A stretch of DNA of 64,000 nucleotides from Sphingomonas sp. HDW15A (GTDB lineage: Bacteria; Pseudomonadota; Alphaproteobacteria; Sphingomonadales; Sphingomonadaceae), in contig NZ_CP049870.1 in assembly GCF_011301715.1 (NCBI RefSeq), positions 496,001 through 560,000 of the forward strand, given 5' to 3'. Each line of letters opens with the position of its first letter. The stretch's first letter is position 1. Both the position numbers and the translations under genes were made by a program. The notes under the pieces were generated by a model. The model was given only the letters and a program-made list of their open reading frames with translations. It was not told the DNA's origin and did no database searches. Shown here piece after piece: positions 1 through 64,000 of this stretch.

Positions 1-85
1 CGCCGCGTAGCAGCGCGAGCGAATCTTCGCTCAATCGCCCGGACTTCTGGATCGCGAGGTGGAGGCGATTGCGGTCGGGGCTCAT
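1..85 (-). CDS. hisG: ATP phosphoribosyltransferase, N-terminal fragment (runs off the left edge)
   Basis: Only the first 28 codons are visible, read leftward. They translate to MSPDRNRLHLAIQKSGRLSE and continue DSLALLRG, which matches the conserved N-terminus of short-form HisG (hydrophobic strand, then QKSGRL). HisG condenses ATP with PRPP in the first step of histidine synthesis; the short form needs a HisZ partner. The start codon overlaps the stop of the upstream TrpR-family gene by four bases (ATGA), so the two are translationally coupled. The rest of the gene lies outside the window, so completeness cannot be judged. Confidence 0.8.
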   Translation of the reverse strand, partial: MSPDRNRLHLAIQKSGRLSEDSLALLRG

Positions 86-384
86 GCTGCGCCCCGAAGC
101 CGGTCGAGGACGCGGCGGTAACCGCCATTGACTTCCTGCTTGAGGAAGCGGGCGACGCGAACCACCGTTGTCGTGCTGACCCCGGTCGCGTCGTGAATCT
201 CGCGATAGGTCATCGCCCCCTGATCGAGCAGTCGAGCGACATACCAGCGCTCAGCCAATGCGTGGATCTCGGCAGGCGTGCAGAGGTCGGCAAGGAAGGC
301 GCGGGCTTCCTCGGCGGTGTCGATCGCGGCGATCGCGACCGCAAGATCGTCGGCGAGGGCCGTGCGTGCATCGCTGAGCGACAA
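82..384 (-). CDS. yerC: YerC/YecD-type TrpR-family transcriptional regulator
   Basis: This is a protein of about 100 residues, all alpha-helical in character. The second half carries a TrpR-like helix-turn-helix: a recognition segment around TYREIHDATGVSTTTVVRV, followed by the family-typical ending VNGGYRRVLDRL. YerC/YecD proteins are TrpR-superfamily DNA-binding proteins. Comparative genomics has linked some of them to control of histidine genes (name HisR), and the four-base overlap with hisG fits that role. Two TTG codons can serve as start, at 390 and 384. The GGGAG at 391-395 sits directly against the first but six bases from the second, so 384 is preferred. A direct repeat just upstream may be its operator. 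Confidence 0.75.
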   Translation of the reverse strand: MSLSDARTALADDLAVAIAAIDTAEEARAFLADLCTPAEIHALAERWYVARLLDQGAMTYREIHDATGVSTTTVVRVARFLKQEVNGGYRRVLDRLRGAA

Positions 385-400
385 TTTCAACTCCCGATCT

Positions 401-421
401 TGTTACAGCGTAGTGTTACAG
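401..421. promoter_or_regulatory. TGTTACAG direct repeat, candidate operator for the yerC-hisG unit
   Basis: TGTTACAG occurs at 401-408 and again at 414-421, a 13-bp repeat just upstream of the yerC start. Each half is close to a palindrome (TGTTACA against TGTAACA), so it could also act as a spaced dyad. The position suits an operator for an autoregulated TrpR-family protein. This is inference from position and repetition only. Confidence 0.35.
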
Positions 422-724
422 TGAAACGGGCAGTTAGAGACGATCGGCCGGTGATTCAACCCCCGCTCGAAATTTCGCGGGCCCAGGCGAAGGTGCATTG
501 CCGGCGTGATGCGCCACTCACATTTGTGAGATTATTTTTCGGATTAGGACTCGGGACTAGTGCTGGAGAACAAGAGCTTTCGCTTCTTGAAATGCGCCGA
601 GCGGGCGCATCGGAGGCAATGCCGGACGTGCATCGCATTCTTGCCAACATATGGGGACGTTGCCAGAAAGTACCGGCCAAAGCTGACGGTCGCCTGGCCG
701 GCCGGTCGTCGACTATACTGCCCT
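422..724. other. No gene recognised
   Basis: About 300 bases lie between the yerC control region and a small leftward gene. I see no convincing reading frame, tRNA or terminator here. The open frames present have no ribosome binding site and unusual composition. Confidence 0.4.
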
Positions 725-922
725 TTAGCGGGGCCGATGTGACAGGGTCTTCAAACGCCGTTGGCCACGCGCCTTTACCGCGCCTTCAAGCAGATTGTCG
801 GCGGTTTGCTCGGCGGCTTCGGGAGTCACGCGGACATCGACAGCGTCAGGTCCCTCGAGGAAGACTTCCCCGTCCTCGGCCGTGACGTGGGTCGCCTCGT
901 CGTATAGTTTGTCGCGCGTCAT
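725..922 (-). CDS. Small acidic conserved hypothetical protein (65 aa)
   Basis: The frame begins MTRDKLYDEATHVTAEDGEV and continues with an acidic, soluble sequence (EGPDAVDVRVTPEAAEQTADNLLEGA), then a basic tail. It has no signal peptide or membrane segment. It resembles short sphingomonad proteins of unknown function that begin with a similar DELYDEATHV-like segment. That resemblance is from memory and unverified. The frame is open further upstream, but the composition turns arginine/serine-rich and unlike a protein before the methionine at 922, so that start is chosen. No strong Shine-Dalgarno is visible. Function unknown. Confidence 0.5.
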   Translation of the reverse strand: MTRDKLYDEATHVTAEDGEVFLEGPDAVDVRVTPEAAEQTADNLLEGAVKARGQRRLKTLSHRPR

Positions 923-1034
923 AAGCTCAAAGCGAAGCAGACGAAGGAAAGGTTCCGCGCAATCGCCGGGCTGAACGCCAGGGAGCGGTCTTGCGTCAGT
1001 GCAACGAGTTGGCCGCGTGGTCGTTTTCGACCTC

Positions 1035-1283
1035 ATGAGCAACCACGAATCCGAAAATGAGAGCAAACTTCCCGAAACTCCGGGGAGTTTGCCGCAAGAG
1101 CCCGTCGAGGCGCGGCCGAACGTCGGCCAGGTCAGTCCCGACAATTATCCCGAACCCGCGAACGCCGTCGATGTCGCTGGCTCTGGACGTGGGGAAGGAC
1201 CGGGCGAGTCCAGTCAGAATTATGCTCCGGGCGGGACGTCAGTGGGCGCCGCAAAGACGGACGAAGTGGCTTCTGAGGATTGA
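1035..1283 (+). CDS. Hydrophilic low-complexity hypothetical protein (82 aa)
   Basis: The predicted product is strongly hydrophilic, rich in Glu, Pro, Gly and Ser, and has no hydrophobic core (for example SGRGEGPGESSQNYAPGGTS). It is therefore probably disordered. The ATG at 1035 lacks a clear ribosome binding site, and the frame extends a few codons upstream. It is followed by two small genes on the same strand that have better start signals. It may be a stress-related small protein or a chance frame. No family recognised. Confidence 0.4.
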   Translation: MSNHESENESKLPETPGSLPQEPVEARPNVGQVSPDNYPEPANAVDVAGSGRGEGPGESSQNYAPGGTSVGAAKTDEVASED

Positions 1284-1378
1284 ACCTGGCTTCCGGACCA
1301 TCGGCTTACATTTGTTAGCGACTCCCGCGGGAACCCGCCAAAGGTTCCCGGCTTTTCTTCGGAAAAGGAGAAATAATC

Positions 1379-1546
1379 ATGCCCCGCGAACTCATCGATA
1401 CCGGCACCGACAAGCGCTACGTGCGCCGCGACAAAGAAGGCCTCTTCAAGGAAAGCGATGACGTTGGCCGCAGCCTGGCTCAGGACCAGAAGCGCGATGC
1501 CAAGACGACGTCGAAAAAGGGCGATGGCGACAAGGGCGACCGCTGA
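1379..1546 (+). CDS. Small conserved protein (55 aa), MPRELIDTGTDKRYVRRD family
   Basis: The start is well supported by AAAGGAG eight bases upstream of the ATG. The product is short, highly charged and lysine/aspartate-rich at its end. Its N-terminus (MPRELIDTGTDKRYVRRD, then FKESDDVGRSLAQD) is a sequence I recognise as conserved in many alphaproteobacteria without an assigned function. It has no membrane segment or signal peptide. Its stop codon overlaps the start of the next small gene (TGATG), which suggests coupled translation. A short inverted repeat, GGGAACC...GGTTCCC, lies 30-50 bases upstream. Confidence 0.75.
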   Translation: MPRELIDTGTDKRYVRRDKEGLFKESDDVGRSLAQDQKRDAKTTSKKGDGDKGDR

Positions 1547-1716
1547 TGATCCCATGGTCTCGACCCCACCGGCATCGCAATCCCTGGATGGAAGAAGAAG
1601 TGGAATACCTTTGCGCTGCGTTGCGTCCCGAAACTCCTATCTCTGAAATTGCGCGTCAGCTCGGGCGCACCTGCGAGGCCGTCTCCAGCATGGCGCGCAA
1701 CGTGACCGATAATTGA
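1546..1716 (+). CDS. Small Myb/SANT-like putative DNA-binding protein (56 aa)
   Basis: The ATG overlaps the stop of the preceding gene (TGATG). The product has a tryptophan, then an acidic helix and a helix-turn-helix-like segment: WMEEEVEYLCAAL, then ISEIARQLGRTCEAVSS. The spacing of Trp, the IA..LGRT motif and AV..M is like a minimal Myb/SANT or GcrA-like DNA-binding fold. This is a motif-level inference, and the protein is too short to be sure. It is probably co-transcribed with the gene at 1379. Confidence 0.6.
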   Translation: MIPWSRPHRHRNPWMEEEVEYLCAALRPETPISEIARQLGRTCEAVSSMARNVTDN

Positions 1717-1755
1717 ATCAAGCCGGCGTCGGGTCGTCCGGAGAAGGAGGAGACG

Positions 1756-2193
1756 ATGGTCTTCAAGAAATACGCCTATGCGTGGCTCACGGTCGCTTTC
1801 TTTGCTGTCTCCCTTTTCCTGCACTGGTATTTCGGGTGGCGAAGCTACGTTGACGAAGCGATCGCGCACGGCCAGGCGCCGCAGCAGGCGGAATATCTCA
1901 ATGAGATGATGCGGGACACGTTCGAGAACTGGCAGTCGGAGTTCCTCCAGCTCCTGTGGCAAGTGGTTGGCCTAGCCTATTTTCTTTACGTCGGGTCGCC
2001 GAGTTCGAAAGAGAATGACGACCGGCTGGAAGCCAAGGTCGATGCGCTGCTGATCATGAAAGGGCACAAGGGCCAAGAAATCATGGAGAAGCTCGACCGG
2101 CACTATCTGCGGGTCCAAGGGCATGCCGAGCCGCACGGACATTCCGAGCTTGAAGACATTCTCGGCACACTCCGAGAGAAGGGTCGACGCTAA
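1756..2193 (+). CDS. DUF6766 family small membrane protein
   Basis: This 145-residue protein has two predicted membrane segments: residues about 9-27 (WLTVAFFAVSLFLHWYFGW) and about 68-82 (LLWQVVGLAYFLYVG). Between them lies the family-typical stretch FENWQSEFLQ, and the C-terminal half is charged and histidine-containing. The layout (TM, extramembrane loop with HGQ.P, FENW.SEFLQ, TM, SS..S) matches the DUF6766 family as I know it. A strong GGAGGAG precedes the ATG. The function of the family is unknown to me. Confidence 0.7.
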   Translation: MVFKKYAYAWLTVAFFAVSLFLHWYFGWRSYVDEAIAHGQAPQQAEYLNEMMRDTFENWQSEFLQLLWQVVGLAYFLYVGSPSSKENDDRLEAKVDALLIMKGHKGQEIMEKLDRHYLRVQGHAEPHGHSELEDILGTLREKGRR

Positions 2194-2235
2194 CGCGGCT
2201 CACGACGGGTGCCGGGTCAAAAAGCATCACGTTCG

Positions 2236-2445
2236 TCATGCTTCCTTGTCGGTACGCAAAATCGGCCCGGGCCGTCGGCCAGCGAACCTCCCGGAGGCAA
2301 GAGCGGATCGGCGCCGGTGGTGAAGTTTGGCGAGATGGAGATGACGAAGCGACGTTTCCGGATCTTCGGCGACGAGCGCTTTTTCAAGCTCATGCTCGGC
2401 GCGGCGGCGATGGAATTCGGTTTCAGTGGGACGCGGACGAAACAC
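2236..2445 (-). CDS. Small helical hypothetical protein (69 aa), GTG start
   Basis: The GTG start at 2445 is preceded by AAGGAG at exactly five bases, the best ribosome binding site in this part of the window. The product contains an amphipathic helical region (FHRRRAEHELEKALVAED, then SLRHLHLAKLHHRRR). This resembles short alphaproteobacterial proteins with a RRAE.EL..A pattern and no known function. It lies downstream of the Crp-type gene on the same strand, about 100 bases away, and could be co-transcribed. It converges with the DUF6766 gene. Confidence 0.65.
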   Translation of the reverse strand: MFRPRPTETEFHRRRAEHELEKALVAEDPETSLRHLHLAKLHHRRRSALASGRFAGRRPGPILRTDKEA

Positions 2446-2548
2446 GGTGTCTCCTTCTTAATGGCTGCGGGGTGATGCCTTCATTTCTGGCATTCAACGG
2501 CGCGTCGCGCAGACTCGTTTCCGTCGACTCACAAAGGTTACACTGCTT

Positions 2549-3334
2549 CTAGTTCGCGAGCGCCACCTGGGGATGGCAAGACCAGCCCGTCATCGCCTCC
2601 TCGTCAAGCTTCAGATAGCCGGGATGGAAATCGCCGGCCTTAACCAGGCCCTTCCAATCGAGAATCCGGTGAATCGAGCGATCGATCGTGTCAATCAGCC
2701 CTTCACTGCGCAGGAGCTGGAGCGTGCGGTTGACGTGCACCGGGGTGAGCCCGAGGATGTCGGCGAGGGCGAACTGTGTGACGCCATAAGGAATTCGCGA
2801 GCCGTCCGCCGGGGTCCTGCGATGCGCGCGATAGGCGAGCTCACAGAGAAAATGCGCTGTCCGGCAGCGGGCATTGCGCTGGCCCAGGTTCATCACCCAT
2901 TCCATCAGGATGGCGGCGTCCAGAACGCTTTGCCGCCAGAAGGCGAATGCGATTTTGGGATAGCGAGCCGCAATGTCGCGAAGCGCCGGGTGCGGCACAT
3001 GGAGCACGGTCGTCGCAACGAGCGACTGAAGTGCCGCCGCGGTTTCGGGAACCGGGACGCTGTGCAGGTCGACCATGTCGCCCGGGATGTAGATGGAGAC
3101 GACCTGCCGGCGGCCGCTTCTGTCCTGTTTGAAGGCGCCGACCATTCCGGAAAAGACGAAGGTGCTGCAGTCGACGGGCTGGCCTTCGCGGAGAAAGTCG
3201 CGATTGGCCTCGATCTGCATGGGCGTGAAAGGAAGTGCAAGAATCGCATCGCGTTCCTCGCCGGTGAAGGTGCAGCCGCGCTCCAGCTTCTGGAGGAATG
3301 GAAGCAGTGCCGGCGATTGTCTGGCAGACATCAT
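2549..3334 (-). CDS. Crp/Fnr-family transcriptional regulator
   Basis: The 261-residue protein has an N-terminal cyclic-nucleotide-binding-type beta barrel (LREGQPVDCSTFVFSGMVGA, then IYIPGDMVDLHS) and a C-terminal winged helix-turn-helix of the Crp type (QFALADILGLTPVHVNRTLQ at roughly residues 186-205, then LRSEGLI). No Fnr-like N-terminal cysteine cluster is present, so oxygen sensing through a 4Fe-4S centre is unlikely. The ligand cannot be told. Start 3334 is chosen because GGAG lies six bases upstream. Its target genes are not evident from the neighbourhood. Confidence 0.85.
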   Translation of the reverse strand: MMSARQSPALLPFLQKLERGCTFTGEERDAILALPFTPMQIEANRDFLREGQPVDCSTFVFSGMVGAFKQDRSGRRQVVSIYIPGDMVDLHSVPVPETAAALQSLVATTVLHVPHPALRDIAARYPKIAFAFWRQSVLDAAILMEWVMNLGQRNARCRTAHFLCELAYRAHRRTPADGSRIPYGVTQFALADILGLTPVHVNRTLQLLRSEGLIDTIDRSIHRILDWKGLVKAGDFHPGYLKLDEEAMTGWSCHPQVALAN

Positions 3335-3487
3335 CAAACTCTCCGACAGCACAAGCGGCACCGCTTTTCTTCAAGCCGCTGTGCCCTGCAGCCCGCGCGA
3401 ACCGGCGGCAACAAAAGCAAATGTTTTTGGCTGGAGCTTGTTCCGCATCCGTCCCGAGCCGGAGTGCGGGCAAAGACGGCCGCGCGG

Positions 3488-5034
3488 TCAGTCAACCGGG
3501 AGCGGAGGTCTTGATGAACCCGGTCGGCGCCCGCGCTTCATCAGCAGCAGGAGCGGCAAGACCGCGAGACAGACAATCATCATCAATTTGAAATCGTCGA
3601 GGTAGGCAATGAAGATCGCTTGACGAGTCACTTCGGCGTTGATGATCGAAAGGGCCACCGGGCCTTGCGGGGCGATGGTCTGTAGCAAGGTCGGGTCGGC
3701 GGTCGGGATGGTGTTGGCCGTCACGTGGCTGGCGATATCGGCATGCGCGACCTGGCTCATCCGGACGAGTTGGGCGCTGACCACCGAAATGCCGACCGAG
3801 CCGCCGATGTTGCGCGACAGGTTGAGCAGCGAGGCGGCGGTGGTGCGCATTTTCGGTGCAAGGGTCTCGAACGCCAGGCTCTGCAGCGGCACGAAGATGA
3901 GACCGAGGCCGAGGCCCTGGACGACCCCGCTGACGATGACTGGCCTGGACGGCTGGTCGAGCGCGAAGCCGGTCATCATCCACAGCGACAGCGCCATCAA
4001 GGCGATTCCGATGCCGACGAGCAGTCGGCTGTCGATGCGGCCGACGAGGCGCCCGGCGAGCAGCATCGAGACCAACGTGCCGATGCCGCGCGGAGCGGTG
4101 AGGAAACCCGACTGGAGGACCGAATAGCCGTAGAGGTTCTGAAGCAATGGGGGAGCAGCGCGAGGCCCGCGAGGAGAAGCACACCGGTGACGGCCATGAA
4201 CACCAGGCCGGTCGAGAAATTGCGGTCGGCGAACATGCTTCGGTCGAACAGGGGGTTCCTGGCGGTGATGATGTGGACGACGAACATCCAGCCGGCGGCA
4301 AGGGCTAGCCCAAGCTCGACGATGATCTCCCAGCTTTCGAACCAGTCCTTCTGCTCGCCGCGATCGAGGAACATCTGCAATGCGCCAAGCGCGATGGCGA
4401 GAAGTGCAAACCCGAACAGGTCGAACTTGCGGCGGTGGATCGCGGCGCGAGGCATGAAGCGCAGAAGCATGACCGTACAGATTACGCCGACCGGAAGGTT
4501 GACGAGGAACACCCAGCGCCAGTGATAATTGTCGGTCAGCCAGCCGCCGAGGACCGGGCCGAGGATCGGGCCGATCATCACCCCGCCGCCGAACAGGGCC
4601 ATCGCCTGCCCGTGCTTCTCGCGCGGGTAGATATCGAACAGGGTCGCCTGAGCGAGCGGAACGATGAAGGCGCCGCTGACGCCTTGGAGCGCGCGGAAGA
4701 AAACCATTTCCGTCAGTGAAACAGCGGAGGCGCAAAGCACCGAGGTGACGGTGAATCCGACGACCGAGATGAGCAGAAGCCGTTTGCGCTCGATGCGGTC
4801 GGCAAGCCAGCCGCTGATTGGAAGCGCAATGGCTGAGGCGACGATGTAGCTGGTCAGCACCCAGTTGATGCTTTCCTGGGTAGCACTGAGGCTGGCCTGC
4901 ATGTGCGGCAAGGCGACGTTTGCGATGGTCGTGTCGAGCACCTGCAGGAGGACGGCCATCATCACGCCGATGGTGACGACGATCCGCTCCGCAGGCGGAA
5001 GCGGGTGGCTGGCCTGCTCTGCTGCGCTTGCCAT
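3488..5034 (-). CDS. emrB: DHA2-family multidrug efflux permease (EmrB/QacA type), interrupted by a one-base frameshift
   Basis: This would be a 515-residue 14-helix MFS drug exporter. The first part (to about residue 294) shows the DHA2 hallmarks VLDTTIANVALPHM, GWLADRIERKR and GPVLGGWLTDNYHWRWVF. It then loses frame at a run of five G on the plus strand (4149-4153). Adding one base restores LLPPLLQNLYGYS and the rest of the transporter to MKRGRRPG. The protein would pair with the adjacent EmrA-like adaptor and an outer membrane TolC-type channel not seen here. It sits eight bases downstream of emrA in a marR-emrA-emrB operon. The frameshift resembles five others in this window and is likely a sequence error. 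Confidence 0.85.
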
Positions 5035-5041
5035 CGTTGCC

Positions 5042-6088
5042 CTAGTCGCGGAGCGAGACGGTCGCGGTTGCCGACAGGCCGGCGATCAGCGGCTTCTTCG
5101 GATTGCCATCGATGGCGATCCGGACCGGTACGCGCTGGCTGACCTTGACCCAGTTGCCGTTGGCATTCTGCGCCGGAAGGATCGCAAATTCGCTTCCGGT
5201 GCCGGCGCCGACGCTTTCGACGTGGCCCGTGAAATCGACACCCGGATAGGCGTCAATCTCGATCCGCACCTTCTGTCCCGGTGCGATCTTGCCGACGTCC
5301 TTCTCTTTGAAGTTGGCCTCGACCCACGCGTCCTTGCCATGGACGAGCGAAAGCATGCCGAGTCCCTGGGCGGCCATCTGCCCGATCTGGAGGCGGTCGG
5401 CATTGGCGACGACACCATCCATCGGCGCGCGGACGACCGTCCGGCTGAGATCGAGCCGGGCCTTGTCGACGGCGGCCTGCGCCTGGGCGATCGACGGCTG
5501 TTCGCCGGGCGCGATCGCGGCATTGGCATTGGCCGCGCGGGCGCGCGCATCGGCAAGCGCGGTTTCGGCGACCCGCACCTCGGCCAAAGCGTCCTCATAA
5601 TCGGCGCGCGTGGTGAAGCCGCGCTTCAGCAGGGCCTGCTGCCGGGCGAGCGCGTTTCGCTTGATTTCGAGCTCTGCAGCGGAACCGCTGATGTCGGCGC
5701 CGGTGCCCGCGGCCTGAGTGCGAAGCTGGCTGGTCTGCAGGCGGGCCGCGGCTAGCTGGGCCTCGGCCTGTTCCAGAGCGACCTGAAACGGTGCCGGATC
5801 AATCCGGAACAGCACGTCACCGCGCCGGACCTGGTCGCCGTTTTTCACGTCCACCCCACTGATCGGGCCGTTCACGAGCGCGCTGACGGAGACGATGTCT
5901 TGCTTCACGGCGGCATTGTCGGTCTCGACGGTCGCGCCGCTGGTGATCCACCAATAAAGGCCGATGCCGATGAGGATGAGCGGGATAGACAGCATCGCTA
6001 CCCAGCGCTTCGTCTTTTTCGAATCGCGACGACGCTTCGCAGGCTTGGCCGCGGTCATGTCTTCGGTGATGGTCTGGGGCTTATTCAT
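5042..6088 (-). CDS. emrA: EmrA/HlyD-family periplasmic adaptor of a multidrug exporter
   Basis: The 348-residue protein has one N-terminal membrane anchor (about residues 30-48, AMLSIPLILIGIGLYWWIT) and a barrel-sandwich hybrid domain (VDVKNGDQVRRGDVLFRIDP). A long helical hairpin rich in Ala/Gln/Leu follows, then the second lipoyl half with VRAPMDGVVANADRLQIGQM, and a C-terminal beta domain ending in the family-typical GLSATATVSL. It would connect the inner-membrane permease to an outer-membrane channel. Its start overlaps the marR stop by four bases (ATGA), and emrB follows after eight bases. Confidence 0.9.
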   Translation of the reverse strand: MNKPQTITEDMTAAKPAKRRRDSKKTKRWVAMLSIPLILIGIGLYWWITSGATVETDNAAVKQDIVSVSALVNGPISGVDVKNGDQVRRGDVLFRIDPAPFQVALEQAEAQLAAARLQTSQLRTQAAGTGADISGSAAELEIKRNALARQQALLKRGFTTRADYEDALAEVRVAETALADARARAANANAAIAPGEQPSIAQAQAAVDKARLDLSRTVVRAPMDGVVANADRLQIGQMAAQGLGMLSLVHGKDAWVEANFKEKDVGKIAPGQKVRIEIDAYPGVDFTGHVESVGAGTGSEFAILPAQNANGNWVKVSQRVPVRIAIDGNPKKPLIAGLSATATVSLRD

Positions 6089-6525
6089 GCGCTGATCCTG
6101 CCCGGCTGACTTGGGGCGCTAAGATTGTCGCGGACCTGCGCGAGCGCGGCGCGAACCGTATCGAGCTGGTCCCGCGGGATGCCGGCGAAGGCTTCCTCGG
6201 TCATGGCCTCGCCAAGCCGCCGCAACTTCGCGACGAGCGGCGTCGCCCCCTCGGTAACGTAAAGGCGCCAGGCGCGGCGATCTGCGGGGTCGGCGCGGCG
6301 CTCGACCAGATTGGCGTCGGCGAGCCGGTCGACGATACGGGACAGAGTGATCGGCTCGACATCCAGCATGTCGGCAAGCTCGACCTGGCGCAGGCCGGGC
6401 ATTCGGCTGAGACGGAACAGCACTTTCCACTGCGCGCGTGTGACGCTGAGCGCGGCGGCGCGACGATCAAAGGCGCGGCGAAGTGCGTGCGCGGTCTCGG
6501 CAATTTCAAAAGGCAGGGATTCCAT
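6085..6525 (-). CDS. MarR-family transcriptional regulator, likely repressor of the emrAB operon
   Basis: The 146-residue protein is a winged helix MarR member: LRQVELADMLDVEPITLSRI is the helix-turn-helix, and the wing includes LVERRADPADRRAWRLYV with the family DRR motif. It heads the marR-emrA-emrB unit with a four-base overlap into emrA. The ATG at 6525 is chosen because it gives the usual MarR N-terminus. The longer frame upstream crosses the AT-rich dyad that probably serves as operator. Typical regulation is autorepression, relieved by phenolic or drug-like ligands (family knowledge). Confidence 0.88.
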   Translation of the reverse strand: MESLPFEIAETAHALRRAFDRRAAALSVTRAQWKVLFRLSRMPGLRQVELADMLDVEPITLSRIVDRLADANLVERRADPADRRAWRLYVTEGATPLVAKLRRLGEAMTEEAFAGIPRDQLDTVRAALAQVRDNLSAPSQPGRISA

Positions 6526-6532
6526 AACCCTA

Positions 6533-6543
6533 CTTATAATAAG
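6533..6543. promoter_or_regulatory. CTTATAATAAG dyad, candidate MarR operator
   Basis: A perfect 5+5 dyad with one central base lies eight bases upstream of the marR start, in the AT-rich divergent region shared with the Gly/Tyr-rich gene at 6653. Position and symmetry suit a MarR binding site overlapping the promoter. No binding data are available. Confidence 0.45.
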
Positions 6544-6652
6544 CCTGCTTACTAATTCAAGTCCGTGCTCGGAACTTACGTAGTTGTGCGGATTGTGAGG
6601 CAGGGACGCCGATCCTACTTCCCGGTGCAGCAGGGGTTGAAAGGAGCGGTCA

Positions 6653-7084
6653 ATGACACGGCTTCTCGCCACGTTCGTCGGGTTTACCGGCCTCTTGTCG
6701 GCTATGCCGGCGCTGGCCGACCCATACGACCATTATTATCATGATGACGATCGCGACGACGAAGCGGTTGCTGGAGCAGTGATCGGCGGCGTGCTCGGCG
6801 CGGTGACCGGCTATGTCGCCGGACATAATGGTGGATATGGCTATGGGTATCGCGGCTACGGCTACGCCTATCCGCGCTACGGTTACGGCTATGCGGTTCC
6901 CTATGGCTATGCGGTGCCCGCTTACCCCTACCCGCCGCCTCCCCCATACAACTATGGCGTGCCCTACGGCTATTATGGAGGGCCGGTGGTCGCTTACGGT
7001 CGGCCCTACGGCTACTATGGCGGCTATCGCGGCTACGGATACGCCAGGCCCTATGGGCACCGTCATTACCGCCGCTATCGATAA
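6653..7084 (+). CDS. Exported Gly/Tyr-rich repeat protein with a glycine zipper
   Basis: The 143-residue protein has a signal peptide (about residues 1-22, ending AMPALA) and a short acidic-histidine segment. A glycine-zipper hydrophobic stretch follows (AVAGAVIGGVLGAVTGYVAG, about residues 38-57). The remainder is low-complexity Tyr-Gly repeats (GYGYRGYGYAY, YGYAVPYGYAV, PYGYYGG) with a proline block. It is probably periplasmic or attached to the outer membrane. Proteins of this kind are common in sphingomonads, often annotated only as glycine-zipper proteins. GAAAGGAG lies upstream of the ATG. Function unknown. Confidence 0.75.
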   Translation: MTRLLATFVGFTGLLSAMPALADPYDHYYHDDDRDDEAVAGAVIGGVLGAVTGYVAGHNGGYGYGYRGYGYAYPRYGYGYAVPYGYAVPAYPYPPPPPYNYGVPYGYYGGPVVAYGRPYGYYGGYRGYGYARPYGHRHYRRYR

Positions 7085-7162
7085 GCACGAACGGTATCGG
7101 TAAAATGTCTGGGTACCGTGACGCTCAGCCCTTCGTCCTGGGCGTGCTCGAGCGCGGGATCG

Positions 7163-8227
7163 TCAGGAAGACTGTTGTGGCGACCCCTGCGTAGGCGATG
7201 GCGCCGGATCGACGAGATAAGGCTTGCGGAAGCGCAAGACCGGCTGCTCGACAAGCTTCCAGCTGATGCTGCCAATGACCATCATGAAGCCGAAAAAAAG
7301 GATCGCCCAGGGCAGCGCGAGAATCAATGTCGGGATCGGCATGACGTATTGATCGACCAGTCGGGCAGCGGCTCCGACGAAGAAGAAATGAAGGAGATAG
7401 ATCGAGTAGCTGTATTTTCCGGCCTGCTCGAGGACCCAGGTCCAGCGACCATGGAGCGGATGCCGGTCGTACCACGCGATCATGGTCGCAATCGTCGCTG
7501 CCTCGATTGTGGGGAGGATGATCCAGATATAGCGATGCGGGAAATCGTAATAGCCGCCGGACCCGTCAAACCAGGCGTAGAAAAGCCAGAGGACGGCAAG
7601 AGCGACCAGGGCCATCGCTCCGGTGACTCGCTCGCGGAGGTAAAAGGCCATCATGCCGAGTGCGAACTGGTCGAACCGGCCAATGATGGTCTGATAGGCA
7701 AGACCCTGGACCTCCCAGCCACGGGCAACGATGAACAACCGGAAAAGCAGGAAGAGGGTGACCAGGCCAAGGGCGATCACTGGTTTGCGGCGGAAGGGAA
7801 GAAGCAAGGGGAGGAGCAGATAGAAATGCACCTCGGTGGTAATAGACCATCCGCCATTGGGGAGATGCGGCAGCAGCAGGCCGAAGGCGACGTCCTGAAG
7901 ATACGACATCTTGTCGTGGACGAGGAAGCCGATGTACAAAAGCACCAGCGACAAAAGCGGCAAGAGCCGGATCGCGCGGTTCCAGATGAATGGCCCGAAG
8001 CGGATATCCCGCTCGCCAATGAGCTTCGCGAACAGGTAGCCGCTGAGCGTCATGAACACGGCGACACCAAGATGCCCCTCATCGAGCGGTCCGAGCCATG
8101 GTGCCTGGTGGAAGGGGACGGGATAGCCGTCGTAGCGGTGGGAGAAGTGCCAGACGACGACCAGAAAGGCCGCAATACCACGGACGTGGTCGAGTCCGGC
8201 AAAGTATGCACCGCCACTTGAACGCAT
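7163..8227 (-). CDS. Acyltransferase family 3 (OafA/YrhL-like) integral membrane protein
   Basis: The 354-residue protein has about ten hydrophobic segments. Its N-terminus carries the family signature LDHVRGIAAFLVVVWHFSHR, with the conserved Arg and His, and another typical segment is FMTLSGYLFAKLIGERDI. Family members transfer acyl groups (often acetyl) to cell-surface sugars or lipids from the cytoplasmic side of the membrane. There is no SGNH domain, so this is the short form. The acceptor cannot be told from the neighbours, which are not polysaccharide genes. Confidence 0.85.
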   Translation of the reverse strand: MRSSGGAYFAGLDHVRGIAAFLVVVWHFSHRYDGYPVPFHQAPWLGPLDEGHLGVAVFMTLSGYLFAKLIGERDIRFGPFIWNRAIRLLPLLSLVLLYIGFLVHDKMSYLQDVAFGLLLPHLPNGGWSITTEVHFYLLLPLLLPFRRKPVIALGLVTLFLLFRLFIVARGWEVQGLAYQTIIGRFDQFALGMMAFYLRERVTGAMALVALAVLWLFYAWFDGSGGYYDFPHRYIWIILPTIEAATIATMIAWYDRHPLHGRWTWVLEQAGKYSYSIYLLHFFFVGAAARLVDQYVMPIPTLILALPWAILFFGFMMVIGSISWKLVEQPVLRFRKPYLVDPAPSPTQGSPQQSS

Positions 8228-8453
8228 CGACGTGGACTAACGGGCAGGGGAGGCGCCAGCAAGCCGCCGTCAGCGCCGCCGCACTTTCGTTTCGTTTGGG
8301 CGAAAGCGAGTGATTGGAGCGCTGCAATTCGCGATCCCCGATTATCCGAGCGATGGCACGGTCAATGCCATCCTCGCCGGCGCTGCGTTCTCACGGACTG
8401 ATTGCAGCTTAAGCCTGCTTGCTCGTTGCGGCCTTGCTGCCTAAGCCAGCCAC

Positions 8454-8819
8454 ATGTTGCTTGCCATGCTGATGCTCCAATTGGCTGCGCCCGAGGGCGT
8501 GACGATGGTCTTTTTCGACTGGGGGAAGACCGAAATCAGCCGCGACAGCGAGGCCACACTTGAGAAAGTGGTGCAGGATTACAGGGCGAACCGGGCACCG
8601 CTATTGCTGACAGGGCATAGCGACCGCTCGGGGCCCTCGGGAGCCAATCTTCAATCTTCGCGACAGCGCGCACAAATCGTCGCGGATTATCTGGCGAGCA
8701 AGGGGGTACCGCGCTCGGCAATGACCATCGAAGGGCGCGGGGAAGAGGCGCCGATCATCGCCACAGAGGATGGCGTCCGCGAAGTCCAAAATAGAAGGGT
8801 CGAAATTCGCCGCCGCTAG
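8454..8819 (+). CDS. OmpA C-terminal-like domain protein
   Basis: A short hydrophobic N-terminus (likely a signal or poor anchor) is followed almost at once by an OmpA-like peptidoglycan-binding domain. It has VFFDWGKTEISRDSEATLEK, LLLTGHSDRSGPSGANLQSS with R..I..YL, and the closing NRRVEI motif. These are the residues that contact meso-diaminopimelate in the family. There is no beta-barrel domain, so it is likely periplasmic or lipid-tethered. Its last four bases overlap those of the convergent esterase gene. Confidence 0.8.
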   Translation: MLLAMLMLQLAAPEGVTMVFFDWGKTEISRDSEATLEKVVQDYRANRAPLLLTGHSDRSGPSGANLQSSRQRAQIVADYLASKGVPRSAMTIEGRGEEAPIIATEDGVREVQNRRVEIRRR

Positions 8820-9589
8820 GGCGCGGGACTCATGAAAAAGGCGATCGCCTTGTCGCGGATTGCGGCCGGGACCTCATGACGGCCGGGGAAGGCTTCGAAC
8901 TCCACGGTCATGCCGCGCCCGCGAAGCCGCGCTGCAATTCCGCGGGCATTTGTGAACGGCAATACCTCGTCCTTTTCGCCGTGGCTGATGAACACCCGCT
9001 GCCTCTTGTCATATTTCTTGGTGAATGAATGGCCTGGCGAGAATGCCATCACGTAGGTGAACAGCTGGGGGTTAGCGGTGCCGACGCTCAGCGCGTAGCT
9101 CGCACCGTCCGAGAAGCCAGCGATTCCGACATGCCGCGTGTCGATTGCGACTTTGCTGAACAGGTCCGCCAAAGCAGTGTCGAGCGCTTGCAGATCCTTG
9201 CCGTAGCGAGGCTGGACATTCATCTCCGCGCCCAAGCGGGATTTCAAGTCCTCCACCATGTCCCAAGTGCCCTTGATCGAGCGCGGGATGACTAGGACGA
9301 TACCGTTAGCATCGGCATGAGCGCGGAATGATTCCAAGACGTTCGCTGGCTCCCCGCCAGCGCCGTGAAGGACGACGAGCAGCGGGCGGGGCTTTGCGGG
9401 CCCTGCGGGCAAGTAAGCGTAGACGCCCCCGGCAAGCGTGATGACTCCGTTGCGCGTTTCGGGAACGGCCGGGGCCGCGGTCGGAAGTGGTGTTTCGAGC
9501 TGACCGGAGCGGGTTGCCGCTGCGGCCGGGCTCGTGAGCGCAAGGAGTAGAAATGCCTGAACCAGGCGGGCAAGTGAGCGACGAAACAT
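8816..9589 (-). CDS. Secreted alpha/beta hydrolase, PHB depolymerase/feruloyl esterase-like
   Basis: The 257-residue protein has a signal peptide (about residues 1-24, ending SPAAA) and an oxyanion-hole motif LLVVLHGAGGEPAN. The nucleophile elbow is GIAGFSDGAS (catalytic Ser near residue 158). A late His lies in FEAFPGRHEVPAAI, and a likely acid residue in HGEKDEVLPF. The pattern matches the LpqC/PHB-depolymerase-like esterases. The substrate cannot be assigned. Monocistronic; it converges with the OmpA-domain gene. Confidence 0.75.
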   Translation of the reverse strand: MFRRSLARLVQAFLLLALTSPAAAATRSGQLETPLPTAAPAVPETRNGVITLAGGVYAYLPAGPAKPRPLLVVLHGAGGEPANVLESFRAHADANGIVLVIPRSIKGTWDMVEDLKSRLGAEMNVQPRYGKDLQALDTALADLFSKVAIDTRHVGIAGFSDGASYALSVGTANPQLFTYVMAFSPGHSFTKKYDKRQRVFISHGEKDEVLPFTNARGIAARLRGRGMTVEFEAFPGRHEVPAAIRDKAIAFFMSPAP

Positions 9590-9638
9590 AAGCGATTATT
9601 CTGGCAAGCCCGCGAAAAATGGCAACGCCTTTCGTGAC

Positions 9639-12620
9639 TTACTTCGCAGCTATCAGGTCCGGTTCCTCAACTGTGGCTTTCGACTTGCGCGCACGTTTGG
9701 GTTTTACCGGCGCAAGCGAGACGCTCGCGCGCGGGGCCTTGGCCAGCGTATCCTTGAGGTACTGGCCGGTGAAGCTGCGTGGGTTCGCCGCGACGGCTTC
9801 AGGCGTTCCTTCGGCGACGATCTCGCCGCCGTTCACGCCGCCACCCGGACCGAGGTCGAGAATCCAGTCGGCGGTTTTAATAACGTCAAGATTGTGCTCG
9901 ATCACCACTACCGTATTGCCTTGCTCGACGAGCGCGTGGAGGACTTCGAGCAACTTGCGCACGTCCTCGAAATGGAGGCCGGTGGTGGGCTCGTCGAGAA
10001 TGTAGAGAGTCTGGCCGGTTGCGCGCCGCGAGAGTTCTTTTGACAGCTTGACGCGCTGCGCCTCGCCGCCGCTGAGCGTCGTGGCCTGCTGGCCGACCTT
10101 GATGTAGCCAAGACCAACTTCTGCAAGCATCGCCATCTTGTCGCGAATGCCAGGCACGGCCTTGAAGAACTCGACCGCGTCCTCGACGGTCATGTCGAGA
10201 ACGTCGGCGATGCTCTTCCCCTTGAACTTCACCTCGAGCGTCTCGCGGTTGTAGCGCTGGCCGTGGCAGACATCGCAAGTGACGTAGACGTCGGGCAGGA
10301 AGTGCATCTCGATCTTGAGAACGCCATCGCCCTGGCACGCCTCGCAGCGGCCGCCCTTGACGTTGAAACTGAAGCGGCCGGGTTTGTAGCCGCGGGCCTG
10401 GCTTTCGGGGAGGCCGGCAAACCAGTCGCGGATATTGGTGAAGGCGCCGGTGTAAGTTGCCGGATTGGAGCGCGGGGTGCGGCCGATGGGCGACTGATCG
10501 ATGTCGATGACCTTGTCGAGATGCTCGAGACCCGAGATTTTGTCGTGCTTGCCGGCGAGTATCCGGGCGCCATTCAACTGCCGCGCCGCCGAAGCGTAGA
10601 GCGTGTCGATGGTGAAGCTCGACTTCCCAGAGCCCGAAACGCCGGTGATGCAGGTGAACGTGCCAAGCGGAATGGACGCCGTGACGTTCTGAAGGTTGTT
10701 CTCTCGCGCGCCGTGAACGGTCAGTTTCTTGCCCGAGCCCTTGCGTCGTTCGGGCCGCATCGGGATTGCGCGACGGCCGGACAGGTAATCGGCAGTCAGG
10801 CTGGATTCGCAGGCAAGCAAGTCGTCCAGCGTTCCTGCACAGACCACTTCGCCGCCATGGACCCCGGCCCCCGGCCCCATATCAATGACGTGGTCGGCGG
10901 TGCGGATTGCGTCCTCGTCATGCTCAACAACCAAAACGGTGTTGCCGAGAGATTTCAGGCGCTGAAGCGTCTCGAGAAGCCGGTCGTTGTCCTTCTGGTG
11001 AAGGCCAATCGACGGTTCGTCCAGGACGTAGAGCACGCCCGAAAGGCCCGAACCGATCTGCGAAGCGAGCCGGATGCGCTGGGATTCGCCGCCAGACAGG
11101 GTGCCACTGGTGCGATCGAGGTTGAGATAATCGAGCCCGACATTGTGGAGAAAGCCAAGGCGCTCGTTGATTTCCTTGAGGATGGCGCGGGCGATCTCGC
11201 GTTGCTGCGGCGTGAGCTTGCCTTCAAGCGACGAAAACCACTCGAGCGCATCGGCGACGGAACGGCGGGCCGACTGCGAGATATCCTCACCGGCGATTTT
11301 GACTGCAAGGGGTTCGGGCCTTAGGCGCGCGCCGTGGCACACCTCGCAGGCGTGGGCTGCCTGATACTTTGACAGCTCTTCGCGCATCCACGCGCTTTCG
11401 GTAGCGAGCATCCTGCGTTCGAGGTTTCCGAGCACGCCTTCGAACGGCTTCTTGACCTCGTAGCTCTTGCGGCCATCGACGAACCGCAGTGCGACGGGCC
11501 GTCCCTTGGTGCCGCGAAGCACGACCTGCCGCGCTTCATCGGACAAGTCCTTCCACTTGGTGTCGAGCGAGAAGTCATAGGCCCGAGCGAGGCTGCCCAG
11601 CACCTGCATGTAATAGGGCGAGGGCGGGTTGCTCTTCGCCCACGGCACGACAGCGCCCTTGCCGATCGAGATGTCGTGGTTGGGTACGACGAGGTCTTCG
11701 TCAAAGACCAGCTTTTCGCCGAGCCCATCACACGCGGGGCATGCACCCTGCGGTGCGTTGAAGGAGAATAGCCGTGGCTCAATCTCGGCAATGGTAAAGC
11801 CCGACACCGGGCAAGCGAACTTCTGTGAAAAGACGATGCGCCCCGGCACACCATAGTCGAGTTTCATGCCGGACTGGGCGGCCTGATCCGCTTCCGAAGG
11901 CGGATCCGCCGGATCGAGATAGGCTAGCCCTTCGGCTAGCTTGAGCGCAGTTTCGAAGCTGTCGGCAAGGCGGCTTTCGATGCCTTCGCGAACGACGATC
12001 CGGTCGACGACGATTTCGATGTCATGCTTGTATTTCTTGTCGAGCGCAGGCGCGTCTTCGATCGCATGGAACTCGCCGTCGATGCGGACCCGGGTGAAAC
12101 CGGCCTTTTGCCATTCGGCCAGCTCCTTGCGATATTCGCCCTTACGACCGCGCACGACCGGCGCGAGCAGGTAATGACGGGAGCCCTCGGGGAGCGCCAT
12201 CGTCCTGTCGACCATCTGGCTGACCTGCTGCGCCTCGATGGGCAGCCCGGTCGCCGGCGAGTAGGGTATTCCGACGCGCGCCCACAGCAAGCGCATGTAA
12301 TCATAGATTTCGGTGACCGTGGCGACGGTCGATCGCGGGTTGCGGCTGGTTGTCTTCTGCTCGATCGAAATTGCCGGCGACAGGCCGTCGATATGCTCGA
12401 CGTCCGGTTTCTGCATCATCTCGAGGAATTGCCGGGCATAGGCCGAGAGCGATTCCACGTAGCGTCGCTGCCCCTCCGCATAGATCGTATCGAAGGCGAG
12501 ACTCGATTTGCCCGAACCGCTGAGGCCAGTGATGACCGTAAGGCTCTCGCGCGGAATCTCGACGTCGATGCCCTTGAGATTGTGCTCGCGTGCGCCTCTG
12601 ACGGATATATGGGTCAGCAT
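9639..12620 (-). CDS. uvrA: Excinuclease ABC subunit A
   Basis: The 993-residue protein is the damage-recognition ATPase of nucleotide excision repair. Seen in order: first Walker [10 protein letters not shown] (about 32-40), a degenerate first zinc site (CPVSGFT, then CPACDGLG), the first ABC signature LSGGESQRI, the second Walker [10 protein letters not shown], the second zinc module (CEACQGDG...CDVCHGQRY) and the second signature [12 protein letters not shown] with [14 protein letters not shown] in place of CPxC is common in alphaproteobacterial UvrA, to my knowledge. A LexA box lies 11 bases upstream of the start, so SOS induction is expected. Transcribed alone, as far as can be seen. Confidence 0.97.
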
Positions 12621-12630
12621 CGGTGAATAT

Positions 12631-12645
12631 GTTCCAGCTTTGTTC
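12631..12645. promoter_or_regulatory. Alphaproteobacterial LexA (SOS) box upstream of uvrA
   Basis: GTTC-N7-GTTC reads GTTCCAGCTTTGTTC on the plus strand, 11 bases before the uvrA start codon on the minus strand. GTTC-N7-GTTC is the established LexA operator of Alphaproteobacteria, and uvrA is a standard SOS gene. Confidence 0.8.
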
Positions 12646-12713
12646 TTGGTTTACGCGAGGGACCTGTCCGGGTCAACGCGGAGCCTCTGGATATGGGTTC
12701 CGCCTAGGCGGAT

Positions 12714-13241
12714 TCAAACCAAGGCAAAGGTTGCAACCGGCTCATAATGGGCACCGCTCTGGCCGAGGCGGCTTTCGTAGAGGATGAAATCGGTGGCGGT
12801 GAAAGGTTCGGACCGTAGTCCGGCATGTTCGTTGAGCCAGCTGTCCAGCTGGGGCTTGCCTCCGTTCCAGCGCGCCAAGGTGATGTGAGGGTGGTAGGCA
12901 CGCCGTTCGGGCTCAAGACCCGCCGACTGGCAAGCGCGTTCGACCTTGCTCGCGAGAGCGTGCAGGGGGTCCTTAGGCCTCACCCCGGCCCACAATGCTC
13001 CTCGCCGGCCACGGTCGAATCGACCTACGCCTTGAATGGCCAGGTCGAACTTAGGGAAAACTATAGTAGACAGCGCGGCAGCGAGATCGTTGGCGAGCGG
13101 ACGCTCAACCTCGCCGACGAAACGTAATGTGAGGTGAAGCTGATCGTCGTCCTGCCACCTTAAATCGACACCTTCCATCGTATCGATCAACAGGTCGCGG
13201 ACATGTCCGGGTGGGCGAAGGGCGACGAACAGCCGGTGCAT
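12714..13241 (-). CDS. thpR: RNA 2',3'-cyclic phosphodiesterase (2H superfamily)
   Basis: The 175-residue protein starts MHRLFVALRPP, typical of ThpR. It carries both 2H catalytic motifs: HLTLRFVGE (about residue 38) and HITLARW (about residue 124). The family hydrolyses 2',3'-cyclic phosphates and can ligate 2'-5' RNA ends in vitro. The ATG at 13241 is chosen because it gives the family N-terminus; an in-frame start 12 codons upstream adds an unrelated leader. It is divergent from the Bax inhibitor gene. Confidence 0.9.
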   Translation of the reverse strand: MHRLFVALRPPGHVRDLLIDTMEGVDLRWQDDDQLHLTLRFVGEVERPLANDLAAALSTIVFPKFDLAIQGVGRFDRGRRGALWAGVRPKDPLHALASKVERACQSAGLEPERRAYHPHITLARWNGGKPQLDSWLNEHAGLRSEPFTATDFILYESRLGQSGAHYEPVATFALV

Positions 13242-13367
13242 CGGATTTCTTTCTCTTGGATGAACGCCGCGGTGCATGTCCGGTTTCGCTTGAACATGCG
13301 TCGAACATTTCCGATATTACGCCCATTCGGGGATGTGTCGTCGAGGCCCCCCAGAAGAGGAGAGAAA

Positions 13368-14111
13368 ATGCAGAACCAGTTTGACCCCCGCACGAGGACG
13401 TCCGGCTTCGGGCCGGCGGTGACTGTCGGCGTGCCGACCGCCACCCGCGACGCGGGGCTGCGGTCCTACATGCTCAAAGTCTACAATTACATGGCGTCGG
13501 GCGTGCTGCTTACCGGCATTGTCGCGATGCTTTTCGCCAACAGCGGAATGGCAGCCCAGGTTTTCCAGGGTGGCGGGCTGCTGCCGTGGGTGATCATCCT
13601 CTCGCCGCTTGCGATCGTCTTCGCGATGAGCTTCGGCCAGAACCGCTTCAGCGCGGCAACGCTCCAGATGATGTTCTGGGCATTCGCCACCCTGATGGGC
13701 CTGTCGATGTCGACCATATTCCTGGTCTACACCGGCACATCCATCGCGCAGACCTTCTTCGCGGTGACTGCGGCATTCCTTGGCCTGTCGCTCTACGGCT
13801 ATACGACGAAGCGCGACCTAAGCGGCTTCGGCACGTTCCTGATCATGGGCGTCATCGGCCTGCTGGTCGCCATGCTGCTGAACGCGTTCGTGTTCAAGTC
13901 CGGCGCCATGGCAATGGCAATCAGCGCAATCGGCGTCCTGATTTTCGCCGGCCTGACTGCCTACGATACGCAGCGGATCAAGAGCATCTACTACTATGTC
14001 CAAGATAGCGAGATGCTTGGGAAAACCGCCATTCTCGGCGCGCTGAGCCTATACCTGGACTTCATCAACATGTTCCAGTTCCTGCTCAGCTTCATGGGCA
14101 ATCGCCAATAG
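13368..14111 (+). CDS. Bax inhibitor-1/YccA family membrane protein
   Basis: The 247-residue protein has seven hydrophobic segments and the family segments GLRSYMLKVYNYMASGVLL near the start and LTAYDTQRIKSIYY near the end. The latter includes the conserved Asp that, in structurally studied homologues, takes part in pH-dependent calcium leak. The ATG at 13368 has GAAGAGGAGAG just upstream. A strong intrinsic terminator follows the stop. Its cellular role in sphingomonads is not settled. It could be linked to quality control of membrane proteins, as for YccA. Confidence 0.9.
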   Translation: MQNQFDPRTRTSGFGPAVTVGVPTATRDAGLRSYMLKVYNYMASGVLLTGIVAMLFANSGMAAQVFQGGGLLPWVIILSPLAIVFAMSFGQNRFSAATLQMMFWAFATLMGLSMSTIFLVYTGTSIAQTFFAVTAAFLGLSLYGYTTKRDLSGFGTFLIMGVIGLLVAMLLNAFVFKSGAMAMAISAIGVLIFAGLTAYDTQRIKSIYYYVQDSEMLGKTAILGALSLYLDFINMFQFLLSFMGNRQ

Positions 14112-14137
14112 CCTTGCAGGCTGCGAGTGAAAGAACG

Positions 14138-14171
14138 AAGGGCCGGCGGAGCGATCTGCCGGCCCTTTTTT
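14138..14171 (+). terminator. Intrinsic terminator after the Bax inhibitor-1 gene
   Basis: A ten-base stem (AAGGGCCGGC pairing with GCCGGCCCTT) encloses an eleven-base loop and is followed by a run of T. Confidence 0.85.
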
Positions 14172-14260
14172 ATGTCGGGGAAATTGTGAGAGACGCGCCG
14201 AAGTCGAAGGCGCGCTTGATGTCCGCGTCGTGTCTTGAGACCAACATTCGAGGGGCTTCC

Positions 14261-15709
14261 ATGAAAATGACCGCTCTCTTGTCGATGCTCGCCTTGGCCA
14301 TCCCGTCCAGTCTTGCCCATGCGGAACCGGCCGCCGAGGCATGGCGGACCTTTGCCAAGATCGATTCCGCCGCAGCGATTGAATTGATCGAGAAAAATCA
14401 TCCGGGCGCGTCTCCGGAACTTGGCGATCTCGCCTTCCAGAAACGCCTGGCGGTGGCCCGCCGGAATGCGGGCGAACGTCTCCCGAAGGTCGTTGATTAT
14501 CCGTCTTACGCCGCATTGATGAACGGTCTCGCCAACGATTTTCGCGATGGTCACATCTGGTCCAATGCACGATTATCATCGTCCCAGCGGCGTTGGGCCG
14601 GAATCATCATTGCGAGGCGTGGCGGGCAGTGGGTCGTCGGCGCCCAGGATGCGGCACAGGGCGAGCAGCCCCTCGAAGGCGCGCGGTTGATAAGCTGTGA
14701 CGGCGTACCCGCCGACCGGTTTGCTCGCGAGAAGCTCGGCGAATTCTACGCCCATCCCGATATCGAAGCGGACATGGCGACCCGCGCCGCGCAATTGCTG
14801 ATCGACGACGGGAACCCGTTCGTAGCGAAACCGGCGAAGTGCCAATTTGCGACTTCCAGCGGGACCGTCACCATGGACTTGAACTGGCGCGATATTCCGC
14901 TTCGCCAGCTCGAGCCCATCGTGCTTCGGTCCTATCGCCCTGCCGAGATCGCCATGGGTATATCCGATTTTGCGGGAGGCAAGTGGATTTCCGTCCCCAC
15001 TTTCGGGAATGCCGCTGCCAGCCTGGTTGAAAAGGTGCGCGAAAGCGGGAGCACGCTACGGGCTGCACCGATGATCGTCCTGGACTTGCGCGGGAATAGC
15101 GGCGGCAACAGCGGATATGCCGAGGAGATTGCCCGGATCCTGGTTGGAGAAGCGAGGGTCTCGGCGCTGTCTTCTAGCGCAAGCGGTTGCTCGGGCCTGT
15201 ATTGGCGCGTGAGTCCCGACAATCTCACAGCGCTCCGCAACTTCGTCGAAGCGCTCCCGGAAGATCGAAAGCCGAACTGGAACGGTGAACTGACTGCGAT
15301 GAAAAGGGCATCCGAAAGAGGGGAGGCATTCGCTCCGGCGCTGCCCGCATGCGCCCCCAAGGCCATCGCCGTCGGGCCGCCGCCACCGCCTAACAACTTG
15401 CCGCCCTCCGCCTACAAGGGCAGGCTGATTCTCCTTACCGACCGGGCCTGCTTTTCAAGCTGCCTGATCGCGGCCAATCTGTTTCGTAGGCTGGGCGCTC
15501 TCCATGTCGGCGAGGCAACTGACATGTCGACCCGCTATATGGAGGTCCGTGAGATCGTCCTCCCGTCTGGTCTACGCACTTTTTCGACACTTCAGAAGGT
15601 GGCGCTCGGCCTCGGCGATTTCGGCCCTTATGAGCCGTCAGTCGTTTACCCCGGGCAGCTTCACGAGGATGACAAGGTCAAAGCGTGGGTCGCTGCTCTC
15701 CCGCGCTAA
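14261..15709 (+). CDS. Secreted S41-family peptidase-like protein
   Basis: The 482-residue protein has a signal peptide (about residues 1-21, ending LAHA). Its C-terminal half resembles the S41 catalytic core: MIVLDLRGNSGGNSG, followed by LILLTDRACFSSCLIAANLF, in which the Ser after Phe sits in the position of the S41 nucleophile, and a closing hydrophobic beta segment. No PDZ domain is evident. The start at 14261 is chosen for the signal peptide; the frame is open upstream through the preceding terminator. Substrate unknown. It overlaps the convergent dienelactone hydrolase gene by four bases. Confidence 0.75.
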   Translation: MKMTALLSMLALAIPSSLAHAEPAAEAWRTFAKIDSAAAIELIEKNHPGASPELGDLAFQKRLAVARRNAGERLPKVVDYPSYAALMNGLANDFRDGHIWSNARLSSSQRRWAGIIIARRGGQWVVGAQDAAQGEQPLEGARLISCDGVPADRFAREKLGEFYAHPDIEADMATRAAQLLIDDGNPFVAKPAKCQFATSSGTVTMDLNWRDIPLRQLEPIVLRSYRPAEIAMGISDFAGGKWISVPTFGNAAASLVEKVRESGSTLRAAPMIVLDLRGNSGGNSGYAEEIARILVGEARVSALSSSASGCSGLYWRVSPDNLTALRNFVEALPEDRKPNWNGELTAMKRASERGEAFAPALPACAPKAIAVGPPPPPNNLPPSAYKGRLILLTDRACFSSCLIAANLFRRLGALHVGEATDMSTRYMEVREIVLPSGLRTFSTLQKVALGLGDFGPYEPSVVYPGQLHEDDKVKAWVAALPR

Positions 15710-16581
15710 CCAAGATACCGCTTGAAGAAGCGGATCGTGCGCTCCCACGACAGCTCGGCGGCAGCTTTGGCATACCGTTCGGCAGATGTGTCGTTGTGGA
15801 AAGCGTGATTGACGCCCGCGTAGCCATGATATTCGACTGGCTTCTTGGCCGCCCTTAGCGCCTTAACCCAGGGATAGGCGGAGCGATTGACGCGCTCGTC
15901 CAGCCCGGCGAGGTGGATCAGGAGCGGAGATTGTACTTTCGCGGCTTCGGCCGGGCTCGGCGCAGTGCCATAATAGCTTACGCCTGCGTCGAGATCCTTG
16001 CCTGCGAGCACGGCAAGTCGGTTGATGAAGGCGCCGCCCCAGCAGAAGCCGACTGCGCCGACTTTGCCGCCACGACTCGATTTCGCCAGCTCGCGCACCA
16101 TTGCCGCACCGGCTGCCGTCACTGCTCCCAAGTCGAGCTTCCCGATCATTTCGCGCGCCTTGTCCTCATTGGCTGGTGTGCCTCCGGAGGCAGAGAGGAA
16201 GTCGGCCGCGACGCCCCGGAACCCTGCTACGGCGAGACGGCGCGCAACATCGCGTGTGTAATCGTTGAGGCCCCGGTTCTCGTGGATGACCAGCACCGAC
16301 GGTTTTAATGAACGAGTGCGCGGTTCGGCGACATAGGCCTTGTAGCCTCTCGCCGCCCCTTCGGAGAAGGTCATCGTTCGCGTGGTGAGTCTTTTGTCGT
16401 TGGCGGGAACAATGGCGGCGGCCGCAGGCGATGCCGCGATTCCGGCGATGAGCAGCTCCGCAGCAGCAGCGCTTCCCGCAATGGCCGTCATCCGCGTCAT
16501 GAAATCGCGGCGGTCCAGGCCTTCGTGCGTGAAGCGATCGTACAGCAGGATGGCTTCCTGGCGCTTGTCTTGGTCGATCAT
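15706..16581 (-). CDS. Dienelactone hydrolase family protein with a Tat-type leader
   Basis: The 291-residue protein starts with a cytoplasmic-looking 20 residues, then RRDFMTRM followed by an alanine-rich hydrophobic stretch ending ASPAAA. This suggests Tat export. The catalytic triad of the DLH fold is visible: Cys in GAVGFCWGGAF, Asp in LAGLDERVN, His in GVNHAFHND, with the Glu in VIHENRGLN. Family members hydrolyse dienelactones and related esters, but the exported carboxymethylenebutenolidase-like group has broader, unclear substrates. The start overlaps the stop of the glutathione transferase gene by four bases (ATGA), so the two are co-transcribed. Confidence 0.85.
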   Translation of the reverse strand: MIDQDKRQEAILLYDRFTHEGLDRRDFMTRMTAIAGSAAAAELLIAGIAASPAAAAIVPANDKRLTTRTMTFSEGAARGYKAYVAEPRTRSLKPSVLVIHENRGLNDYTRDVARRLAVAGFRGVAADFLSASGGTPANEDKAREMIGKLDLGAVTAAGAAMVRELAKSSRGGKVGAVGFCWGGAFINRLAVLAGKDLDAGVSYYGTAPSPAEAAKVQSPLLIHLAGLDERVNRSAYPWVKALRAAKKPVEYHGYAGVNHAFHNDTSAERYAKAAAELSWERTIRFFKRYLG

Positions 16582-17210
16582 GCGTCTGCCTCCTGCTTGG
16601 ACTGCATTTCGGCGATCAGCTTGCCGTCGATCTCCTTGCCACGCTTGTACGCTTCCCGGCCCGACAGTCGATTTGCATAAGCCTCGAACGCCGGCAGTTT
16701 CGGCATGGTCTCGAACTGAGTTCCCCACAGGACCTGGCTTCCAACGTATATGTCGGCGGCTGTAAACCGGTCGCCGCATACGTATTCATTCTTCTCGAAA
16801 TGCGCCGCCAGCGTTTCCATCGCTCGGTCGTAGCTGCCATAACCGAACATCCGTCCCCGCTCCGGTGCCGGATCCCACCCATTGGCATGGTTGGTCACCG
16901 CCTGCTCGACCGGGCCGGCGGCGAAGAACAGCCAGCGGTAATAGTCCGCTTTCTCCTCGTCACGCGGACCCAGTCCGGCTTGCGGGAAAACATCCGCCAA
17001 ATAGGCGCAAATGGCCGCGCATTCCGTCACCAGCTTGTGATCGTGGACGATGGCCGGCACCTTGCGCATCGGGTTAATGGCACCGTACGAATCGCTTCCC
17101 ATCACCGAATAGTCGATGATGTGCTGGGTGTAGGGAACACCGACCTCTTCAAGCATCCAGCGGACGATTTGCCCTCGACTCATCGGATTGGTGTAAAAGT
17201 CGATGCTCAT
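16578..17210 (-). CDS. Glutathione S-transferase family protein
   Basis: The 210-residue protein has the thioredoxin-fold N-terminal domain (IDFYTNPMSRGQIVRWMLEE, then NPMRKVPAIV with the conserved cis-Pro, then TECAAICAYLAD with the glutathione-binding Glu-Cys in place of the usual ES). An all-helical C-terminal domain follows, with FTAADIYVGSQVLW. It conjugates or reduces electrophiles with glutathione by family knowledge. It is translationally coupled to the downstream dienelactone hydrolase, which suggests a detoxification pair. Confidence 0.88.
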   Translation of the reverse strand: MSIDFYTNPMSRGQIVRWMLEEVGVPYTQHIIDYSVMGSDSYGAINPMRKVPAIVHDHKLVTECAAICAYLADVFPQAGLGPRDEEKADYYRWLFFAAGPVEQAVTNHANGWDPAPERGRMFGYGSYDRAMETLAAHFEKNEYVCGDRFTAADIYVGSQVLWGTQFETMPKLPAFEAYANRLSGREAYKRGKEIDGKLIAEMQSKQEADA

Positions 17211-17233
17211 TGCGGCTCCCCTTTTAGCTTGGC

Positions 17234-18940
17234 TTATCCACGCTCTCCCGGCCGGCTCGGCGGTGTTGTCTGCGTAACTGGCGCGGACGGAGCGCCTCGC
17301 TCGCGTGCGGTTCGATCACGGGCTGCACGGAACTCGCTCTCCGTGCTCCAGTTCGGCCAGTCGGTGCTGTTTGCGAGCCGCAATCCGACCGCATGGAGCA
17401 ATTCGGCATCCTGTGCCATGCCGGTGAAATCCCAGTCGGGCGAAAATTCGTCGTCCGGCTGATGATACATCTTGGCCGTGTAATTGGCACCCCACGCCTG
17501 CGCGCGGGCGACGCCGCCGTTGACCAGATCTTGCCCCGGGCCAAAGCTCATCGCGGGGATTCCGGTCTTGGCCATGGTGAAGTGATCTGAGCGGAAGAAA
17601 CCGCCGGTTTCCGGCTTTGGATCCGGCGTGTAGCGGCGGCCGCGCTTGGCGCCTTCCTCAACCAGAATATCGAGCAGGCCGAACTTCTGGTTGCCCCTGA
17701 TCGTGAAATCGCGCGCCGGGCCGAGCACGCCCATCACGTCGGTGTTGATCACCCCGGCGGTCTTGGCTGGGGGATAAAGCGGATTGGCAGCGTAATATTC
17801 GCTGCCCAGCAGACCCTTTTCCTCGGCCGTGACGGCAAGGAACACCACCGATCGCTGCGGGCGCGGACCATTTGCGAATGCGCGTGCCTGCTCGATTAAC
17901 TGGGCGAGGCCGGTGCCGTTGTCGATGGCGCCATTGTAAATCCGGTCTCCATTGGCGTCGGGCAATCCGATGCCAAGGTGATCCCAATGCGCGGAAAAGA
18001 TGACGGTCTCATCCGGCCGGGCGGCGCCGGGCAGTAGGCCGACAACATTCTGGGACGTGATGACCTCAGTCTTCGCAGCGCCATGAACGTCGAGCTTCGC
18101 CTTGAGTGGGACCGGCTTGAAATCCTTGCGCTTGGCCGCCGCCTTCATCGCCTCGAAGCTGGTACCGGATGCCGCGAACAGCTGCGCGGCGAGGTCTCGC
18201 TGAATCCAGCCCTCGAGCGGGGGATGCTCGGCGCGTGGGTTCTGACGGACGATGTCGAACATCGCATTGGTGTTGCTGTTCTTGACCGTCGCCCAGCCGT
18301 AGCTGGCCGGCTCTGTCTCATGAATGACCAGAACGCCCGTGGCATTTTGGCGGGCACCTTCTTCATATTTGTACGTCCAGCGGCCGTAATAGGTCATCGC
18401 CTTGCCGCCGAAGTCGCCTTCGCCACCCTCGAAATCCGGGTCATTGACCAGCATGACGAGGATTTTCCCTCGCATGTCCTGGCCCTTAAAGTCGTCCCAC
18501 CCGCGCTCGGGCGCCTTTACGCCATAGCCCACGAAGACAAGCTGGGCCTTGTCGATCTGCATCGCTTTGTCGCCGTTGGTCGGCGCGCGGACGGCAATCT
18601 CCTCTCCTTGGGTCAGCGGGACGGGCTTGCCGGCCAAATCCAAACTAATGTGCGGCGCCGCCGAAAACTCGGATCGGAGCAGGGGGACGGCCTGGGTCCA
18701 GGAGCGCTTGCCATTCTTGATATCCCCGCCCGGCTGGAGACCGGCCTTAGCGAACTGATCGGCAAGGTAAGCAACAGTTTTGGTTTCACCGGGGGTCGCC
18801 GGAGCGCGGCCTTCGAAAGCATCGGAGCCGAGAGTGCGCGTATGTTCGGCAAGGCGGGCAGGATCGAACTGTGCAGTCTGGGCGAGGAGCGGCACGGCAA
18901 ATAGCGCCGCGCCGGCAAGGAAAACGCTGGGTCGAATCAC
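17234..18940 (-). CDS. M28-family zinc aminopeptidase, exported
   Basis: The 568-residue protein has a signal peptide (about residues 1-20, ending LLAQ). It then has a protease-associated-like insert and the M28 di-zinc core: IFSAHWDHLG (His, Asp), GAIDNGTGLAQLIE (bridging Asp), VTAEEKGLLGSEYY (catalytic and metal Glu), INTDVMG, and a final metal His in FRSDHFTMAKTGIPAMSF. These ligands are all present, so it should be active. It is probably periplasmic. An S9 peptidase gene sits just upstream on the same strand (64 bases), so the two may share peptide breakdown. Confidence 0.9.
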   Translation of the reverse strand: MIRPSVFLAGAALFAVPLLAQTAQFDPARLAEHTRTLGSDAFEGRAPATPGETKTVAYLADQFAKAGLQPGGDIKNGKRSWTQAVPLLRSEFSAAPHISLDLAGKPVPLTQGEEIAVRAPTNGDKAMQIDKAQLVFVGYGVKAPERGWDDFKGQDMRGKILVMLVNDPDFEGGEGDFGGKAMTYYGRWTYKYEEGARQNATGVLVIHETEPASYGWATVKNSNTNAMFDIVRQNPRAEHPPLEGWIQRDLAAQLFAASGTSFEAMKAAAKRKDFKPVPLKAKLDVHGAAKTEVITSQNVVGLLPGAARPDETVIFSAHWDHLGIGLPDANGDRIYNGAIDNGTGLAQLIEQARAFANGPRPQRSVVFLAVTAEEKGLLGSEYYAANPLYPPAKTAGVINTDVMGVLGPARDFTIRGNQKFGLLDILVEEGAKRGRRYTPDPKPETGGFFRSDHFTMAKTGIPAMSFGPGQDLVNGGVARAQAWGANYTAKMYHQPDDEFSPDWDFTGMAQDAELLHAVGLRLANSTDWPNWSTESEFRAARDRTARERGAPSAPVTQTTPPSRPGERG

Positions 18941-19003
18941 TTGGGGATCTCCATCGAAGAGGACGGGCGTCTCATGCGCGCCCTCGCGAAGTGAGAAAAG
19001 ACC

Positions 19004-21076
19004 CTATTGCGCTTTCGGTTCCGCGGAAGTTCCGTCGTGTTTCCGGTACTTGTCGAACCAGGCGATGATCGCACTGGCCTTGGCCGCCGACTGGCTCGGG
19101 CGCGCGGCGATTCCGCCATGACTTGCGTCGGGCACCTTGACGAGCGCCGTAGGCACTTTGACCAGCTTCAGCGCGGCGTAGAGCTGCTCCGCTTCGCTTA
19201 CCGGCGTGCGGTAGTCCTCACTTCCGACGACAACCAAAGTCGGGGTTTTCACGTTGGCCATCAGGGACAAGGGCGAACGGCTCCAGTAGCTCTGATAATT
19301 CTCCCAAGGCATGGCGCCCATCCAATAGCGCCCGAAGAAAGGAACGCCGTCCGCCGTCAACGCCATGCTGGTCCAGTTGATTACCGGCTTTTGCGCGGCG
19401 GCCGCTTTGAAGCGGTTGGTCTTGCCGACAATCCAGGCTGTCAGGATACCGCCGCCTGAGCCGCCGGTCACGAACAAGTTCTGCGGATCGGCGATCCCAG
19501 CCGCGACTGCCGCATCGACGGCCGCCATCAGGTCGGCATAGTCGCTGTCCGGATAGGTCTTTTCGATTCCGTCCGCGAAGGCTTGTCCGTAGCCGGTGGA
19601 ACCTCGCGGATTGGTGTAGATGACCGCGTAGCCTGCTGCCGCGTAAAGCTGATAATCGGTCGAGAAATGCGGTCCGTAAGACGCGTAGGGACCGCCGTGA
19701 ATCTCGAGGATGGCAGGCACCGCAGTGCCAGGCTGCCAGCCGGGGGGCGTAAGGATCCAGGTCGGCACGTTGCCGCCATCAGGCGCGCGAACATCAAGCG
19801 TCGTAAGTCCGCCTAAAACTTTTCCGGAAAGGGCGAGGTCGTTAAGTCGTGTGAGCAGACGCGGTTCGCCGCCTTTCGTTACTGCGACATCGGCTGGCCG
19901 GCCAGGGGAGTCAGTCGTGAATGCAAGGGTGCCATTTCGCGAAACGCTAAAGCTCCCCCCGGCGTAAGGCCGGTCCAGTCCGCCTCCGCCTACTGACCGG
20001 GTAATCGGCGAGACCGAACCATTGAGTCCAATCCGCGAAACGGCGACCGAGCCGTTTTCCTCGTACGCCGCGTAGATCGACTTGCCGTCACTTGCCCATT
20101 CCAATTGCTGAATGTCGCGGTCGAGTCCGGGCGCAATCCTGCGGATGCCACCGCCGCTCGCCTCCATCACGTACAGTCCGGACTGGTTATATCCCTTGCC
20201 CGTGTCGTCGAAGCCAACATAGGCGATCTGCCGTCCATCCGGCGAAACCGTTGGTGCGGCATCCGGGCCGTTTCGGGTCGTCAGCGGGGTAATCGAACCG
20301 CTGTCGATATCCAGTCGGTAAACCTCGCTGTCGAACGCGGTGAGTTCCCAGTCCGGCTTGCGGATTGCCGAGAAGTAGATGGTTCGCCCGTCGCGGCCCC
20401 ATTCCGGGCTGCCGTCATGGAAGTCGCCGAAGGTCAGCTGTCGCGGGGCGCCACCCAGCGCATCGACCACGAACAGGTGATCGAAGCCGGGTTTGATGTA
20501 CCCGGCCCCATCGGCGCGATAGGTTACCTTGTCGATCACCTCGAGGGGTTTGGCCCATTCGGCCCCTTCCGGCTTGGCGGGGGCGCTTCCTAGTTTCATT
20601 CCCTCGCCGGGGACGTTCATGACGTAGGCAAGGCGTCGCCCATCGGGCGACCACGCGAGGCCCGACGGACTGTCCGGAAGGCCGGTCACCCGAACGCTTT
20701 CGCCATTTTCCATCCAGCGCACGAACAACTGCGGGGCGCCGCCCTCGGCGGTCGAGGCATAGGCTAGTCGCCGGCCATCTGGTGACCAGCGCGGGCTGAA
20801 ATGATTGCCCGTACCCGCCACGAGCGGTCGCTCGGCGCCGCTGGCCACGTCGATGAGCCAGATTGTCGAACGGGCACGGTCGGTCATGATGTCGTTCGAT
20901 CGGCGCACATAAGCGATCGACCGCCCATCCGGACTGATCTGCGGATCGTCGGCAGCGCTCAGGTTGAACAGATCGCGACCAGTGAAAGCCGGGTTGGGCC
21001 CGTCCGAAGGCGCCGCCAGTGCCACTCCGGAAACGCCTAGCGCCAACCCCGCCATTGCGACTCGCCAATTCATCAT
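19004..21076 (-). CDS. S9-family prolyl oligopeptidase-like peptidase, exported
   Basis: The 690-residue protein has a signal peptide (about residues 1-21, ending GVALA) and a WD40-like beta-propeller with repeated SPDGR(R/S) blades. The C-terminal alpha/beta hydrolase domain has the nucleophile elbow FVTGGSGGGILTAW, the Asp in VVGSEDYRTPVSEAEQLY and the His in VPDASHGG. It therefore belongs to the dipeptidyl/acylaminoacyl-peptidase-like S9 group. The ATG at 21076 is preceded by AAGGAG at six bases, so it is preferred over the longer frame. It likely acts on peptides in the periplasm. Confidence 0.9.
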   Translation of the reverse strand: MMNWRVAMAGLALGVSGVALAAPSDGPNPAFTGRDLFNLSAADDPQISPDGRSIAYVRRSNDIMTDRARSTIWLIDVASGAERPLVAGTGNHFSPRWSPDGRRLAYASTAEGGAPQLFVRWMENGESVRVTGLPDSPSGLAWSPDGRRLAYVMNVPGEGMKLGSAPAKPEGAEWAKPLEVIDKVTYRADGAGYIKPGFDHLFVVDALGGAPRQLTFGDFHDGSPEWGRDGRTIYFSAIRKPDWELTAFDSEVYRLDIDSGSITPLTTRNGPDAAPTVSPDGRQIAYVGFDDTGKGYNQSGLYVMEASGGGIRRIAPGLDRDIQQLEWASDGKSIYAAYEENGSVAVSRIGLNGSVSPITRSVGGGGLDRPYAGGSFSVSRNGTLAFTTDSPGRPADVAVTKGGEPRLLTRLNDLALSGKVLGGLTTLDVRAPDGGNVPTWILTPPGWQPGTAVPAILEIHGGPYASYGPHFSTDYQLYAAAGYAVIYTNPRGSTGYGQAFADGIEKTYPDSDYADLMAAVDAAVAAGIADPQNLFVTGGSGGGILTAWIVGKTNRFKAAAAQKPVINWTSMALTADGVPFFGRYWMGAMPWENYQSYWSRSPLSLMANVKTPTLVVVGSEDYRTPVSEAEQLYAALKLVKVPTALVKVPDASHGGIAARPSQSAAKASAIIAWFDKYRKHDGTSAEPKAQ

Positions 21077-21136
21077 GCCCCGCTCCTTCGATAGGAGTGG
21101 GACCAAAGCAGAATGGGTCAGCAACGCAAGAGCCGG

Positions 21137-23464
<2,328 letters not shown>

Positions 23465-23549
23465 ATCTGCTCCTTAGGGCCTCAATGTCGGTAGAAGTGA
23501 CTGCACGATCAAGGGCTTCGAAGCGCTTCGGCGCCTCAGTTCATCGCTT

Positions 23550-23744
23550 CTAGGAACGCTTGAACAGCTCATCTGCCGCGCTGCGATGGGCCGATGCGCG
23601 GGCCTTGTGGGCCTCGACGCGGGCGATTTCCGCGCGAAGGCGCGCAACACGCTGGTCTAGCTCTTCGATGGAAAAGGGGTCGAGGTCTTCCTTGCCGAGC
23701 TCGACGATCGGCTGGCCGGGCTTGAAATCATCTTCCTCGTCCAT
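23550..23744 (-). CDS. DUF1192 family small protein
   Basis: The 64-residue acidic protein starts MDEEDDFKPGQPIVELGKED, then LDPFSIEELDQRVARLRAEI, followed by a basic helical end. The DL..LSI.EL..RI..L..EI pattern is characteristic of DUF1192, a short alphaproteobacterial coiled-coil family of unknown function. It lies upstream of clpA on the same strand and is divergent from the quinone oxidoreductase gene. Confidence 0.8.
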   Translation of the reverse strand: MDEEDDFKPGQPIVELGKEDLDPFSIEELDQRVARLRAEIARVEAHKARASAHRSAADELFKRS

Positions 23745-23809
23745 GGCACGTAGCGTTGACCCGCCGCCGACGCCTGTCAATAAGTCTGCGCGTGGTTATC
23801 CCCAGCTCA

Positions 23810-24786
23810 ATGCGCGTCATCGCCATTTCCTCGCCAGGCGGCCCGGAAAGCCTTGTCATGGAGGAGCGGCAAGTGCCCGCGCCCGGTCCGGCGGAGGTGC
23901 TGGTCAAAGTGGCAGCCGCCGGCGTTAACCGGCCTGACGTTCTTCAGCGCCGAGGACTTTATCCGCCGCCGCCCGGAGCCTCGGATATTCCGGGCCTGGA
24001 AATCGCGGGGACGGTCGTTGCGGCCGGGAAGGGCGCAGTCCACCTTGTCGGAAGCCAGGTCTGCGCGCTTGTCGCCGGTGGCGGCTACGCGGAATATTGC
24101 GTGGCGCCGGCCGGCACCTGCCTGCCCGTACCCGAGGTGCTCAGGCTGATCGAAGCCGCGGCCATGCCCGAAACATTGTTCACCGTGTGGATCAACCTCT
24201 TCGAACGTGGCTTCGCCGCCGACGGCGATACAGTTCTGATCCACGGCGGTACCAGCGGCATCGGTACGATGGCGATCAAGCTCGGCAGCCTGTTTGGACT
24301 CGACGTCATCGTCACCTGCGGTACCGACGAAAAGTGCGATGCTGCGCTTAAGATGGGTGCGACTCACGCTATCAACTACACCACCATGGACTTCGTTTCC
24401 GAGGTCAAGCAGCTGACCGAGGGCGGGGAGTCGACGTCGTCCTCGATATGGTTGGCGGGGACTATGTGGCGCGAAACCTCGCCTGCCTGGCTGATGATGG
24501 GCGCCATGTCTCGATCGCCTTTCAGCGCGGGGCCGAGGCACAGATACCGATCCCGGAAGTGATGCGCCGCAGGTTGACGCTCACCGGATCGACCCTTCGT
24601 CCCCGCGATCTCGCCTTCAAGGCGATGGTAGCCGATGAAATCGGCCGGACCGTCTGGCCTTACGTGGAGGGCAATCGGCTCAAGCCGGTGATCGACTCAA
24701 CCTTCCCGCTCGCCGAGGCCGCCGCCGCCCACGCCCGGATGGAAGGTGGAACACACATCGGAAAGATCGTTCTCACCATCGACTGA
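23810..24786 (+). CDS. NAD(P)H-quinone oxidoreductase (zinc-free MDR family), interrupted by a one-base frameshift
   Basis: The intact protein would be about 325 residues: the GroES-like N-domain (MRVIAISSPGGPESL, AAGVNRPDVLQRRGLYPPPP), then the Rossmann domain with VLIHGGTSGIGTMAIKL. In this sequence the frame is lost at a run of four G (24425-24428). One added base restores GGGVDVVLDMVGGDYVARNL and the rest, down to HIGKIVLTID. The family reduces quinones or enoyl substrates with NADPH and lacks the zinc of alcohol dehydrogenases. It is read from a promoter between it and the divergent DUF1192 gene. The frameshift is probably a sequence error (see findings). Confidence 0.85.
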
Positions 24787-24829
24787 CCTTGCCCTATCGG
24801 GCCAACCGGACTAGGTGAATTTCCGACTT

Positions 24830-24864
24830 GGCCGCTCCTTCGATGGGGCGGCCCTTCTTGTTTT
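24830..24864 (+). terminator. Intrinsic terminator between the quinone oxidoreductase gene and trcR
   Basis: A nine-base stem (GGCCGCTCC against GGGGCGGCC, one G-T pair) with loop TTCGAT is followed by a pyrimidine/T-rich tail. Confidence 0.7.
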
Positions 24865-24876
24865 CGGAGAATCGAG

Positions 24877-25584
24877 ATGGCTCAGCCGCTCATGCCCCAC
24901 GCGACCGCCGCCTGGCTGGTCGACAACACGTCCCTCAGCTTCTCGCAAATCGCGGATTTCTGCGGTCTTCACATCCTCGAGGTCCAGGCGATCGCGGACG
25001 ACACCGCGGCAACGAAGCTGACCGGCCGCGACCCGATCCGTTCGGGCGAGTTGACCCACGAAGAGATCGAGCGAGGCCAGGCCGATCCAGATTACGAACT
25101 TCAGATGATCAAGGCGCCCGACGCCGTCACCCGCACTAAGGGGCCGCGCTACACGCCGGTCTCCAAGCGCCAGGACAAGCCGGACGGAATCGCCTGGATT
25201 ATTCGCAATCATCCGGAGGTTTCGGATGGGCAGATCGGAAAGCTGATCGGCACCACCCGGACGACCATTGCGGCCATTCGCGACCGCAGCCACTGGAACA
25301 TGGCCAACATCCAGCCGAAGGACCCGGTTACGCTCGGCCTCACCACGCAGCGCGAGCTCGATGCGGCCGTCGCCAAGGCCCAGAAGGCAGCCGGCATGGA
25401 AGCGCAGGGCGACACGCGATTTGAAGGCGATCGCGACGCGCTTATCGAGCAGCTTCGTGCCGAGCGTGAGGCTCACGTTCGGGAGGTGGAGGCGGCGCTG
25501 GCCGCAGCCGAAGCCGAGGCGCGCGGAGAGGAACTGGCCTCCGACGAGATCGTGCCGGGCATCAAGGATCCGTTCAAGCGCTGA
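24877..25584 (+). CDS. trcR: TrcR-type cell cycle transcriptional regulator (DUF1013)
   Basis: The 235-residue protein carries two helix-turn-helix-like segments: near the start WLVDNTSLSFSQIADFCGLH, and mid-protein IIRNHPEVSDGQIGKLIGTT followed by RTTIAAIRDRSHWN. Its C-terminus is Ala/Glu-rich and helical. The whole protein matches the DUF1013 family that is confined to Alphaproteobacteria and known in Caulobacter as TrcR. A strong GGAG precedes the ATG, and the gene has its own terminator-separated promoter region. Regulatory targets cannot be deduced here. Confidence 0.85.
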   Translation: MAQPLMPHATAAWLVDNTSLSFSQIADFCGLHILEVQAIADDTAATKLTGRDPIRSGELTHEEIERGQADPDYELQMIKAPDAVTRTKGPRYTPVSKRQDKPDGIAWIIRNHPEVSDGQIGKLIGTTRTTIAAIRDRSHWNMANIQPKDPVTLGLTTQRELDAAVAKAQKAAGMEAQGDTRFEGDRDALIEQLRAEREAHVREVEAALAAAEAEARGEELASDEIVPGIKDPFKR

Positions 25585-25628
25585 ACGGCGGCTTGCCATT
25601 CGTCGCCTCCCGCTTCAGGATTTAAGTT

Positions 25629-25874
25629 ATGGACGGCGACGACGACATCGGTGCGATGAGCTTCGAGACAGCGCTTGGCGAGCTCGAACAGATTGTACGA
25701 ACGCTTGAGCAGGGCAGCGCACCGCTCGACCAATCCATTGAGCTCTATCAGCGCGGCGACCGCCTTAAGCGGCACTGCGAAGCGCGGCTCAAGGCGGCGC
25801 AGGAGCGGATCGAGAAGATCGCACTCGGGCCCGACGGACAGCCGACCGGTACCGAGCCGTTCGATGCCGATTGA
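25629..25874 (+). CDS. xseB: Exodeoxyribonuclease VII small subunit
   Basis: The 81-residue protein shows the XseB signature SFETALGELEQIVRTLEQGS, then PLDQSIELYQRGDRLKRHCE. It binds XseA to form the single-strand exonuclease. The last eleven bases overlap the best-supported start of ispA, the classic xseB-ispA arrangement. xseA is not in the window. Confidence 0.93.
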   Translation: MDGDDDIGAMSFETALGELEQIVRTLEQGSAPLDQSIELYQRGDRLKRHCEARLKAAQERIEKIALGPDGQPTGTEPFDAD

Positions 25875-26778
25875 GATGGTCGATCGGCCGCTGCCCTCCG
25901 TACTGGGCGAGAGCCGGCGGATCGGAGGAGCGGTCGATGACCTCTTCTCTTTCTTTCTCCCGGTTCCGGCCGACGGCCGTGCGCGCCTTTATGAGGCGAT
26001 GCGGCACGCGGCAATTGGCGGCGGGAAGCGGCTGCGCCCGCTGTTGACCGTGGCTGCCGCGCGCCTTTTCGGAATAGACGAAGGGCGCGCCGTTCGCGCC
26101 GGGACGGCGATTGAAGCCATTCATGTTTACTCCCTGATCCATGACGATTTGCCGTGCATGGACGATGACGACCTGCGTCGCGGCAAGCCGACCGTTCACA
26201 AGGCCTTCGATGAGGCGACTGCCGTCCTCGCCGGCGATTGCTTCCATGACCTCGCGTTCGAAATCATGGCCGATCCGGCTACGCATGAGGACCCTTTTGT
26301 CCGCTGCGAATTGTTGATGGGTCTTGCGAAGGCATCGGGTCTGGAAGGCATGGGCGGCGGCCAGATGCTTGACCTAGCAGCGGAAGGGCAGGCGCTCGAC
26401 GTCTCGGCGATTACCCGGATGCAGCAACTCAAGACCGGGGCGCTGATCGAGTTCGCGGTCGAAGCGGCGTGCATCATGGGCCGCTTGCCCGATGAATCCC
26501 GGACACACTGCCGCGGCTATGCGCGGAATATCGGCCTGGCCTTTCAGATCGCCGACGACCTCATAGATCACGATGGGAACGAGGAAGCGGCAGGCAAGCG
26601 TGTCGGCAAGGATGCAGGTGCGGGGAAAGCGACATTCGTCTCACTCCTCGGACGAGACCGCGCTCGGCAGCAGGCTGAGTTCCTTGTGACCCAAGCCATT
26701 GAGCATCTTGCCAGCCATGGCGAGGAGGCCGACCTCTTGCGCGCTATTGCTCGTTACATAACGGAGCGTGACCGATGA
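25864..26778 (+). CDS. ispA: Farnesyl diphosphate synthase (polyprenyl synthetase family)
   Basis: The 304-residue protein has the first aspartate-rich motif DDLPCMDDDDLRRG, the second DDLIDHDG, and the GGGKRLRPLL substrate motif. It condenses IPP with DMAPP/GPP to farnesyl diphosphate for quinones, carotenoids and cell-wall carrier. ATG 25864 overlaps xseB; ATG 25876, four codons on, is an equally possible start. Its end overlaps the coaD start by four bases (ATGA), making xseB-ispA-coaD one translational unit. Confidence 0.92.
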   Translation: MPIEMVDRPLPSVLGESRRIGGAVDDLFSFFLPVPADGRARLYEAMRHAAIGGGKRLRPLLTVAAARLFGIDEGRAVRAGTAIEAIHVYSLIHDDLPCMDDDDLRRGKPTVHKAFDEATAVLAGDCFHDLAFEIMADPATHEDPFVRCELLMGLAKASGLEGMGGGQMLDLAAEGQALDVSAITRMQQLKTGALIEFAVEAACIMGRLPDESRTHCRGYARNIGLAFQIADDLIDHDGNEEAAGKRVGKDAGAGKATFVSLLGRDRARQQAEFLVTQAIEHLASHGEEADLLRAIARYITERDR

Positions 26779-27259
26779 CCGAGCGGGTGGCTGTCTATCC
26801 CGGGACTTTCGATCCCATCACGCTGGGCCATATGGACATCATTCGCCGCAGCACGCACCTCGTCGACACGCTGGTGGTCGGGGTCACAACCAACCCTTCG
26901 AAGTCTCCCATGTTTTCGGTCGAAGAGCGGCTGGCGATGGTCCAGAGGGAGCTGGCGGACCTGCCGAACGTCCGCGTTGTCACATTCAATTCCCTGCTGA
27001 TGGATTTTGCCGAAAGCCAGGGCGCAAGCGTCATCTTGCGTGGGCTTAGGGCAGTCGCCGACTTCGAATACGAGTATCAGATGGCCGGCATGAACCAGAA
27101 GCTGAACGACAACATCGAAACCGTATTCCTGATGGCGGACGTTTCGCTGCAGCCCATCGCATCGAATCTGGTCAAGGAAATTGCGCGCTATGGGGGCCGA
27201 TCGACAAGTTCGTTAGCCCACCCGTTGCTGCCGATGTCGCCGCAAAGCTGAAATCCTGA
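26775..27259 (+). CDS. coaD: Phosphopantetheine adenylyltransferase, C-terminus displaced by a one-base frameshift
   Basis: Residues 1-138 match CoaD: YPGTFDPITLGHMDIIRR with the TxGH nucleotidyltransferase motif, VILRGLRAVADFEYEYQMA, and ADVSLQPIASNLVKEIARYG. At a run of five G (27192-27196) the frame shifts, giving an unrelated short tail that ends at 27251. One added G restores GGPIDKFVSPPVAADVAAKL and a stop at 27259, giving a normal 161 residues. CoaD is essential for coenzyme A synthesis in most bacteria, so this is strong evidence that the missing base is a sequence error. It is coupled to ispA by a four-base overlap. Confidence 0.9.
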
Positions 27260-27393
27260 AAAACCTCTGTCCCGGGGCCGACGATCTGCCAATGCATTCG
27301 GCCGGGGTTCAGCGTCTGTTGGGCACTTGGCAATCATGCTCGACAGCGCGAACATTGTGATCATTCGCCGTGGGTAAGGGACCAACTCTCGTG

Positions 27394-28013
27394 ATGAATC
27401 GTGCCTTGATTTCGGCTGCCGCTTTCTTCCTGACCGCCGCGACGCCAGCGGACCAGTCCAAGCCGGCGTTGTCGATCACTCCGCCGGCGGAAGTCGCAGC
27501 TGACCCGGCAAACCGACTGAATATCGAACTGTCGAGCGGCGGCACCGTCGTGGTCCAGCTTCGGCCCGATGCCGCGCCGAACCACGTCTATCGGGTTCAG
27601 CAACTGGCCACTTCGGGTTTTTACAACGGGCTTACGTTCCACCGCGTCATCCCCGGTTTCATGGCGCAGGGCGGCGATCCTCAAGGGACTGGGGCAGGCG
27701 GCTCGCAGCTTCCGGATATCGCGGCGGAGTTTAACAGTCTGCCGCATATGCGCGGCGTCATTTCGATGGCGCGCTCGGAATCGCCCGACAGCGCTAACAG
27801 CCAGTTCTTCATCGTCCTTGCTCCAACGATGCGGCTCGACAAGAAGTATACCGCATTCGGCCGGGTGATTTCCGGCATGCAATATGTCGATGGCATCGCG
27901 CCGGGCGAGCCTCCCGCCGCGCCGACCAAGATCGTCCGCATGTGGATTGATGGGCCGCTTCCCGCTGCGCCGGCCGTTGCGCAAGCGACGGCGGAGCCCG
28001 CCTCAGCGCAATA

Positions 28014-28014
<1 letters not shown>
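27394..28014 (+). CDS. Exported cyclophilin-type peptidyl-prolyl isomerase
   Basis: The 206-residue protein has a signal peptide (about residues 1-17) and a cyclophilin domain with [20 protein letters not shown] (catalytic Arg and Phe region), [18 protein letters not shown] and [12 protein letters not shown]. It likely acts in the periplasm on folding of exported proteins. The stop codon overlaps the queA start (TAATG), and cyclophilin-queA-tgt form one operon. ATG 27394 is chosen for the signal peptide over a GTG eight codons earlier. Confidence 0.9.
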
Positions 28015-30172
<2,158 letters not shown>

Positions 30173-30217
30173 CCTAGCGGCTTGTGGTTAGGCCCCGGCT
30201 TAGCCTTTTGCTTCAGA

Positions 30218-31594
30218 TTAAAGCGCGCTTTGCGACAGAAAACCGGGGATCGGGCCGCACCAGTCGCCATCGGTCGAAACGCTATCGACCTTCTGCTTCG
30301 GCCCGTCGCTCCGCGGCTTTGCGGTGGCTTGCGGTGCTCGAGTGCGATCGTGTTTGGAATCGCGTTCCATGGGCGGCTTGCCATCGCTTTTCGGCTCGTC
30401 TCGGCGCGCCTTCGGTAATTCCGGATCGGGGAGATCTTTGGAACGCGAAGGACTCTCGCCTTCAGCGTCGCGCGGCGCCTTTGCGGCACCGTCGCGCGGG
30501 ATCGGCATCCCGACCAGCTTTTCTATTCCGGCTATGGCTTCGGCGTCGTCCTTGGTCGCTAGCGTGTAAGCCGTCCCGAGGGCTCCCGCGCGGCCCGTTC
30601 GGCCAATGCGGTGGATATAATCGTCGGGCTGCCAGGGTACGTCGAAATTGACTACATGGCTGACACCCTTGATGTCGAGCCCGCGAGCAGCGACGTCGGA
30701 TGCCACCAGAATATTGATCTCGTCCGCTTTGAAGCGGGCCAGTTCGGCCAAACGATCCTTTTGCTCCATGTCGCCATGGATTTGCCCGACGCGGAAACCG
30801 GACCGCTTAAGACTGGTTGCGAGCTCGCGCACCGTTGTCTTGCGGTTGCAGAAGATGATGGCGTTGCGAACTTCTTCCCCACGCAGGACCGAACGCAGGA
30901 CGTCGCGCTTCTTTGGAGCCGCCACGAGTATCAGCCGCTGGTCGATATTGATGTTGGCGGTCGCCGGCCTTGCGACTTCGACCGTCTTGGGATCAGTCAG
31001 GAACTTGTCGGACAACTTTTTGATCGGCGGCGGCATGGTCGCCGAAAACAGCAAGGTCTGGCGGTTCTTCGGAAGCTTCGAGCAAATGCTTTCGATGTCC
31101 GGAATGAAACCCATGTCCAGCATTCGGTCTGCTTCATCGATCACAAGCAGGTCGCAGCCGGTAAGGAGTATCTTGCCCCGCTCAAAAAGGTCCATGAGGC
31201 GGCCGGGGGTAGCAATCAGGACGTCGACACCCTTCTCGAGTGCCTTGACCTGGTCTCCCATCTGCACGCCACCGATAAGGAGAGCCATCGAGAGCTTGTG
31301 ATGTACGCCGTATTTCTCGAAGTTTTCGGCGACCTGGGCAGCAAGTTCGCGCGTCGGCTCAAGGATGAGGCTGCGGGGCATTCGCGCGCGTCCACGGCCT
31401 TCAGCGAGGATGTCGATCATCGGCAGGACGAACGCGGCCGTCTTTCCGGTTCCGGTCTGGGCGATGCCGATCAGGTCCTTGCCCATCAGGACGGCAGGAA
31501 TGGCGGCCTTCTGGATCGGCGTCGGCTGGTCGTAGCCGGAATCGCCGACGGCGCGCAGCAAGTGGTCGGAAAGGCCGAGGTCGGCAAAACTCAT
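30218..31594 (-). CDS. DEAD-box RNA helicase, RhlE type
   Basis: The 458-residue protein begins MSFADLGLSDHLLRAVGDSG and has the full motif set: Q motif (YDQPTPIQKAAIP), AQTGTGKT, PTRELAAQV, TPGRLMDL, DEADRMLDMGF, SAT, and HRIGRTGRAG. A basic, proline-rich disordered tail ends WCGPIPGFLSQSAL. RhlE-type enzymes act in ribosome assembly and RNA turnover. The start at 31594 matches the family N-terminus; the frame is open eleven codons upstream. Confidence 0.93.
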   Translation of the reverse strand: MSFADLGLSDHLLRAVGDSGYDQPTPIQKAAIPAVLMGKDLIGIAQTGTGKTAAFVLPMIDILAEGRGRARMPRSLILEPTRELAAQVAENFEKYGVHHKLSMALLIGGVQMGDQVKALEKGVDVLIATPGRLMDLFERGKILLTGCDLLVIDEADRMLDMGFIPDIESICSKLPKNRQTLLFSATMPPPIKKLSDKFLTDPKTVEVARPATANINIDQRLILVAAPKKRDVLRSVLRGEEVRNAIIFCNRKTTVRELATSLKRSGFRVGQIHGDMEQKDRLAELARFKADEINILVASDVAARGLDIKGVSHVVNFDVPWQPDDYIHRIGRTGRAGALGTAYTLATKDDAEAIAGIEKLVGMPIPRDGAAKAPRDAEGESPSRSKDLPDPELPKARRDEPKSDGKPPMERDSKHDRTRAPQATAKPRSDGPKQKVDSVSTDGDWCGPIPGFLSQSAL

Positions 31595-31688
31595 ATGATC
31601 GAATGTCCGGAAAAAGTATGGGGCCAAACATTCGGGCCGCCGTACGCGCGCTAGCCTTGCTGCGCTGAAAAATCAAGGAATCAGGCCG

Positions 31689-32123
31689 TCATTCCTCGTT
31701 ATCGAGGTGAGGAACAAGCATTCGAAAACGCCTGATGCCGCAGACTGCCCCTACTCTGGAGCGAATCTCGTCCCGTCCGGCGCAGATACGGCGGTCTTCT
31801 GGCTGAACGTAGAAGCCCTCCCAAAAATCGAGCCCGCCGCAATCGTCGTCGAGCTTGGCGCGGACGCGCTGTCGCCCACGGAGCACAAAGTCGATCCCGT
31901 CGCTTCCCGCCAGCGACGCGCCGGCCAAGGCGCCAATGGGCAGGCACTTCGGGCCGTGGTCGGCCTCCTCCCACCGAAGTCGGCCTTTCGCTCGCGGACG
32001 CACCGGCACCCGGACGATCAGTCGCTGTTCGACGCTCATGATTCGCACGCCCTGAGGAGGCTGAGGCTCCGGATCCCCGCCCGCCAGAAGCGCAGTCAGG
32101 AAGGCGAGAATTGAATGATACAA
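31689..32123 (-). CDS. Conserved hypothetical protein with a hydrophobic N-terminus (144 aa)
   Basis: A short hydrophobic leader (MYHSILAFLTALLAGG) suggests export. The body has a conserved-looking core (KCLPIGALAGASLAGSDGID, RVRAKLDDDCGGLDFWEGFY, then ICAGRDEIRSRVGAVCGIRRF) with four cysteines that may form disulphides in the periplasm. I recall similar proteins from other sphingomonads without function. The RRFRMLVPHL-like ending supports a genuine protein. It lies downstream of nothing obvious and is divergent from sapC. Confidence 0.65.
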   Translation of the reverse strand: MYHSILAFLTALLAGGDPEPQPPQGVRIMSVEQRLIVRVPVRPRAKGRLRWEEADHGPKCLPIGALAGASLAGSDGIDFVLRGRQRVRAKLDDDCGGLDFWEGFYVQPEDRRICAGRDEIRSRVGAVCGIRRFRMLVPHLDNEE

Positions 32124-32305
32124 GGGATGGGCCGTTCATTGCAGTCATGGCAGTGTCAGCCGAGGATTGAACAATCGATGAATTGCCGCAAGCGTCCGGA
32201 AAGACTTGCGCGCTGCAGGGGGCTTTCCTAGAGCCTGCGGCGAACTTTCTACCGGTCTTTTCGTGCCTTGCCGCCGTTCGCCGGAATCTTGATGGAGACC
32301 AAAAC

Positions 32306-33133
32306 ATGGCTACTCAACCGCAGGGCAATGCCAACCTGCCGCTACTCTACCGCGGACTTGAGCCGCTGAATTCCGGCCAGCATTCGAAAATGAAGCTCAA
32401 GCGGCAGCAGACCATTCCGAATGTGGGCCAGGTCCATGCCATTCCGGTCACGATCGACGAGTTCATTCCTGCGCAGCGCACCTACCCGATCATCTTTTCC
32501 GCGGGCGAGGTTCCGGTTCCGCTGGCGCTCATGGGATTGAATGAGGGCGTCAACACGTTCATCGACGGCGAAGGCAAGCCGATCGACGATCAAGCCTACA
32601 TGCCCGCCTATCTTCGGCGTTTCCCCTTCATGCTTGCCAAATTGCGTCCTGACAGCGACGAGCTGTCGCTCTGCTTCGATCCGACCGCGGGTAGCTTGGA
32701 CGAAAACGAGGGCGATGCTCTTTTCGATGGCGACCAGCCGAGTGACCTCACTCGCAACATTCTCGCATTCTGCGAGCAGTTCGAAACTGCGGGGCAGCGC
32801 ACCCACGCCTTCATCCAAGAGCTCCAGAAGGCCGAACTGCTGATGGAAGGCGAGGTCTCGGTCCAGCCTGAAGGTGCGGACCAGCCATTCGTCTATCGTG
32901 GCTTCCGCATGGTCGACGAAGAAAAGCTTCGGAACATGAGGGGTGACGAGCTTCGCAAGCTCAACCAGAACGGCGTGCTGCCGCTGATCTTCGCTCACCT
33001 GATGTCGCTCGGCCTAATTCGCGACCTGTTCTACCGCCAGGTTCAGCAAGGCAAGGGGCCGGTCGCCTCCGTTCAGCCGGCCCCTGCCGGTAAGACCAAG
33101 AGCGAAAAGATTGGTAACGACGCCGAGGCGTGA
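32306..33133 (+). CDS. SapC family protein
   Basis: The 275-residue protein matches the SapC family, originally noted in Campylobacter surface-array loci and common in Alphaproteobacteria. Features seen are FIPAQRTYPIIFSAGEVPVP, PAYLRRFPFMLAKL, LFDGDQPSDLTRNILAFCEQ and FVYRGFRMVDEEKLR. No signal peptide is evident. In sphingomonads sapC genes often lie near TonB receptors or tryptophan halogenases, but not here. Its precise role is unknown. A strong intrinsic terminator follows. Confidence 0.85.
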   Translation: MATQPQGNANLPLLYRGLEPLNSGQHSKMKLKRQQTIPNVGQVHAIPVTIDEFIPAQRTYPIIFSAGEVPVPLALMGLNEGVNTFIDGEGKPIDDQAYMPAYLRRFPFMLAKLRPDSDELSLCFDPTAGSLDENEGDALFDGDQPSDLTRNILAFCEQFETAGQRTHAFIQELQKAELLMEGEVSVQPEGADQPFVYRGFRMVDEEKLRNMRGDELRKLNQNGVLPLIFAHLMSLGLIRDLFYRQVQQGKGPVASVQPAPAGKTKSEKIGNDAEA

Positions 33134-33281
33134 TTTTCCTGCGTCGGAGCGACGGGCTTCCCGATTGAACCCAGCCGATTCGGCCCCATTTGATTATCAT
33201 GCCGTTCGGCGGTGTCTTTTCACCCCCTGGACATCGTGGCGGCAGCGCATTTCGTTTTGATCTGCGTTCCTCCCTGAACTC

Positions 33282-33318
33282 AAGGCCGCTCCGGCATTCG
33301 CCAGAGCGGCCTTTTTTT
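33282..33318. terminator. Bidirectional intrinsic terminator between sapC and the convergent amidohydrolase gene
   Basis: A ten-base perfect stem (AAGGCCGCTC with GAGCGGCCTT) encloses a twelve-base loop, with seven T on the plus-strand side. The convergent gene's stop codon overlaps the T run. Confidence 0.85.
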
Positions 33319-34191
33319 ACTCTGCGGCGATGGCTTGCAGGCGAGTGAGGCCTTCGCCCATTCTAGCCGCCAGGTCGGCGAGGAACCTCGCTGTGCGATC
33401 GAAGCCTGGTCCAGGGGATCGTAAGTCCGAGGCGCAATAGCAGCGCCTGTCGATCTCAATCTGGAGCGCGTGGACGTCGTTGGCCGGATCGCCGTGACGC
33501 TCGACGACATGGCCACCGGCATATGGCTCGTTCAAGGCGACGGTCCAACCTGCGGAACGAGCGATGCGTGCGGCCTCGTCCGCAATCCATTGGGACGTAC
33601 TGCTGCCAAACCGATTCCCTATGACGAGCTCGGCTTGGCCACGTCTCGGCGGCATGGAATGGCAGTCAAGCAGTAAAGCCGTGCCGTGCACAGCAGAAAT
33701 CTGCCCAAGTTTCTCCTCGATAGCGCGATGGAATGGCTCATGGGCCTCAGCCAAACGAAGCTCTAGTTCTTGGCGCTCGATAGGCGTCCGCCAGAGATTG
33801 CCGGAAGCTGCCGTACGCGCTGGGATGATGCCGAGTCCCGCTGCCGCGCGCTTCGAGGGCGCAAACGATGCGACACCGGTCACCAGGTTAGGGTCGACTT
33901 CGTGGGGGCGCGGTTGCAGTCGATTGCCGCTCGGGCGGCCGTTGCGATGACCGCACCATGGCCTGCGGAAATGGCGCGCCAGGCAAGCCGGTCGACGAGC
34001 GGATCTTCAAGACCGACAAGCGAGCGAAGTCCCGAAACGGCGGAGTCCACGAGCCAATCGGGGTAAGTCCGCCCGGAATGGGGAATGGAAAGAAGGACCG
34101 GCAGGTCGCTGCGATGCTCGATGACGATCGGGGCGGGGAGAGGCACGCGTTTCAAGCGAGCAGAGGTAGCCGTGCCAAATTCGGACAGCAA
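33317..34191 (-). CDS. N-formylglutamate amidohydrolase family protein, interrupted by a one-base frameshift
   Basis: The intact product would be 291 residues: VLLSIPHSGRTYPDWL, GLEDPLVDRLAW, a metal/substrate region ending DCNRAP, then (after the break) LLLDCHSMPP, NEPYAGGHVVERHG and ALQIEIDRRCY. All are typical of the HutG/N-formylglutamate amidohydrolase family. The break is at a run of five G on the plus strand (33904-33908). One extra base restores NRAPHEVDPNLVTG. It is divergent from cpdR. The substrate may be N-formylglutamate or another N-acyl amino acid. Confidence 0.85.
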
Positions 34192-34242
34192 GCGGAGCGG
34201 CGATGGAGCCGCTGGTAAATTCCGTGCGTTCAGAGCATAGTC

Positions 34243-34626
34243 ATGGCCATGGTTCGCATCCTCCTTGCTGAAGACGATCAGTCGATGCGCGAATATCTGC
34301 AGCGCGCGCTGCAGCGCGTCGGCTATGAGGTCGAAGCCGTGGGTTGCGGGACAGAAGCCTTGCCCTTGCTCCAGCCTGGGCGCTTTGACCTGCTCCTGAC
34401 CGATATCGTCATGCCGGAGATGGACGGGATCGAGCTCGCACAGAAGGCCAGCGCGATCGATTCGGCAATTCGTGTCATGTTCATCACCGGTTTCGCTGCC
34501 GTTGCGCTTCAGGCTGGACGGACAACGCCAGAAGCCAAGCTTTTATCAAAGCCGTTCCACTTGAAGGACCTTGTTGCGGAGGTTGATCGGCTCTTCCAAA
34601 GCGAAGATCAGCACGGACGTCTCTAA
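34243..34626 (+). CDS. cpdR: CpdR-like single-domain response regulator
   Basis: The 127-residue protein is a lone receiver domain: acidic pair in RILLAEDDQSMREYL, phospho-acceptor Asp in LLLTDIVMPEMDG, conserved Thr in FITGFAAVAL and Lys in LLSKPFHLKDLV. The ITGFAAVAL...K.LSKPFHL.DLV pattern is that of CpdR, which in Caulobacter is controlled by the CckA-ChpT phosphorelay and primes ClpXP for protein turnover in the cell cycle. ATG 34249 is an alternative start. It is the last core gene before the tRNA integration site. Confidence 0.88.
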   Translation: MAMVRILLAEDDQSMREYLQRALQRVGYEVEAVGCGTEALPLLQPGRFDLLLTDIVMPEMDGIELAQKASAIDSAIRVMFITGFAAVALQAGRTTPEAKLLSKPFHLKDLVAEVDRLFQSEDQHGRL

Positions 34627-34706
34627 GGGCCTTGCCCTTCGCGGCAGGCTTGCCTAAAGGCCCCGCCAGATGATCACGTCGCAGACCGCGGCGGTTACCC
34701 CAGAGT

Positions 34707-34781
34707 GGGCGTGTAGCTCAGTGGTAGAGCACTGTGTTGACATCGCAGGGGTCGCAAGTTCAATCCTTGCCACGCCCACCA
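34707..34781 (+). tRNA. tRNA-Val (anticodon GAC)
   Basis: A full cloverleaf can be drawn. The acceptor stem is GGGCGTG/CACGCCC and the D arm is GCTC/GAGC. The anticodon stem CTGTG/CGCAG has loop TTGACAT (anticodon GAC at 34739-34741). The T arm is GCAAG/CTTGC with loop TTCAATC, followed by ACCA with CCA encoded. The 3' part, from 34734 on, is duplicated 1.46 kb downstream, marking it as an integration site. Confidence 0.95.
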
Positions 34782-34785
34782 TTTT
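34734..34785 (+). repeat. Left attachment-site repeat (3' part of tRNA-Val)
   Basis: These 52 bases, running from the anticodon stem through CCA and four T, are identical to 36194-36245. Site-specific recombination into a tRNA 3' end by a tyrosine integrase leaves exactly this signature. Confidence 0.9.
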
Positions 34786-34848
34786 TTCTCCATATATTTC
34801 AATGTCTTATGAGGCATCTGTCGGCTTACCGTAAATTTCGGAAAACCC

Positions 34849-34872
34849 AAAACGGGGCGTTAAACGGGGCGT
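34849..34872 (+). repeat. Tandem 12-bp repeat near the left end of the small element, possible integrase arm sites
   Basis: ACGGGGCGT occurs at 34852-34860 and 34864-34872, 12 bases apart; the second copy reads TAAACGGGGCGT (34861-34872). It starts about 65 bases inside the left attachment repeat. The same motif recurs at the right end of the element. Confidence 0.5.
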
Positions 34873-35006
34873 TTCGATTTGAAACGGATTTTTCTGTTTA
34901 GACTCAGCCGTTTATCGTCCTCCGATCCTTGTATGTCGGCTTCCTTTCGCTGTTGGTTGGTGAGCTGACAAAATCAACACAACTGAAGCGGACGGGTGCC
35001 GGCGAA

Positions 35007-35933
35007 CTAAGCCGAGTTCGCCAAGCCCGCAGCTTTTGCAATGAGGACCATTTTCGCGGCCGAGAGGTGTAACGCGTAGGCGGCAATATAGCCTGGCACA
35101 GTTTTCGGGACGGCGCCCTGTCCATGCACGGCATCGTCATTCCGGACTTTGGGTAAGCCCGAAGCCAGGGTCCCGAGCAATTGATCAAAGCTAGCGTCGA
35201 GGTAGTCGGGCCAAAGATTATTTGTTCGCAGCACCTTCAGCAGATCACTTGCCCTCGCGCCCTTTGGAAAATCCCAGCCCTTTTGATTGCATACTGCCTT
35301 CATCAGGCTTTCAAATGCCTTGGCAGCTTCGGTGATGGCTTCTTTGTAGTGGCCGGATCGATAGTGGTCATGAGCGCCAATGAATTCTGCTTCCGGTCCC
35401 TCAAATCCGGCTTGATTGAGTAAAGAGAGCGCAGGCTTGATCGCTTCCGCGTGAAGAAACTGAGAATCTACTCGGATCAAGCGGTCACTTTGAAATTCAA
35501 AGCCGACGCCAGCATCCCGAAGGCGGAAATTAATTTCGTCAATTGCCTCACTCGGCGAGGTTCGTTTCCACCCAATTCCTAGCGCCGGAGTGTGGTCGAC
35601 AATGGCGACGCAACAAACTTCTAAGACATCGATAAAATCAGGATTCTCGCACTTCTGAAGGAACGCCAGCAGATCTGACTGGGGGTGCTTCGCGTTGTAT
35701 CCAAAATGGTCGCGGCCCTTTTCGCGAGTGAGTGTTTTATGTGCCCAGACGCCCGCCGGGTTTTCATGCCAATCTTTCGCGAAATATCGATAGTTTTCGC
35801 CGAGCGCGTCACTAACGATCTGGCGAACTTGCACCCTTAGTTTTTCGGGGAAGTAGTCATACTCATAGACATCGGCTTCTCCGGCCTTTTGGGCGTCCTT
35901 TAAACGATCAGAATACAAACGATACCGGCCCAT
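35007..35933 (-). CDS. HEPN/Abi-like protein (STM4504/CBY_0614-type), candidate phage-defence toxin
   Basis: The protein of about 308 residues begins MGRYRLYSDRLKDAQKAGEA and then DVYEYDYFPEKLRVQV, matching proteins annotated STM4504/CBY_0614 family. The C-terminal third is helical (EAITEAAKAFESLMKAVCN...) and contains RNDDAVH near residue 264. This fits the R-x(4-6)-H motif of HEPN ribonucleases and the AbiJ-like C-terminus. I infer an RNA-cleaving abortive-infection role; this is untested. ATG 35933 gives the family start, and an in-frame start at 35969 adds 12 residues. It is the only gene in the element. Confidence 0.65.
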   Translation of the reverse strand: MGRYRLYSDRLKDAQKAGEADVYEYDYFPEKLRVQVRQIVSDALGENYRYFAKDWHENPAGVWAHKTLTREKGRDHFGYNAKHPQSDLLAFLQKCENPDFIDVLEVCCVAIVDHTPALGIGWKRTSPSEAIDEINFRLRDAGVGFEFQSDRLIRVDSQFLHAEAIKPALSLLNQAGFEGPEAEFIGAHDHYRSGHYKEAITEAAKAFESLMKAVCNQKGWDFPKGARASDLLKVLRTNNLWPDYLDASFDQLLGTLASGLPKVRNDDAVHGQGAVPKTVPGYIAAYALHLSAAKMVLIAKAAGLANSA

Positions 35934-36067
35934 TTTCGATCTCACTTCTGGCTTGGGTCGGGCATTCACTTAGCAATGTGAGGTTGTTCGGCAATGGATT
36001 CCGGTCAGCCGTAGTTGCGGATTATCCCGGCATACGGATCTCGTATTCGAGTCCGAAAAACGGGCGC

Positions 36068-36096
36068 TAAACGGGGCGTAACGCCCAACGGGGCGT
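36068..36096 (+). repeat. Right-end copies of the ACGGGGCGT repeat
   Basis: TAAACGGGGCGT at 36068-36079 is identical to 34861-34872, and AACGGGGCGT recurs at 36087-36096. They lie about 100 bases inside the right attachment repeat. A motif confined to the two ends of the element suits integrase or excisionase arm binding. Confidence 0.5.
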
Positions 36097-36193
36097 ATGA
36101 AATGTCGGCCAACGGCCAACAATGTCCACCCAAACTAAGAGGGAATTGGCGGTTTTCCAACGTCCGATTTGTCGGCCAAACGTCGGAATCCAA

Positions 36194-36245
36194 GTGTTGA
36201 CATCGCAGGGGTCGCAAGTTCAATCCTTGCCACGCCCACCATTTT
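36194..36245 (+). repeat. Second attachment-site repeat (copy of the tRNA-Val 3' part)
   Basis: A perfect 52-base copy of 34734-34785. It is preceded by unrelated sequence, so it is not a tRNA gene. It forms the right end of the small element and the left end of the defence island. Confidence 0.9.
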
Positions 36246-36309
36246 CCCCAGTGATATCATGGCTTTGGACCCTCTTTAGCTGCTTGCCATCAAACCAGGT
36301 GATCAGACA

Positions 36310-36331
36310 TCCGGGTGTAATTCGGGTGTTG
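36310..36331 (+). repeat. Tandem 11-bp repeat near the left end of the defence island
   Basis: CGGGTGT occurs at 36312-36318 and 36323-36329 in the related units TCCGGGTGTAA and TTCGGGTGTTG. It begins about 65 bases inside the repeat ending at 36245, the same offset as the different repeat of the small element. Confidence 0.45.
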
Positions 36332-36525
36332 TGGGAATTAGCGGCTATGCACAGACTTCGCTGTAAGGACTCCGAGCAGCCGGTGGCGTTTGCACGCACT
36401 TGAAACCAGCGACGTCGGAGCTTGCGGCGGCGATGCGGCAGATCACGTAAATGAATCCCGAATCAAAGTAGTAGCGGCCTCTGTCAAAAGGCTGTTTAAG
36501 TCCACGAAAGACTGTGGGGGTCGGC

Positions 36526-39255
36526 GTGAATACGATTGAGATCGAGGAAAACCTCGACCAGCTCGTTCAGGATATCAATACCGGGGCTTGCAGCCTCCAT
36601 GATTTCCCGTTCCGCATCATGGAAGCCTACAGTGCTTCACGCAACGAGGTCGCCAAGCTTCGGATGAAGTATCCCGAGGCGCTCGTTGCCTCGGACATCA
36701 CCTGGCCCAAGAAACTGCTGTATCGCCCTGCTGTGGCTGGCCAAGTTCAGAATACGGTCGCCTCACTCCGCGCTTCGCTTATTGGGAAGAAGGGCGCTGC
36801 GGCCAAGAATGCGCCTCGTTTCCTCATGAGCACCGACGGCGACGAGTTCCTTGCTGTCGACCTTAAAACCGGAGAGACTTCCGGCTTCGACCGCCTCGCC
36901 GAGCTCCCCATCAATTATGATTTTCTCCAGCCCATGTTTGGCGTGGAGCGCTACAAGCCAGCCCCCGAGACGGCCGCAGACGTGCGAGCGGCCCGACACA
37001 TGGCGAAGTTCCACGACGCCATCAAAGATGCAAACCCCACCTGGGGTGACGAGCACACGCACGACCTCAACATCTTCATGACCCGCATCCTCTTCTGCAT
37101 GTTTGCAGAGGATACCGGCATCTTCCCGGCCAAGCTGTTCGCCAAAACCCTCGATCGGGAAGCCATGCAGATCGACGGTTCGACCACCAAACGGGTTATC
37201 GAGGACATCTTCCTTGCCCTCGACATCGCCGACAAGGAAGCGCGGCGAGGGCAGGGGGTGCGCTCCCAACGCATCGCAGCCGACTTTCCTTATGTGAACG
37301 GCGGTCTGTTCCGTGATCGCACGGATGTTCCCGTCTTCAATCGACGCGCACGCAGGCTTCTGCTCGAGGCAGCCGATCTTCATTGGGACCAAATCCACGC
37401 CGATATCTTCGGCTCAATGATCCAGGCGATCGTCCAGACTGACATGCGCGCCGACTTCGGCATGCATTACACGTCTTTGCCCAACATCATGAAAGTGCTC
37501 GAGCCGCTCTTTCTGAATTCGCTTCGCGAGCAGCTCACGGCGGCGGGTGATAATGTGAAGGCGCTGGAGAAGCTCGTCGATCGCATCTCGCGCATTCGCG
37601 TTTTTGACCCTGCCTGCGGTTCGGGCAACTTCCTGATCATCGCTTATCGCGAACTTCGGCTGATAGAGACTGAGGCGTTCCGGCGCCTGCGTGACGTCAA
37701 GCGCAAGGGCCAGCTCGCGCTTGCGGACTATCATACCGGCATCAAGATCAGCAGCTTCTACGGCATCGATCCGGTAGATTTCGCCTGCGAGACGGCGAAG
37801 CTGTCGCTTTGGATCTCCCAGTACCAGATGAACAAGAAGCTGGACGAGATATGCACCACGCCAGCCCCGGCGCTGCCGCTTACCGATGCAGGCAACATTG
37901 TTGTTGGTAATGCCCTGCGTCTGGATTGGGCAGCCGTTTGTCCGCCAGCGAATAGCTTCGAGGTTTATGCGATTGGAAATCCTCCATATCTAGGCAGTGC
38001 TTATCAAGACGTGAGCCATAAGGCCGACATCAGATCGCTGTTTCAGGGCAAAACGAAGTCGTACAAGGACCTAGACTACGTCGCCTGTTGGTTTCTGAAG
38101 GGCGCGGAATTCTGCTCGTCGGGCGCTACAGGCCTAGCTTTCGTAAGCACAAACTCGATTGCACAAGGCGAGCAGGTTTCGATGCTCTGGCCAGCGCTGC
38201 AACGCTACGGAGTTGAAATCGGGTTTGCCTACGAGCCATTCAAATGGACAAACAACGCTTCCAAGAAAGCTGGTGTGATCTGCGTGATCATCTCCTTGCG
38301 GCGCTCATGTCTGGCACCAAAGAAAATCTTCGGAGCCGCCGCGTCCAGAACGGTTTCAAATATCAATGCTTACCTAAAGGACGCACCGAACGTCTTAATT
38401 GCAAAACGATCCCGTCCGATCAGCTCGCTCCCGACCGCAACGAAGGGCAATGCGGCGACGGACAATGGAAACCTGATCTTAGATGATCTCTCTAGAAGCC
38501 AGCTGACTGCAGCTGGCGTTCCTGATACTTTCATCAAGCCTTACAAGGGATCTAGCGAGTTCATAAGAGGCCTACAGCGGTGGTGTCTTTGGATTGAAGA
38601 TCATCAGATTGACGTAGCACTGAAGTACCCCGAGATTCGGCAACGCTTGGAAAACATCCGAGCGTTCCGCCAGTCCGCCGGGGCGCAGGCCAAGCAGTTT
38701 GCAGACGCCCCACACCGGTTTGTCCATCGACCTCACCAATCAGGGCAAGCATTACTTGTTGCTCGTGTTTCCTCGGAAAGGCGGGACTACATTCCGGCTG
38801 GCATCGAAGAAGATGGCGTAATCATCAACGACAATGCCGTGGCGGTTTACGATGCTCCTACGTGGCTGCTCTCGATTGTTTCTGCTCGGCTCCACACTGC
38901 ATGGCTTCGAGCAGTAGGTGGACGTCTCAAGACTGACTATCGCTACTCGAATACCCTCGTTTACAACACCTTTCCTTTGCCCGCGCTTTCAAGCGACCAG
39001 AAAGACGCTCTCGAAGAACACGCTCTCAACATTCTCCGCGCCCGGGAACCCTACATCGCCCACAGCAAGACAATCGCCTGGCTCTACAATCCAGAAACCA
39101 TGCCGGCCGACCTCCTTCAGGCCCACCGAGATCTCGATAACTACCTCGAGACCATCTACATCGGCCGGCCCTTCAAGGACGACGCCGAGCGTCTCGAACA
39201 CCTGTTCAAGCTCTACGCGCGCATGACCAAGGTCAGCGCCACCAAGGCGGCCTAA
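36526..39255 (+). CDS. MmeI-like class I DNA (adenine-N6) methyltransferase
   Basis: The 909-residue protein has an MmeI-type N-domain (MNTIEIEENLDQLVQDI, DFPFRIMEAY), a helical spacer (LNIFMTRILFCMFAEDTGIF), and methyltransferase motif I VFDPACGSGNFLIIAY (about residue 360). NPPY motif IV follows (about residue 485, IGNPPYLGSAYQD), then a target-recognition and C-terminal region (GRLKTDYRYSNTLVYNTFPL). NPPY indicates adenine-N6 methylation. I do not see the PD-ExK nuclease residues of true type IIG MmeI, so it probably only methylates. GTG 36526 gives the usual family start; the frame extends four codons upstream. It is the first gene of a four-gene unit with a helicase, a GIY-YIG protein and an Mrr-type nuclease. 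Confidence 0.85.
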   Translation: MNTIEIEENLDQLVQDINTGACSLHDFPFRIMEAYSASRNEVAKLRMKYPEALVASDITWPKKLLYRPAVAGQVQNTVASLRASLIGKKGAAAKNAPRFLMSTDGDEFLAVDLKTGETSGFDRLAELPINYDFLQPMFGVERYKPAPETAADVRAARHMAKFHDAIKDANPTWGDEHTHDLNIFMTRILFCMFAEDTGIFPAKLFAKTLDREAMQIDGSTTKRVIEDIFLALDIADKEARRGQGVRSQRIAADFPYVNGGLFRDRTDVPVFNRRARRLLLEAADLHWDQIHADIFGSMIQAIVQTDMRADFGMHYTSLPNIMKVLEPLFLNSLREQLTAAGDNVKALEKLVDRISRIRVFDPACGSGNFLIIAYRELRLIETEAFRRLRDVKRKGQLALADYHTGIKISSFYGIDPVDFACETAKLSLWISQYQMNKKLDEICTTPAPALPLTDAGNIVVGNALRLDWAAVCPPANSFEVYAIGNPPYLGSAYQDVSHKADIRSLFQGKTKSYKDLDYVACWFLKGAEFCSSGATGLAFVSTNSIAQGEQVSMLWPALQRYGVEIGFAYEPFKWTNNASKKAGVICVIISLRRSCLAPKKIFGAAASRTVSNINAYLKDAPNVLIAKRSRPISSLPTATKGNAATDNGNLILDDLSRSQLTAAGVPDTFIKPYKGSSEFIRGLQRWCLWIEDHQIDVALKYPEIRQRLENIRAFRQSAGAQAKQFADAPHRFVHRPHQSGQALLVARVSSERRDYIPAGIEEDGVIINDNAVAVYDAPTWLLSIVSARLHTAWLRAVGGRLKTDYRYSNTLVYNTFPLPALSSDQKDALEEHALNILRAREPYIAHSKTIAWLYNPETMPADLLQAHRDLDNYLETIYIGRPFKDDAERLEHLFKLYARMTKVSATKAA

Positions 39256-39267
39256 CCGGAGACCGAC

Positions 39268-41328
39268 ATGACCGACTTCATCACCGTCGAATACGGCTCC
39301 ACTGGTGCCAGCAAGACTACCAACGAGCTCGGCATGCGTGCCATGCAGGCCCGCGCCTATGATGCACGCAACTCGCAGTACCTGCTGATCAAGTCGCCTC
39401 CGGCATCCGGCAAATCGCGAGCGCTGATGTTCCTCGGCCTGGACAAGCTTCACAATCAAGGTTTGAAGAAGGTCATCGTCGCGGTGCCCGAGCGCTCGAT
39501 CGGCAACTCCTTCCGCTCTACCAACCTTGCCGATCACGGCTTTTTTGCCGATTGGGTAGTCTCGCCCCGAAACAACCTCTGCGACATGCTCGGCGGCGAG
39601 GGCGGCAAAATCAACGCGTTCGTCCGGTTCATGGATTCCGACGACGACGAGATCATCGTCTGCACCCATTCCACCCTGCGTCATGCGTTCGACCGCATCA
39701 TGAAAGAGGGCAGGGGGATCGCCGCCTTCCACGACTGCGTCCTGGCCGTCGACGAATTTCACCATGTCTCGGCCGATGCCGACAATCGCCTGGGCGAACT
39801 GATCCGCGCCGTCATGGCCGAAGACTCGATCCACATCGTTGCGATGACAGGCTCCTACTTCCGCGGCGACCAGGTCCCGGTCCTACGTGCCGAGGACGAA
39901 GAGAAGTTCACCCGGGTCACTTACACCTACTATGAGCAGCTTTCGGGCTACGAGCATCTCAAGACGCTCGGCATCGGGTACCACTTCTACCACGGCAACT
40001 ACCTTGCCGCGATCGGCGAAGTCCTCGACCCGTCAAAGAAGACCATCATCCATATTCCCAACGTCAATTCGCAGGCCGCCCTTGGCGACAAGATCCGCGA
40101 AATGAACGGCATTCTCGACGTTCTCGGCGACGTTGAAACGGTGGATCCCGCAACTGGCTTTCAGCACCTAAGGACGCCTGACGGTCGCATCCTTAAAATC
40201 GCCGACCTCGTCACGCCTCAGACCCAGCAAACGGTCCTCTCCGGCCTTCGTACCGTAGAGAACAAGGAAGACCTCGACATCGTCATCGCCCTTGGCATGG
40301 CCAAGGAGGGATTCGACTGGATCTGGTGCGAGCATGCGCTCACCGTCGGCTACCGTGGTTCGCTTACCGAAGTAGTCCAGATCATCGGCCGGGCTACCCG
40401 TGACGCGCCAGGCAAGGCCCACGCCCAGTTCACCAACCTCATCGCAGAGCCTGACACTACCGACGATGTCGTCCGCACCGCTGTCAACGACATGCTGAAG
40501 GCCATCGCCTGCTCGCTGCTGATGGAACAGGTCCTCGCGCCGAATTTCAATTTCAAGACCAAGCCCAGCGATGACCGCTTCGATGGCGCCTCGCGGCCTG
40601 GCAGCAAGATCGACCTTGCCGATCCGGAACCCACCATCGAAATCAACGGCCTGAAGGAACCAGCCAGCAAGCGCGCAAAGGAGATAATCCAGACCGACAT
40701 GACCGACCTCATGGCAGCGGTACTGCAGGACAACCAGGTTCTGCGCGCCAGCCTCATTCCCGGCGAGTTCCCGCCGGAAACGGTCAATCAGGTGCTGATC
40801 CCCAATCTCATCGCCAAGCGCTATCCTGACATCGCCGAGAACGAGGATGATATCGAGGCCATCCGCCAGAATGTCGTCGCTCGCCGCGCGGTCCTCGCCA
40901 CACTCACTGGTACTAGCTCTACCGCCAGCAACAACGCCGACGGCGATGAAGCCACCGAGGGCCAGAAGGCTCACGCCCAGTTACTCAAACTGACCTCGAA
41001 GTTCCTGTCGTTGCCAGAGCTCAGCATCGATCTCATCGACCAGGTCAATCCCTTCCACGGCTCTTATGAGATCCTGTCGAAGGCACTCGGCGAATCCGTC
41101 CTGCGGCGCATTCACCAGACCATTGCCGAGACGCGTATCGAGATCACAGAGGCGGAGGCCATGGCCCAGTTGCCACGCATTCGCGCCTTCGTTGACGAAC
41201 ATAATGGGAGGGAGCCGAGCATTACCTCTGCCAATCCCATCGAACGGCGCATGGCCGAAGCCCTAGCGTGGATACGCGCCGCCGCGGTTCGTCGCCAGAA
41301 AGAGAAAGCGAAGGACCAGGCTGCCTGA
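39268..41328 (+). CDS. SF2 DEAD/DEAH-type helicase partnered with the MmeI-like methyltransferase
   Basis: The 686-residue protein has Walker A IKSPPASGKSRAL (about residues 40-52), a DEFH box in LAVDEFHHVSADAD (about 167), VAMTGSYF as motif III, and motif VI VVQIIGRATRDAPG (about 370-383). The second half is helical and not recognised. There is no visible nuclease domain. It starts 12 bases after the methyltransferase with GGAG upstream, and its stop overlaps the next start (TGATG). I infer an ATP-driven translocase of the same restriction-like system. Confidence 0.85.
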   Translation: MTDFITVEYGSTGASKTTNELGMRAMQARAYDARNSQYLLIKSPPASGKSRALMFLGLDKLHNQGLKKVIVAVPERSIGNSFRSTNLADHGFFADWVVSPRNNLCDMLGGEGGKINAFVRFMDSDDDEIIVCTHSTLRHAFDRIMKEGRGIAAFHDCVLAVDEFHHVSADADNRLGELIRAVMAEDSIHIVAMTGSYFRGDQVPVLRAEDEEKFTRVTYTYYEQLSGYEHLKTLGIGYHFYHGNYLAAIGEVLDPSKKTIIHIPNVNSQAALGDKIREMNGILDVLGDVETVDPATGFQHLRTPDGRILKIADLVTPQTQQTVLSGLRTVENKEDLDIVIALGMAKEGFDWIWCEHALTVGYRGSLTEVVQIIGRATRDAPGKAHAQFTNLIAEPDTTDDVVRTAVNDMLKAIACSLLMEQVLAPNFNFKTKPSDDRFDGASRPGSKIDLADPEPTIEINGLKEPASKRAKEIIQTDMTDLMAAVLQDNQVLRASLIPGEFPPETVNQVLIPNLIAKRYPDIAENEDDIEAIRQNVVARRAVLATLTGTSSTASNNADGDEATEGQKAHAQLLKLTSKFLSLPELSIDLIDQVNPFHGSYEILSKALGESVLRRIHQTIAETRIEITEAEAMAQLPRIRAFVDEHNGREPSITSANPIERRMAEALAWIRAAAVRRQKEKAKDQAA

Positions 41329-42524
41329 TGAGCCGGTCCCAAACCACGTTCTACGAAGCGCTCGACGAGCTCATCGCAGCAAAGGACAGCCTGTTCGTTC
41401 CTGTGGTGAAAGCGCCGTCTTCACCAGCCGATGAACTTGCGCGCCTCTTCCAAGACATCGTGGCTTTCCATGAGCGACACGGACGGGCGCCCGACAGGCT
41501 TTCCCGCGCACCAGACGAAATGCGCCTTGGGATTCGGCTCGAAACATTCCGCAACGATCCTGAAAAAATTGCCAAGCTGGCACATCTCGACACAGCTGGC
41601 CTCTTGGCTGCTCCATCGCTGGCCCCGGTACCAACGACCATCGACGAATTGCTCGCCGCCGGCGATGACTACGCCGATCTGCTCGCTACGCCGGACGACC
41701 ATATCTTCGATTTCAAGGAAACGCCGGCGCCGCAGCCCAAGGCCGAAGCGGATATTATTGCCGAGCGCATTCGCTGTCGCGATTTCGATCGATTCCGCCC
41801 TATCTTCGATGCAGCCATCGCGGATATCGCCAATGGTATCCGCTCAACCACGCCTACCTCAAGAACATCCCAGATCGAGGTGGGAGACATGTTCATCCTC
41901 GATGGACAGTTCGCTTACATAGCCGACGTCCGCGAGCGGGAGACATCCGACAGTAAGGACCGGGGCGACAAGTCCAATATCCGTCTCCGCGTCATCTACG
42001 ACAATGGCACGGAGAGCGATCACCTGCTTCCGTCCTTCGGCAAGGCGCTCTGGCGCAGCGACAACAGCCGCCGCGTCATCAGCCCAGAAGCCGGGCCGCT
42101 GTTCGACGGACAGGAAGCCCCCATTGCCGGCCGGGTCTACATTGCCCGCACCCTTTGTCAGAGCAGTGAGCTGGCCGATCTCGCGCAGCATATGATCAAG
42201 ATCGGCTCGACCACGGGAGATGCCCAATCTCGGTTGGCCACAGCCAAGACAGACCCGACCTTTCTCCTCGCCGAAGCCAAGTTGCTCGTCGAGTTCGACA
42301 CGCGCGTGCAGCCCGCCAGGGTCGAGCGCATCCTTCACCGCTTTTTCGCTGATGCCTGCGTCTCGGTTCGCGTTCCTGATCGCTTCGGCAAGAGCGTGGA
42401 CCCACGCGAGTGGTTTCTGGTCTCGCCAGAGGCGGTCGAGCAGGCAATGGAGCTCATCAACCAGAAAAGCCTGCATCTCTACCGATACAATGTTCAGGAC
42501 GATCGTATCGAGCTGAAGACGTGA
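41328..42524 (+). CDS. GIY-YIG nuclease-family protein (T5orf172/MUG113-like)
   Basis: The 398-residue protein has an unrecognised N-terminal two thirds (FHERHGRAPD segments, acidic helices). Its C-terminal domain, from about residue 265, reads GRVYIARTL, then HMIKIGSTTGDAQSRLATAK with the conserved Arg, then AKLLVEFD and RVERILHRFFADACVSV. This is the GIY-YIG pattern of the T5orf172 type. It probably supplies the DNA-cutting activity of the module, since neither the methyltransferase nor the helicase shows nuclease motifs. It is translationally coupled to the helicase (TGATG). Confidence 0.78.
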   Translation: MSRSQTTFYEALDELIAAKDSLFVPVVKAPSSPADELARLFQDIVAFHERHGRAPDRLSRAPDEMRLGIRLETFRNDPEKIAKLAHLDTAGLLAAPSLAPVPTTIDELLAAGDDYADLLATPDDHIFDFKETPAPQPKAEADIIAERIRCRDFDRFRPIFDAAIADIANGIRSTTPTSRTSQIEVGDMFILDGQFAYIADVRERETSDSKDRGDKSNIRLRVIYDNGTESDHLLPSFGKALWRSDNSRRVISPEAGPLFDGQEAPIAGRVYIARTLCQSSELADLAQHMIKIGSTTGDAQSRLATAKTDPTFLLAEAKLLVEFDTRVQPARVERILHRFFADACVSVRVPDRFGKSVDPREWFLVSPEAVEQAMELINQKSLHLYRYNVQDDRIELKT

Positions 42525-42572
42525 GGCCGTATACGATGGGATTATTACATTCGTCGATTCTGGGACACCAAG

Positions 42573-43562
42573 ATGGCTAGTGAGCAAAGAATCTGGGGCG
42601 TTCACATGCCGAAGGAATTCGGCGATGACCCGGTCGCACAAGGTTATGTCGCTATCGGCTGGCCCGAACTTGGCGATCTTTCTGCGATCCCGCCAACGCG
42701 TGAGGCCTTCAAGACCGCTTATGCTGCCGCCATCCCAAATTCGAAGCCTGGAGCGGTGCCTGTCTCCGCAGGACAGCTCTACCGCTTCGTGCATGACATG
42801 CAGCCGGGCGAGATCGTTATCTTTCCATCGAAGCACGATCGCATGGTCAACATTGGCGTCATCGCTGGGGGTTACGTCCATGATCCGGCCAATCCGGATT
42901 ACGCGAACAGACGCCCGGTTGAATGGAAAGCATCTCTGCCACGCAACAAATTCACTCAGGCCGCACTCTATGAGATCGGATCTTTCCTCTCGGTCTTTCG
43001 GGTGTCCGCCAATGCCGATGAGTTTATTGCGGCCTTGGAAGGCACGCCATTCGTCGCCGACGTTGGCGACGAACCTGACGAGGCGGCATCAATAGCGGAA
43101 CAGTTCGAGGAGAGCACCGAGGACTTCGTGATTGGTCGTCTGAAAAATGCGCAGACCTCGCTCGAGTTCGAACACTTCGTCGCGCACCTACTCCAATGCA
43201 TGGGATATTTCGCGCGCGTGACAAAAGCGAGCGGAGATGGCGGAATCGATATCATCGCTCACCATGACGAACTCGGTTTCGAGCCGCCGATAATCAAGGT
43301 TCAATGCAAGCAGATGCTCGGCACCATCGGTCGGCCGGAGGTCCAAAAGCTGAACGGTGCGATCGAGAATGAAGAAAAGGGGCTTTTCGTCACTTTAGGC
43401 AACTTCTCGCCAGACGCCCGAACCTACGAGCAAGCGCGACCAAATTTGCGCCTAGTCGATGGACGAACCTTGGTCGAAATGATTTACAATCACTACGATA
43501 AGTTCTCTCCACGGTATCGAGCCTTGGTCCCGCTGAAGCGGACGTTTTCCCCAAGTATTTGA
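42573..43562 (+). CDS. EVE/PUA-like plus Mrr-type restriction endonuclease
   Basis: The 329-residue protein has an N-terminal domain (RIWGVHMPKEF, YVAIGWPELGDLS, MQPGEIVIFPS, NIGVIAGGYVHDP) that looks like an EVE/PUA-type modified-base reader. The C-terminal Mrr catalytic domain has EFEHFVAHLLQCMGY, then GDGGIDIIAHHD, then IKVQCKQ, giving the D...QxK active site near residues 224-246. Type IV Mrr enzymes cut DNA bearing modified bases, so it may target modified phage DNA. It follows the GIY-YIG gene by 48 bases and could be read with it. Confidence 0.8.
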   Translation: MASEQRIWGVHMPKEFGDDPVAQGYVAIGWPELGDLSAIPPTREAFKTAYAAAIPNSKPGAVPVSAGQLYRFVHDMQPGEIVIFPSKHDRMVNIGVIAGGYVHDPANPDYANRRPVEWKASLPRNKFTQAALYEIGSFLSVFRVSANADEFIAALEGTPFVADVGDEPDEAASIAEQFEESTEDFVIGRLKNAQTSLEFEHFVAHLLQCMGYFARVTKASGDGGIDIIAHHDELGFEPPIIKVQCKQMLGTIGRPEVQKLNGAIENEEKGLFVTLGNFSPDARTYEQARPNLRLVDGRTLVEMIYNHYDKFSPRYRALVPLKRTFSPSI

Positions 43563-43621
43563 GCGGGGCTATACCGTCCCCACGTCCGCATGAGGATGTC
43601 TGACAATGAGGTCAGGCTCCC

Positions 43622-43978
43622 TCATTGCGCAACGTTTTGAGTCAGGTTGGCGCTTGAGAGTTCGAGCTCGCTAGCTGCCAACTCAACATCCACCGCAGCG
43701 CTATCTATGTCCGGAACGACGTCGCGCCAATTTTCGGATTGGAGGCGATCGATTTCAACACGCAACATCGCTACTGCAGTTTGAAGATCGTCGACATCAT
43801 CGGCAATCGCCTCAGCGTCTTCTCTAGCACTTTCTAAGTGAACGGCGCGTTCTTCTGCCGCCATCTCCTCGGCTTCTTCCCAGGCAAACTCCGATGCGCC
43901 GTTTTGGCAGCCGCAAATGAGAGAAACGCATCCCCCTATCATCATAAGACGGCCGAAAGTGTTGAAAGATGACGACAT
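43622..43978 (-). CDS. Small coiled-coil putative lipoprotein
   Basis: From the ATG at 43978 the 118-residue product has a hydrophobic leader with cysteines in a lipobox-like setting (GGCVSLICGC, lipidation Cys probably at 24). A long acidic alpha-helical region rich in Glu/Ala/Asp follows (WEEAEEMAAEERAVHLESAR, DDLQTAVAMLRVEIDRLQ), probably a coiled coil. The frame is open 34 codons further upstream without lipoprotein character. It is oriented opposite to the flanking defence genes. Function unknown; it could be a phage-derived or entry-exclusion-type protein, but nothing proves that. Confidence 0.55.
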   Translation of the reverse strand: MSSSFNTFGRLMMIGGCVSLICGCQNGASEFAWEEAEEMAAEERAVHLESAREDAEAIADDVDDLQTAVAMLRVEIDRLQSENWRDVVPDIDSAAVDVELAASELELSSANLTQNVAQ

Positions 43979-44304
43979 CGGCAGTGATTTGGTTATGACT
44001 TTCACTAACAATTTCCTTGGAACAACACGCGCGGAAAGGAGCGTGCGATCTGTTTGATCGCTAACGATAACGTTCGCCACCTTTTTGGTGCGCAGTGAGG
44101 CAATTGTTTTGGAGGTGGCCTAACCGCACTGTCGCTTAGTCCACCCCCATCCTGCGGCTTTAGGTGATCGCTCTCTTAGCAATCGACGTCGTCGTCGAAT
44201 TGCCGTCCTCTGCTTCTTCCACTCTCCCTGATTAGACATCTTGACCTAGGGTTATATAGTTATACATATGGTACGTATGTAGGTACTAAAAAGAGGAGCC
44301 CTGA
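43979..44304. other. Intergenic region with an AT-rich promoter-like segment
   Basis: This divergent gap separates the lipoprotein gene from the DUF7662 gene. Most of it shows nothing recognisable. At 44241-44278 is TTGACC followed by an AT-rich stretch and the near-dyad CATATGGTACGTATG, which probably forms the promoter and operator of the gene at 44305. Confidence 0.5.
44241..44278 (+). promoter_or_regulatory. Candidate promoter/operator of the DUF7662 gene
   Basis: A -35-like TTGACC (44241-44246) is followed by TATAGTTATACATAT and the imperfect dyad CATATGGTACGTATG (44264-44278). Spacing to a -10 is ambiguous (TATACA at 14 bases or ACATAT at 17 bases). It lies about 30-60 bases upstream of the start codon. 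Confidence 0.35.
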
Positions 44305-44592
44305 ATGTCTCGAGAAGCGCTTATGCGCGACGCAGCCCGGCGCGGGAAATACGCGCCCTTGTACCGCCACTTGGACCAGATGCGCGGTGACGAATGGGCG
44401 ACGACATTCCGCGAACTCGAGCAGATTCTCGGTTTTCGGCTGCCTAACAGCGCGAGGCTTTACCGCCCTTGGTGGGCGAACGACGTGAAGTCCGGACACA
44501 GCCAGTCGATGGCCTGGTCTATGGCTGGCTGGAAAACGGGCAACGTTGACCTCGATGCGGAAACGCTCGAGTTCCGCCGGGATAAGCGATGA
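44305..44592 (+). CDS. DUF7662-like small protein
   Basis: The 95-residue basic, soluble protein contains a pattern seen in short bacterial proteins I associate with DUF7662: KYAPLYRHLDQMRGDEWATT, then FRELEQILGFRLPNSARLYR, then PWWAND, HSQSMAWSMAGWKTGNVDL and a final LEFRR. GAGGAG precedes the ATG. Such proteins often occur in defence or mobile regions, but no activity is known to me. Its stop overlaps the start of the next small gene (ATGA). Confidence 0.7.
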   Translation: MSREALMRDAARRGKYAPLYRHLDQMRGDEWATTFRELEQILGFRLPNSARLYRPWWANDVKSGHSQSMAWSMAGWKTGNVDLDAETLEFRRDKR

Positions 44593-44816
44593 TGGCGATC
44601 ATGCGTTGCAAATCCCATGCTCCGCGGAAGGCAATTCGCAACTACGTGTGGGCAGTGGAGCCGGTCGGCTATCCCGCCACAGCGCTGGTGTGCGGGTCCG
44701 TTCACTGCATGGAGCCGGCATTCATTTGGCTCGAGGAAGAAGAGGCTCGCCAGTTCGATGCGGGTGAGCGTGTCTTTCGTGCCTTCACTGCAACCATGAA
44801 AGTCCGGGCTGCGTAG
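44589..44816 (+). CDS. Conserved hypothetical protein (75 aa) coupled to the DUF7662 gene
   Basis: The protein has IMRCKSHAPRKAIRNYVWAV, then GYPATALVCGSVHCMEPAFI, then WLEEEEARQF and FRAFTATMKV. The paired Cys...Cys (VCGSVHC) could form a small metal or redox site. I recall related short proteins with C..H.P......Y..AV.P.GYP.TALVCG, without function. It overlaps the preceding gene by four bases, so the two are one unit. An ATG four codons in (MRCKSH) is an alternative start. Confidence 0.6.
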   Translation: MMAIMRCKSHAPRKAIRNYVWAVEPVGYPATALVCGSVHCMEPAFIWLEEEEARQFDAGERVFRAFTATMKVRAA

Positions 44817-44864
44817 TATGAGTGTTGTCGACTTCCACATCTCAGCAGAAGCAAGTTCTCCTCG

Positions 44865-44969
44865 TTGGTAGGCTGCCTGAAGATACTGCTTGGGGTGGCT
44901 GGAGGACTAATCATCGGCAGCTTGCTGGCGATCGCATTCCTGTTCGCGTTAGGCCAGCTCTTCGGCTGA
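44865..44969 (+). CDS. Possible single-pass membrane microprotein (34 aa)
   Basis: A TTG-started frame encodes a very hydrophobic peptide (VGCLKILLGVAGGLIIGSLL, then AIAFLFALGQLFG). A random frame would seldom look so membrane-like, but there is no good ribosome binding site. The frame is in phase with, and directly follows, the stop of the preceding gene. Low confidence. Confidence 0.25.
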   Translation: MVGCLKILLGVAGGLIIGSLLAIAFLFALGQLFG

Positions 44970-45068
44970 ATAAGAATCCAACTTGGTAGGGCTTGGAAGT
45001 TATTTCCGCTTAATTTGCTTCACAAGACTGTGCTGACCGATAAGGTAGCGAGAAAGCGGGGTGTATTC

Positions 45069-48000
45069 ATGGCGACGTTGGTAGAGGTACCGAACGCGGA
45101 AGAACGCGAGCGCGTGGGAGCTCTTGCTCAATTCATTGAAGAAGAATGCGGAAAGCGCCTCGCAGCCTATTCGGCTCAACCGCGTGACACCAACGAGCAC
45201 TATGAGACGGAAATCGAAGTCCTCTCGGGCGGCTACGCCTATCGTCAACTATTCGAGCTGGTGCAGAACGCAGCTGACGCAGTTCTAGAAAGCGACGAGG
45301 GTGCCGGCCGCATCTATGTTCGTCTCGAGGCTGATCGACTAATTGCCGCGAACACGGGTGCCCCGCTCGATTCCGACGGCGTTATCGCGCTACTCAACGC
45401 TCGTAGCTCCTCCAAGCGTACAGGGCAGATCGGGCGATTCGGTATTGGCTTTAAATCGCTACTGAAGCTCGGTGGCACCGTTGACCTGATTAGTCGGTCT
45501 ATTGGCATGCAGTTCGACCCTGAGTGGTGCCGAACGAAGATCCGTCAGCACTTAGTTCTGGGTCCAGATGCAAGGGCTCCCGGAATGCGTCTTGCCAAGG
45601 TGTTGGACCCCTTGGACGATAATAGTCCGCTACTACCTGGTCGGCCCTTCGATTGGGCGACAACGGTTGTGACTTCCCAAATCCGCGATCCAAAAGATCG
45701 CGAGCGGCTAGCCGAAGAAATGAATCAATTTCCGGCCGAATTTGTATTGTTCCTAAGCTCGGATATCGACCTTGAGCTCGAGGTGGTAGGGGAATCGAAA
45801 CGCACCATTTCTCGTCGGCATGAGCAAGATACAATCATCGTTGGGGACGGATCGAGCGAAACCCGCTGGCGCCTCTTCGAAAAAACCGTGCGGATCGACG
45901 ATCCCGATGCAAGGGCTGATGCGCTTCATCTTCAGGCGCGCGACGAGGTCCCTTTGTCCTGGGCTGCACCCGTATCGGCAAAAGAAGCGGTGGCTGCCGG
46001 ATCCTTCTGGGCCTTTTTCCCGACCCAGACTGCAACACTGGCATCAGGCATTCTCAATGCGCCTTGGAAGCTCAACAGCGACCGGACCAACCTCATTCCC
46101 GGTGCCTACAACCGCTTACTGATGGAAGCGGCGGCGGAGCTCATGGCCGAGAATATTGCCAAGCTCGCAACCGAAGTAGATCCAGGAGCGCCAATTCTTG
46201 CACTACCCCGGAAGGTGGATCGGTCCGGCGAATTGGCAGCGCCGCTGGTCGAGGCACTGTGGGATCGACTTGTGGAAACCGAACTAGTCGCAAGTGCTGC
46301 CGGTAGAATGTGTCTCCCGCGGTCGCTCTTTCGGCATCCGATCGAGGAAGACGAGCTCATTGCGGAGTGGGTCGCGCTCGCCGACGACGTAGTTCGCGCG
46401 AGGGTTGCTCACGCGACGTGCCAATCGGGAAAACTGCGGTCTAGCCGTCTTGACGCGTTGGCTCGCGAGGCAACCGAACGGGCAGAAGATGGCCGCGAGG
46501 CCCTTCCGAAGTTTTCGCTGTCGGAATGGGTAGAGTTCGTCGCAAGCGAAGATATCGATAAGGCCGCTAAGCTGCTTGGCTTCCTAGACCGGCTGATTAA
46601 GCGACACGGGACAACTGGATACGAACTTAGGCGGACCAAGTTCATTCCGTCGGCTCGCGACGGGCTGATTGCCCCAACTCAGGCAGTCATTTGCCCGCCG
46701 GATCGCGCGCCCACCGGCAGATCTGCCGTCGCCTCTGAGATCGTTGAGCGTCCGGAACTCAAGCGCTTACTCGTCGAGCTGTTCGACGTACCCGAGATGG
46801 ACGAGGAGCTTTGGGACAGCGTTCTTATTGATTCTTATACCCGGGCACTAGTGTTCGGCGGCGACGAGAATTGGGCCACCTTCTGGGCAAATTTCGAAGA
46901 AGCCCCGCGAGAACGAGTGGCGTCCTTCCTGACGGACGAAGATCCGCAGGAGTTCTCCTTCCGCTCCAAGGCCGGGTCGTTTGAACCGCGCCATGACTTG
47001 GTCCTAGTTGAAGGAGAGGAAAGCGATCAACTCGACACCGATATCATTCTCGACCAATCCTATCATGCTGTTCATTGGGACCGCCTCCCAAAGGAATGGA
47101 CTGGTCTTTTCGGCCCCATCGAGGTCGACGAAGTCGGCACCTGGGAAGGAAGAGGCTGGGACCAAATGTCCCCCTACCTTCACACCATCAACGACCTCGG
47201 CCGGCGGAGGATGCCCTACGGCCCGCGCGAATATTTGCTCGGCGTTTTGAGGAAAGACTGCATTTTGATGCCGTCCGGATGGCGAATTCTTCCAGAGCTA
47301 ACGGACGCTCTGGCTTCCAGGCTCACCGATGAGCTAGTCACGGAGATGTGGAGCCTCGTTTCGGCGAGCTGGATGCGCGACCGTGACACTTCGCATCCTT
47401 ATCCCGCCATCACCTTTGGCCACACCACGCGCCCGGACTCATATGCTGAATTCAGTGCTCCGCACCCTTTCGCGTACTGGCTGCACAAGTTTGGCCGAAT
47501 AGAAGTTGGTGAAAGAACGGTGCCTCTCAGTGCGTTCGGCGAGGCGGAGCGCGACGCGCTCAACCTGTTGGAGCCCAAGATTGGCGGAACGCTTATCCCT
47601 TATTTCGACAGCCTCGCCGAGGATACCGACCTACATTTCAGTTGGACACAAACCTCGGCTGAGGAAGAAGTCTGGGGGGGTCTCTTTGAGCTCGCCTGGG
47701 AATGGACCGACAACTTCGCTGCCTTAAGACCGGTTTGGGAGGCTGGCGCGCGGTTAGGCCAGGTCCCGGATCTCGTACCAACAGACGACGGCCCGGTTCC
47801 GATTGCCGAGATCTTCGTCACCGACCATCCGACATCTGCGAGCGACGTCGACGACGGTCACATCATTATTCTAAGCGAAGAAACAGCTTTAGCCTGGCAG
47901 GCAGCCGGCGCGCAGCTCCTCGCCGACCACTCCGAGCTCACCTACGATGCAAAGCTGGGCGATCCGCTGCGATTGAGCAGTCTTTTCCCTGAGCTCGCGC

Positions 48001-49826
48001 CCATCCTCAAGACCAGGCTTGCGAGACGACTCGACGCGCTGTGGGTTCAGGGACTCAAGGAGCGCTCGGGACGGCATCTCGTTGAGCCTCTCTTGGCCTA
48101 TGATCATTCAGGGCTGATCCTAATCGACCGCGCCAGATTTGAATCCGAGGGCTGGAACAGCCGCACCAAGCAGCTCCTAGAATTTTTAAGTTCCCAAGAT
48201 CTCATTGATATCACCGCCGAAGAGGCCATGGCCAAGCTCGTGAGCCGTCGGGTGGTCGAAGCGAGGGCGCGCGTTCGAGCTGGAAGCTCCTTAGAGGAAC
48301 GACTCCTTTTGGCAGTCGGCGGATCACGTAACGCGCTTTTCGGTCAACTTACCGAAGCCACACGGGAGGCGATCCCGGCGAGACTTTCGGACAAGGAACT
48401 CGCCGCCCTGACGCTTGCCGTGCATGGTCCGACGATATTGTCGCGGCTAAGGGACACCCTACAAACAGAGGGACTCGATCCACCGTCTAGATGGGCTGGC
48501 GAGGCCGCCCTGACATTTGTCTTGGAACTTGGCTTTCCACCCGAGTTTGCAGCAAGCTCAAATCTTCGCCGGACGGCCGAATGGATCGTAAATGGTCCGA
48601 TCTACCTCCCGCCACTGCACGATTACCAAGACGACATCCTCGAGGGTCTGGAGAAACTGTTCGAAAGTGGCGCTGGGCGTCGACGCGCAGTTGTGAGCCT
48701 GCCCACCGGTGGGGGCAAAACCCGTGTCGCAGCTGAAGCCATCGTACGACTCATTTTGAATGGGGAAGGCAAGCGAACCGTACTGTGGGTCGCGCAGACC
48801 GACGAGCTTTGCGAGCAAGCGGTTCAATGTTTCCGGCAGCTCTGGGTGAACGTAGGAGCGCTCGAAGAGGATCTGAGGATTGTTCGTCTGTGGGGTGGAC
48901 AGAAGAACCCAGCAGCGCCTGAAGCCAATGAGCCAGTTGTCGTCGTTGCAAGCATCCAGACCCTCAACGCTCGGCTGGACGTGGAGCAACTCGATTGGCT
49001 TGCCCAGCCAGGAGTTGTCGTGATCGATGAGTGCCACCATGCCATTGCTCCAAGTTATTCCTCCCTGCTGCGCTGGCTCGACGTTCAGACTGGCCAGGAG
49101 ATTGAACGTGAAGAGGAGCCGCCGGTCATTGGTTTGAGCGCCACTCCTTGGCGCGGCTATGACGACGATGAATCACGCCGGCTTGCTGCACGCTTCGATC
49201 AGCGCTGGCTTCCCAAGGACCAACATCAACTACACCAGGACCTGCTCGAACGGAAAGTCCTGGCGAAACTTGCCTATCATCCCGTTCGCTACGACAAGGT
49301 CGTTGAGCTGAGCGAAGCGGAAATCCGCCACCTTGACCAATACAAGGAACTGCCCGAGTCCTTTGTGGAACGCATCGGCGCCGATCCAGACCGCAACGAC
49401 CGGATAATCGAAAGTGTTCTGAACAGCCGGGCGTCGTCAATCCTCCTGTTCGCCAACTCGGTGAAGCACGCCCAATATCTTGCTGCTCGACTTCATCTAG
49501 CAGGGTGTCCGGCTGCTGCGGTCAGCGGCGAAACAGACCGCCTGGCCCGTCAGCATTTCATTCGTCGCTTCAAGTCAGGCGAGCTCAAGGTCTTGTGTAA
49601 TCACAGTGTCCTCACCACTGGGTTCGATGCGCCGAAGGCCGACATGATACTGATTTCGAGGCCCGTACTGAGTCCTGTCCGATATATGCAGATGGTCGGA
49701 CGTGGGCTCCGTGGACCTAAGAACGGCGGAACGGAGAAGTGCAAGATCGTGACGGTCGAGGACAATATCCTCAACTACCGCGACCGTCTTGCCTATCATT
49801 TCTGCCGTCGATTCTTCGAGGTCTGA
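45069..49826 (+). CDS. Giant fusion of a sacsin/Hsp90-like ATPase and an SF2 helicase
   Basis: The protein has about 1,585 residues. Residues 60-135 form a GHKL ATPase domain of the sacsin type (YRQLFELVQNAADAVLES, then IAANTGAPLDSDGV, then GRFGIGFKSLLKLGG). A long middle region (about 150-1180) has no motif I recognise. The C-terminus is an SF2 helicase with VSLPTGGGKTRVAAEA (about 1210), VIDECHHAIAPSYS (about 1320), GLSATPWRGYDDDE (about 1356), TTGFDAPKADM and MVGRGLRGPKNGG (about 1540). It is probably a stand-alone defence ATPase. The start is placed at MATLVEV; a longer frame adds 18 residues. No adjacent same-strand partner; the restriction genes that follow run the other way. Confidence 0.82.
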   Translation: MATLVEVPNAEERERVGALAQFIEEECGKRLAAYSAQPRDTNEHYETEIEVLSGGYAYRQLFELVQNAADAVLESDEGAGRIYVRLEADRLIAANTGAPLDSDGVIALLNARSSSKRTGQIGRFGIGFKSLLKLGGTVDLISRSIGMQFDPEWCRTKIRQHLVLGPDARAPGMRLAKVLDPLDDNSPLLPGRPFDWATTVVTSQIRDPKDRERLAEEMNQFPAEFVLFLSSDIDLELEVVGESKRTISRRHEQDTIIVGDGSSETRWRLFEKTVRIDDPDARADALHLQARDEVPLSWAAPVSAKEAVAAGSFWAFFPTQTATLASGILNAPWKLNSDRTNLIPGAYNRLLMEAAAELMAENIAKLATEVDPGAPILALPRKVDRSGELAAPLVEALWDRLVETELVASAAGRMCLPRSLFRHPIEEDELIAEWVALADDVVRARVAHATCQSGKLRSSRLDALAREATERAEDGREALPKFSLSEWVEFVASEDIDKAAKLLGFLDRLIKRHGTTGYELRRTKFIPSARDGLIAPTQAVICPPDRAPTGRSAVASEIVERPELKRLLVELFDVPEMDEELWDSVLIDSYTRALVFGGDENWATFWANFEEAPRERVASFLTDEDPQEFSFRSKAGSFEPRHDLVLVEGEESDQLDTDIILDQSYHAVHWDRLPKEWTGLFGPIEVDEVGTWEGRGWDQMSPYLHTINDLGRRRMPYGPREYLLGVLRKDCILMPSGWRILPELTDALASRLTDELVTEMWSLVSASWMRDRDTSHPYPAITFGHTTRPDSYAEFSAPHPFAYWLHKFGRIEVGERTVPLSAFGEAERDALNLLEPKIGGTLIPYFDSLAEDTDLHFSWTQTSAEEEVWGGLFELAWEWTDNFAALRPVWEAGARLGQVPDLVPTDDGPVPIAEIFVTDHPTSASDVDDGHIIILSEETALAWQAAGAQLLADHSELTYDAKLGDPLRLSSLFPELAPILKTRLARRLDALWVQGLKERSGRHLVEPLLAYDHSGLILIDRARFESEGWNSRTKQLLEFLSSQDLIDITAEEAMAKLVSRRVVEARARVRAGSSLEERLLLAVGGSRNALFGQLTEATREAIPARLSDKELAALTLAVHGPTILSRLRDTLQTEGLDPPSRWAGEAALTFVLELGFPPEFAASSNLRRTAEWIVNGPIYLPPLHDYQDDILEGLEKLFESGAGRRRAVVSLPTGGGKTRVAAEAIVRLILNGEGKRTVLWVAQTDELCEQAVQCFRQLWVNVGALEEDLRIVRLWGGQKNPAAPEANEPVVVVASIQTLNARLDVEQLDWLAQPGVVVIDECHHAIAPSYSSLLRWLDVQTGQEIEREEEPPVIGLSATPWRGYDDDESRRLAARFDQRWLPKDQHQLHQDLLERKVLAKLAYHPVRYDKVVELSEAEIRHLDQYKELPESFVERIGADPDRNDRIIESVLNSRASSILLFANSVKHAQYLAARLHLAGCPAAAVSGETDRLARQHFIRRFKSGELKVLCNHSVLTTGFDAPKADMILISRPVLSPVRYMQMVGRGLRGPKNGGTEKCKIVTVEDNILNYRDRLAYHFCRRFFEV

Positions 49827-49921
49827 GCGAAAGGTGCGCGGAGCTACGGTGGGGACTTAGGCCCTGTGTGTCGGTCAACGAACTCAAGAAATTGTTGGAG
49901 TAGAAAGTTCGTTTTTCGCGG

Positions 49922-50664
49922 CTACCTTGCCGCCTTTTCGCGAACTGTGTCTCCGAAAAAAGCGCAATAGCCGTTCACTGGGCAACTCTCGCACAAAGGC
50001 CTCGGCGCCTTGCACACGAGTGCTGCGAAATCGAGTACCGCCCAGTTCTTCTCACTCGGTCGTGGCCCCCTGACGAACCACCTCGCCGCGGCCTGCAGCC
50101 AAGGATCGTACCTAATGTCCGCGAGGCGTCGCGGCCGCACGACGCGCTCAATTACGCGCGCCATGTTGACATCTAGGAGCGGTGCAGCCTTGCCGTGCTG
50201 GAACAGGAGCACCGCGTTAGAGACGTATTGCCCACCGCCGGGATCGGTGCGTGCTCGACCGGGTTGGAGGGAAACTTGCCGTCGTTAGCCGCAGCATACT
50301 TGGCTATTCCGAGCAGTGAAGCCGCCCGCCGACGCCACAATCCCAGCGGTCTTAGAAATTCTTCTAGGTCCCCTGGGCTGGCCTCGGACAGCGCTTGCCA
50401 GCCGGGAAACCTTTCCATGAAAGCCGGGTAAAACCGCGAGACCGCCGCAGCGGTAGTTCGCTGTAGTAACACCTCGACGACGATCTTCTCGTATGTGCTC
50501 GCCTCGTCAGTGCGCCACTGGTACTCGCGTCCGTTCGTCGTCCACCATCGCGCCAGGTCACGCGATAGTCGCGTTAGCTTTTTCTTCTCTGCCGGGGTTA
50601 GCGCGTCGGCCGAGCCTGCGTACTCAAGCTTGAGGGCCACTTTCGCTGTTTCGGGTGCGACCAT
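49922..50664 (-). CDS. HhH-GPD base-excision DNA glycosylase with 4Fe-4S site, interrupted by a one-base frameshift
   Basis: The corrected product is about 247 residues. The first part has LARWWTTNGREYQWRTDEAS, VVEVLLQRTTAAAVSRFYPA and PLGLWRRRAASLLGIAKYAA, which is MutY/Nth-like. After the break (CCC at 50231-50233, one base short) comes the equivalent of VGQYVSNAVLLFQH, then LLDVNMARVIERVV with the catalytic Asp, and a C-terminal iron-sulphur set CKAPRPLCESCPVNGYC. It lies 11 bases downstream of a restriction endonuclease and after a cytosine-C5 methyltransferase. This recalls the G:T mismatch glycosylase (Mig) coded with a restriction system in Methanothermobacter. I infer that it repairs 5-methylcytosine deamination. 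Confidence 0.78.
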
Positions 50665-50675
50665 TGCTCCAACGC

Positions 50676-52049
50676 TTAAGCGGCGAGGTCAAAGTCCAGC
50701 GGCGACTTGAAAAGGAGGGGCAGGTCCGATTGCCTGATCTTGAACAGGTAACCCTGATCCTTCGCCGTGCCGGTCTTCGTCTCCTTGATCGTGTAGTCGA
50801 GGGTGATGACGCCCGCTTCGAGCAACATCGGCAGCCTCGCCTCGCTCACGCCCGACGTGTACCTCGCCGCTACGTAATGGAACTTCTCCGCGGCGCCGGT
50901 GCCCTGCGTCTCGGCCTTAACCCAAAATGTTTGCCCGTGCTTTTCTGCTAAGCGCGCGAAGAGCTTCTCGAACTTCCACGTCGCGTCCCGGACAACGCTA
51001 GTGCCGTCGGTCCACGACTGGTGCAAGAAGTCGTTGCCATCGACCTCGAGCAACAGCCCATAGCTGTTACAAGTCGACGCGCACATCTCGTGGAAGAGCT
51101 GGTTTCGCCCCTTCTTCTCACTGAAGCGACCCCGTTCGCGGAGGATGTCGGCCGATCCTTTTAACCGGCTGATGCTCCAGTCCGGAACCTGCGAGAGGAT
51201 CGTCGTTCGTCCCCGCTCATGCGATCCCTTGCGGCCGGCCTTGATCTCGATGCCCTTGTAATCGGGCGCCTTGCTGCTGTTGCACCTGATACCGAGCAGG
51301 CTTTCCAACGTGAAACCAACGCCCGTGTCGCCTGGTCTCAAGGTCGGCACGAAACCGCGTGAGCCCACCGATTTCAGCATGGACAACAGCTCGAGCGCCT
51401 CTTGCGACAATGTGCCCGGTTGAGTTGAGCGCCCTGGCTGCTCCTCTGCCATCGCTAGTAATGGCGAGGGCGCTGCTTGGCTGCTTGGACACGAAGTGTA
51501 GCCAAGGAGGATCTCGGTCGCCTCGGCCGCGCTCATCCTCGCCAGGATCTCGGGCGTAGGCCGCTCGGAACTCCACGCGCGCCAGAATGGGGAAGCGCGA
51601 TTGTCGAGTAGGGAAGGGAGATCACTTCTCGACGTGTTTACAACTAGCAGCTTCTTGCCGGCGGCGCATATCGCCAGCAGGTCCCCGGGCCCAGCGAACT
51701 TCGCGAGCGACCCGAACCAGATTCGAGGATCCCCCTCCTTCGCGTTCGGTCGGTACAACGACGTGCTCGTCTCGATCACCTCCCCGCTCGAAAAGAGAAC
51801 GGTGTCGATTAGAACCTTGGAGTCGCGACCCTGCAGTTGACCCGCGTAGTCGTGGATTCCTTGCTCGCGAAGCCACGCGCGCACGCCATATGTCGCGTCC
51901 ATGATCGATTTCTCGAGGCCGGTGGCGGTGGGTACTATGAACGCGCAGTCAATCCCGTGATCCGCGAAGACACGCAGGGTCGCGGCGACGTCGCGGTTGG
52001 ACGAGCTCAACACGAAGTCCGCTCCTGAACGATGGCGGCGAGTCGACAA
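50676..52049 (-). CDS. MvaI/BcnI-family type II restriction endonuclease
   Basis: The protein has up to 457 residues. The C-terminal half carries the family pattern FVPTLRPGDTGVGFTLESLL, then APDYKGIEIKAGRKGS, containing the PD...E-x-K catalytic residues, then later VSEARLPMLLEAGVITLDY. MvaI and BcnI cut CCWGG and CCSGG as monomers. The N-terminal half (ATLRVFADHGIDCAFIVPTA, then a beta-rich segment) is unrecognised and may be a recognition or regulatory domain. TTG 52049 has no ribosome binding site; GTG 52013 has GGAG eight bases upstream and is a good alternative start. It lies between a C5 methyltransferase (64-base gap) and a DNA glycosylase. Confidence 0.82.
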   Translation of the reverse strand: MSTRRHRSGADFVLSSSNRDVAATLRVFADHGIDCAFIVPTATGLEKSIMDATYGVRAWLREQGIHDYAGQLQGRDSKVLIDTVLFSSGEVIETSTSLYRPNAKEGDPRIWFGSLAKFAGPGDLLAICAAGKKLLVVNTSRSDLPSLLDNRASPFWRAWSSERPTPEILARMSAAEATEILLGYTSCPSSQAAPSPLLAMAEEQPGRSTQPGTLSQEALELLSMLKSVGSRGFVPTLRPGDTGVGFTLESLLGIRCNSSKAPDYKGIEIKAGRKGSHERGRTTILSQVPDWSISRLKGSADILRERGRFSEKKGRNQLFHEMCASTCNSYGLLLEVDGNDFLHQSWTDGTSVVRDATWKFEKLFARLAEKHGQTFWVKAETQGTGAAEKFHYVAARYTSGVSEARLPMLLEAGVITLDYTIKETKTGTAKDQGYLFKIRQSDLPLLFKSPLDFDLAA

Positions 52050-52113
52050 GCGGTAAACAACTGGCTCATCCCGCCCTGCTAGCGGGCAGACGATCTACGT
52101 GTCTACGGTGGCG

Positions 52114-53484
52114 TCACTTGTCCGCAACGGACTCCTCAAGGATGCGCTTGAAATGTCGACCGACGCGCTCCGCTAGGCGGACCGGCACCGCGTTCCCAAT
52201 TTGCGTATACTTCGGTACCTCGCGGTCGAAGTTTCCTTCACGTGGATTGCCAGCGCGCCGGAGGCCGCCCGTCGTTCGCTTGCCTTCGAACCGGTACCAG
52301 TCGGGAAATGTTTGTAACCGTGCCCATTCGCGCACCGTGAGCGAGCGTGGCTGCGCGTAATGCACGTAATCGTCCGGCAGCGATGTCGCCGTGATACTAG
52401 GCGGCTTGTTGCCCCACCTCTTGGGGAGCACTCGTTGTGCAAATTTTTTCGTGCGCGCGTATTCCGGGATCTCGCCCTCGTTGTCTATCATGTGCCGGAA
52501 CTTCTTCACGATGTTGGGGGCATGCTTGGAGTACTCGTGGTCCGTCACTTCACCTGGGCGCCTATGCTCGTGCTTTGGCGCCGGGACCCGCATAGCCCGT
52601 TGTTCCCTCGTGGTGGCCTTTCCCGGATAACTGTTGGTCGCGAGACGGCCCGGCGGGTAGACGCCCGTGGCGAAGTACTTGTCCATTTCCGGGTCCACCA
52701 AGTCATCGAGCAAGTCGATCAGGTCTGGGCACTCGGAGGGTTCACCCTTCGGCAAAAAGCCGCACTTGACCGCGTCCTCCAAGTCCGCCTCGAGATCGAG
52801 CAGGGGGTTGTCGAGAACGATGTCGTCGCGGATGCCGACAAGTAGGACCCGCGGCCGGTTCTGCGGGACTCCGTAGTCGCCGGCGCGGACGAGTGTCCAG
52901 CGCACCTGATAGCCGGGGATATTCCGAAACTCGTCCCGAACGTCGTCCCAGATCCGGTGCTCGCCGTCCCTAGTCCACTTGGAAGTTAGTAGGCCGCGCA
53001 CGTTCTCGAAGAGAAAGATCCTCGGTCGCAATCGTTGGATGATGGCGGCCATCCGCTGGTAAAGTTGGTTAGATGGCAGGTCTTTCTTGTCGACCGAGTA
53101 GGACCTCCGGTGACCAATGCCCGAGTAGCCCTGGCACGGCGGTCCACCAGCTAGTAGGTCGAGGGTACTACCACCTTTTCCCTTCTTTGCTTCCTTTTCC
53201 GAGGGGAACTCAAGGCCAATAGCCTCGAGGTCTGCGACCATTTTCTTGAGACGATCGCCCTGGAGCTCGTGGGCATCGTGGCAGCGCAGGTGTGCCTGTT
53301 CGGCGAATGGCTTTCCACCCACGACGTGGTGCCGGTTCGCTAGGTACGTGGCCATCGCGTGCTCGTTGAGCTCGTTGACGAATACCGGCGTGAAGCCCGC
53401 GTTTTCCATCCCGAGCGAGAGCCCGCCGCAACCGGCGAAGAGGTCGATCATCGTCAAGCTCATATCGTCGCTCATGGTCCGCAC
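52114..53484 (-). CDS. DNA cytosine-C5 methyltransferase, candidate DrmMII-like enzyme
   Basis: The 456-residue protein has the standard motif order: I MIDLFAGCGGLSLGMENAGF, IV GGPPCQGYSGIG with the catalytic Cys, VI FLFENVRGL, VIII QNRPRVLLVGIR, a variable recognition region, and IX-X ending IGNAVPVRLAERVGRH. GTG 53484 is preferred because AAGGA lies six bases upstream; ATG 53475 is possible. It starts the leftward unit methyltransferase-endonuclease-glycosylase and faces the DISARM-like operon across a 285-base divergent region. It may therefore protect host DNA from both. Confidence 0.9.
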   Translation of the reverse strand: MRTMSDDMSLTMIDLFAGCGGLSLGMENAGFTPVFVNELNEHAMATYLANRHHVVGGKPFAEQAHLRCHDAHELQGDRLKKMVADLEAIGLEFPSEKEAKKGKGGSTLDLLAGGPPCQGYSGIGHRRSYSVDKKDLPSNQLYQRMAAIIQRLRPRIFLFENVRGLLTSKWTRDGEHRIWDDVRDEFRNIPGYQVRWTLVRAGDYGVPQNRPRVLLVGIRDDIVLDNPLLDLEADLEDAVKCGFLPKGEPSECPDLIDLLDDLVDPEMDKYFATGVYPPGRLATNSYPGKATTREQRAMRVPAPKHEHRRPGEVTDHEYSKHAPNIVKKFRHMIDNEGEIPEYARTKKFAQRVLPKRWGNKPPSITATSLPDDYVHYAQPRSLTVREWARLQTFPDWYRFEGKRTTGGLRRAGNPREGNFDREVPKYTQIGNAVPVRLAERVGRHFKRILEESVADK

Positions 53485-53769
53485 TAATTTTCCTTAAACA
53501 TCTCTTGCCGCGACCATGGCCGGTAGTCACGACGAAGTCCAGGGGGTTTTGCCTCGATCTCAGAATTTCCCGGTCCCGGGGCGCAAGTGCGCTACCCTCA
53601 TATCTCGAACCACGGCAGCGAAAGCGTCAGATGCCAAGCCCTCCAATCAATAGTCGGCCAATGACCGTAAAGACCTGCAGGGTTGCTCATCGCTAAACCG
53701 CTACTTAATAAAGTCTCGCCAAGCCTTGGGGCGTGTTTTCATGATGGCTTGGCTTGTTGGGGGGCGAAA

Positions 53770-55404
53770 GTGAGGCTTGTACCGTCGCAGGTGCTGAACT
53801 GTGAATCCGCGGCGGAGCGGACAATCTTCGGGTACCTAGCTGAAATTGGCTTTAGCTCATACGACATCGGGCTCCATTCACTGAACATTGGCCACCACGA
53901 GTACAAGCGTTGGGGAGAGGCCGATTTTTTTATCATCAGCCGCCGGGGAATACTTCTCCTGGAAGTGAAGGGTGGGCGCGTCGCCTGCAAGGACGGCATT
54001 TGGGAATTCACTAACCGAAACGACGAGACCAGCCGAAAAAGAGAAGGACCAGCGGAACAGGCCAAGTCCGCATACTTTTCCCTTGAGAAGAACTACCTAC
54101 ACCCAAAGTTCTACCGGGAATTAAAAGGCGTTCCTTGCGGCTGGGCTGTCGTGTTCACCGATATACCAAGGTTCGCAAGCGACGGGTCGACCTTGTTGCC
54201 TGAACATCCAGACGAGATCACGGCCTACGAAGAAGATTGCAAGGGACATAATAGCTTCAGAAAGTTCCTCTCGGGTGCCTACGACCACTGGGCGTCGAAA
54301 CAAAGGAACCCGGTCGATCTCCCGCCCGAGATTGTTAGGGCTATTGCGAGCTCCTTGCGCCCCAACTTCGAGCAGGTCCCGTCTCTAAACAGCCAGCTAC
54401 GCGAGGTAGAGCAAAGGCTCTACCAGTTCACAGACGAACAGTACGAGAAGCTCGACGCGATCTCCGAAAACGACCGGATACTCGTCACCGGTGGCGCCGG
54501 CACGGGGAAGACTTTCGTTGCCGCCGCTTGCGCTCGCTACGAGGCCGCGGAGGGCAGGTCCGTGCTCTTCATCACCAGGAGCCATTACCTTGCCACGTTC
54601 CTCGCGAACCAGGGACTGCCGGACGACGTCACGGTCATGACCATCGAGGAGTTGCCGCAGTCCCTAGATAACGGTCAAAAGTGGGACGTCGTGATCGTGG
54701 ACGAGGGACAGGACCTCTGTTCGTTAGAGTGCCTCGACCTGGTTGACGGCGTTCTCGAGGGAGGGTGGGAACGGGGCCGGTGGCGCTGGTTTGGCGATCC
54801 GAATTACCAGGTATCCCCCAGCTTTCCCGTCGACCAGGACTGCCTTGACTACTTGAAGAGCCACGGGGTTGCCACTTCCCTAAAGAACAACATCCGCAAC
54901 GCTGGAAAAATCGTCGAGGCCATCAAGCTTCTCGCGGGCGCCGACGTTGGCAAGCCGAGTAGCCGGCCCGACAGCGGCACGGTCGATCTGCAGCTGGTCG
55001 AGAACGAGAACGAGATCTTGCCAAGAGCTGCCTTAGCGGTACGCAAGTGGTTGAGCGATAACGATGAGTTGCAGCGCAACTCCATCGCTCTTCTCGTCTC
55101 CAATCGCACCGACGCAGAGAAGGCAGTCGAGCTTCTCTCGGCGAAAAGCGTGCGAGCAGAAACACTGAGCAAACGAGCATTGGGGGGCAGTCCACGCGAC
55201 TGCGTCCTCGTCGCGACGGTCGAGGATTTCAAGGGATTGGAACGACCTCTTGTCTGCGTGGCCGGCCTTGGCGCCCGGGAATTCGCTTCAAGCGCATACA
55301 AGGCGATCTCGCGTGCCAACCACGCCTTGGTACTTGTGGCCACGCGAAGCTCGGTTGCCGAGCTCACCGAGAAAGCTGCTTCGGGTGGAGCAGGGGGAAA
55401 TTGA
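53770..55404 (+). CDS. NERD-domain SF1 (UvrD-like) helicase, first gene of the DISARM-like operon
   Basis: The 544-residue protein begins VRLVPSQVLNCESAAERTIF, followed by a NERD nuclease-related domain (EYKRWGEADFFIISRRGILL, LEVKGGRVACKDGIW), with the D...E-x-K residues of the PD-(D/E)xK fold. It then has SF1 motifs: Walker A VTGGAGTGKTFVAAAC (about residue 240), Walker B VIVDEGQDL (about 313), and a UvrD C-terminal signature (VATVEDFKGLERPLVCV, AISRANHALVLVAT). GTG 53770 follows GGGGCGAAA and gives the family start; the frame is open 29 codons upstream. drmA begins one base after its stop. Confidence 0.83.
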   Translation: MRLVPSQVLNCESAAERTIFGYLAEIGFSSYDIGLHSLNIGHHEYKRWGEADFFIISRRGILLLEVKGGRVACKDGIWEFTNRNDETSRKREGPAEQAKSAYFSLEKNYLHPKFYRELKGVPCGWAVVFTDIPRFASDGSTLLPEHPDEITAYEEDCKGHNSFRKFLSGAYDHWASKQRNPVDLPPEIVRAIASSLRPNFEQVPSLNSQLREVEQRLYQFTDEQYEKLDAISENDRILVTGGAGTGKTFVAAACARYEAAEGRSVLFITRSHYLATFLANQGLPDDVTVMTIEELPQSLDNGQKWDVVIVDEGQDLCSLECLDLVDGVLEGGWERGRWRWFGDPNYQVSPSFPVDQDCLDYLKSHGVATSLKNNIRNAGKIVEAIKLLAGADVGKPSSRPDSGTVDLQLVENENEILPRAALAVRKWLSDNDELQRNSIALLVSNRTDAEKAVELLSAKSVRAETLSKRALGGSPRDCVLVATVEDFKGLERPLVCVAGLGAREFASSAYKAISRANHALVLVATRSSVAELTEKAASGGAGGN

Positions 55405-55405
55405 A

Positions 55406-58400
55406 ATGCTAGGTAGGGACAAGGTTCTCAAAGAAGCGCGAAACCGGCTTATCGGGCCGGGCCTAGGGAGCCCCGGGCCAAGCGGCACCCATGACGACGA
55501 GATCATCGAAGGTCGCATGAGCCTGGCATACATGATGGGGATGCTCTTCCCCCGGGCCAAGCGGTCCGCGAATGACCTCGGTGGAGACGAGGCTGAAGCT
55601 GCGTCGGACGAAGATGCAGAGGATCCCCTCAGCATGTCGAATGCCATGCTTCCGTCCGCCATCGGTACGTCATTGTGCATCGCCCGTGGAAGCAGGATCA
55701 GGATACGCGTCGACGCCGCAATCTATTCGCCACTCCCGGTGGAGAAGAGCGCCGGTGGTTCGGATGAAGGTGCGTCGTCAAAGCAGGTCACTGTCGAGGC
55801 GACTCCCAGCGCAGACTCGCAAGCGGGAGATGTCGCTGTCGCGACAACCCCAGTTGAAACTGAAGAGCGCGCTAAGCAAGACAAGCCGATCCAACGATGG
55901 CAGCGTTGCCAACTAGAGCAATCCAATAAAGAGGTAGACACAGCAGGGCTCGAGCCGACCCCGGTTCTCGAAGGGCGCGCGATCCTCGAGGTTCTTTCGA
56001 GGGAACTCCCTAACGGTGACGCCCTCCTGACGGTGAGCGTATCTAACACGGGCGAGGCCCGGAACGCCAAGTCCAGCGAGGAGACTCTTTACCAAGTATC
56101 GATCTTGGCCGAGCCCGTCGAAGGTCGCATTCTCAAGTACCCGTCGGCCAGATACGTGCCACCGACAGACGAAGAGCGTGAACTTCGTGTTATTTATGGC
56201 CAGCAGAGGCCATACGCTGTCGGGCACGGCGTTGCGGCCGATTGGAAGATAGATGATGGTCGATGCGCTTGGGTCAAGACAGAAGCGCTCCCGACTGCAC
56301 ACGTCTGGCGGCCAGACTTCGATAACTTATCGCTAGCGGAGAACGGGTCCCGCCTAGTCTTCCCGGACGAGGAACTTTTCAAAGTCGCGCCCCTGGCTAG
56401 CGGCGAGCTCAGCGGTCCTGAGTTAGTTACGAGGCTTACCGGACTGGTCGACTTCTACGAGAAGTGGATCGAGACCCAGGCCAAGATCTCGATAGACGAG
56501 GAGTTGGCGGACGACGCCGAGAGAATGTTAGGGCGATGCCGCCGCAGCGCGGATCGTATGCGACAAGGCGTCGAGATTCTCCGCGATGAAGATACTGCTC
56601 GGTGCTTCAGGCTAGCCAACCAGGCCATGCTAATGGCCATGTCACACGCGACGCGAGCGTCGGGGCGCGGCCGTCAGGATGGCCTGCAAGGCCCATTTGA
56701 GCTTGGAAAGGCCGACACTGACCCAATCGATTATCTCGCAAACGATGCGAAGTGGCGCCCGTTCCAGCTTGCCTTCTTTCTACTCGTACTCCCGTCGTTA
56801 GCGGGAGACGAGCTGCCCGATCGGGACCTCGTGGACGTCATCTGGTTTGCTACCGGTGGCGGCAAGACTGAGGCATACTTGTTCGTCTCGGCGTTCGAGC
56901 TTTTCCGACGGCGGATCGTCGAGCGGAAAGCCGGCGGTGGGACAGGGGTGATCAATCGCTACACGTACCGGTTCCTGACCGCCGACCAGTTCCAGCGAAC
57001 CGCCGGAATGATCTGCGCAATGGAGATGATCAGGCGAGAGTTAGCTACGAAAGGCGACACGTCCCTCGGTGACGAGGAGTTCTCGATCGGCCTTTTCGTC
57101 GGCGGAGAAGTAAGCCCAAATTCCTTTGCTGGTAGCGAGGACGGGGCCCTCGGCCGGACACAAGAACTATTCGACGCGGCTAACCCTCGTGACGCGAATC
57201 CCTTTCCAATAGAAAGTTGTCCCGCATGCGGCACGTTGCTGGTCCCCGAGAGCAGGAAAACGAAGCCCGACGGTAGCCCTGACGAAGCATATTACGGCTT
57301 CCTGGCCACGGCCAATAGCTTCGTTACTAGGTGCCCCGAGGAAGACTGCGCTTTTCATGGCGGTTTGCCCGTCTACTTCGTCGACGAGCAGTTACTCAGA
57401 GCGCCACCCTCTTTTCTGCTGGGAACAATCGACAAGTTCGCGATGATTCCTTGGAAGGAAAACGGGGGCGCCTTGCTGGGCGTCGGAACCGGCCGATCAC
57501 CCCCGTCGCTAGTTATCCAAGACGAGCTTCACCTGATATCTGGTCCACTCGGCACCTTGGCTGGAATTTACGAGGCCGCGTTCGAAACGCTAATGTCCGC
57601 GGGCGGCACCCTCCCGAAGGTGATTGCCTCGACCGCGACGATAAGGAACGCGTCAGTGCAGTGCCGCAGGATATACGGCCGCCCCTCTGCAGTTTTCCCG
57701 TCGCCCGGCTTGCGAGCCGAAGACTCCTTTTTCTCGAAACTCGATACGGGCAACAAAAACCGTTCTCGGCTCTATGCCGGCGTTATGGCCCAGGGGCTTC
57801 GCGCGACCGTCGCCGCCTCGTGGACAATGGCGACGCTCCTCCAGTCCTCGTACGAGCTCGCGGAAAAGGGCGATCTTACGGAGGACGAGACGGATTCTTA
57901 TTGGACGCTCGTTGCTTACCACAATAGCAAGCGGGAGCTCGGTCGGATCGTCAATGCTACTCGCGACGAGATTCCCACGAGGATGAAAGTCTATGCCTCG
58001 GACGAGCCATTTGAGCGTCCCTCCAATTTCGATGTCCTAGAACTCAAGGCGCATGCTGAGACACCTGTCCCGAGAGCCAGGCAGCTACTGGCTCGACGTC
58101 ATAGTGCGGAACAGCCCGCAATTGACGTGGTGCCTTGCACGAACATCATCTCCGTGGGGGTCGACATCGATCGGCTGGGCCTGATGATGGTCAATGGCCA
58201 ACCTAAGCTCAGCGCGGAATATATCCAGGCAACGAGCCGCGTGGGCCGTGGCAAGGTTCCTGGGCTCGTCGTTGCGGCCTATTCACCGAGCAAGCCGCGG
58301 GACCGATCACACTACGAGGCATTTCGCGATTACCACGAGCGCTTCTACAGCTTCGTGGAGCCTACGAGCGTGACGCCGGGCGCTTTGCCAGCGATTGAGC

Positions 58401-58804
58401 GCGGCCTCCATGCTGCGCTCGTGACCGTGGTTCGGCACGGGGCAGGCTTACGAAAGAATTCAGCCGCGAAACAATTCAATCCGTCACTGCCCAGGGTCGC
58501 GGCGGCGATCGAACGCCTCGAGCAACGACTATTGGATGCCTACAACGGCGAGCAAGAGGCCGAGGAACGCGAGCGCATCTCGAGCAAACTGGCCGAAAAA
58601 GTGGCGGAATGGGCTGGCTGGGCCGAGGCCATCGAAGGGCTCCAGTATTGTTTCGCGAGCCAGCAAAGGCGGCCTCACCTGTTGGTTCGCTATGGAAACA
58701 AGAAAATCGACGGTGCCGGCTGGCACACGCTGCAGTCGATGAGACACGTCGACAAGGAAATCACGCTGGAGGACGTCGGCATTGCCCAAGCCAAGCATTC
58801 GTAG
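55406..58804 (+). CDS. drmA: DISARM-type helicase DrmA
   Basis: The 1,132-residue protein has an unrecognised N-terminal region with a disordered acidic insert. The helicase part shows VDVIWFATGGGKTEAYLFV (Walker A, about residue 484), a zinc-site pair CPACGTLL and CPEEDCAFHGG, LVIQDELHLISGPLGTLAGI (DExH, about 704), ASTATIRNA, and VSVGVDIDRL-like C-terminal motifs ending YIQATSRVGRGKVPGLVVAA with RDRSHYEAFRDYHERFY. DELHLISGPLGT and the YE.FR.YHE.FY segment are typical of DrmA. It overlaps drmB by 23 bases. DrmA is a core subunit of the phage-defence system DISARM. Confidence 0.88.
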   Translation: MLGRDKVLKEARNRLIGPGLGSPGPSGTHDDEIIEGRMSLAYMMGMLFPRAKRSANDLGGDEAEAASDEDAEDPLSMSNAMLPSAIGTSLCIARGSRIRIRVDAAIYSPLPVEKSAGGSDEGASSKQVTVEATPSADSQAGDVAVATTPVETEERAKQDKPIQRWQRCQLEQSNKEVDTAGLEPTPVLEGRAILEVLSRELPNGDALLTVSVSNTGEARNAKSSEETLYQVSILAEPVEGRILKYPSARYVPPTDEERELRVIYGQQRPYAVGHGVAADWKIDDGRCAWVKTEALPTAHVWRPDFDNLSLAENGSRLVFPDEELFKVAPLASGELSGPELVTRLTGLVDFYEKWIETQAKISIDEELADDAERMLGRCRRSADRMRQGVEILRDEDTARCFRLANQAMLMAMSHATRASGRGRQDGLQGPFELGKADTDPIDYLANDAKWRPFQLAFFLLVLPSLAGDELPDRDLVDVIWFATGGGKTEAYLFVSAFELFRRRIVERKAGGGTGVINRYTYRFLTADQFQRTAGMICAMEMIRRELATKGDTSLGDEEFSIGLFVGGEVSPNSFAGSEDGALGRTQELFDAANPRDANPFPIESCPACGTLLVPESRKTKPDGSPDEAYYGFLATANSFVTRCPEEDCAFHGGLPVYFVDEQLLRAPPSFLLGTIDKFAMIPWKENGGALLGVGTGRSPPSLVIQDELHLISGPLGTLAGIYEAAFETLMSAGGTLPKVIASTATIRNASVQCRRIYGRPSAVFPSPGLRAEDSFFSKLDTGNKNRSRLYAGVMAQGLRATVAASWTMATLLQSSYELAEKGDLTEDETDSYWTLVAYHNSKRELGRIVNATRDEIPTRMKVYASDEPFERPSNFDVLELKAHAETPVPRARQLLARRHSAEQPAIDVVPCTNIISVGVDIDRLGLMMVNGQPKLSAEYIQATSRVGRGKVPGLVVAAYSPSKPRDRSHYEAFRDYHERFYSFVEPTSVTPGALPAIERGLHAALVTVVRHGAGLRKNSAAKQFNPSLPRVAAAIERLEQRLLDAYNGEQEAEERERISSKLAEKVAEWAGWAEAIEGLQYCFASQQRRPHLLVRYGNKKIDGAGWHTLQSMRHVDKEITLEDVGIAQAKHS

Positions 58805-60640
58805 CGGCCAGTTGATTAGCCCTTTCGGGGTGGGCTCGCTCTGCGAGATCGACGGCCAATCTTTCTTCGTTCGCGGAACAGGCAGTTGGCCAAGAGGCTA
58901 TAACCTCGAGAAAATCGAGGTTGGCTCGCTTACCAACCGAGTGAGGCCGCGCCAGCTCAAGAAGCCCATGGAATCCGTTGCCATAATGCGTTTCCCGCAT
59001 TGGCACTTCTGCCCCGAGTGCCGGCAAATGACGAGATGGACGCCGGACAAGGACAAAGAGCTGGCCAAGGACGATGGCACGCTGCCGCGACCGACGTGCG
59101 ACGGGCGCAAGTGCAAGAATGCCCGCCTAGTCCCAATGCGATTTGTCGCAGCCTGTGACAACGGGCATTTAGACGAAATCGATTGGTACGGGTGGGCTCA
59201 CCGCGGACACCAGCCCGCGAAACAGGGAACATGCGCCCGGAACACCGCGAGACTCAGCTTCGAAGTCTCTGGAAAGAGCGGTGGCGACTTTTCGAGCATG
59301 TTTATCCGCTGCAGCTGCGGTGCCTCCGGGGACCTAGAGGGGATCGCAGACGGTCCGCTCCCACAAAAATGCCGCGGGTACCAACCTGGAGAGTCTACCG
59401 CGACTTGCATTGATGCTGACAACAAGAGCAGTCCCGGCTCACCTGCGCCGCTTTTCATGGAGCCGAGGGGATCCAGTTCCCTGCACTACGCCTCGGTCAT
59501 TTCAGCGCTCGATATCGACGGAGACGCGCACGTGGATGCGTGGGAAAAGCTGCGCTCCGATGAAATCTATCGCAACCTGGTCCAATCGGCTTCAAACCTC
59601 GTCGAATTCAACAAGGGCGACACCAGCGTCGCGGTGCAGGCGTTTCGTTTAAACGTTGAAGCACGTGGCCAAGAGGTGGGATTGCCTGCTGACGAAGCCA
59701 TTGAGTGTTTTACGGCCGACATCTCCGCTCGAGATGATGAGGGGTCGGAGAATTCGATCGATGAAATTAGCCAACAGGGGATCCTCGACGACGAATTCCC
59801 GGTTCTGGCTAACCCCACGGGTCAGCAGTCGCGCTGGCTGATTGCACGCCCCGCCATGCCGACCTCGCGCTTTAAACTCGACGAGCTCTTCGATCGCTTT
59901 GTAAGGGTCGAGAGGCTCCGCGAAGTGCGGGCGTTCCGAGGCTTTCAACGGCGAAACGTCTCGGAAAAGCATGCGATGATCTCCCCCTCTCTGGGGCGCG
60001 ACCAACCTGACTGGCTCCCGGCCATGATGGTCCTCGGAGAAGGTGTATTTCTCCAGTTCTCAAACGCGGCGATCGAGAAGTGGCGCACAGAGAACAAGAA
60101 GGCGATCGAGGAGTTCACTGATTCCCACCTGGTAAATTCCGAGAAGCTGGGTCTCCCTTCGAGGATGGGCTTCAACGCGAACCCGACCTTCATCATGGTC
60201 CACACTTTTGCGCACTTGCTGCTGAACCAGTTGTCCTTTGACTGCGGTTATTCATCGACCTCGCTCAGGGAACGCATTTATTGCGGCACGGACTCAGAGC
60301 CTTATGCTGGCCTCCTCATTTACACGGCGGACTCGGACGCGGAGGGATCGATGGGGGATTGAGCGAGATGGGCGCCCCGGAGAGATTGGAAGACGTCATC
60401 TACCGGGCAGTGTCCCGGAGCCAATGGTGCTCGGGTGACCCGGTTTGCCGTGAACTCGACGCCCAAGGCATTGACGGGCTTAATCGCGCTGCTTGCCACG
60501 CGTGCTCATTGGTTGCCGAGACGAGTTGCACCTTCTCGAATATTCTTCTCGACCGGGTTCTTGTCTCTGGCGATGGCCGGCAGAACGGTCGAGGCGTAAA
60601 CGAACCAGTTGGCTATTTCAGCCAGGTACTGGAGGTCTAG
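58782..60640 (+). CDS. drmB: DISARM-type DUF1998 protein DrmB, interrupted by a one-base frameshift
   Basis: The corrected protein is 619 residues. It starts MPKPSIRSGQLISPFGVGSL and has several cysteine sites (HFCPECRQMT near residue 76, ACDNGHLDEIDW, IRCSCGASGDLEG). The C-terminal DUF1998 part has FIMVHTFAHLLLNQLS, DCGYSSTSLRERIY and LLIYTADSDAEGSMG. At five G (60353-60357) the frame ends early (stop at 60362). One added base gives GGLSEMGAPERLEDVI and the usual DrmB ending with WCSGDPVCRE and ACHACSLVAETSC. It overlaps drmA and is followed two bases later by the next helicase gene. DrmB is a DISARM core subunit that forms a complex with DrmA. Confidence 0.88.
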
Positions 60641-60642
60641 GA

Positions 60643-61932
60643 ATGCGTTTCCCATCCTATAGCGACTTGGACCGCGAACAGCGCCGCATATACGGGGAGG
60701 CGCCGGGCGACGGCGCCATTCTCGTTGTCGGACCGCCCGGCACTGGCAAGACGGTGATGGCCTTTCATCGCGCGCAGAAGCTCCAGAAGCTGGGGCAGAA
60801 GCCACACGTGATCATGTTCAACAAGGTTTTGGCCAAGTACACCTCGACCCGCTCGAACGTGGCACCAGATGTCGGCGTCAGTACGATGCATTCCTGGGCT
60901 AATAGTTGGTGGCGCGCGGCTACTGGTGCCCGGATACCTAATGTCGCCGATGATCGCTGGACCCACGATTGGAACGAAATCTGTGCGAGGGCCCTCAAAT
61001 CTTGCCACGAGGGCAGAGCAGCAGGGTTGTCTTGGGGTCATCTAATTGTCGACGAAGGCCAGGACTTCCCGCCGCAGATGTACATGGCGCTTGGAATGAT
61101 TCTGAAGCAGCTGGAAGCGACAGGTGTGTCAGCTCAGGTTACGATCTTTGCCGACGACAACCAACGTCTCCAAGCTGATCGCAACAGCCGCATAAAAGAC
61201 ATCCGGAACAACCTGCTAATTTCCGGGACAGCTGAGCGAAACTTCGTCCTGAAAAAGAACTTTCGGAATACTCGGCCAATTGCCGAGTTTGCTCGACATT
61301 TCCAGGTCGGCAATGAAAGCGGGATCTCGGAGTTGCCGGACGCGGATGGTGAGCATCCCGAGGTGATCTTCGCTTTGAACGACCGTGACATCGCCGACTT
61401 CATAACCCGCAAGGCAAGGTTGAATCCGGGAAAGCAAGTCGGGGTCATCGTCTACGGCGGGAAGCGCGAGGTCCAACGGGCCTACAACCAGGTGAAGTCG
61501 CGTCTCGAGGGAGTCCGAAAAGCTCCTCGTTTGCAAATGTACCTCAGCAAGGACAAGAAACATACCGAAGATGCGCTAGATTTTGATAGCGGCAACACGA
61601 TTACGTTCCTGCATTGCCAGTCCGCTAAGGGCCTCGAGTTCGACATCGTGTTCTTCCTTGGAATGGAAGCCATGAGCGTTGATACGTCGGGCTTCCTGAA
61701 TGAGCGAATGGCTCTTTATGTCATGAGCTCTCGCGCTCGCTCAGAACTTTATCTTGTCTTCAAGGATATCGATCCGAGGGCAGGGTTGCCTGCTTCTTCG
61801 AAGCTCCTTCCACGTCCCTCCAGTAAGTTGTGCCGATACGTCGGGCTCGGCTCGCTCGACCAAAACATCGGTGATTTCCAAGACATGATTGAGGCCAACG
61901 ACAATTTCCACGAAATGGAGGCGGCCGAGTGA
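60643..61932 (+). CDS. SF1 UvrD/DUF2075-like helicase of the DISARM-like operon
   Basis: The 429-residue protein has Walker A VVGPPGTGKTVMAFH (about residues 27-41), Walker B LIVDEGQDFPPQMY (about 135), FADDNQRLQ, KKNFRNTRPIAEFA (motif IV region), and a C-terminal ITFLHCQSAKGLEFDIVFFL with VMSSRARSELYLVF. No nuclease domain is evident. GGAGG precedes the ATG, drmB ends two bases before it, and its stop overlaps the GTG start of the next gene. It is not one of the named DISARM subunits, so it may be a system-specific addition or replacement. Confidence 0.8.
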   Translation: MRFPSYSDLDREQRRIYGEAPGDGAILVVGPPGTGKTVMAFHRAQKLQKLGQKPHVIMFNKVLAKYTSTRSNVAPDVGVSTMHSWANSWWRAATGARIPNVADDRWTHDWNEICARALKSCHEGRAAGLSWGHLIVDEGQDFPPQMYMALGMILKQLEATGVSAQVTIFADDNQRLQADRNSRIKDIRNNLLISGTAERNFVLKKNFRNTRPIAEFARHFQVGNESGISELPDADGEHPEVIFALNDRDIADFITRKARLNPGKQVGVIVYGGKREVQRAYNQVKSRLEGVRKAPRLQMYLSKDKKHTEDALDFDSGNTITFLHCQSAKGLEFDIVFFLGMEAMSVDTSGFLNERMALYVMSSRARSELYLVFKDIDPRAGLPASSKLLPRPSSKLCRYVGLGSLDQNIGDFQDMIEANDNFHEMEAAE

Positions 61933-63551
61933 CGGACGAGAAGCGCACGCTCGAGCTGGACTTCGAGGCAAGGGAGAGTGGCGTTAGCACTTCATGGGAG
62001 CTTCTCGTTCCGATGCATCTCGACAATTTCGCACTGGCGTTGGCATCCGGGTACATTGGCGGTTCTTTGAAAAAAGACGCCGCGCAGGACATCCAGTCAT
62101 TGGTCGGCGAAGGCGTCGTCGGGTTCATCGAGATAGTACCCAGTTGGGCACTTACTGAGGGAGAGCCGGGGGACAGGGTCATCGCCGTAATCCAACGAGA
62201 GGGACCTTCGCCAGCGCAAGGCCAGCCAGAGCTCTGCGCGGGGCCGATTAGGATAACCCAAGTCAAACGCGCTTACTTCAAGGATGACGCTTCACTTGCC
62301 AACTTCGTCGCTTCTTACGACGCCTTTCCGGACGTCGCTACGAACTTGGTCGACAAAGAAGTCAAATGGCCTTCCGGCGGAGACGCGGAACGCCCGGATG
62401 GCCTTGATTTTAAGCCCCTCCTGGGAAAAGCCGGGCGAGCGGAACTTGATTTCTTCGGCGGCCTTGGAGCGGGCGTCCTCGCCCTTCTGGCGGGCAGCGA
62501 GCTGGACGATGCGCTTCTCAGTTTCCTGCAAGAACCCGGGCGTGGCGTTGCAGAAAATGCTCGCAATTTGCTGCTTGCGCTCGAGCCGCGCTCCTCCAGT
62601 TTCGACGTTACCATCTGGAGTGTTGCGGTCGAGGCACTACGCAGGCGGTTCGGAAAAAAGGGATTCGATCGCCGTGAGTTTCTGGCGGAGATCGAGGGCA
62701 GCGTGGTTGGCTTCGGCCCGGAGGCTGATGCCTGGCTGAAAGGTTGTCAGAAAGTCGTCGACGCCGAGATCGACATTCCGAGCCTCGCTGATAATGAAAA
62801 GATCGGCCGGAGGGCCGCGCTGGCCGTCATTCTCTTGCACGACCCTTCGAGTTTGGACGAACTCGAGGACAACCTCGAGGCCGGGCCGATGGTCCGGGCG
62901 CTTGTCACCGCGGCGGTGTATGCATTTAATGGACTTTCCCGCGCCGACGAGGGGTTGAAGACCCCTGCGGCCCGGATGGATGCGGCCCTCGAGATTGGTG
63001 AGCAGCTTTTAGCCGGCAATCCGGTGAACGTTGAGGTCGAGACGAGCCGGATTTCAACTGACCTTTCTCGCCATCAACTGGTCAACATCGCCGGCAAGAA
63101 GGCACTTGAGAAGGTTGTCGAGCCGCCTGCATACCTGGTCATGCTCAAGGCAAGGATCCAAGAAGCCGGCTACAAGGTGGGACTCGACGCGGCGTCTGGT
63201 CGGATCGGAATCCGGTCCGGCAAGGCCAACGACGAGCTCATAATAGTGGAGCACTGTCGGCGCTCGACACCTGCAAACCCGATCGTGAACCTAGTTCTCC
63301 CCATTTCGGCCCTGGGGGCCCGGCCGAGCGTGGCCGCGCTCAAGAAGTTAATGTCGACGGCTTGGGAGCACGGTACCGCTGTCGCGCTGCGGGAAGTCGA
63401 GGGCGTAGAAGAAGTGGTAGCCTTGGCAAGCCTGCCACTTGCCACACTTGACCGCGACGAACTGAATTTTCATGTCGAACGCTTGCTCCTGGTTTTCGCC
63501 GACCTGGCTGGAAGGCCGAAAAAAAGCCGACGCGTGAGGAAGGCAGCCTAG
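61929..63551 (+). CDS. Unrecognised 540-residue protein of the DISARM-like operon
   Basis: I recognise no family. The first 110 residues look beta-rich (ELDFEARESGVSTSWELLVP, FIEIVPSWALTEGEPGDRVI). The middle (about 150-370) is helical, with segments such as FFGGLGAGVLALLAGSELDD and FGKKGFDRREFLAEIEGSVV. The C-terminal 150 residues (VMLKARIQEAGYKVGLDAAS, LVLPISALGARPSVAALKKL, ELNFHVERLLLVFADLAGRP) might be a small alpha/beta domain. There is no nuclease, helicase or membrane signature. Start GTG overlaps the preceding stop (GTGA), so it belongs firmly to this operon and is a candidate regulator, adaptor or effector. Confidence 0.8.
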   Translation: MTDEKRTLELDFEARESGVSTSWELLVPMHLDNFALALASGYIGGSLKKDAAQDIQSLVGEGVVGFIEIVPSWALTEGEPGDRVIAVIQREGPSPAQGQPELCAGPIRITQVKRAYFKDDASLANFVASYDAFPDVATNLVDKEVKWPSGGDAERPDGLDFKPLLGKAGRAELDFFGGLGAGVLALLAGSELDDALLSFLQEPGRGVAENARNLLLALEPRSSSFDVTIWSVAVEALRRRFGKKGFDRREFLAEIEGSVVGFGPEADAWLKGCQKVVDAEIDIPSLADNEKIGRRAALAVILLHDPSSLDELEDNLEAGPMVRALVTAAVYAFNGLSRADEGLKTPAARMDAALEIGEQLLAGNPVNVEVETSRISTDLSRHQLVNIAGKKALEKVVEPPAYLVMLKARIQEAGYKVGLDAASGRIGIRSGKANDELIIVEHCRRSTPANPIVNLVLPISALGARPSVAALKKLMSTAWEHGTAVALREVEGVEEVVALASLPLATLDRDELNFHVERLLLVFADLAGRPKKSRRVRKAA

Positions 63552-63575
63552 TGGGGCGGAGCAGAGCGCATCTCC

Positions 63576-64000
63576 GTGGCACGAACTAGCCTTACCCACC
63601 CCCTTGAGATCGCAGCCATCCAGGCTGGCGAAGGGCTCGGCCGCATCGGGCTGACCTTCTGCCCGGGGAAGGTGCAACCGAACGCCGTCTCAGGTTCGTG
63701 GGAGCGGGACTTGAACGTTGATCTCGACGCGGTCGAGGCCTGGGGGGCAGCGGCCGTCGTTACACTGATCGAGCCTGGAGAGATGGCGGCGCTCAAGGTT
63801 GAAGCGCTCGGTGAGCAGGTCGCCAACCGTCACATGACTTGGTTCCACTTACCCATCCCTGACGTCGGCATTCCGGGTGCGCAGTTCGAGTCCAGCTGGG
63901 CTGCCGCTGGGGAAGCCCTCCGCGCGCTTATTCGCAGCGGCTTCGATGTCGTCGTCCATTGCAAAGGCGGCTTGGGGCGCGCGGGAATGATTGGCGGTCG
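63576..64000 (+). CDS. Dual-specificity/tyrosine phosphatase-like protein, cut by the window end
   Basis: From GTG 63576 (preceding in-frame stop at 63549-63551) 141 codons are visible: VARTSLTHPLEIAAIQAGEG, then ERDLNVDLDAVEAWGAAAVV, an acidic general-acid-like loop HLPIPDVGIPGAQFESSW, and VVVHCKGGLGRAGMIGG. The last contains the CX5R active site (HCKGGLGR, about residue 127) of cysteine-dependent phosphatases, close to the CDKN3/dual-specificity group. The gene lies 24 bases after the unknown gene in the DISARM-like operon. GGAG is about 14 bases before the GTG, longer than ideal. The C-terminus and possible fused domains are outside the window. Confidence 0.75.
   Translation, partial: MARTSLTHPLEIAAIQAGEGLGRIGLTFCPGKVQPNAVSGSWERDLNVDLDAVEAWGAAAVVTLIEPGEMAALKVEALGEQVANRHMTWFHLPIPDVGIPGAQFESSWAAAGEALRALIRSGFDVVVHCKGGLGRAGMIGG

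Follow-up and report, generated by a model that had tools for sequence, protein, structure and literature searches.

Do a type II restriction unit and a DISARM-like operon that lie back to back form one defence system, and may one cytosine mark protect the host from both? The question was raised by the window, a 64,000-nt stretch of the forward strand of Sphingomonas sp. HDW15A (GCF_011301715.1, NZ_CP049870.1:496,001-560,000), in which eight genes were arranged in two divergent arms (Table 1). The minus-strand arm carried the C5 methyltransferase (MTase), endonuclease, and HhH-GPD genes, and the plus-strand arm was a five-gene drmAB operon encoding a NERD-helicase, DrmA, DrmB, a UvrD-like helicase, and a 540-aa protein. 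An earlier note described a leftward RM unit facing drmAB over 285 bases; the genes and the gap were as described, but the MTase gene faced that of the NERD-helicase rather than drmA. The locus is best explained as a composite defence island in which a complete type II RM unit is coupled to a five-gene DISARM-like cassette, with a probability of roughly 0.55. Its gene content, and a linkage retained in several lineages, were observed directly.

Table 1. Features of the two divergent arms and the adjoining TmtA-like gene (window positions).
Feature	Position	Strand	Evidence or remark
TmtA-like protein	45015..49826	+	1603 aa; sacsin-type ATP-binding N-terminus + RadD/ResIII-like SF2 helicase
HhH-GPD glycosylase, Mig.Mth-like	49922..50664	-	PF00730 6.8e-11; split: 50173-50664, 49922-50212
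MvaI/BcnI-family type II endonuclease	50676..52049	-	PF15515 2.4e-52; extra N-terminal domain ~190 aa
C5-cytosine MTase	52114..53484	-	PF00145 2.6e-56
Divergent intergenic region	53485..53769	.	285 bases
NERD nuclease-like domain + SF1-like helicase	53770..55404	+	PF08378 2e-6, AAA_30 4.3e-9
DrmA-like YprA-family helicase	55406..58804	+	PADLOC DrmA 2.5e-187
DrmB	58782..60640	+	PADLOC 1.4e-48; NCBIfam DrmB_fam 279 bits vs cut-off 240
UvrD-like helicase	60643..61932	+	PF13538 4.8e-8
540-aa fifth cassette protein (X family)	61929..63551	+	structure model

The MTase was encoded by the sole PF00145 gene found in the genome. Its nearest solved structures were 3g7u and M.HaeIII, and its score against the PRK10458 cytosine-methylase subfamily was 54 bits, the cut-off being 710. 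Beside it, the endonuclease had the MvaI/BcnI fold (2oaa, 1e-13) with a D..ExK active site (PDYKGIEIK); R.MvaI was matched at 5.3e-8, and MvaI and BcnI were matched about equally. The earlier note had proposed a shared motif of the CCNGG type. The word counts over 94 kb (seen/expected) were 121/138 for CCAGG, 131/144 for CCTGG, 139/139 for CCCGG, and 164/152 for CCGGG, which gave no clear signal. The Serratia DISARM motifs reported by Bravo et al. differ from CCNGG.

The third gene of this arm encodes a protein that resembles the T/G-mismatch glycosylase Mig.Mth and may stand in for Vsr. Its two pieces covered positions 7-133 and 134-217 of PADLOC PDLC03398, respectively, and the top PDB match of an intact homologue was 1KEA (Mig.Mth, 2.9e-18). 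At the places of MutY V45, Q182, and S120, the alignment gave A, W, and Y, where Mig.Mth has A, L, and Y; the A and Y correspond to A50 and Y126 of Mig.Mth. A MutY-type adenine glycosylase was considered and set aside in favour of Mig, given 1KEA as the top structure and the absence of the MutY diagnostic residues. With regard to a restriction glycosylase, the words HhH and helix-hairpin-helix do not occur in PMC10273834. An HhH gene also adjoined the C5 MTase gene in two further loci (L026 and L085).

In the cassette, the family profile containing DrmA matched the solved DrmA 7s9v at 2e-263 (profile A1), and V1167 (numbering from 55250) was aligned with the m5C-sensing valine V1296 of the Serratia protein. 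The DrmB (DUF1998) of DISARM was present, although its gene was split: the first frame ran over 58782-60362, and the last 93 residues, conserved cysteines included, lay in another frame to about 60637. The model of the 540-aa protein suggested a DarT-like N-terminus, an ARH3-like middle, and a C-terminus of secretion-chaperone/YbjN fold. At least 40 homologues of this protein were identified, one of them presumably from G492.

The earlier note placed the DISARM core in the rightward arm. This held for drmB and, by PADLOC, for drmA, but the locus is not DISARM proper, because no DrmC, DrmD, or DrmE turned up in the operon and DrmA scored below the NCBI equivalog cut-off (803.7 against 950 bits) and fell outside classes 1 and 2. 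The DrmC phospholipase-D nuclease was missing from the ten scanned frames and was found within 10 kb of DrmA in 0/80 related loci; the one-sequence DrmC profile recovered DrmC in 5/11 class 1 control records, exactly the five annotated. DrmD gave no match at 1e-60 in G000, and both DrmD and DrmMI were missing from the ten frames. DrmE was not found in the operon. In the tree, the window DrmA belonged to a clade of 64 rows with an SH-aLRT of 100 and was grouped with neither class 1 nor class 2, and the name class 1 DISARM was rejected for the lack of DrmC, DrmD, and DrmMI together with this placement. The name ARMADA was ruled out by gene content and tree. Neither defining component of the system defined in PMC12458937 was among the matches listed for the ten frames (for the MTase, the best 25 of 59). 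An ordinary class 2 DISARM, whose DrmMII kept a former endonuclease partner, would account for the presence of DrmA, DrmB, and a C5 MTase, the last matched by the PADLOC DrmMII model at 6e-49. This reading is highly improbable: the type II MTase model PDLC03234 outscored DrmMII on the same protein (4.2e-74), and the class 2 name was rejected for the missing DrmE and DrmC and for a DrmA outside the class 2 rows.

The linkage of the two arms was then explored among relatives. In G492, which belongs to another genus of the same family, the eight-gene layout was fully syntenic. The identities were 51-62% (HhH), 39% (endonuclease), and 63% (MTase) in the restriction arm, and 80% (NERD-helicase), 78% (DrmA), 78% (DrmB), 74% (UvrD), and 64% (540-aa protein) in the cassette. 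Because the same eight genes occurred there in the same layout, the grouping is more than chance. In an Acidobacteria MAG (L025), the same MTase subfamily, an MvaI-type endonuclease, and Vsr lay beside NERD-helicase-DrmA-DrmB-UvrD-X in a different layout (identities of 52.5% for the MTase, 38% for the endonuclease, and 40% for DrmA). On a Roseovarius contig (L170), UvrD (49%) and X (31%) were followed by the first part of the MTase gene (83% identity across 23 aa). The repeated linkage that the earlier note had asked for as support was found in these three relatives. It had also named independent travel as refuting evidence, and this was seen as well: the restriction unit occurred without drmAB on a Phaeobacter plasmid (L015) and in G745, and the same MTase-MvaI-HhH unit adjoined DruF2-DruE2 of Druantia II in Alisedimentitalea (L172). 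The linkage of restriction unit and cassette is one-sided: the four linked cases were either reached via the cassette or were the window itself, and drmAB was absent from all three relatives found via the MTase (L011, L015, and G745), with Druantia II in its place in L011. Whether the two arms have separate histories was addressed by AU tests on the window MTase and that of G492. A single clade of both was not rejected (AU p 0.131), and a grouping of the window with L011 and L015 without G492 gave an AU p of 0.042.

The occurrence of a C5 MTase beside DrmA was counted in 80 DrmA loci, with class 1 DISARM and cassettes without a C5 MTase as controls. By profile search, a C5 MTase was found within 10 kb in 42/80 loci and in 3/10 of the class 1 controls. 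The relatives L019, L023, and L037 combined it with McrB-like and DUF2357 genes. Vsr was present in 22/35 loci with a strict-motif C5 MTase, compared with 6/45 of the others. On the tree, the association of the NERD-helicase with the C5 MTase was not significant over 11 independent pairs. The claim that no described system combines these activities was too strong, given the class 1 controls and DISARM operons in which a C5 MTase is carried; PMC9142583 gives 'DrmMI and/or DrmMII'. A C5 MTase beside drmAB is a DISARM trait known before.

These counts bear on the possibility that two independent systems simply adjoin in a defence island, so that the MTase protects from its cognate endonuclease alone while the cassette works without it. 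The relatives in which the restriction unit occurred without drmAB or beside Druantia II are consistent with such independence. Other defence genes in the island, namely three ThsB-like TIR genes directly beyond the window edge and the TmtA-like gene, also favour it, and clustering in defence islands could yield the same picture as coupling. Moreover, a C5 MTase was missing within 10 kb from all 16 cassettes of a Streptomyces-rich clade; it was likewise found in 0/5 of L082, L083, L091, L093, and L094, of which some have short flanks. Against independence, the same MTase subfamily was found with the cassette in three different layouts, spread over two phyla. In the nine-row DrmA subclade of the window (SH-aLRT 86, unstarred), a C5 MTase lay no more than 10 kb away in eight rows, and the ninth, L024, joins them when the MTase start on the separate Roseovarius contig L170 is counted for it. 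On balance, independence is possible but unlikely.

If the locus were decaying in HDW15A, the restriction unit would be all that still functions, if anything does. Two of the eight genes, DrmB and the glycosylase, were each split over two frames in the assembly while their G492 counterparts were open, which points that way. However, both breaks were at or near short G runs, typical of sequencing errors, and the other six genes were open. The DrmB piece past the break was 94.6% identical over 93 residues to the single open frame of G492; therefore, selection was active until very recently. Decay is quite improbable.

The TmtA-like gene (PADLOC TmtA 8.6e-51; NF047352 66 bits, cut-off 50) was on the far side of the restriction unit from the drmAB operon. 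It is a neighbour, and its belonging to the system is uncertain: TmtA-NERD-helicase-DrmA-DrmB was contiguous in actinobacteria, but no TmtA match was found within the G492 stretch. A limited literature search on TmtA returned nothing relevant. No tRNA was found in G000:535001-590000. Relatives of the window MTase were found neither among IMG/VR candidates nor, at 1e-40, in phage records, and a phage origin was rejected on these grounds. DrmA was present on 19 IMG/VR contigs.

For the composite island, a working scheme may be outlined. The C5 MTase would mark the chromosome, and the MvaI-family endonuclease would cleave DNA without the mark. The Mig-like glycosylase would repair T/G mismatches arising from 5-methylcytosine deamination, as Vsr would in sister loci. 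In Serratia, m5C in the DNA dampens the ATPase activity of DrmAB (PMC9142583). DrmAB would load on unmarked DNA, perhaps at ends made by the endonuclease, with the NERD and UvrD-like helicases aiding DNA processing. It is plausible that one methyl mark shields the host from both weapons, as the pairing, which recurs in other bacteria, suggests. The cassette would need some resident C5 MTase, and the restriction unit would be independent of the cassette; hence, the unit may be an exchangeable mark-and-cut module shared with Druantia II. In a bolder version, type II units (C5 MTase, MvaI-type endonuclease, and Vsr/Mig) would supply the self-mark for YprA-helicase cassettes, both a third DISARM-like class and Druantia II. 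A single mark would license two attacks, endonuclease cuts would feed ends to DrmAB, and the DarT-like fifth protein would add an ADP-ribosylation arm. This version is tentative and, taken whole, rather unlikely. If true, RM units would act as self-marking modules that larger helicase systems, DISARM-like and Druantia alike, can exchange for one another. The way in which DISARM-type helicases tell self DNA from foreign becomes testable in such a cassette, since a C5 MTase is usually retained but varies in identity, and the restriction unit beside it is separable.

Compared with MvaI/BcnI-type II units, the window shares the endonuclease family and active site and the set of MTase, endonuclease, and mismatch-repair gene; it differs in the additional N-terminal domain of the endonuclease and in having a C5 MTase, whereas M.MvaI and M.BcnI are N4 MTases. 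Like Mig.Mth and Vsr next to C5 MTases, the glycosylase is closest to 1KEA and takes the place of Vsr in sister loci, but its frame is broken; the plasmid unit of Mig.Mth is GGCC-specific. DISARM classes 1 and 2 have in common with the window a DrmA-type helicase, DrmB, a nearby C5 MTase, and the m5C-sensing valine. The NERD-helicase, UvrD-like helicase, and X protein are found here instead of DrmC, DrmD, DrmE, and DrmMI. In the DISARM-like McrBC class announced by Bell et al. (2024, 2025), a YprA-like helicase cassette is likewise joined to another restriction type, whereas the partner in the window is a type II unit. Unlike Druantia type II (DruE, DruF, and a cytosine MTase), the window has DrmA and DrmB as separate genes of the DISARM branch, and the two resemble each other in the MTase-MvaI-HhH unit that stands beside the Druantia helicase genes in Alisedimentitalea.

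The window corresponded to bases 496001-560000 of a genome in a single contig of 2.34 Mb, in which the window C5 methyltransferase (MTase) was the only PF00145 gene found.

Genes of the restriction unit and of the cassette in window coordinates; the starts of NERD-helicase, DrmA and UvrD-like helicase are our choice among in-frame starts
Gene	Position	Unit
C5 MTase	52114-53484	leftward unit
MvaI/BcnI-family endonuclease	50676-52049	leftward unit
HhH-GPD glycosylase	49922-50664	leftward unit
NERD-helicase	53770-55404	rightward operon
DrmA	55406-58804	rightward operon
DrmB	58782 to about 60637	rightward operon
UvrD-like helicase	60643-61932	rightward operon
540-aa protein	61929-63551	rightward operon

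The glycosylase and DrmB were each spread across two frames. In G492, a genome of another genus in the same family, each of the two genes was a single open frame (620 aa for DrmB, 228 aa for the glycosylase) and matched the window pieces in two frames. The DrmB piece beyond the break contained the conserved cysteines and was 94.6% identical to G492 DrmB over 93 residues. Both breaks were located at or near short G runs; hence, sequencing error and very recent mutation are both possible. Downstream, the protein directly after the DarT-like 540-aa gene (window 63576 onwards, L004:4576-6072) resembled ADP-ribosylarginine hydrolases in its C-terminus (NF041672, 351 bits against a cut-off of 490), and we read its N-terminus as phosphatase-like. 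Three consecutive ThsB-like TIR genes were found past the window end (L004:11685-14059, i.e., G000:C1:566685-569059; PADLOC ThsB 2.3e-63, 5.3e-60 and 1e-82).

The gene order of the window recurred in G492, where HhH-MvaI-MTase was divergent from the five-gene cassette. Among 397 family genomes, the 540-aa protein was matched at high score only in the source genome and G492; a third match (1.6e-4) lay in an unrelated-looking gene. TmtA-NERDhel-DrmA-DrmB was contiguous in several actinobacteria, and the 11 TmtA rows of the DrmA tree formed one clade (SH-aLRT 100). TmtA was not counted as a fixed part because the fetched G492 stretch gave no TmtA match. The tree, built from 107 rows by a quick method under LG+G4 and rooted at the midpoint, placed all 14 class 1 rows on one side with eight others (SH-aLRT 94) and seven of nine class 2 rows in one 9-row group, with L079 and L123 elsewhere. 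The window belonged to a 64-row clade (SH-aLRT 100) in which all NERD+UvrD, TmtA and UvrD-only rows fell and from which classes 1 and 2 were absent; the window (TmtA also present), G492 and L024 were labelled NERD+UvrD by hand. The size of this clade is meaningless because the sample was chosen by likeness to the window, but its separateness from class 1 and class 2 does carry meaning. The nearest subclade comprised the window, G492, L024, L026, L025, L029, L030, L036 and L060 (support 86, unstarred). A C5 MTase was near all nine, counting the Roseovarius contig L170 for L024, and the MTases of L030 and L036 met the looser motif alone.

The linkage was counted from the cassette in the best 80 of at least 589 DrmA-encoding stretches in genome_contigs, with a 7-row alignment as the query. 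A C5 MTase, called by a home-made profile (E <1e-10, ENV-like motif), occurred within 10 kb of DrmA in 42 of these 80 loci (35/80 under a stricter motif). Many contigs were short, and the counts are therefore followed in brackets by those for loci whose flanks reached at least 6.5 kb before DrmA and 9 kb after it: class 2 (DrmE) 8/8 (5/5), TmtA 9/11 (7/9), NERD+UvrD 15/25 (12/16), NERD only 4/7 (1/2), UvrD only 2/18 (2/17) and others 4/11 (3/6). Within 10 kb of DrmA, no C5 MTase was found in a Streptomyces-rich clade (0 of 16 UvrD-only loci) or in the NERD+UvrD loci L082, L083, L091, L093 and L094. A C5 MTase accompanied 4 of 7 plasmid DrmB matches hand-picked from 54 records, and 4 of 7 regions fetched from the seven other alphaproteobacterial genomes, out of 337, in which DrmA was matched. 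The profile detected one in 3/10 class 1 DISARM plasmid controls and in 0/1 for L142, which was outside class 1 by the 10-kb rule; annotation gave 4/11 within about 10 kb, so the profile missed one (L143). As class 1, class 2 and other sets carry one too, a C5 MTase beside drmAB is common across DISARM and not peculiar to this cassette. The drmAB loci L023, L019 and L037 bore C5 MTase, McrB-like and DUF2357 genes.

Linkage of the cassette to the endonuclease is rarer. An MvaI-family gene was within 10 kb of DrmA in 1/80 loci (L025, an Acidobacteria MAG), in addition to the window and G492, and likewise in Photobacterium damselae pdp3; the Photobacterium TY1-4 plasmid, the sister of pdp3 in the DrmA tree, had EcoRII-C, C5 MTase and Vsr instead. 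The endonuclease is a common enzyme, since 1173 homologues, its own included, passed 0.001. By sequence, R.MvaI matched residues 219-441 (5.3e-8). The fold search with its model (pLDDT 87.8) gave MvaI (1e-13) and BcnI (2.3e-13) as the only matches below 0.001; these are long enough for no more than the C-terminal domain, and residues 1-190 had no structural match at that limit. These N-terminal ~190 residues (window 51480-52049, minus strand) were mostly modelled with high confidence.

Six other members of the MTase subfamily were found: L011 (Alisedimentitalea, 68% identity), L015 (Phaeobacter plasmid, 65%), G745 (64%), G492 (63%), L025 (52.5%) and a Roseovarius fragment. Relatives numbered two among 72,556 plasmid records at 1e-60 and occurred in one of 97 Roseovarius-family genomes at 1e-80. 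The subfamily was absent from the 336 other genomes of the class (337 searched, limit 1e-30), where three matches outside it had 35-41% identity (1e-44 to 1e-48). None of the three relatives reached through the MTase (L015, G745, L011) had drmAB. L015 and G745 carried MTase and MvaI, and L011 carried DruF2 (2.3e-105), DruE2 (E 0) and a NERD-helicase upstream of MTase-MvaI-HhH, an arrangement that occupies L172:8778-22597 on the Alisedimentitalea plasmid. The four linked cases were the window, G492, Roseovarius and L025, and all but the window itself had been reached via the cassette. Hence, we read the dependence as running one way: a C5 MTase tends to stay with the cassette, and the restriction unit needs no cassette. 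For Roseovarius, only the MTase start was present: its likeness to the family ended after 23 residues, about 120 bases ahead of the contig end, and the endonuclease was not found in this draft genome, an empty result of little weight.

Class 2 DISARM methylation is reported to occur at CCWGG, as the earlier note states. In the five full-length MTase relatives, residues 241-400, where specificity should lie, were 53-58% identical to the window, compared with 56-70% for the core; these relatives may therefore share its target site. According to PMC9142583, unmethylated DNA stimulates the ATPase of Serratia DrmAB and m5C DNA lowers it, DrmAB favours 5' overhangs, and DrmA V1296 contacts a base. 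V1296 aligned with a window DrmA valine that was invariant in the seven-row alignment; the class 1 relative L147 had a different residue there. An m5C mark common to the restriction unit and the cassette is plausible, given this valine and the m5C effect in Serratia. The same paper (PMC9142583) further credits class 2 DISARM with defence against modified phage, and the mark would therefore not be the whole story.

The intact L011 glycosylase matched Mig.Mth (1KEA) at 2.9e-18, closer than MutY (3.4e-12 or worse). According to PMC2714593, V45 and Q182 are considered the determinants of adenine specificity in MutY; Mig.Mth has A50 and L187 at these places and Y126 at the place of S120. The window, L011 and G492 glycosylases had A, W and Y, respectively, at the V45, Q182 and S120 places. 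These residues and the closer Mig.Mth match led us to read the window enzyme as a predicted T/G mismatch glycosylase standing in for Vsr. A Vsr-like gene was near a C5 MTase in L025, L027, L030, L036, L037 and L060. In Hymenobacter (L027:18386-20533), a HATPase_c_3 protein (PADLOC REase_II 4.9e-37; MORC-like in our reading) lay between Vsr and the cassette-adjoining C5 MTase. In an uncultured Erythrobacter (L030:17809-23068), a DruH gene (Druantia III, 1.2e-156) separated the DISARM-like cassette from a C5 MTase and Vsr pair.

No published description of the cassette or its type II pairing was found among the open-licence papers searched. Bell et al. (2024, PMC11090510) report McrBC operons associated with a DISARM-like system and with MTases, leaving the description to later work, and PMC8011034 notes that genes for MvaI_BcnI, EcoRII-C and Vsr occur in the neighbourhood of C5 MTases and two-component-like genes.
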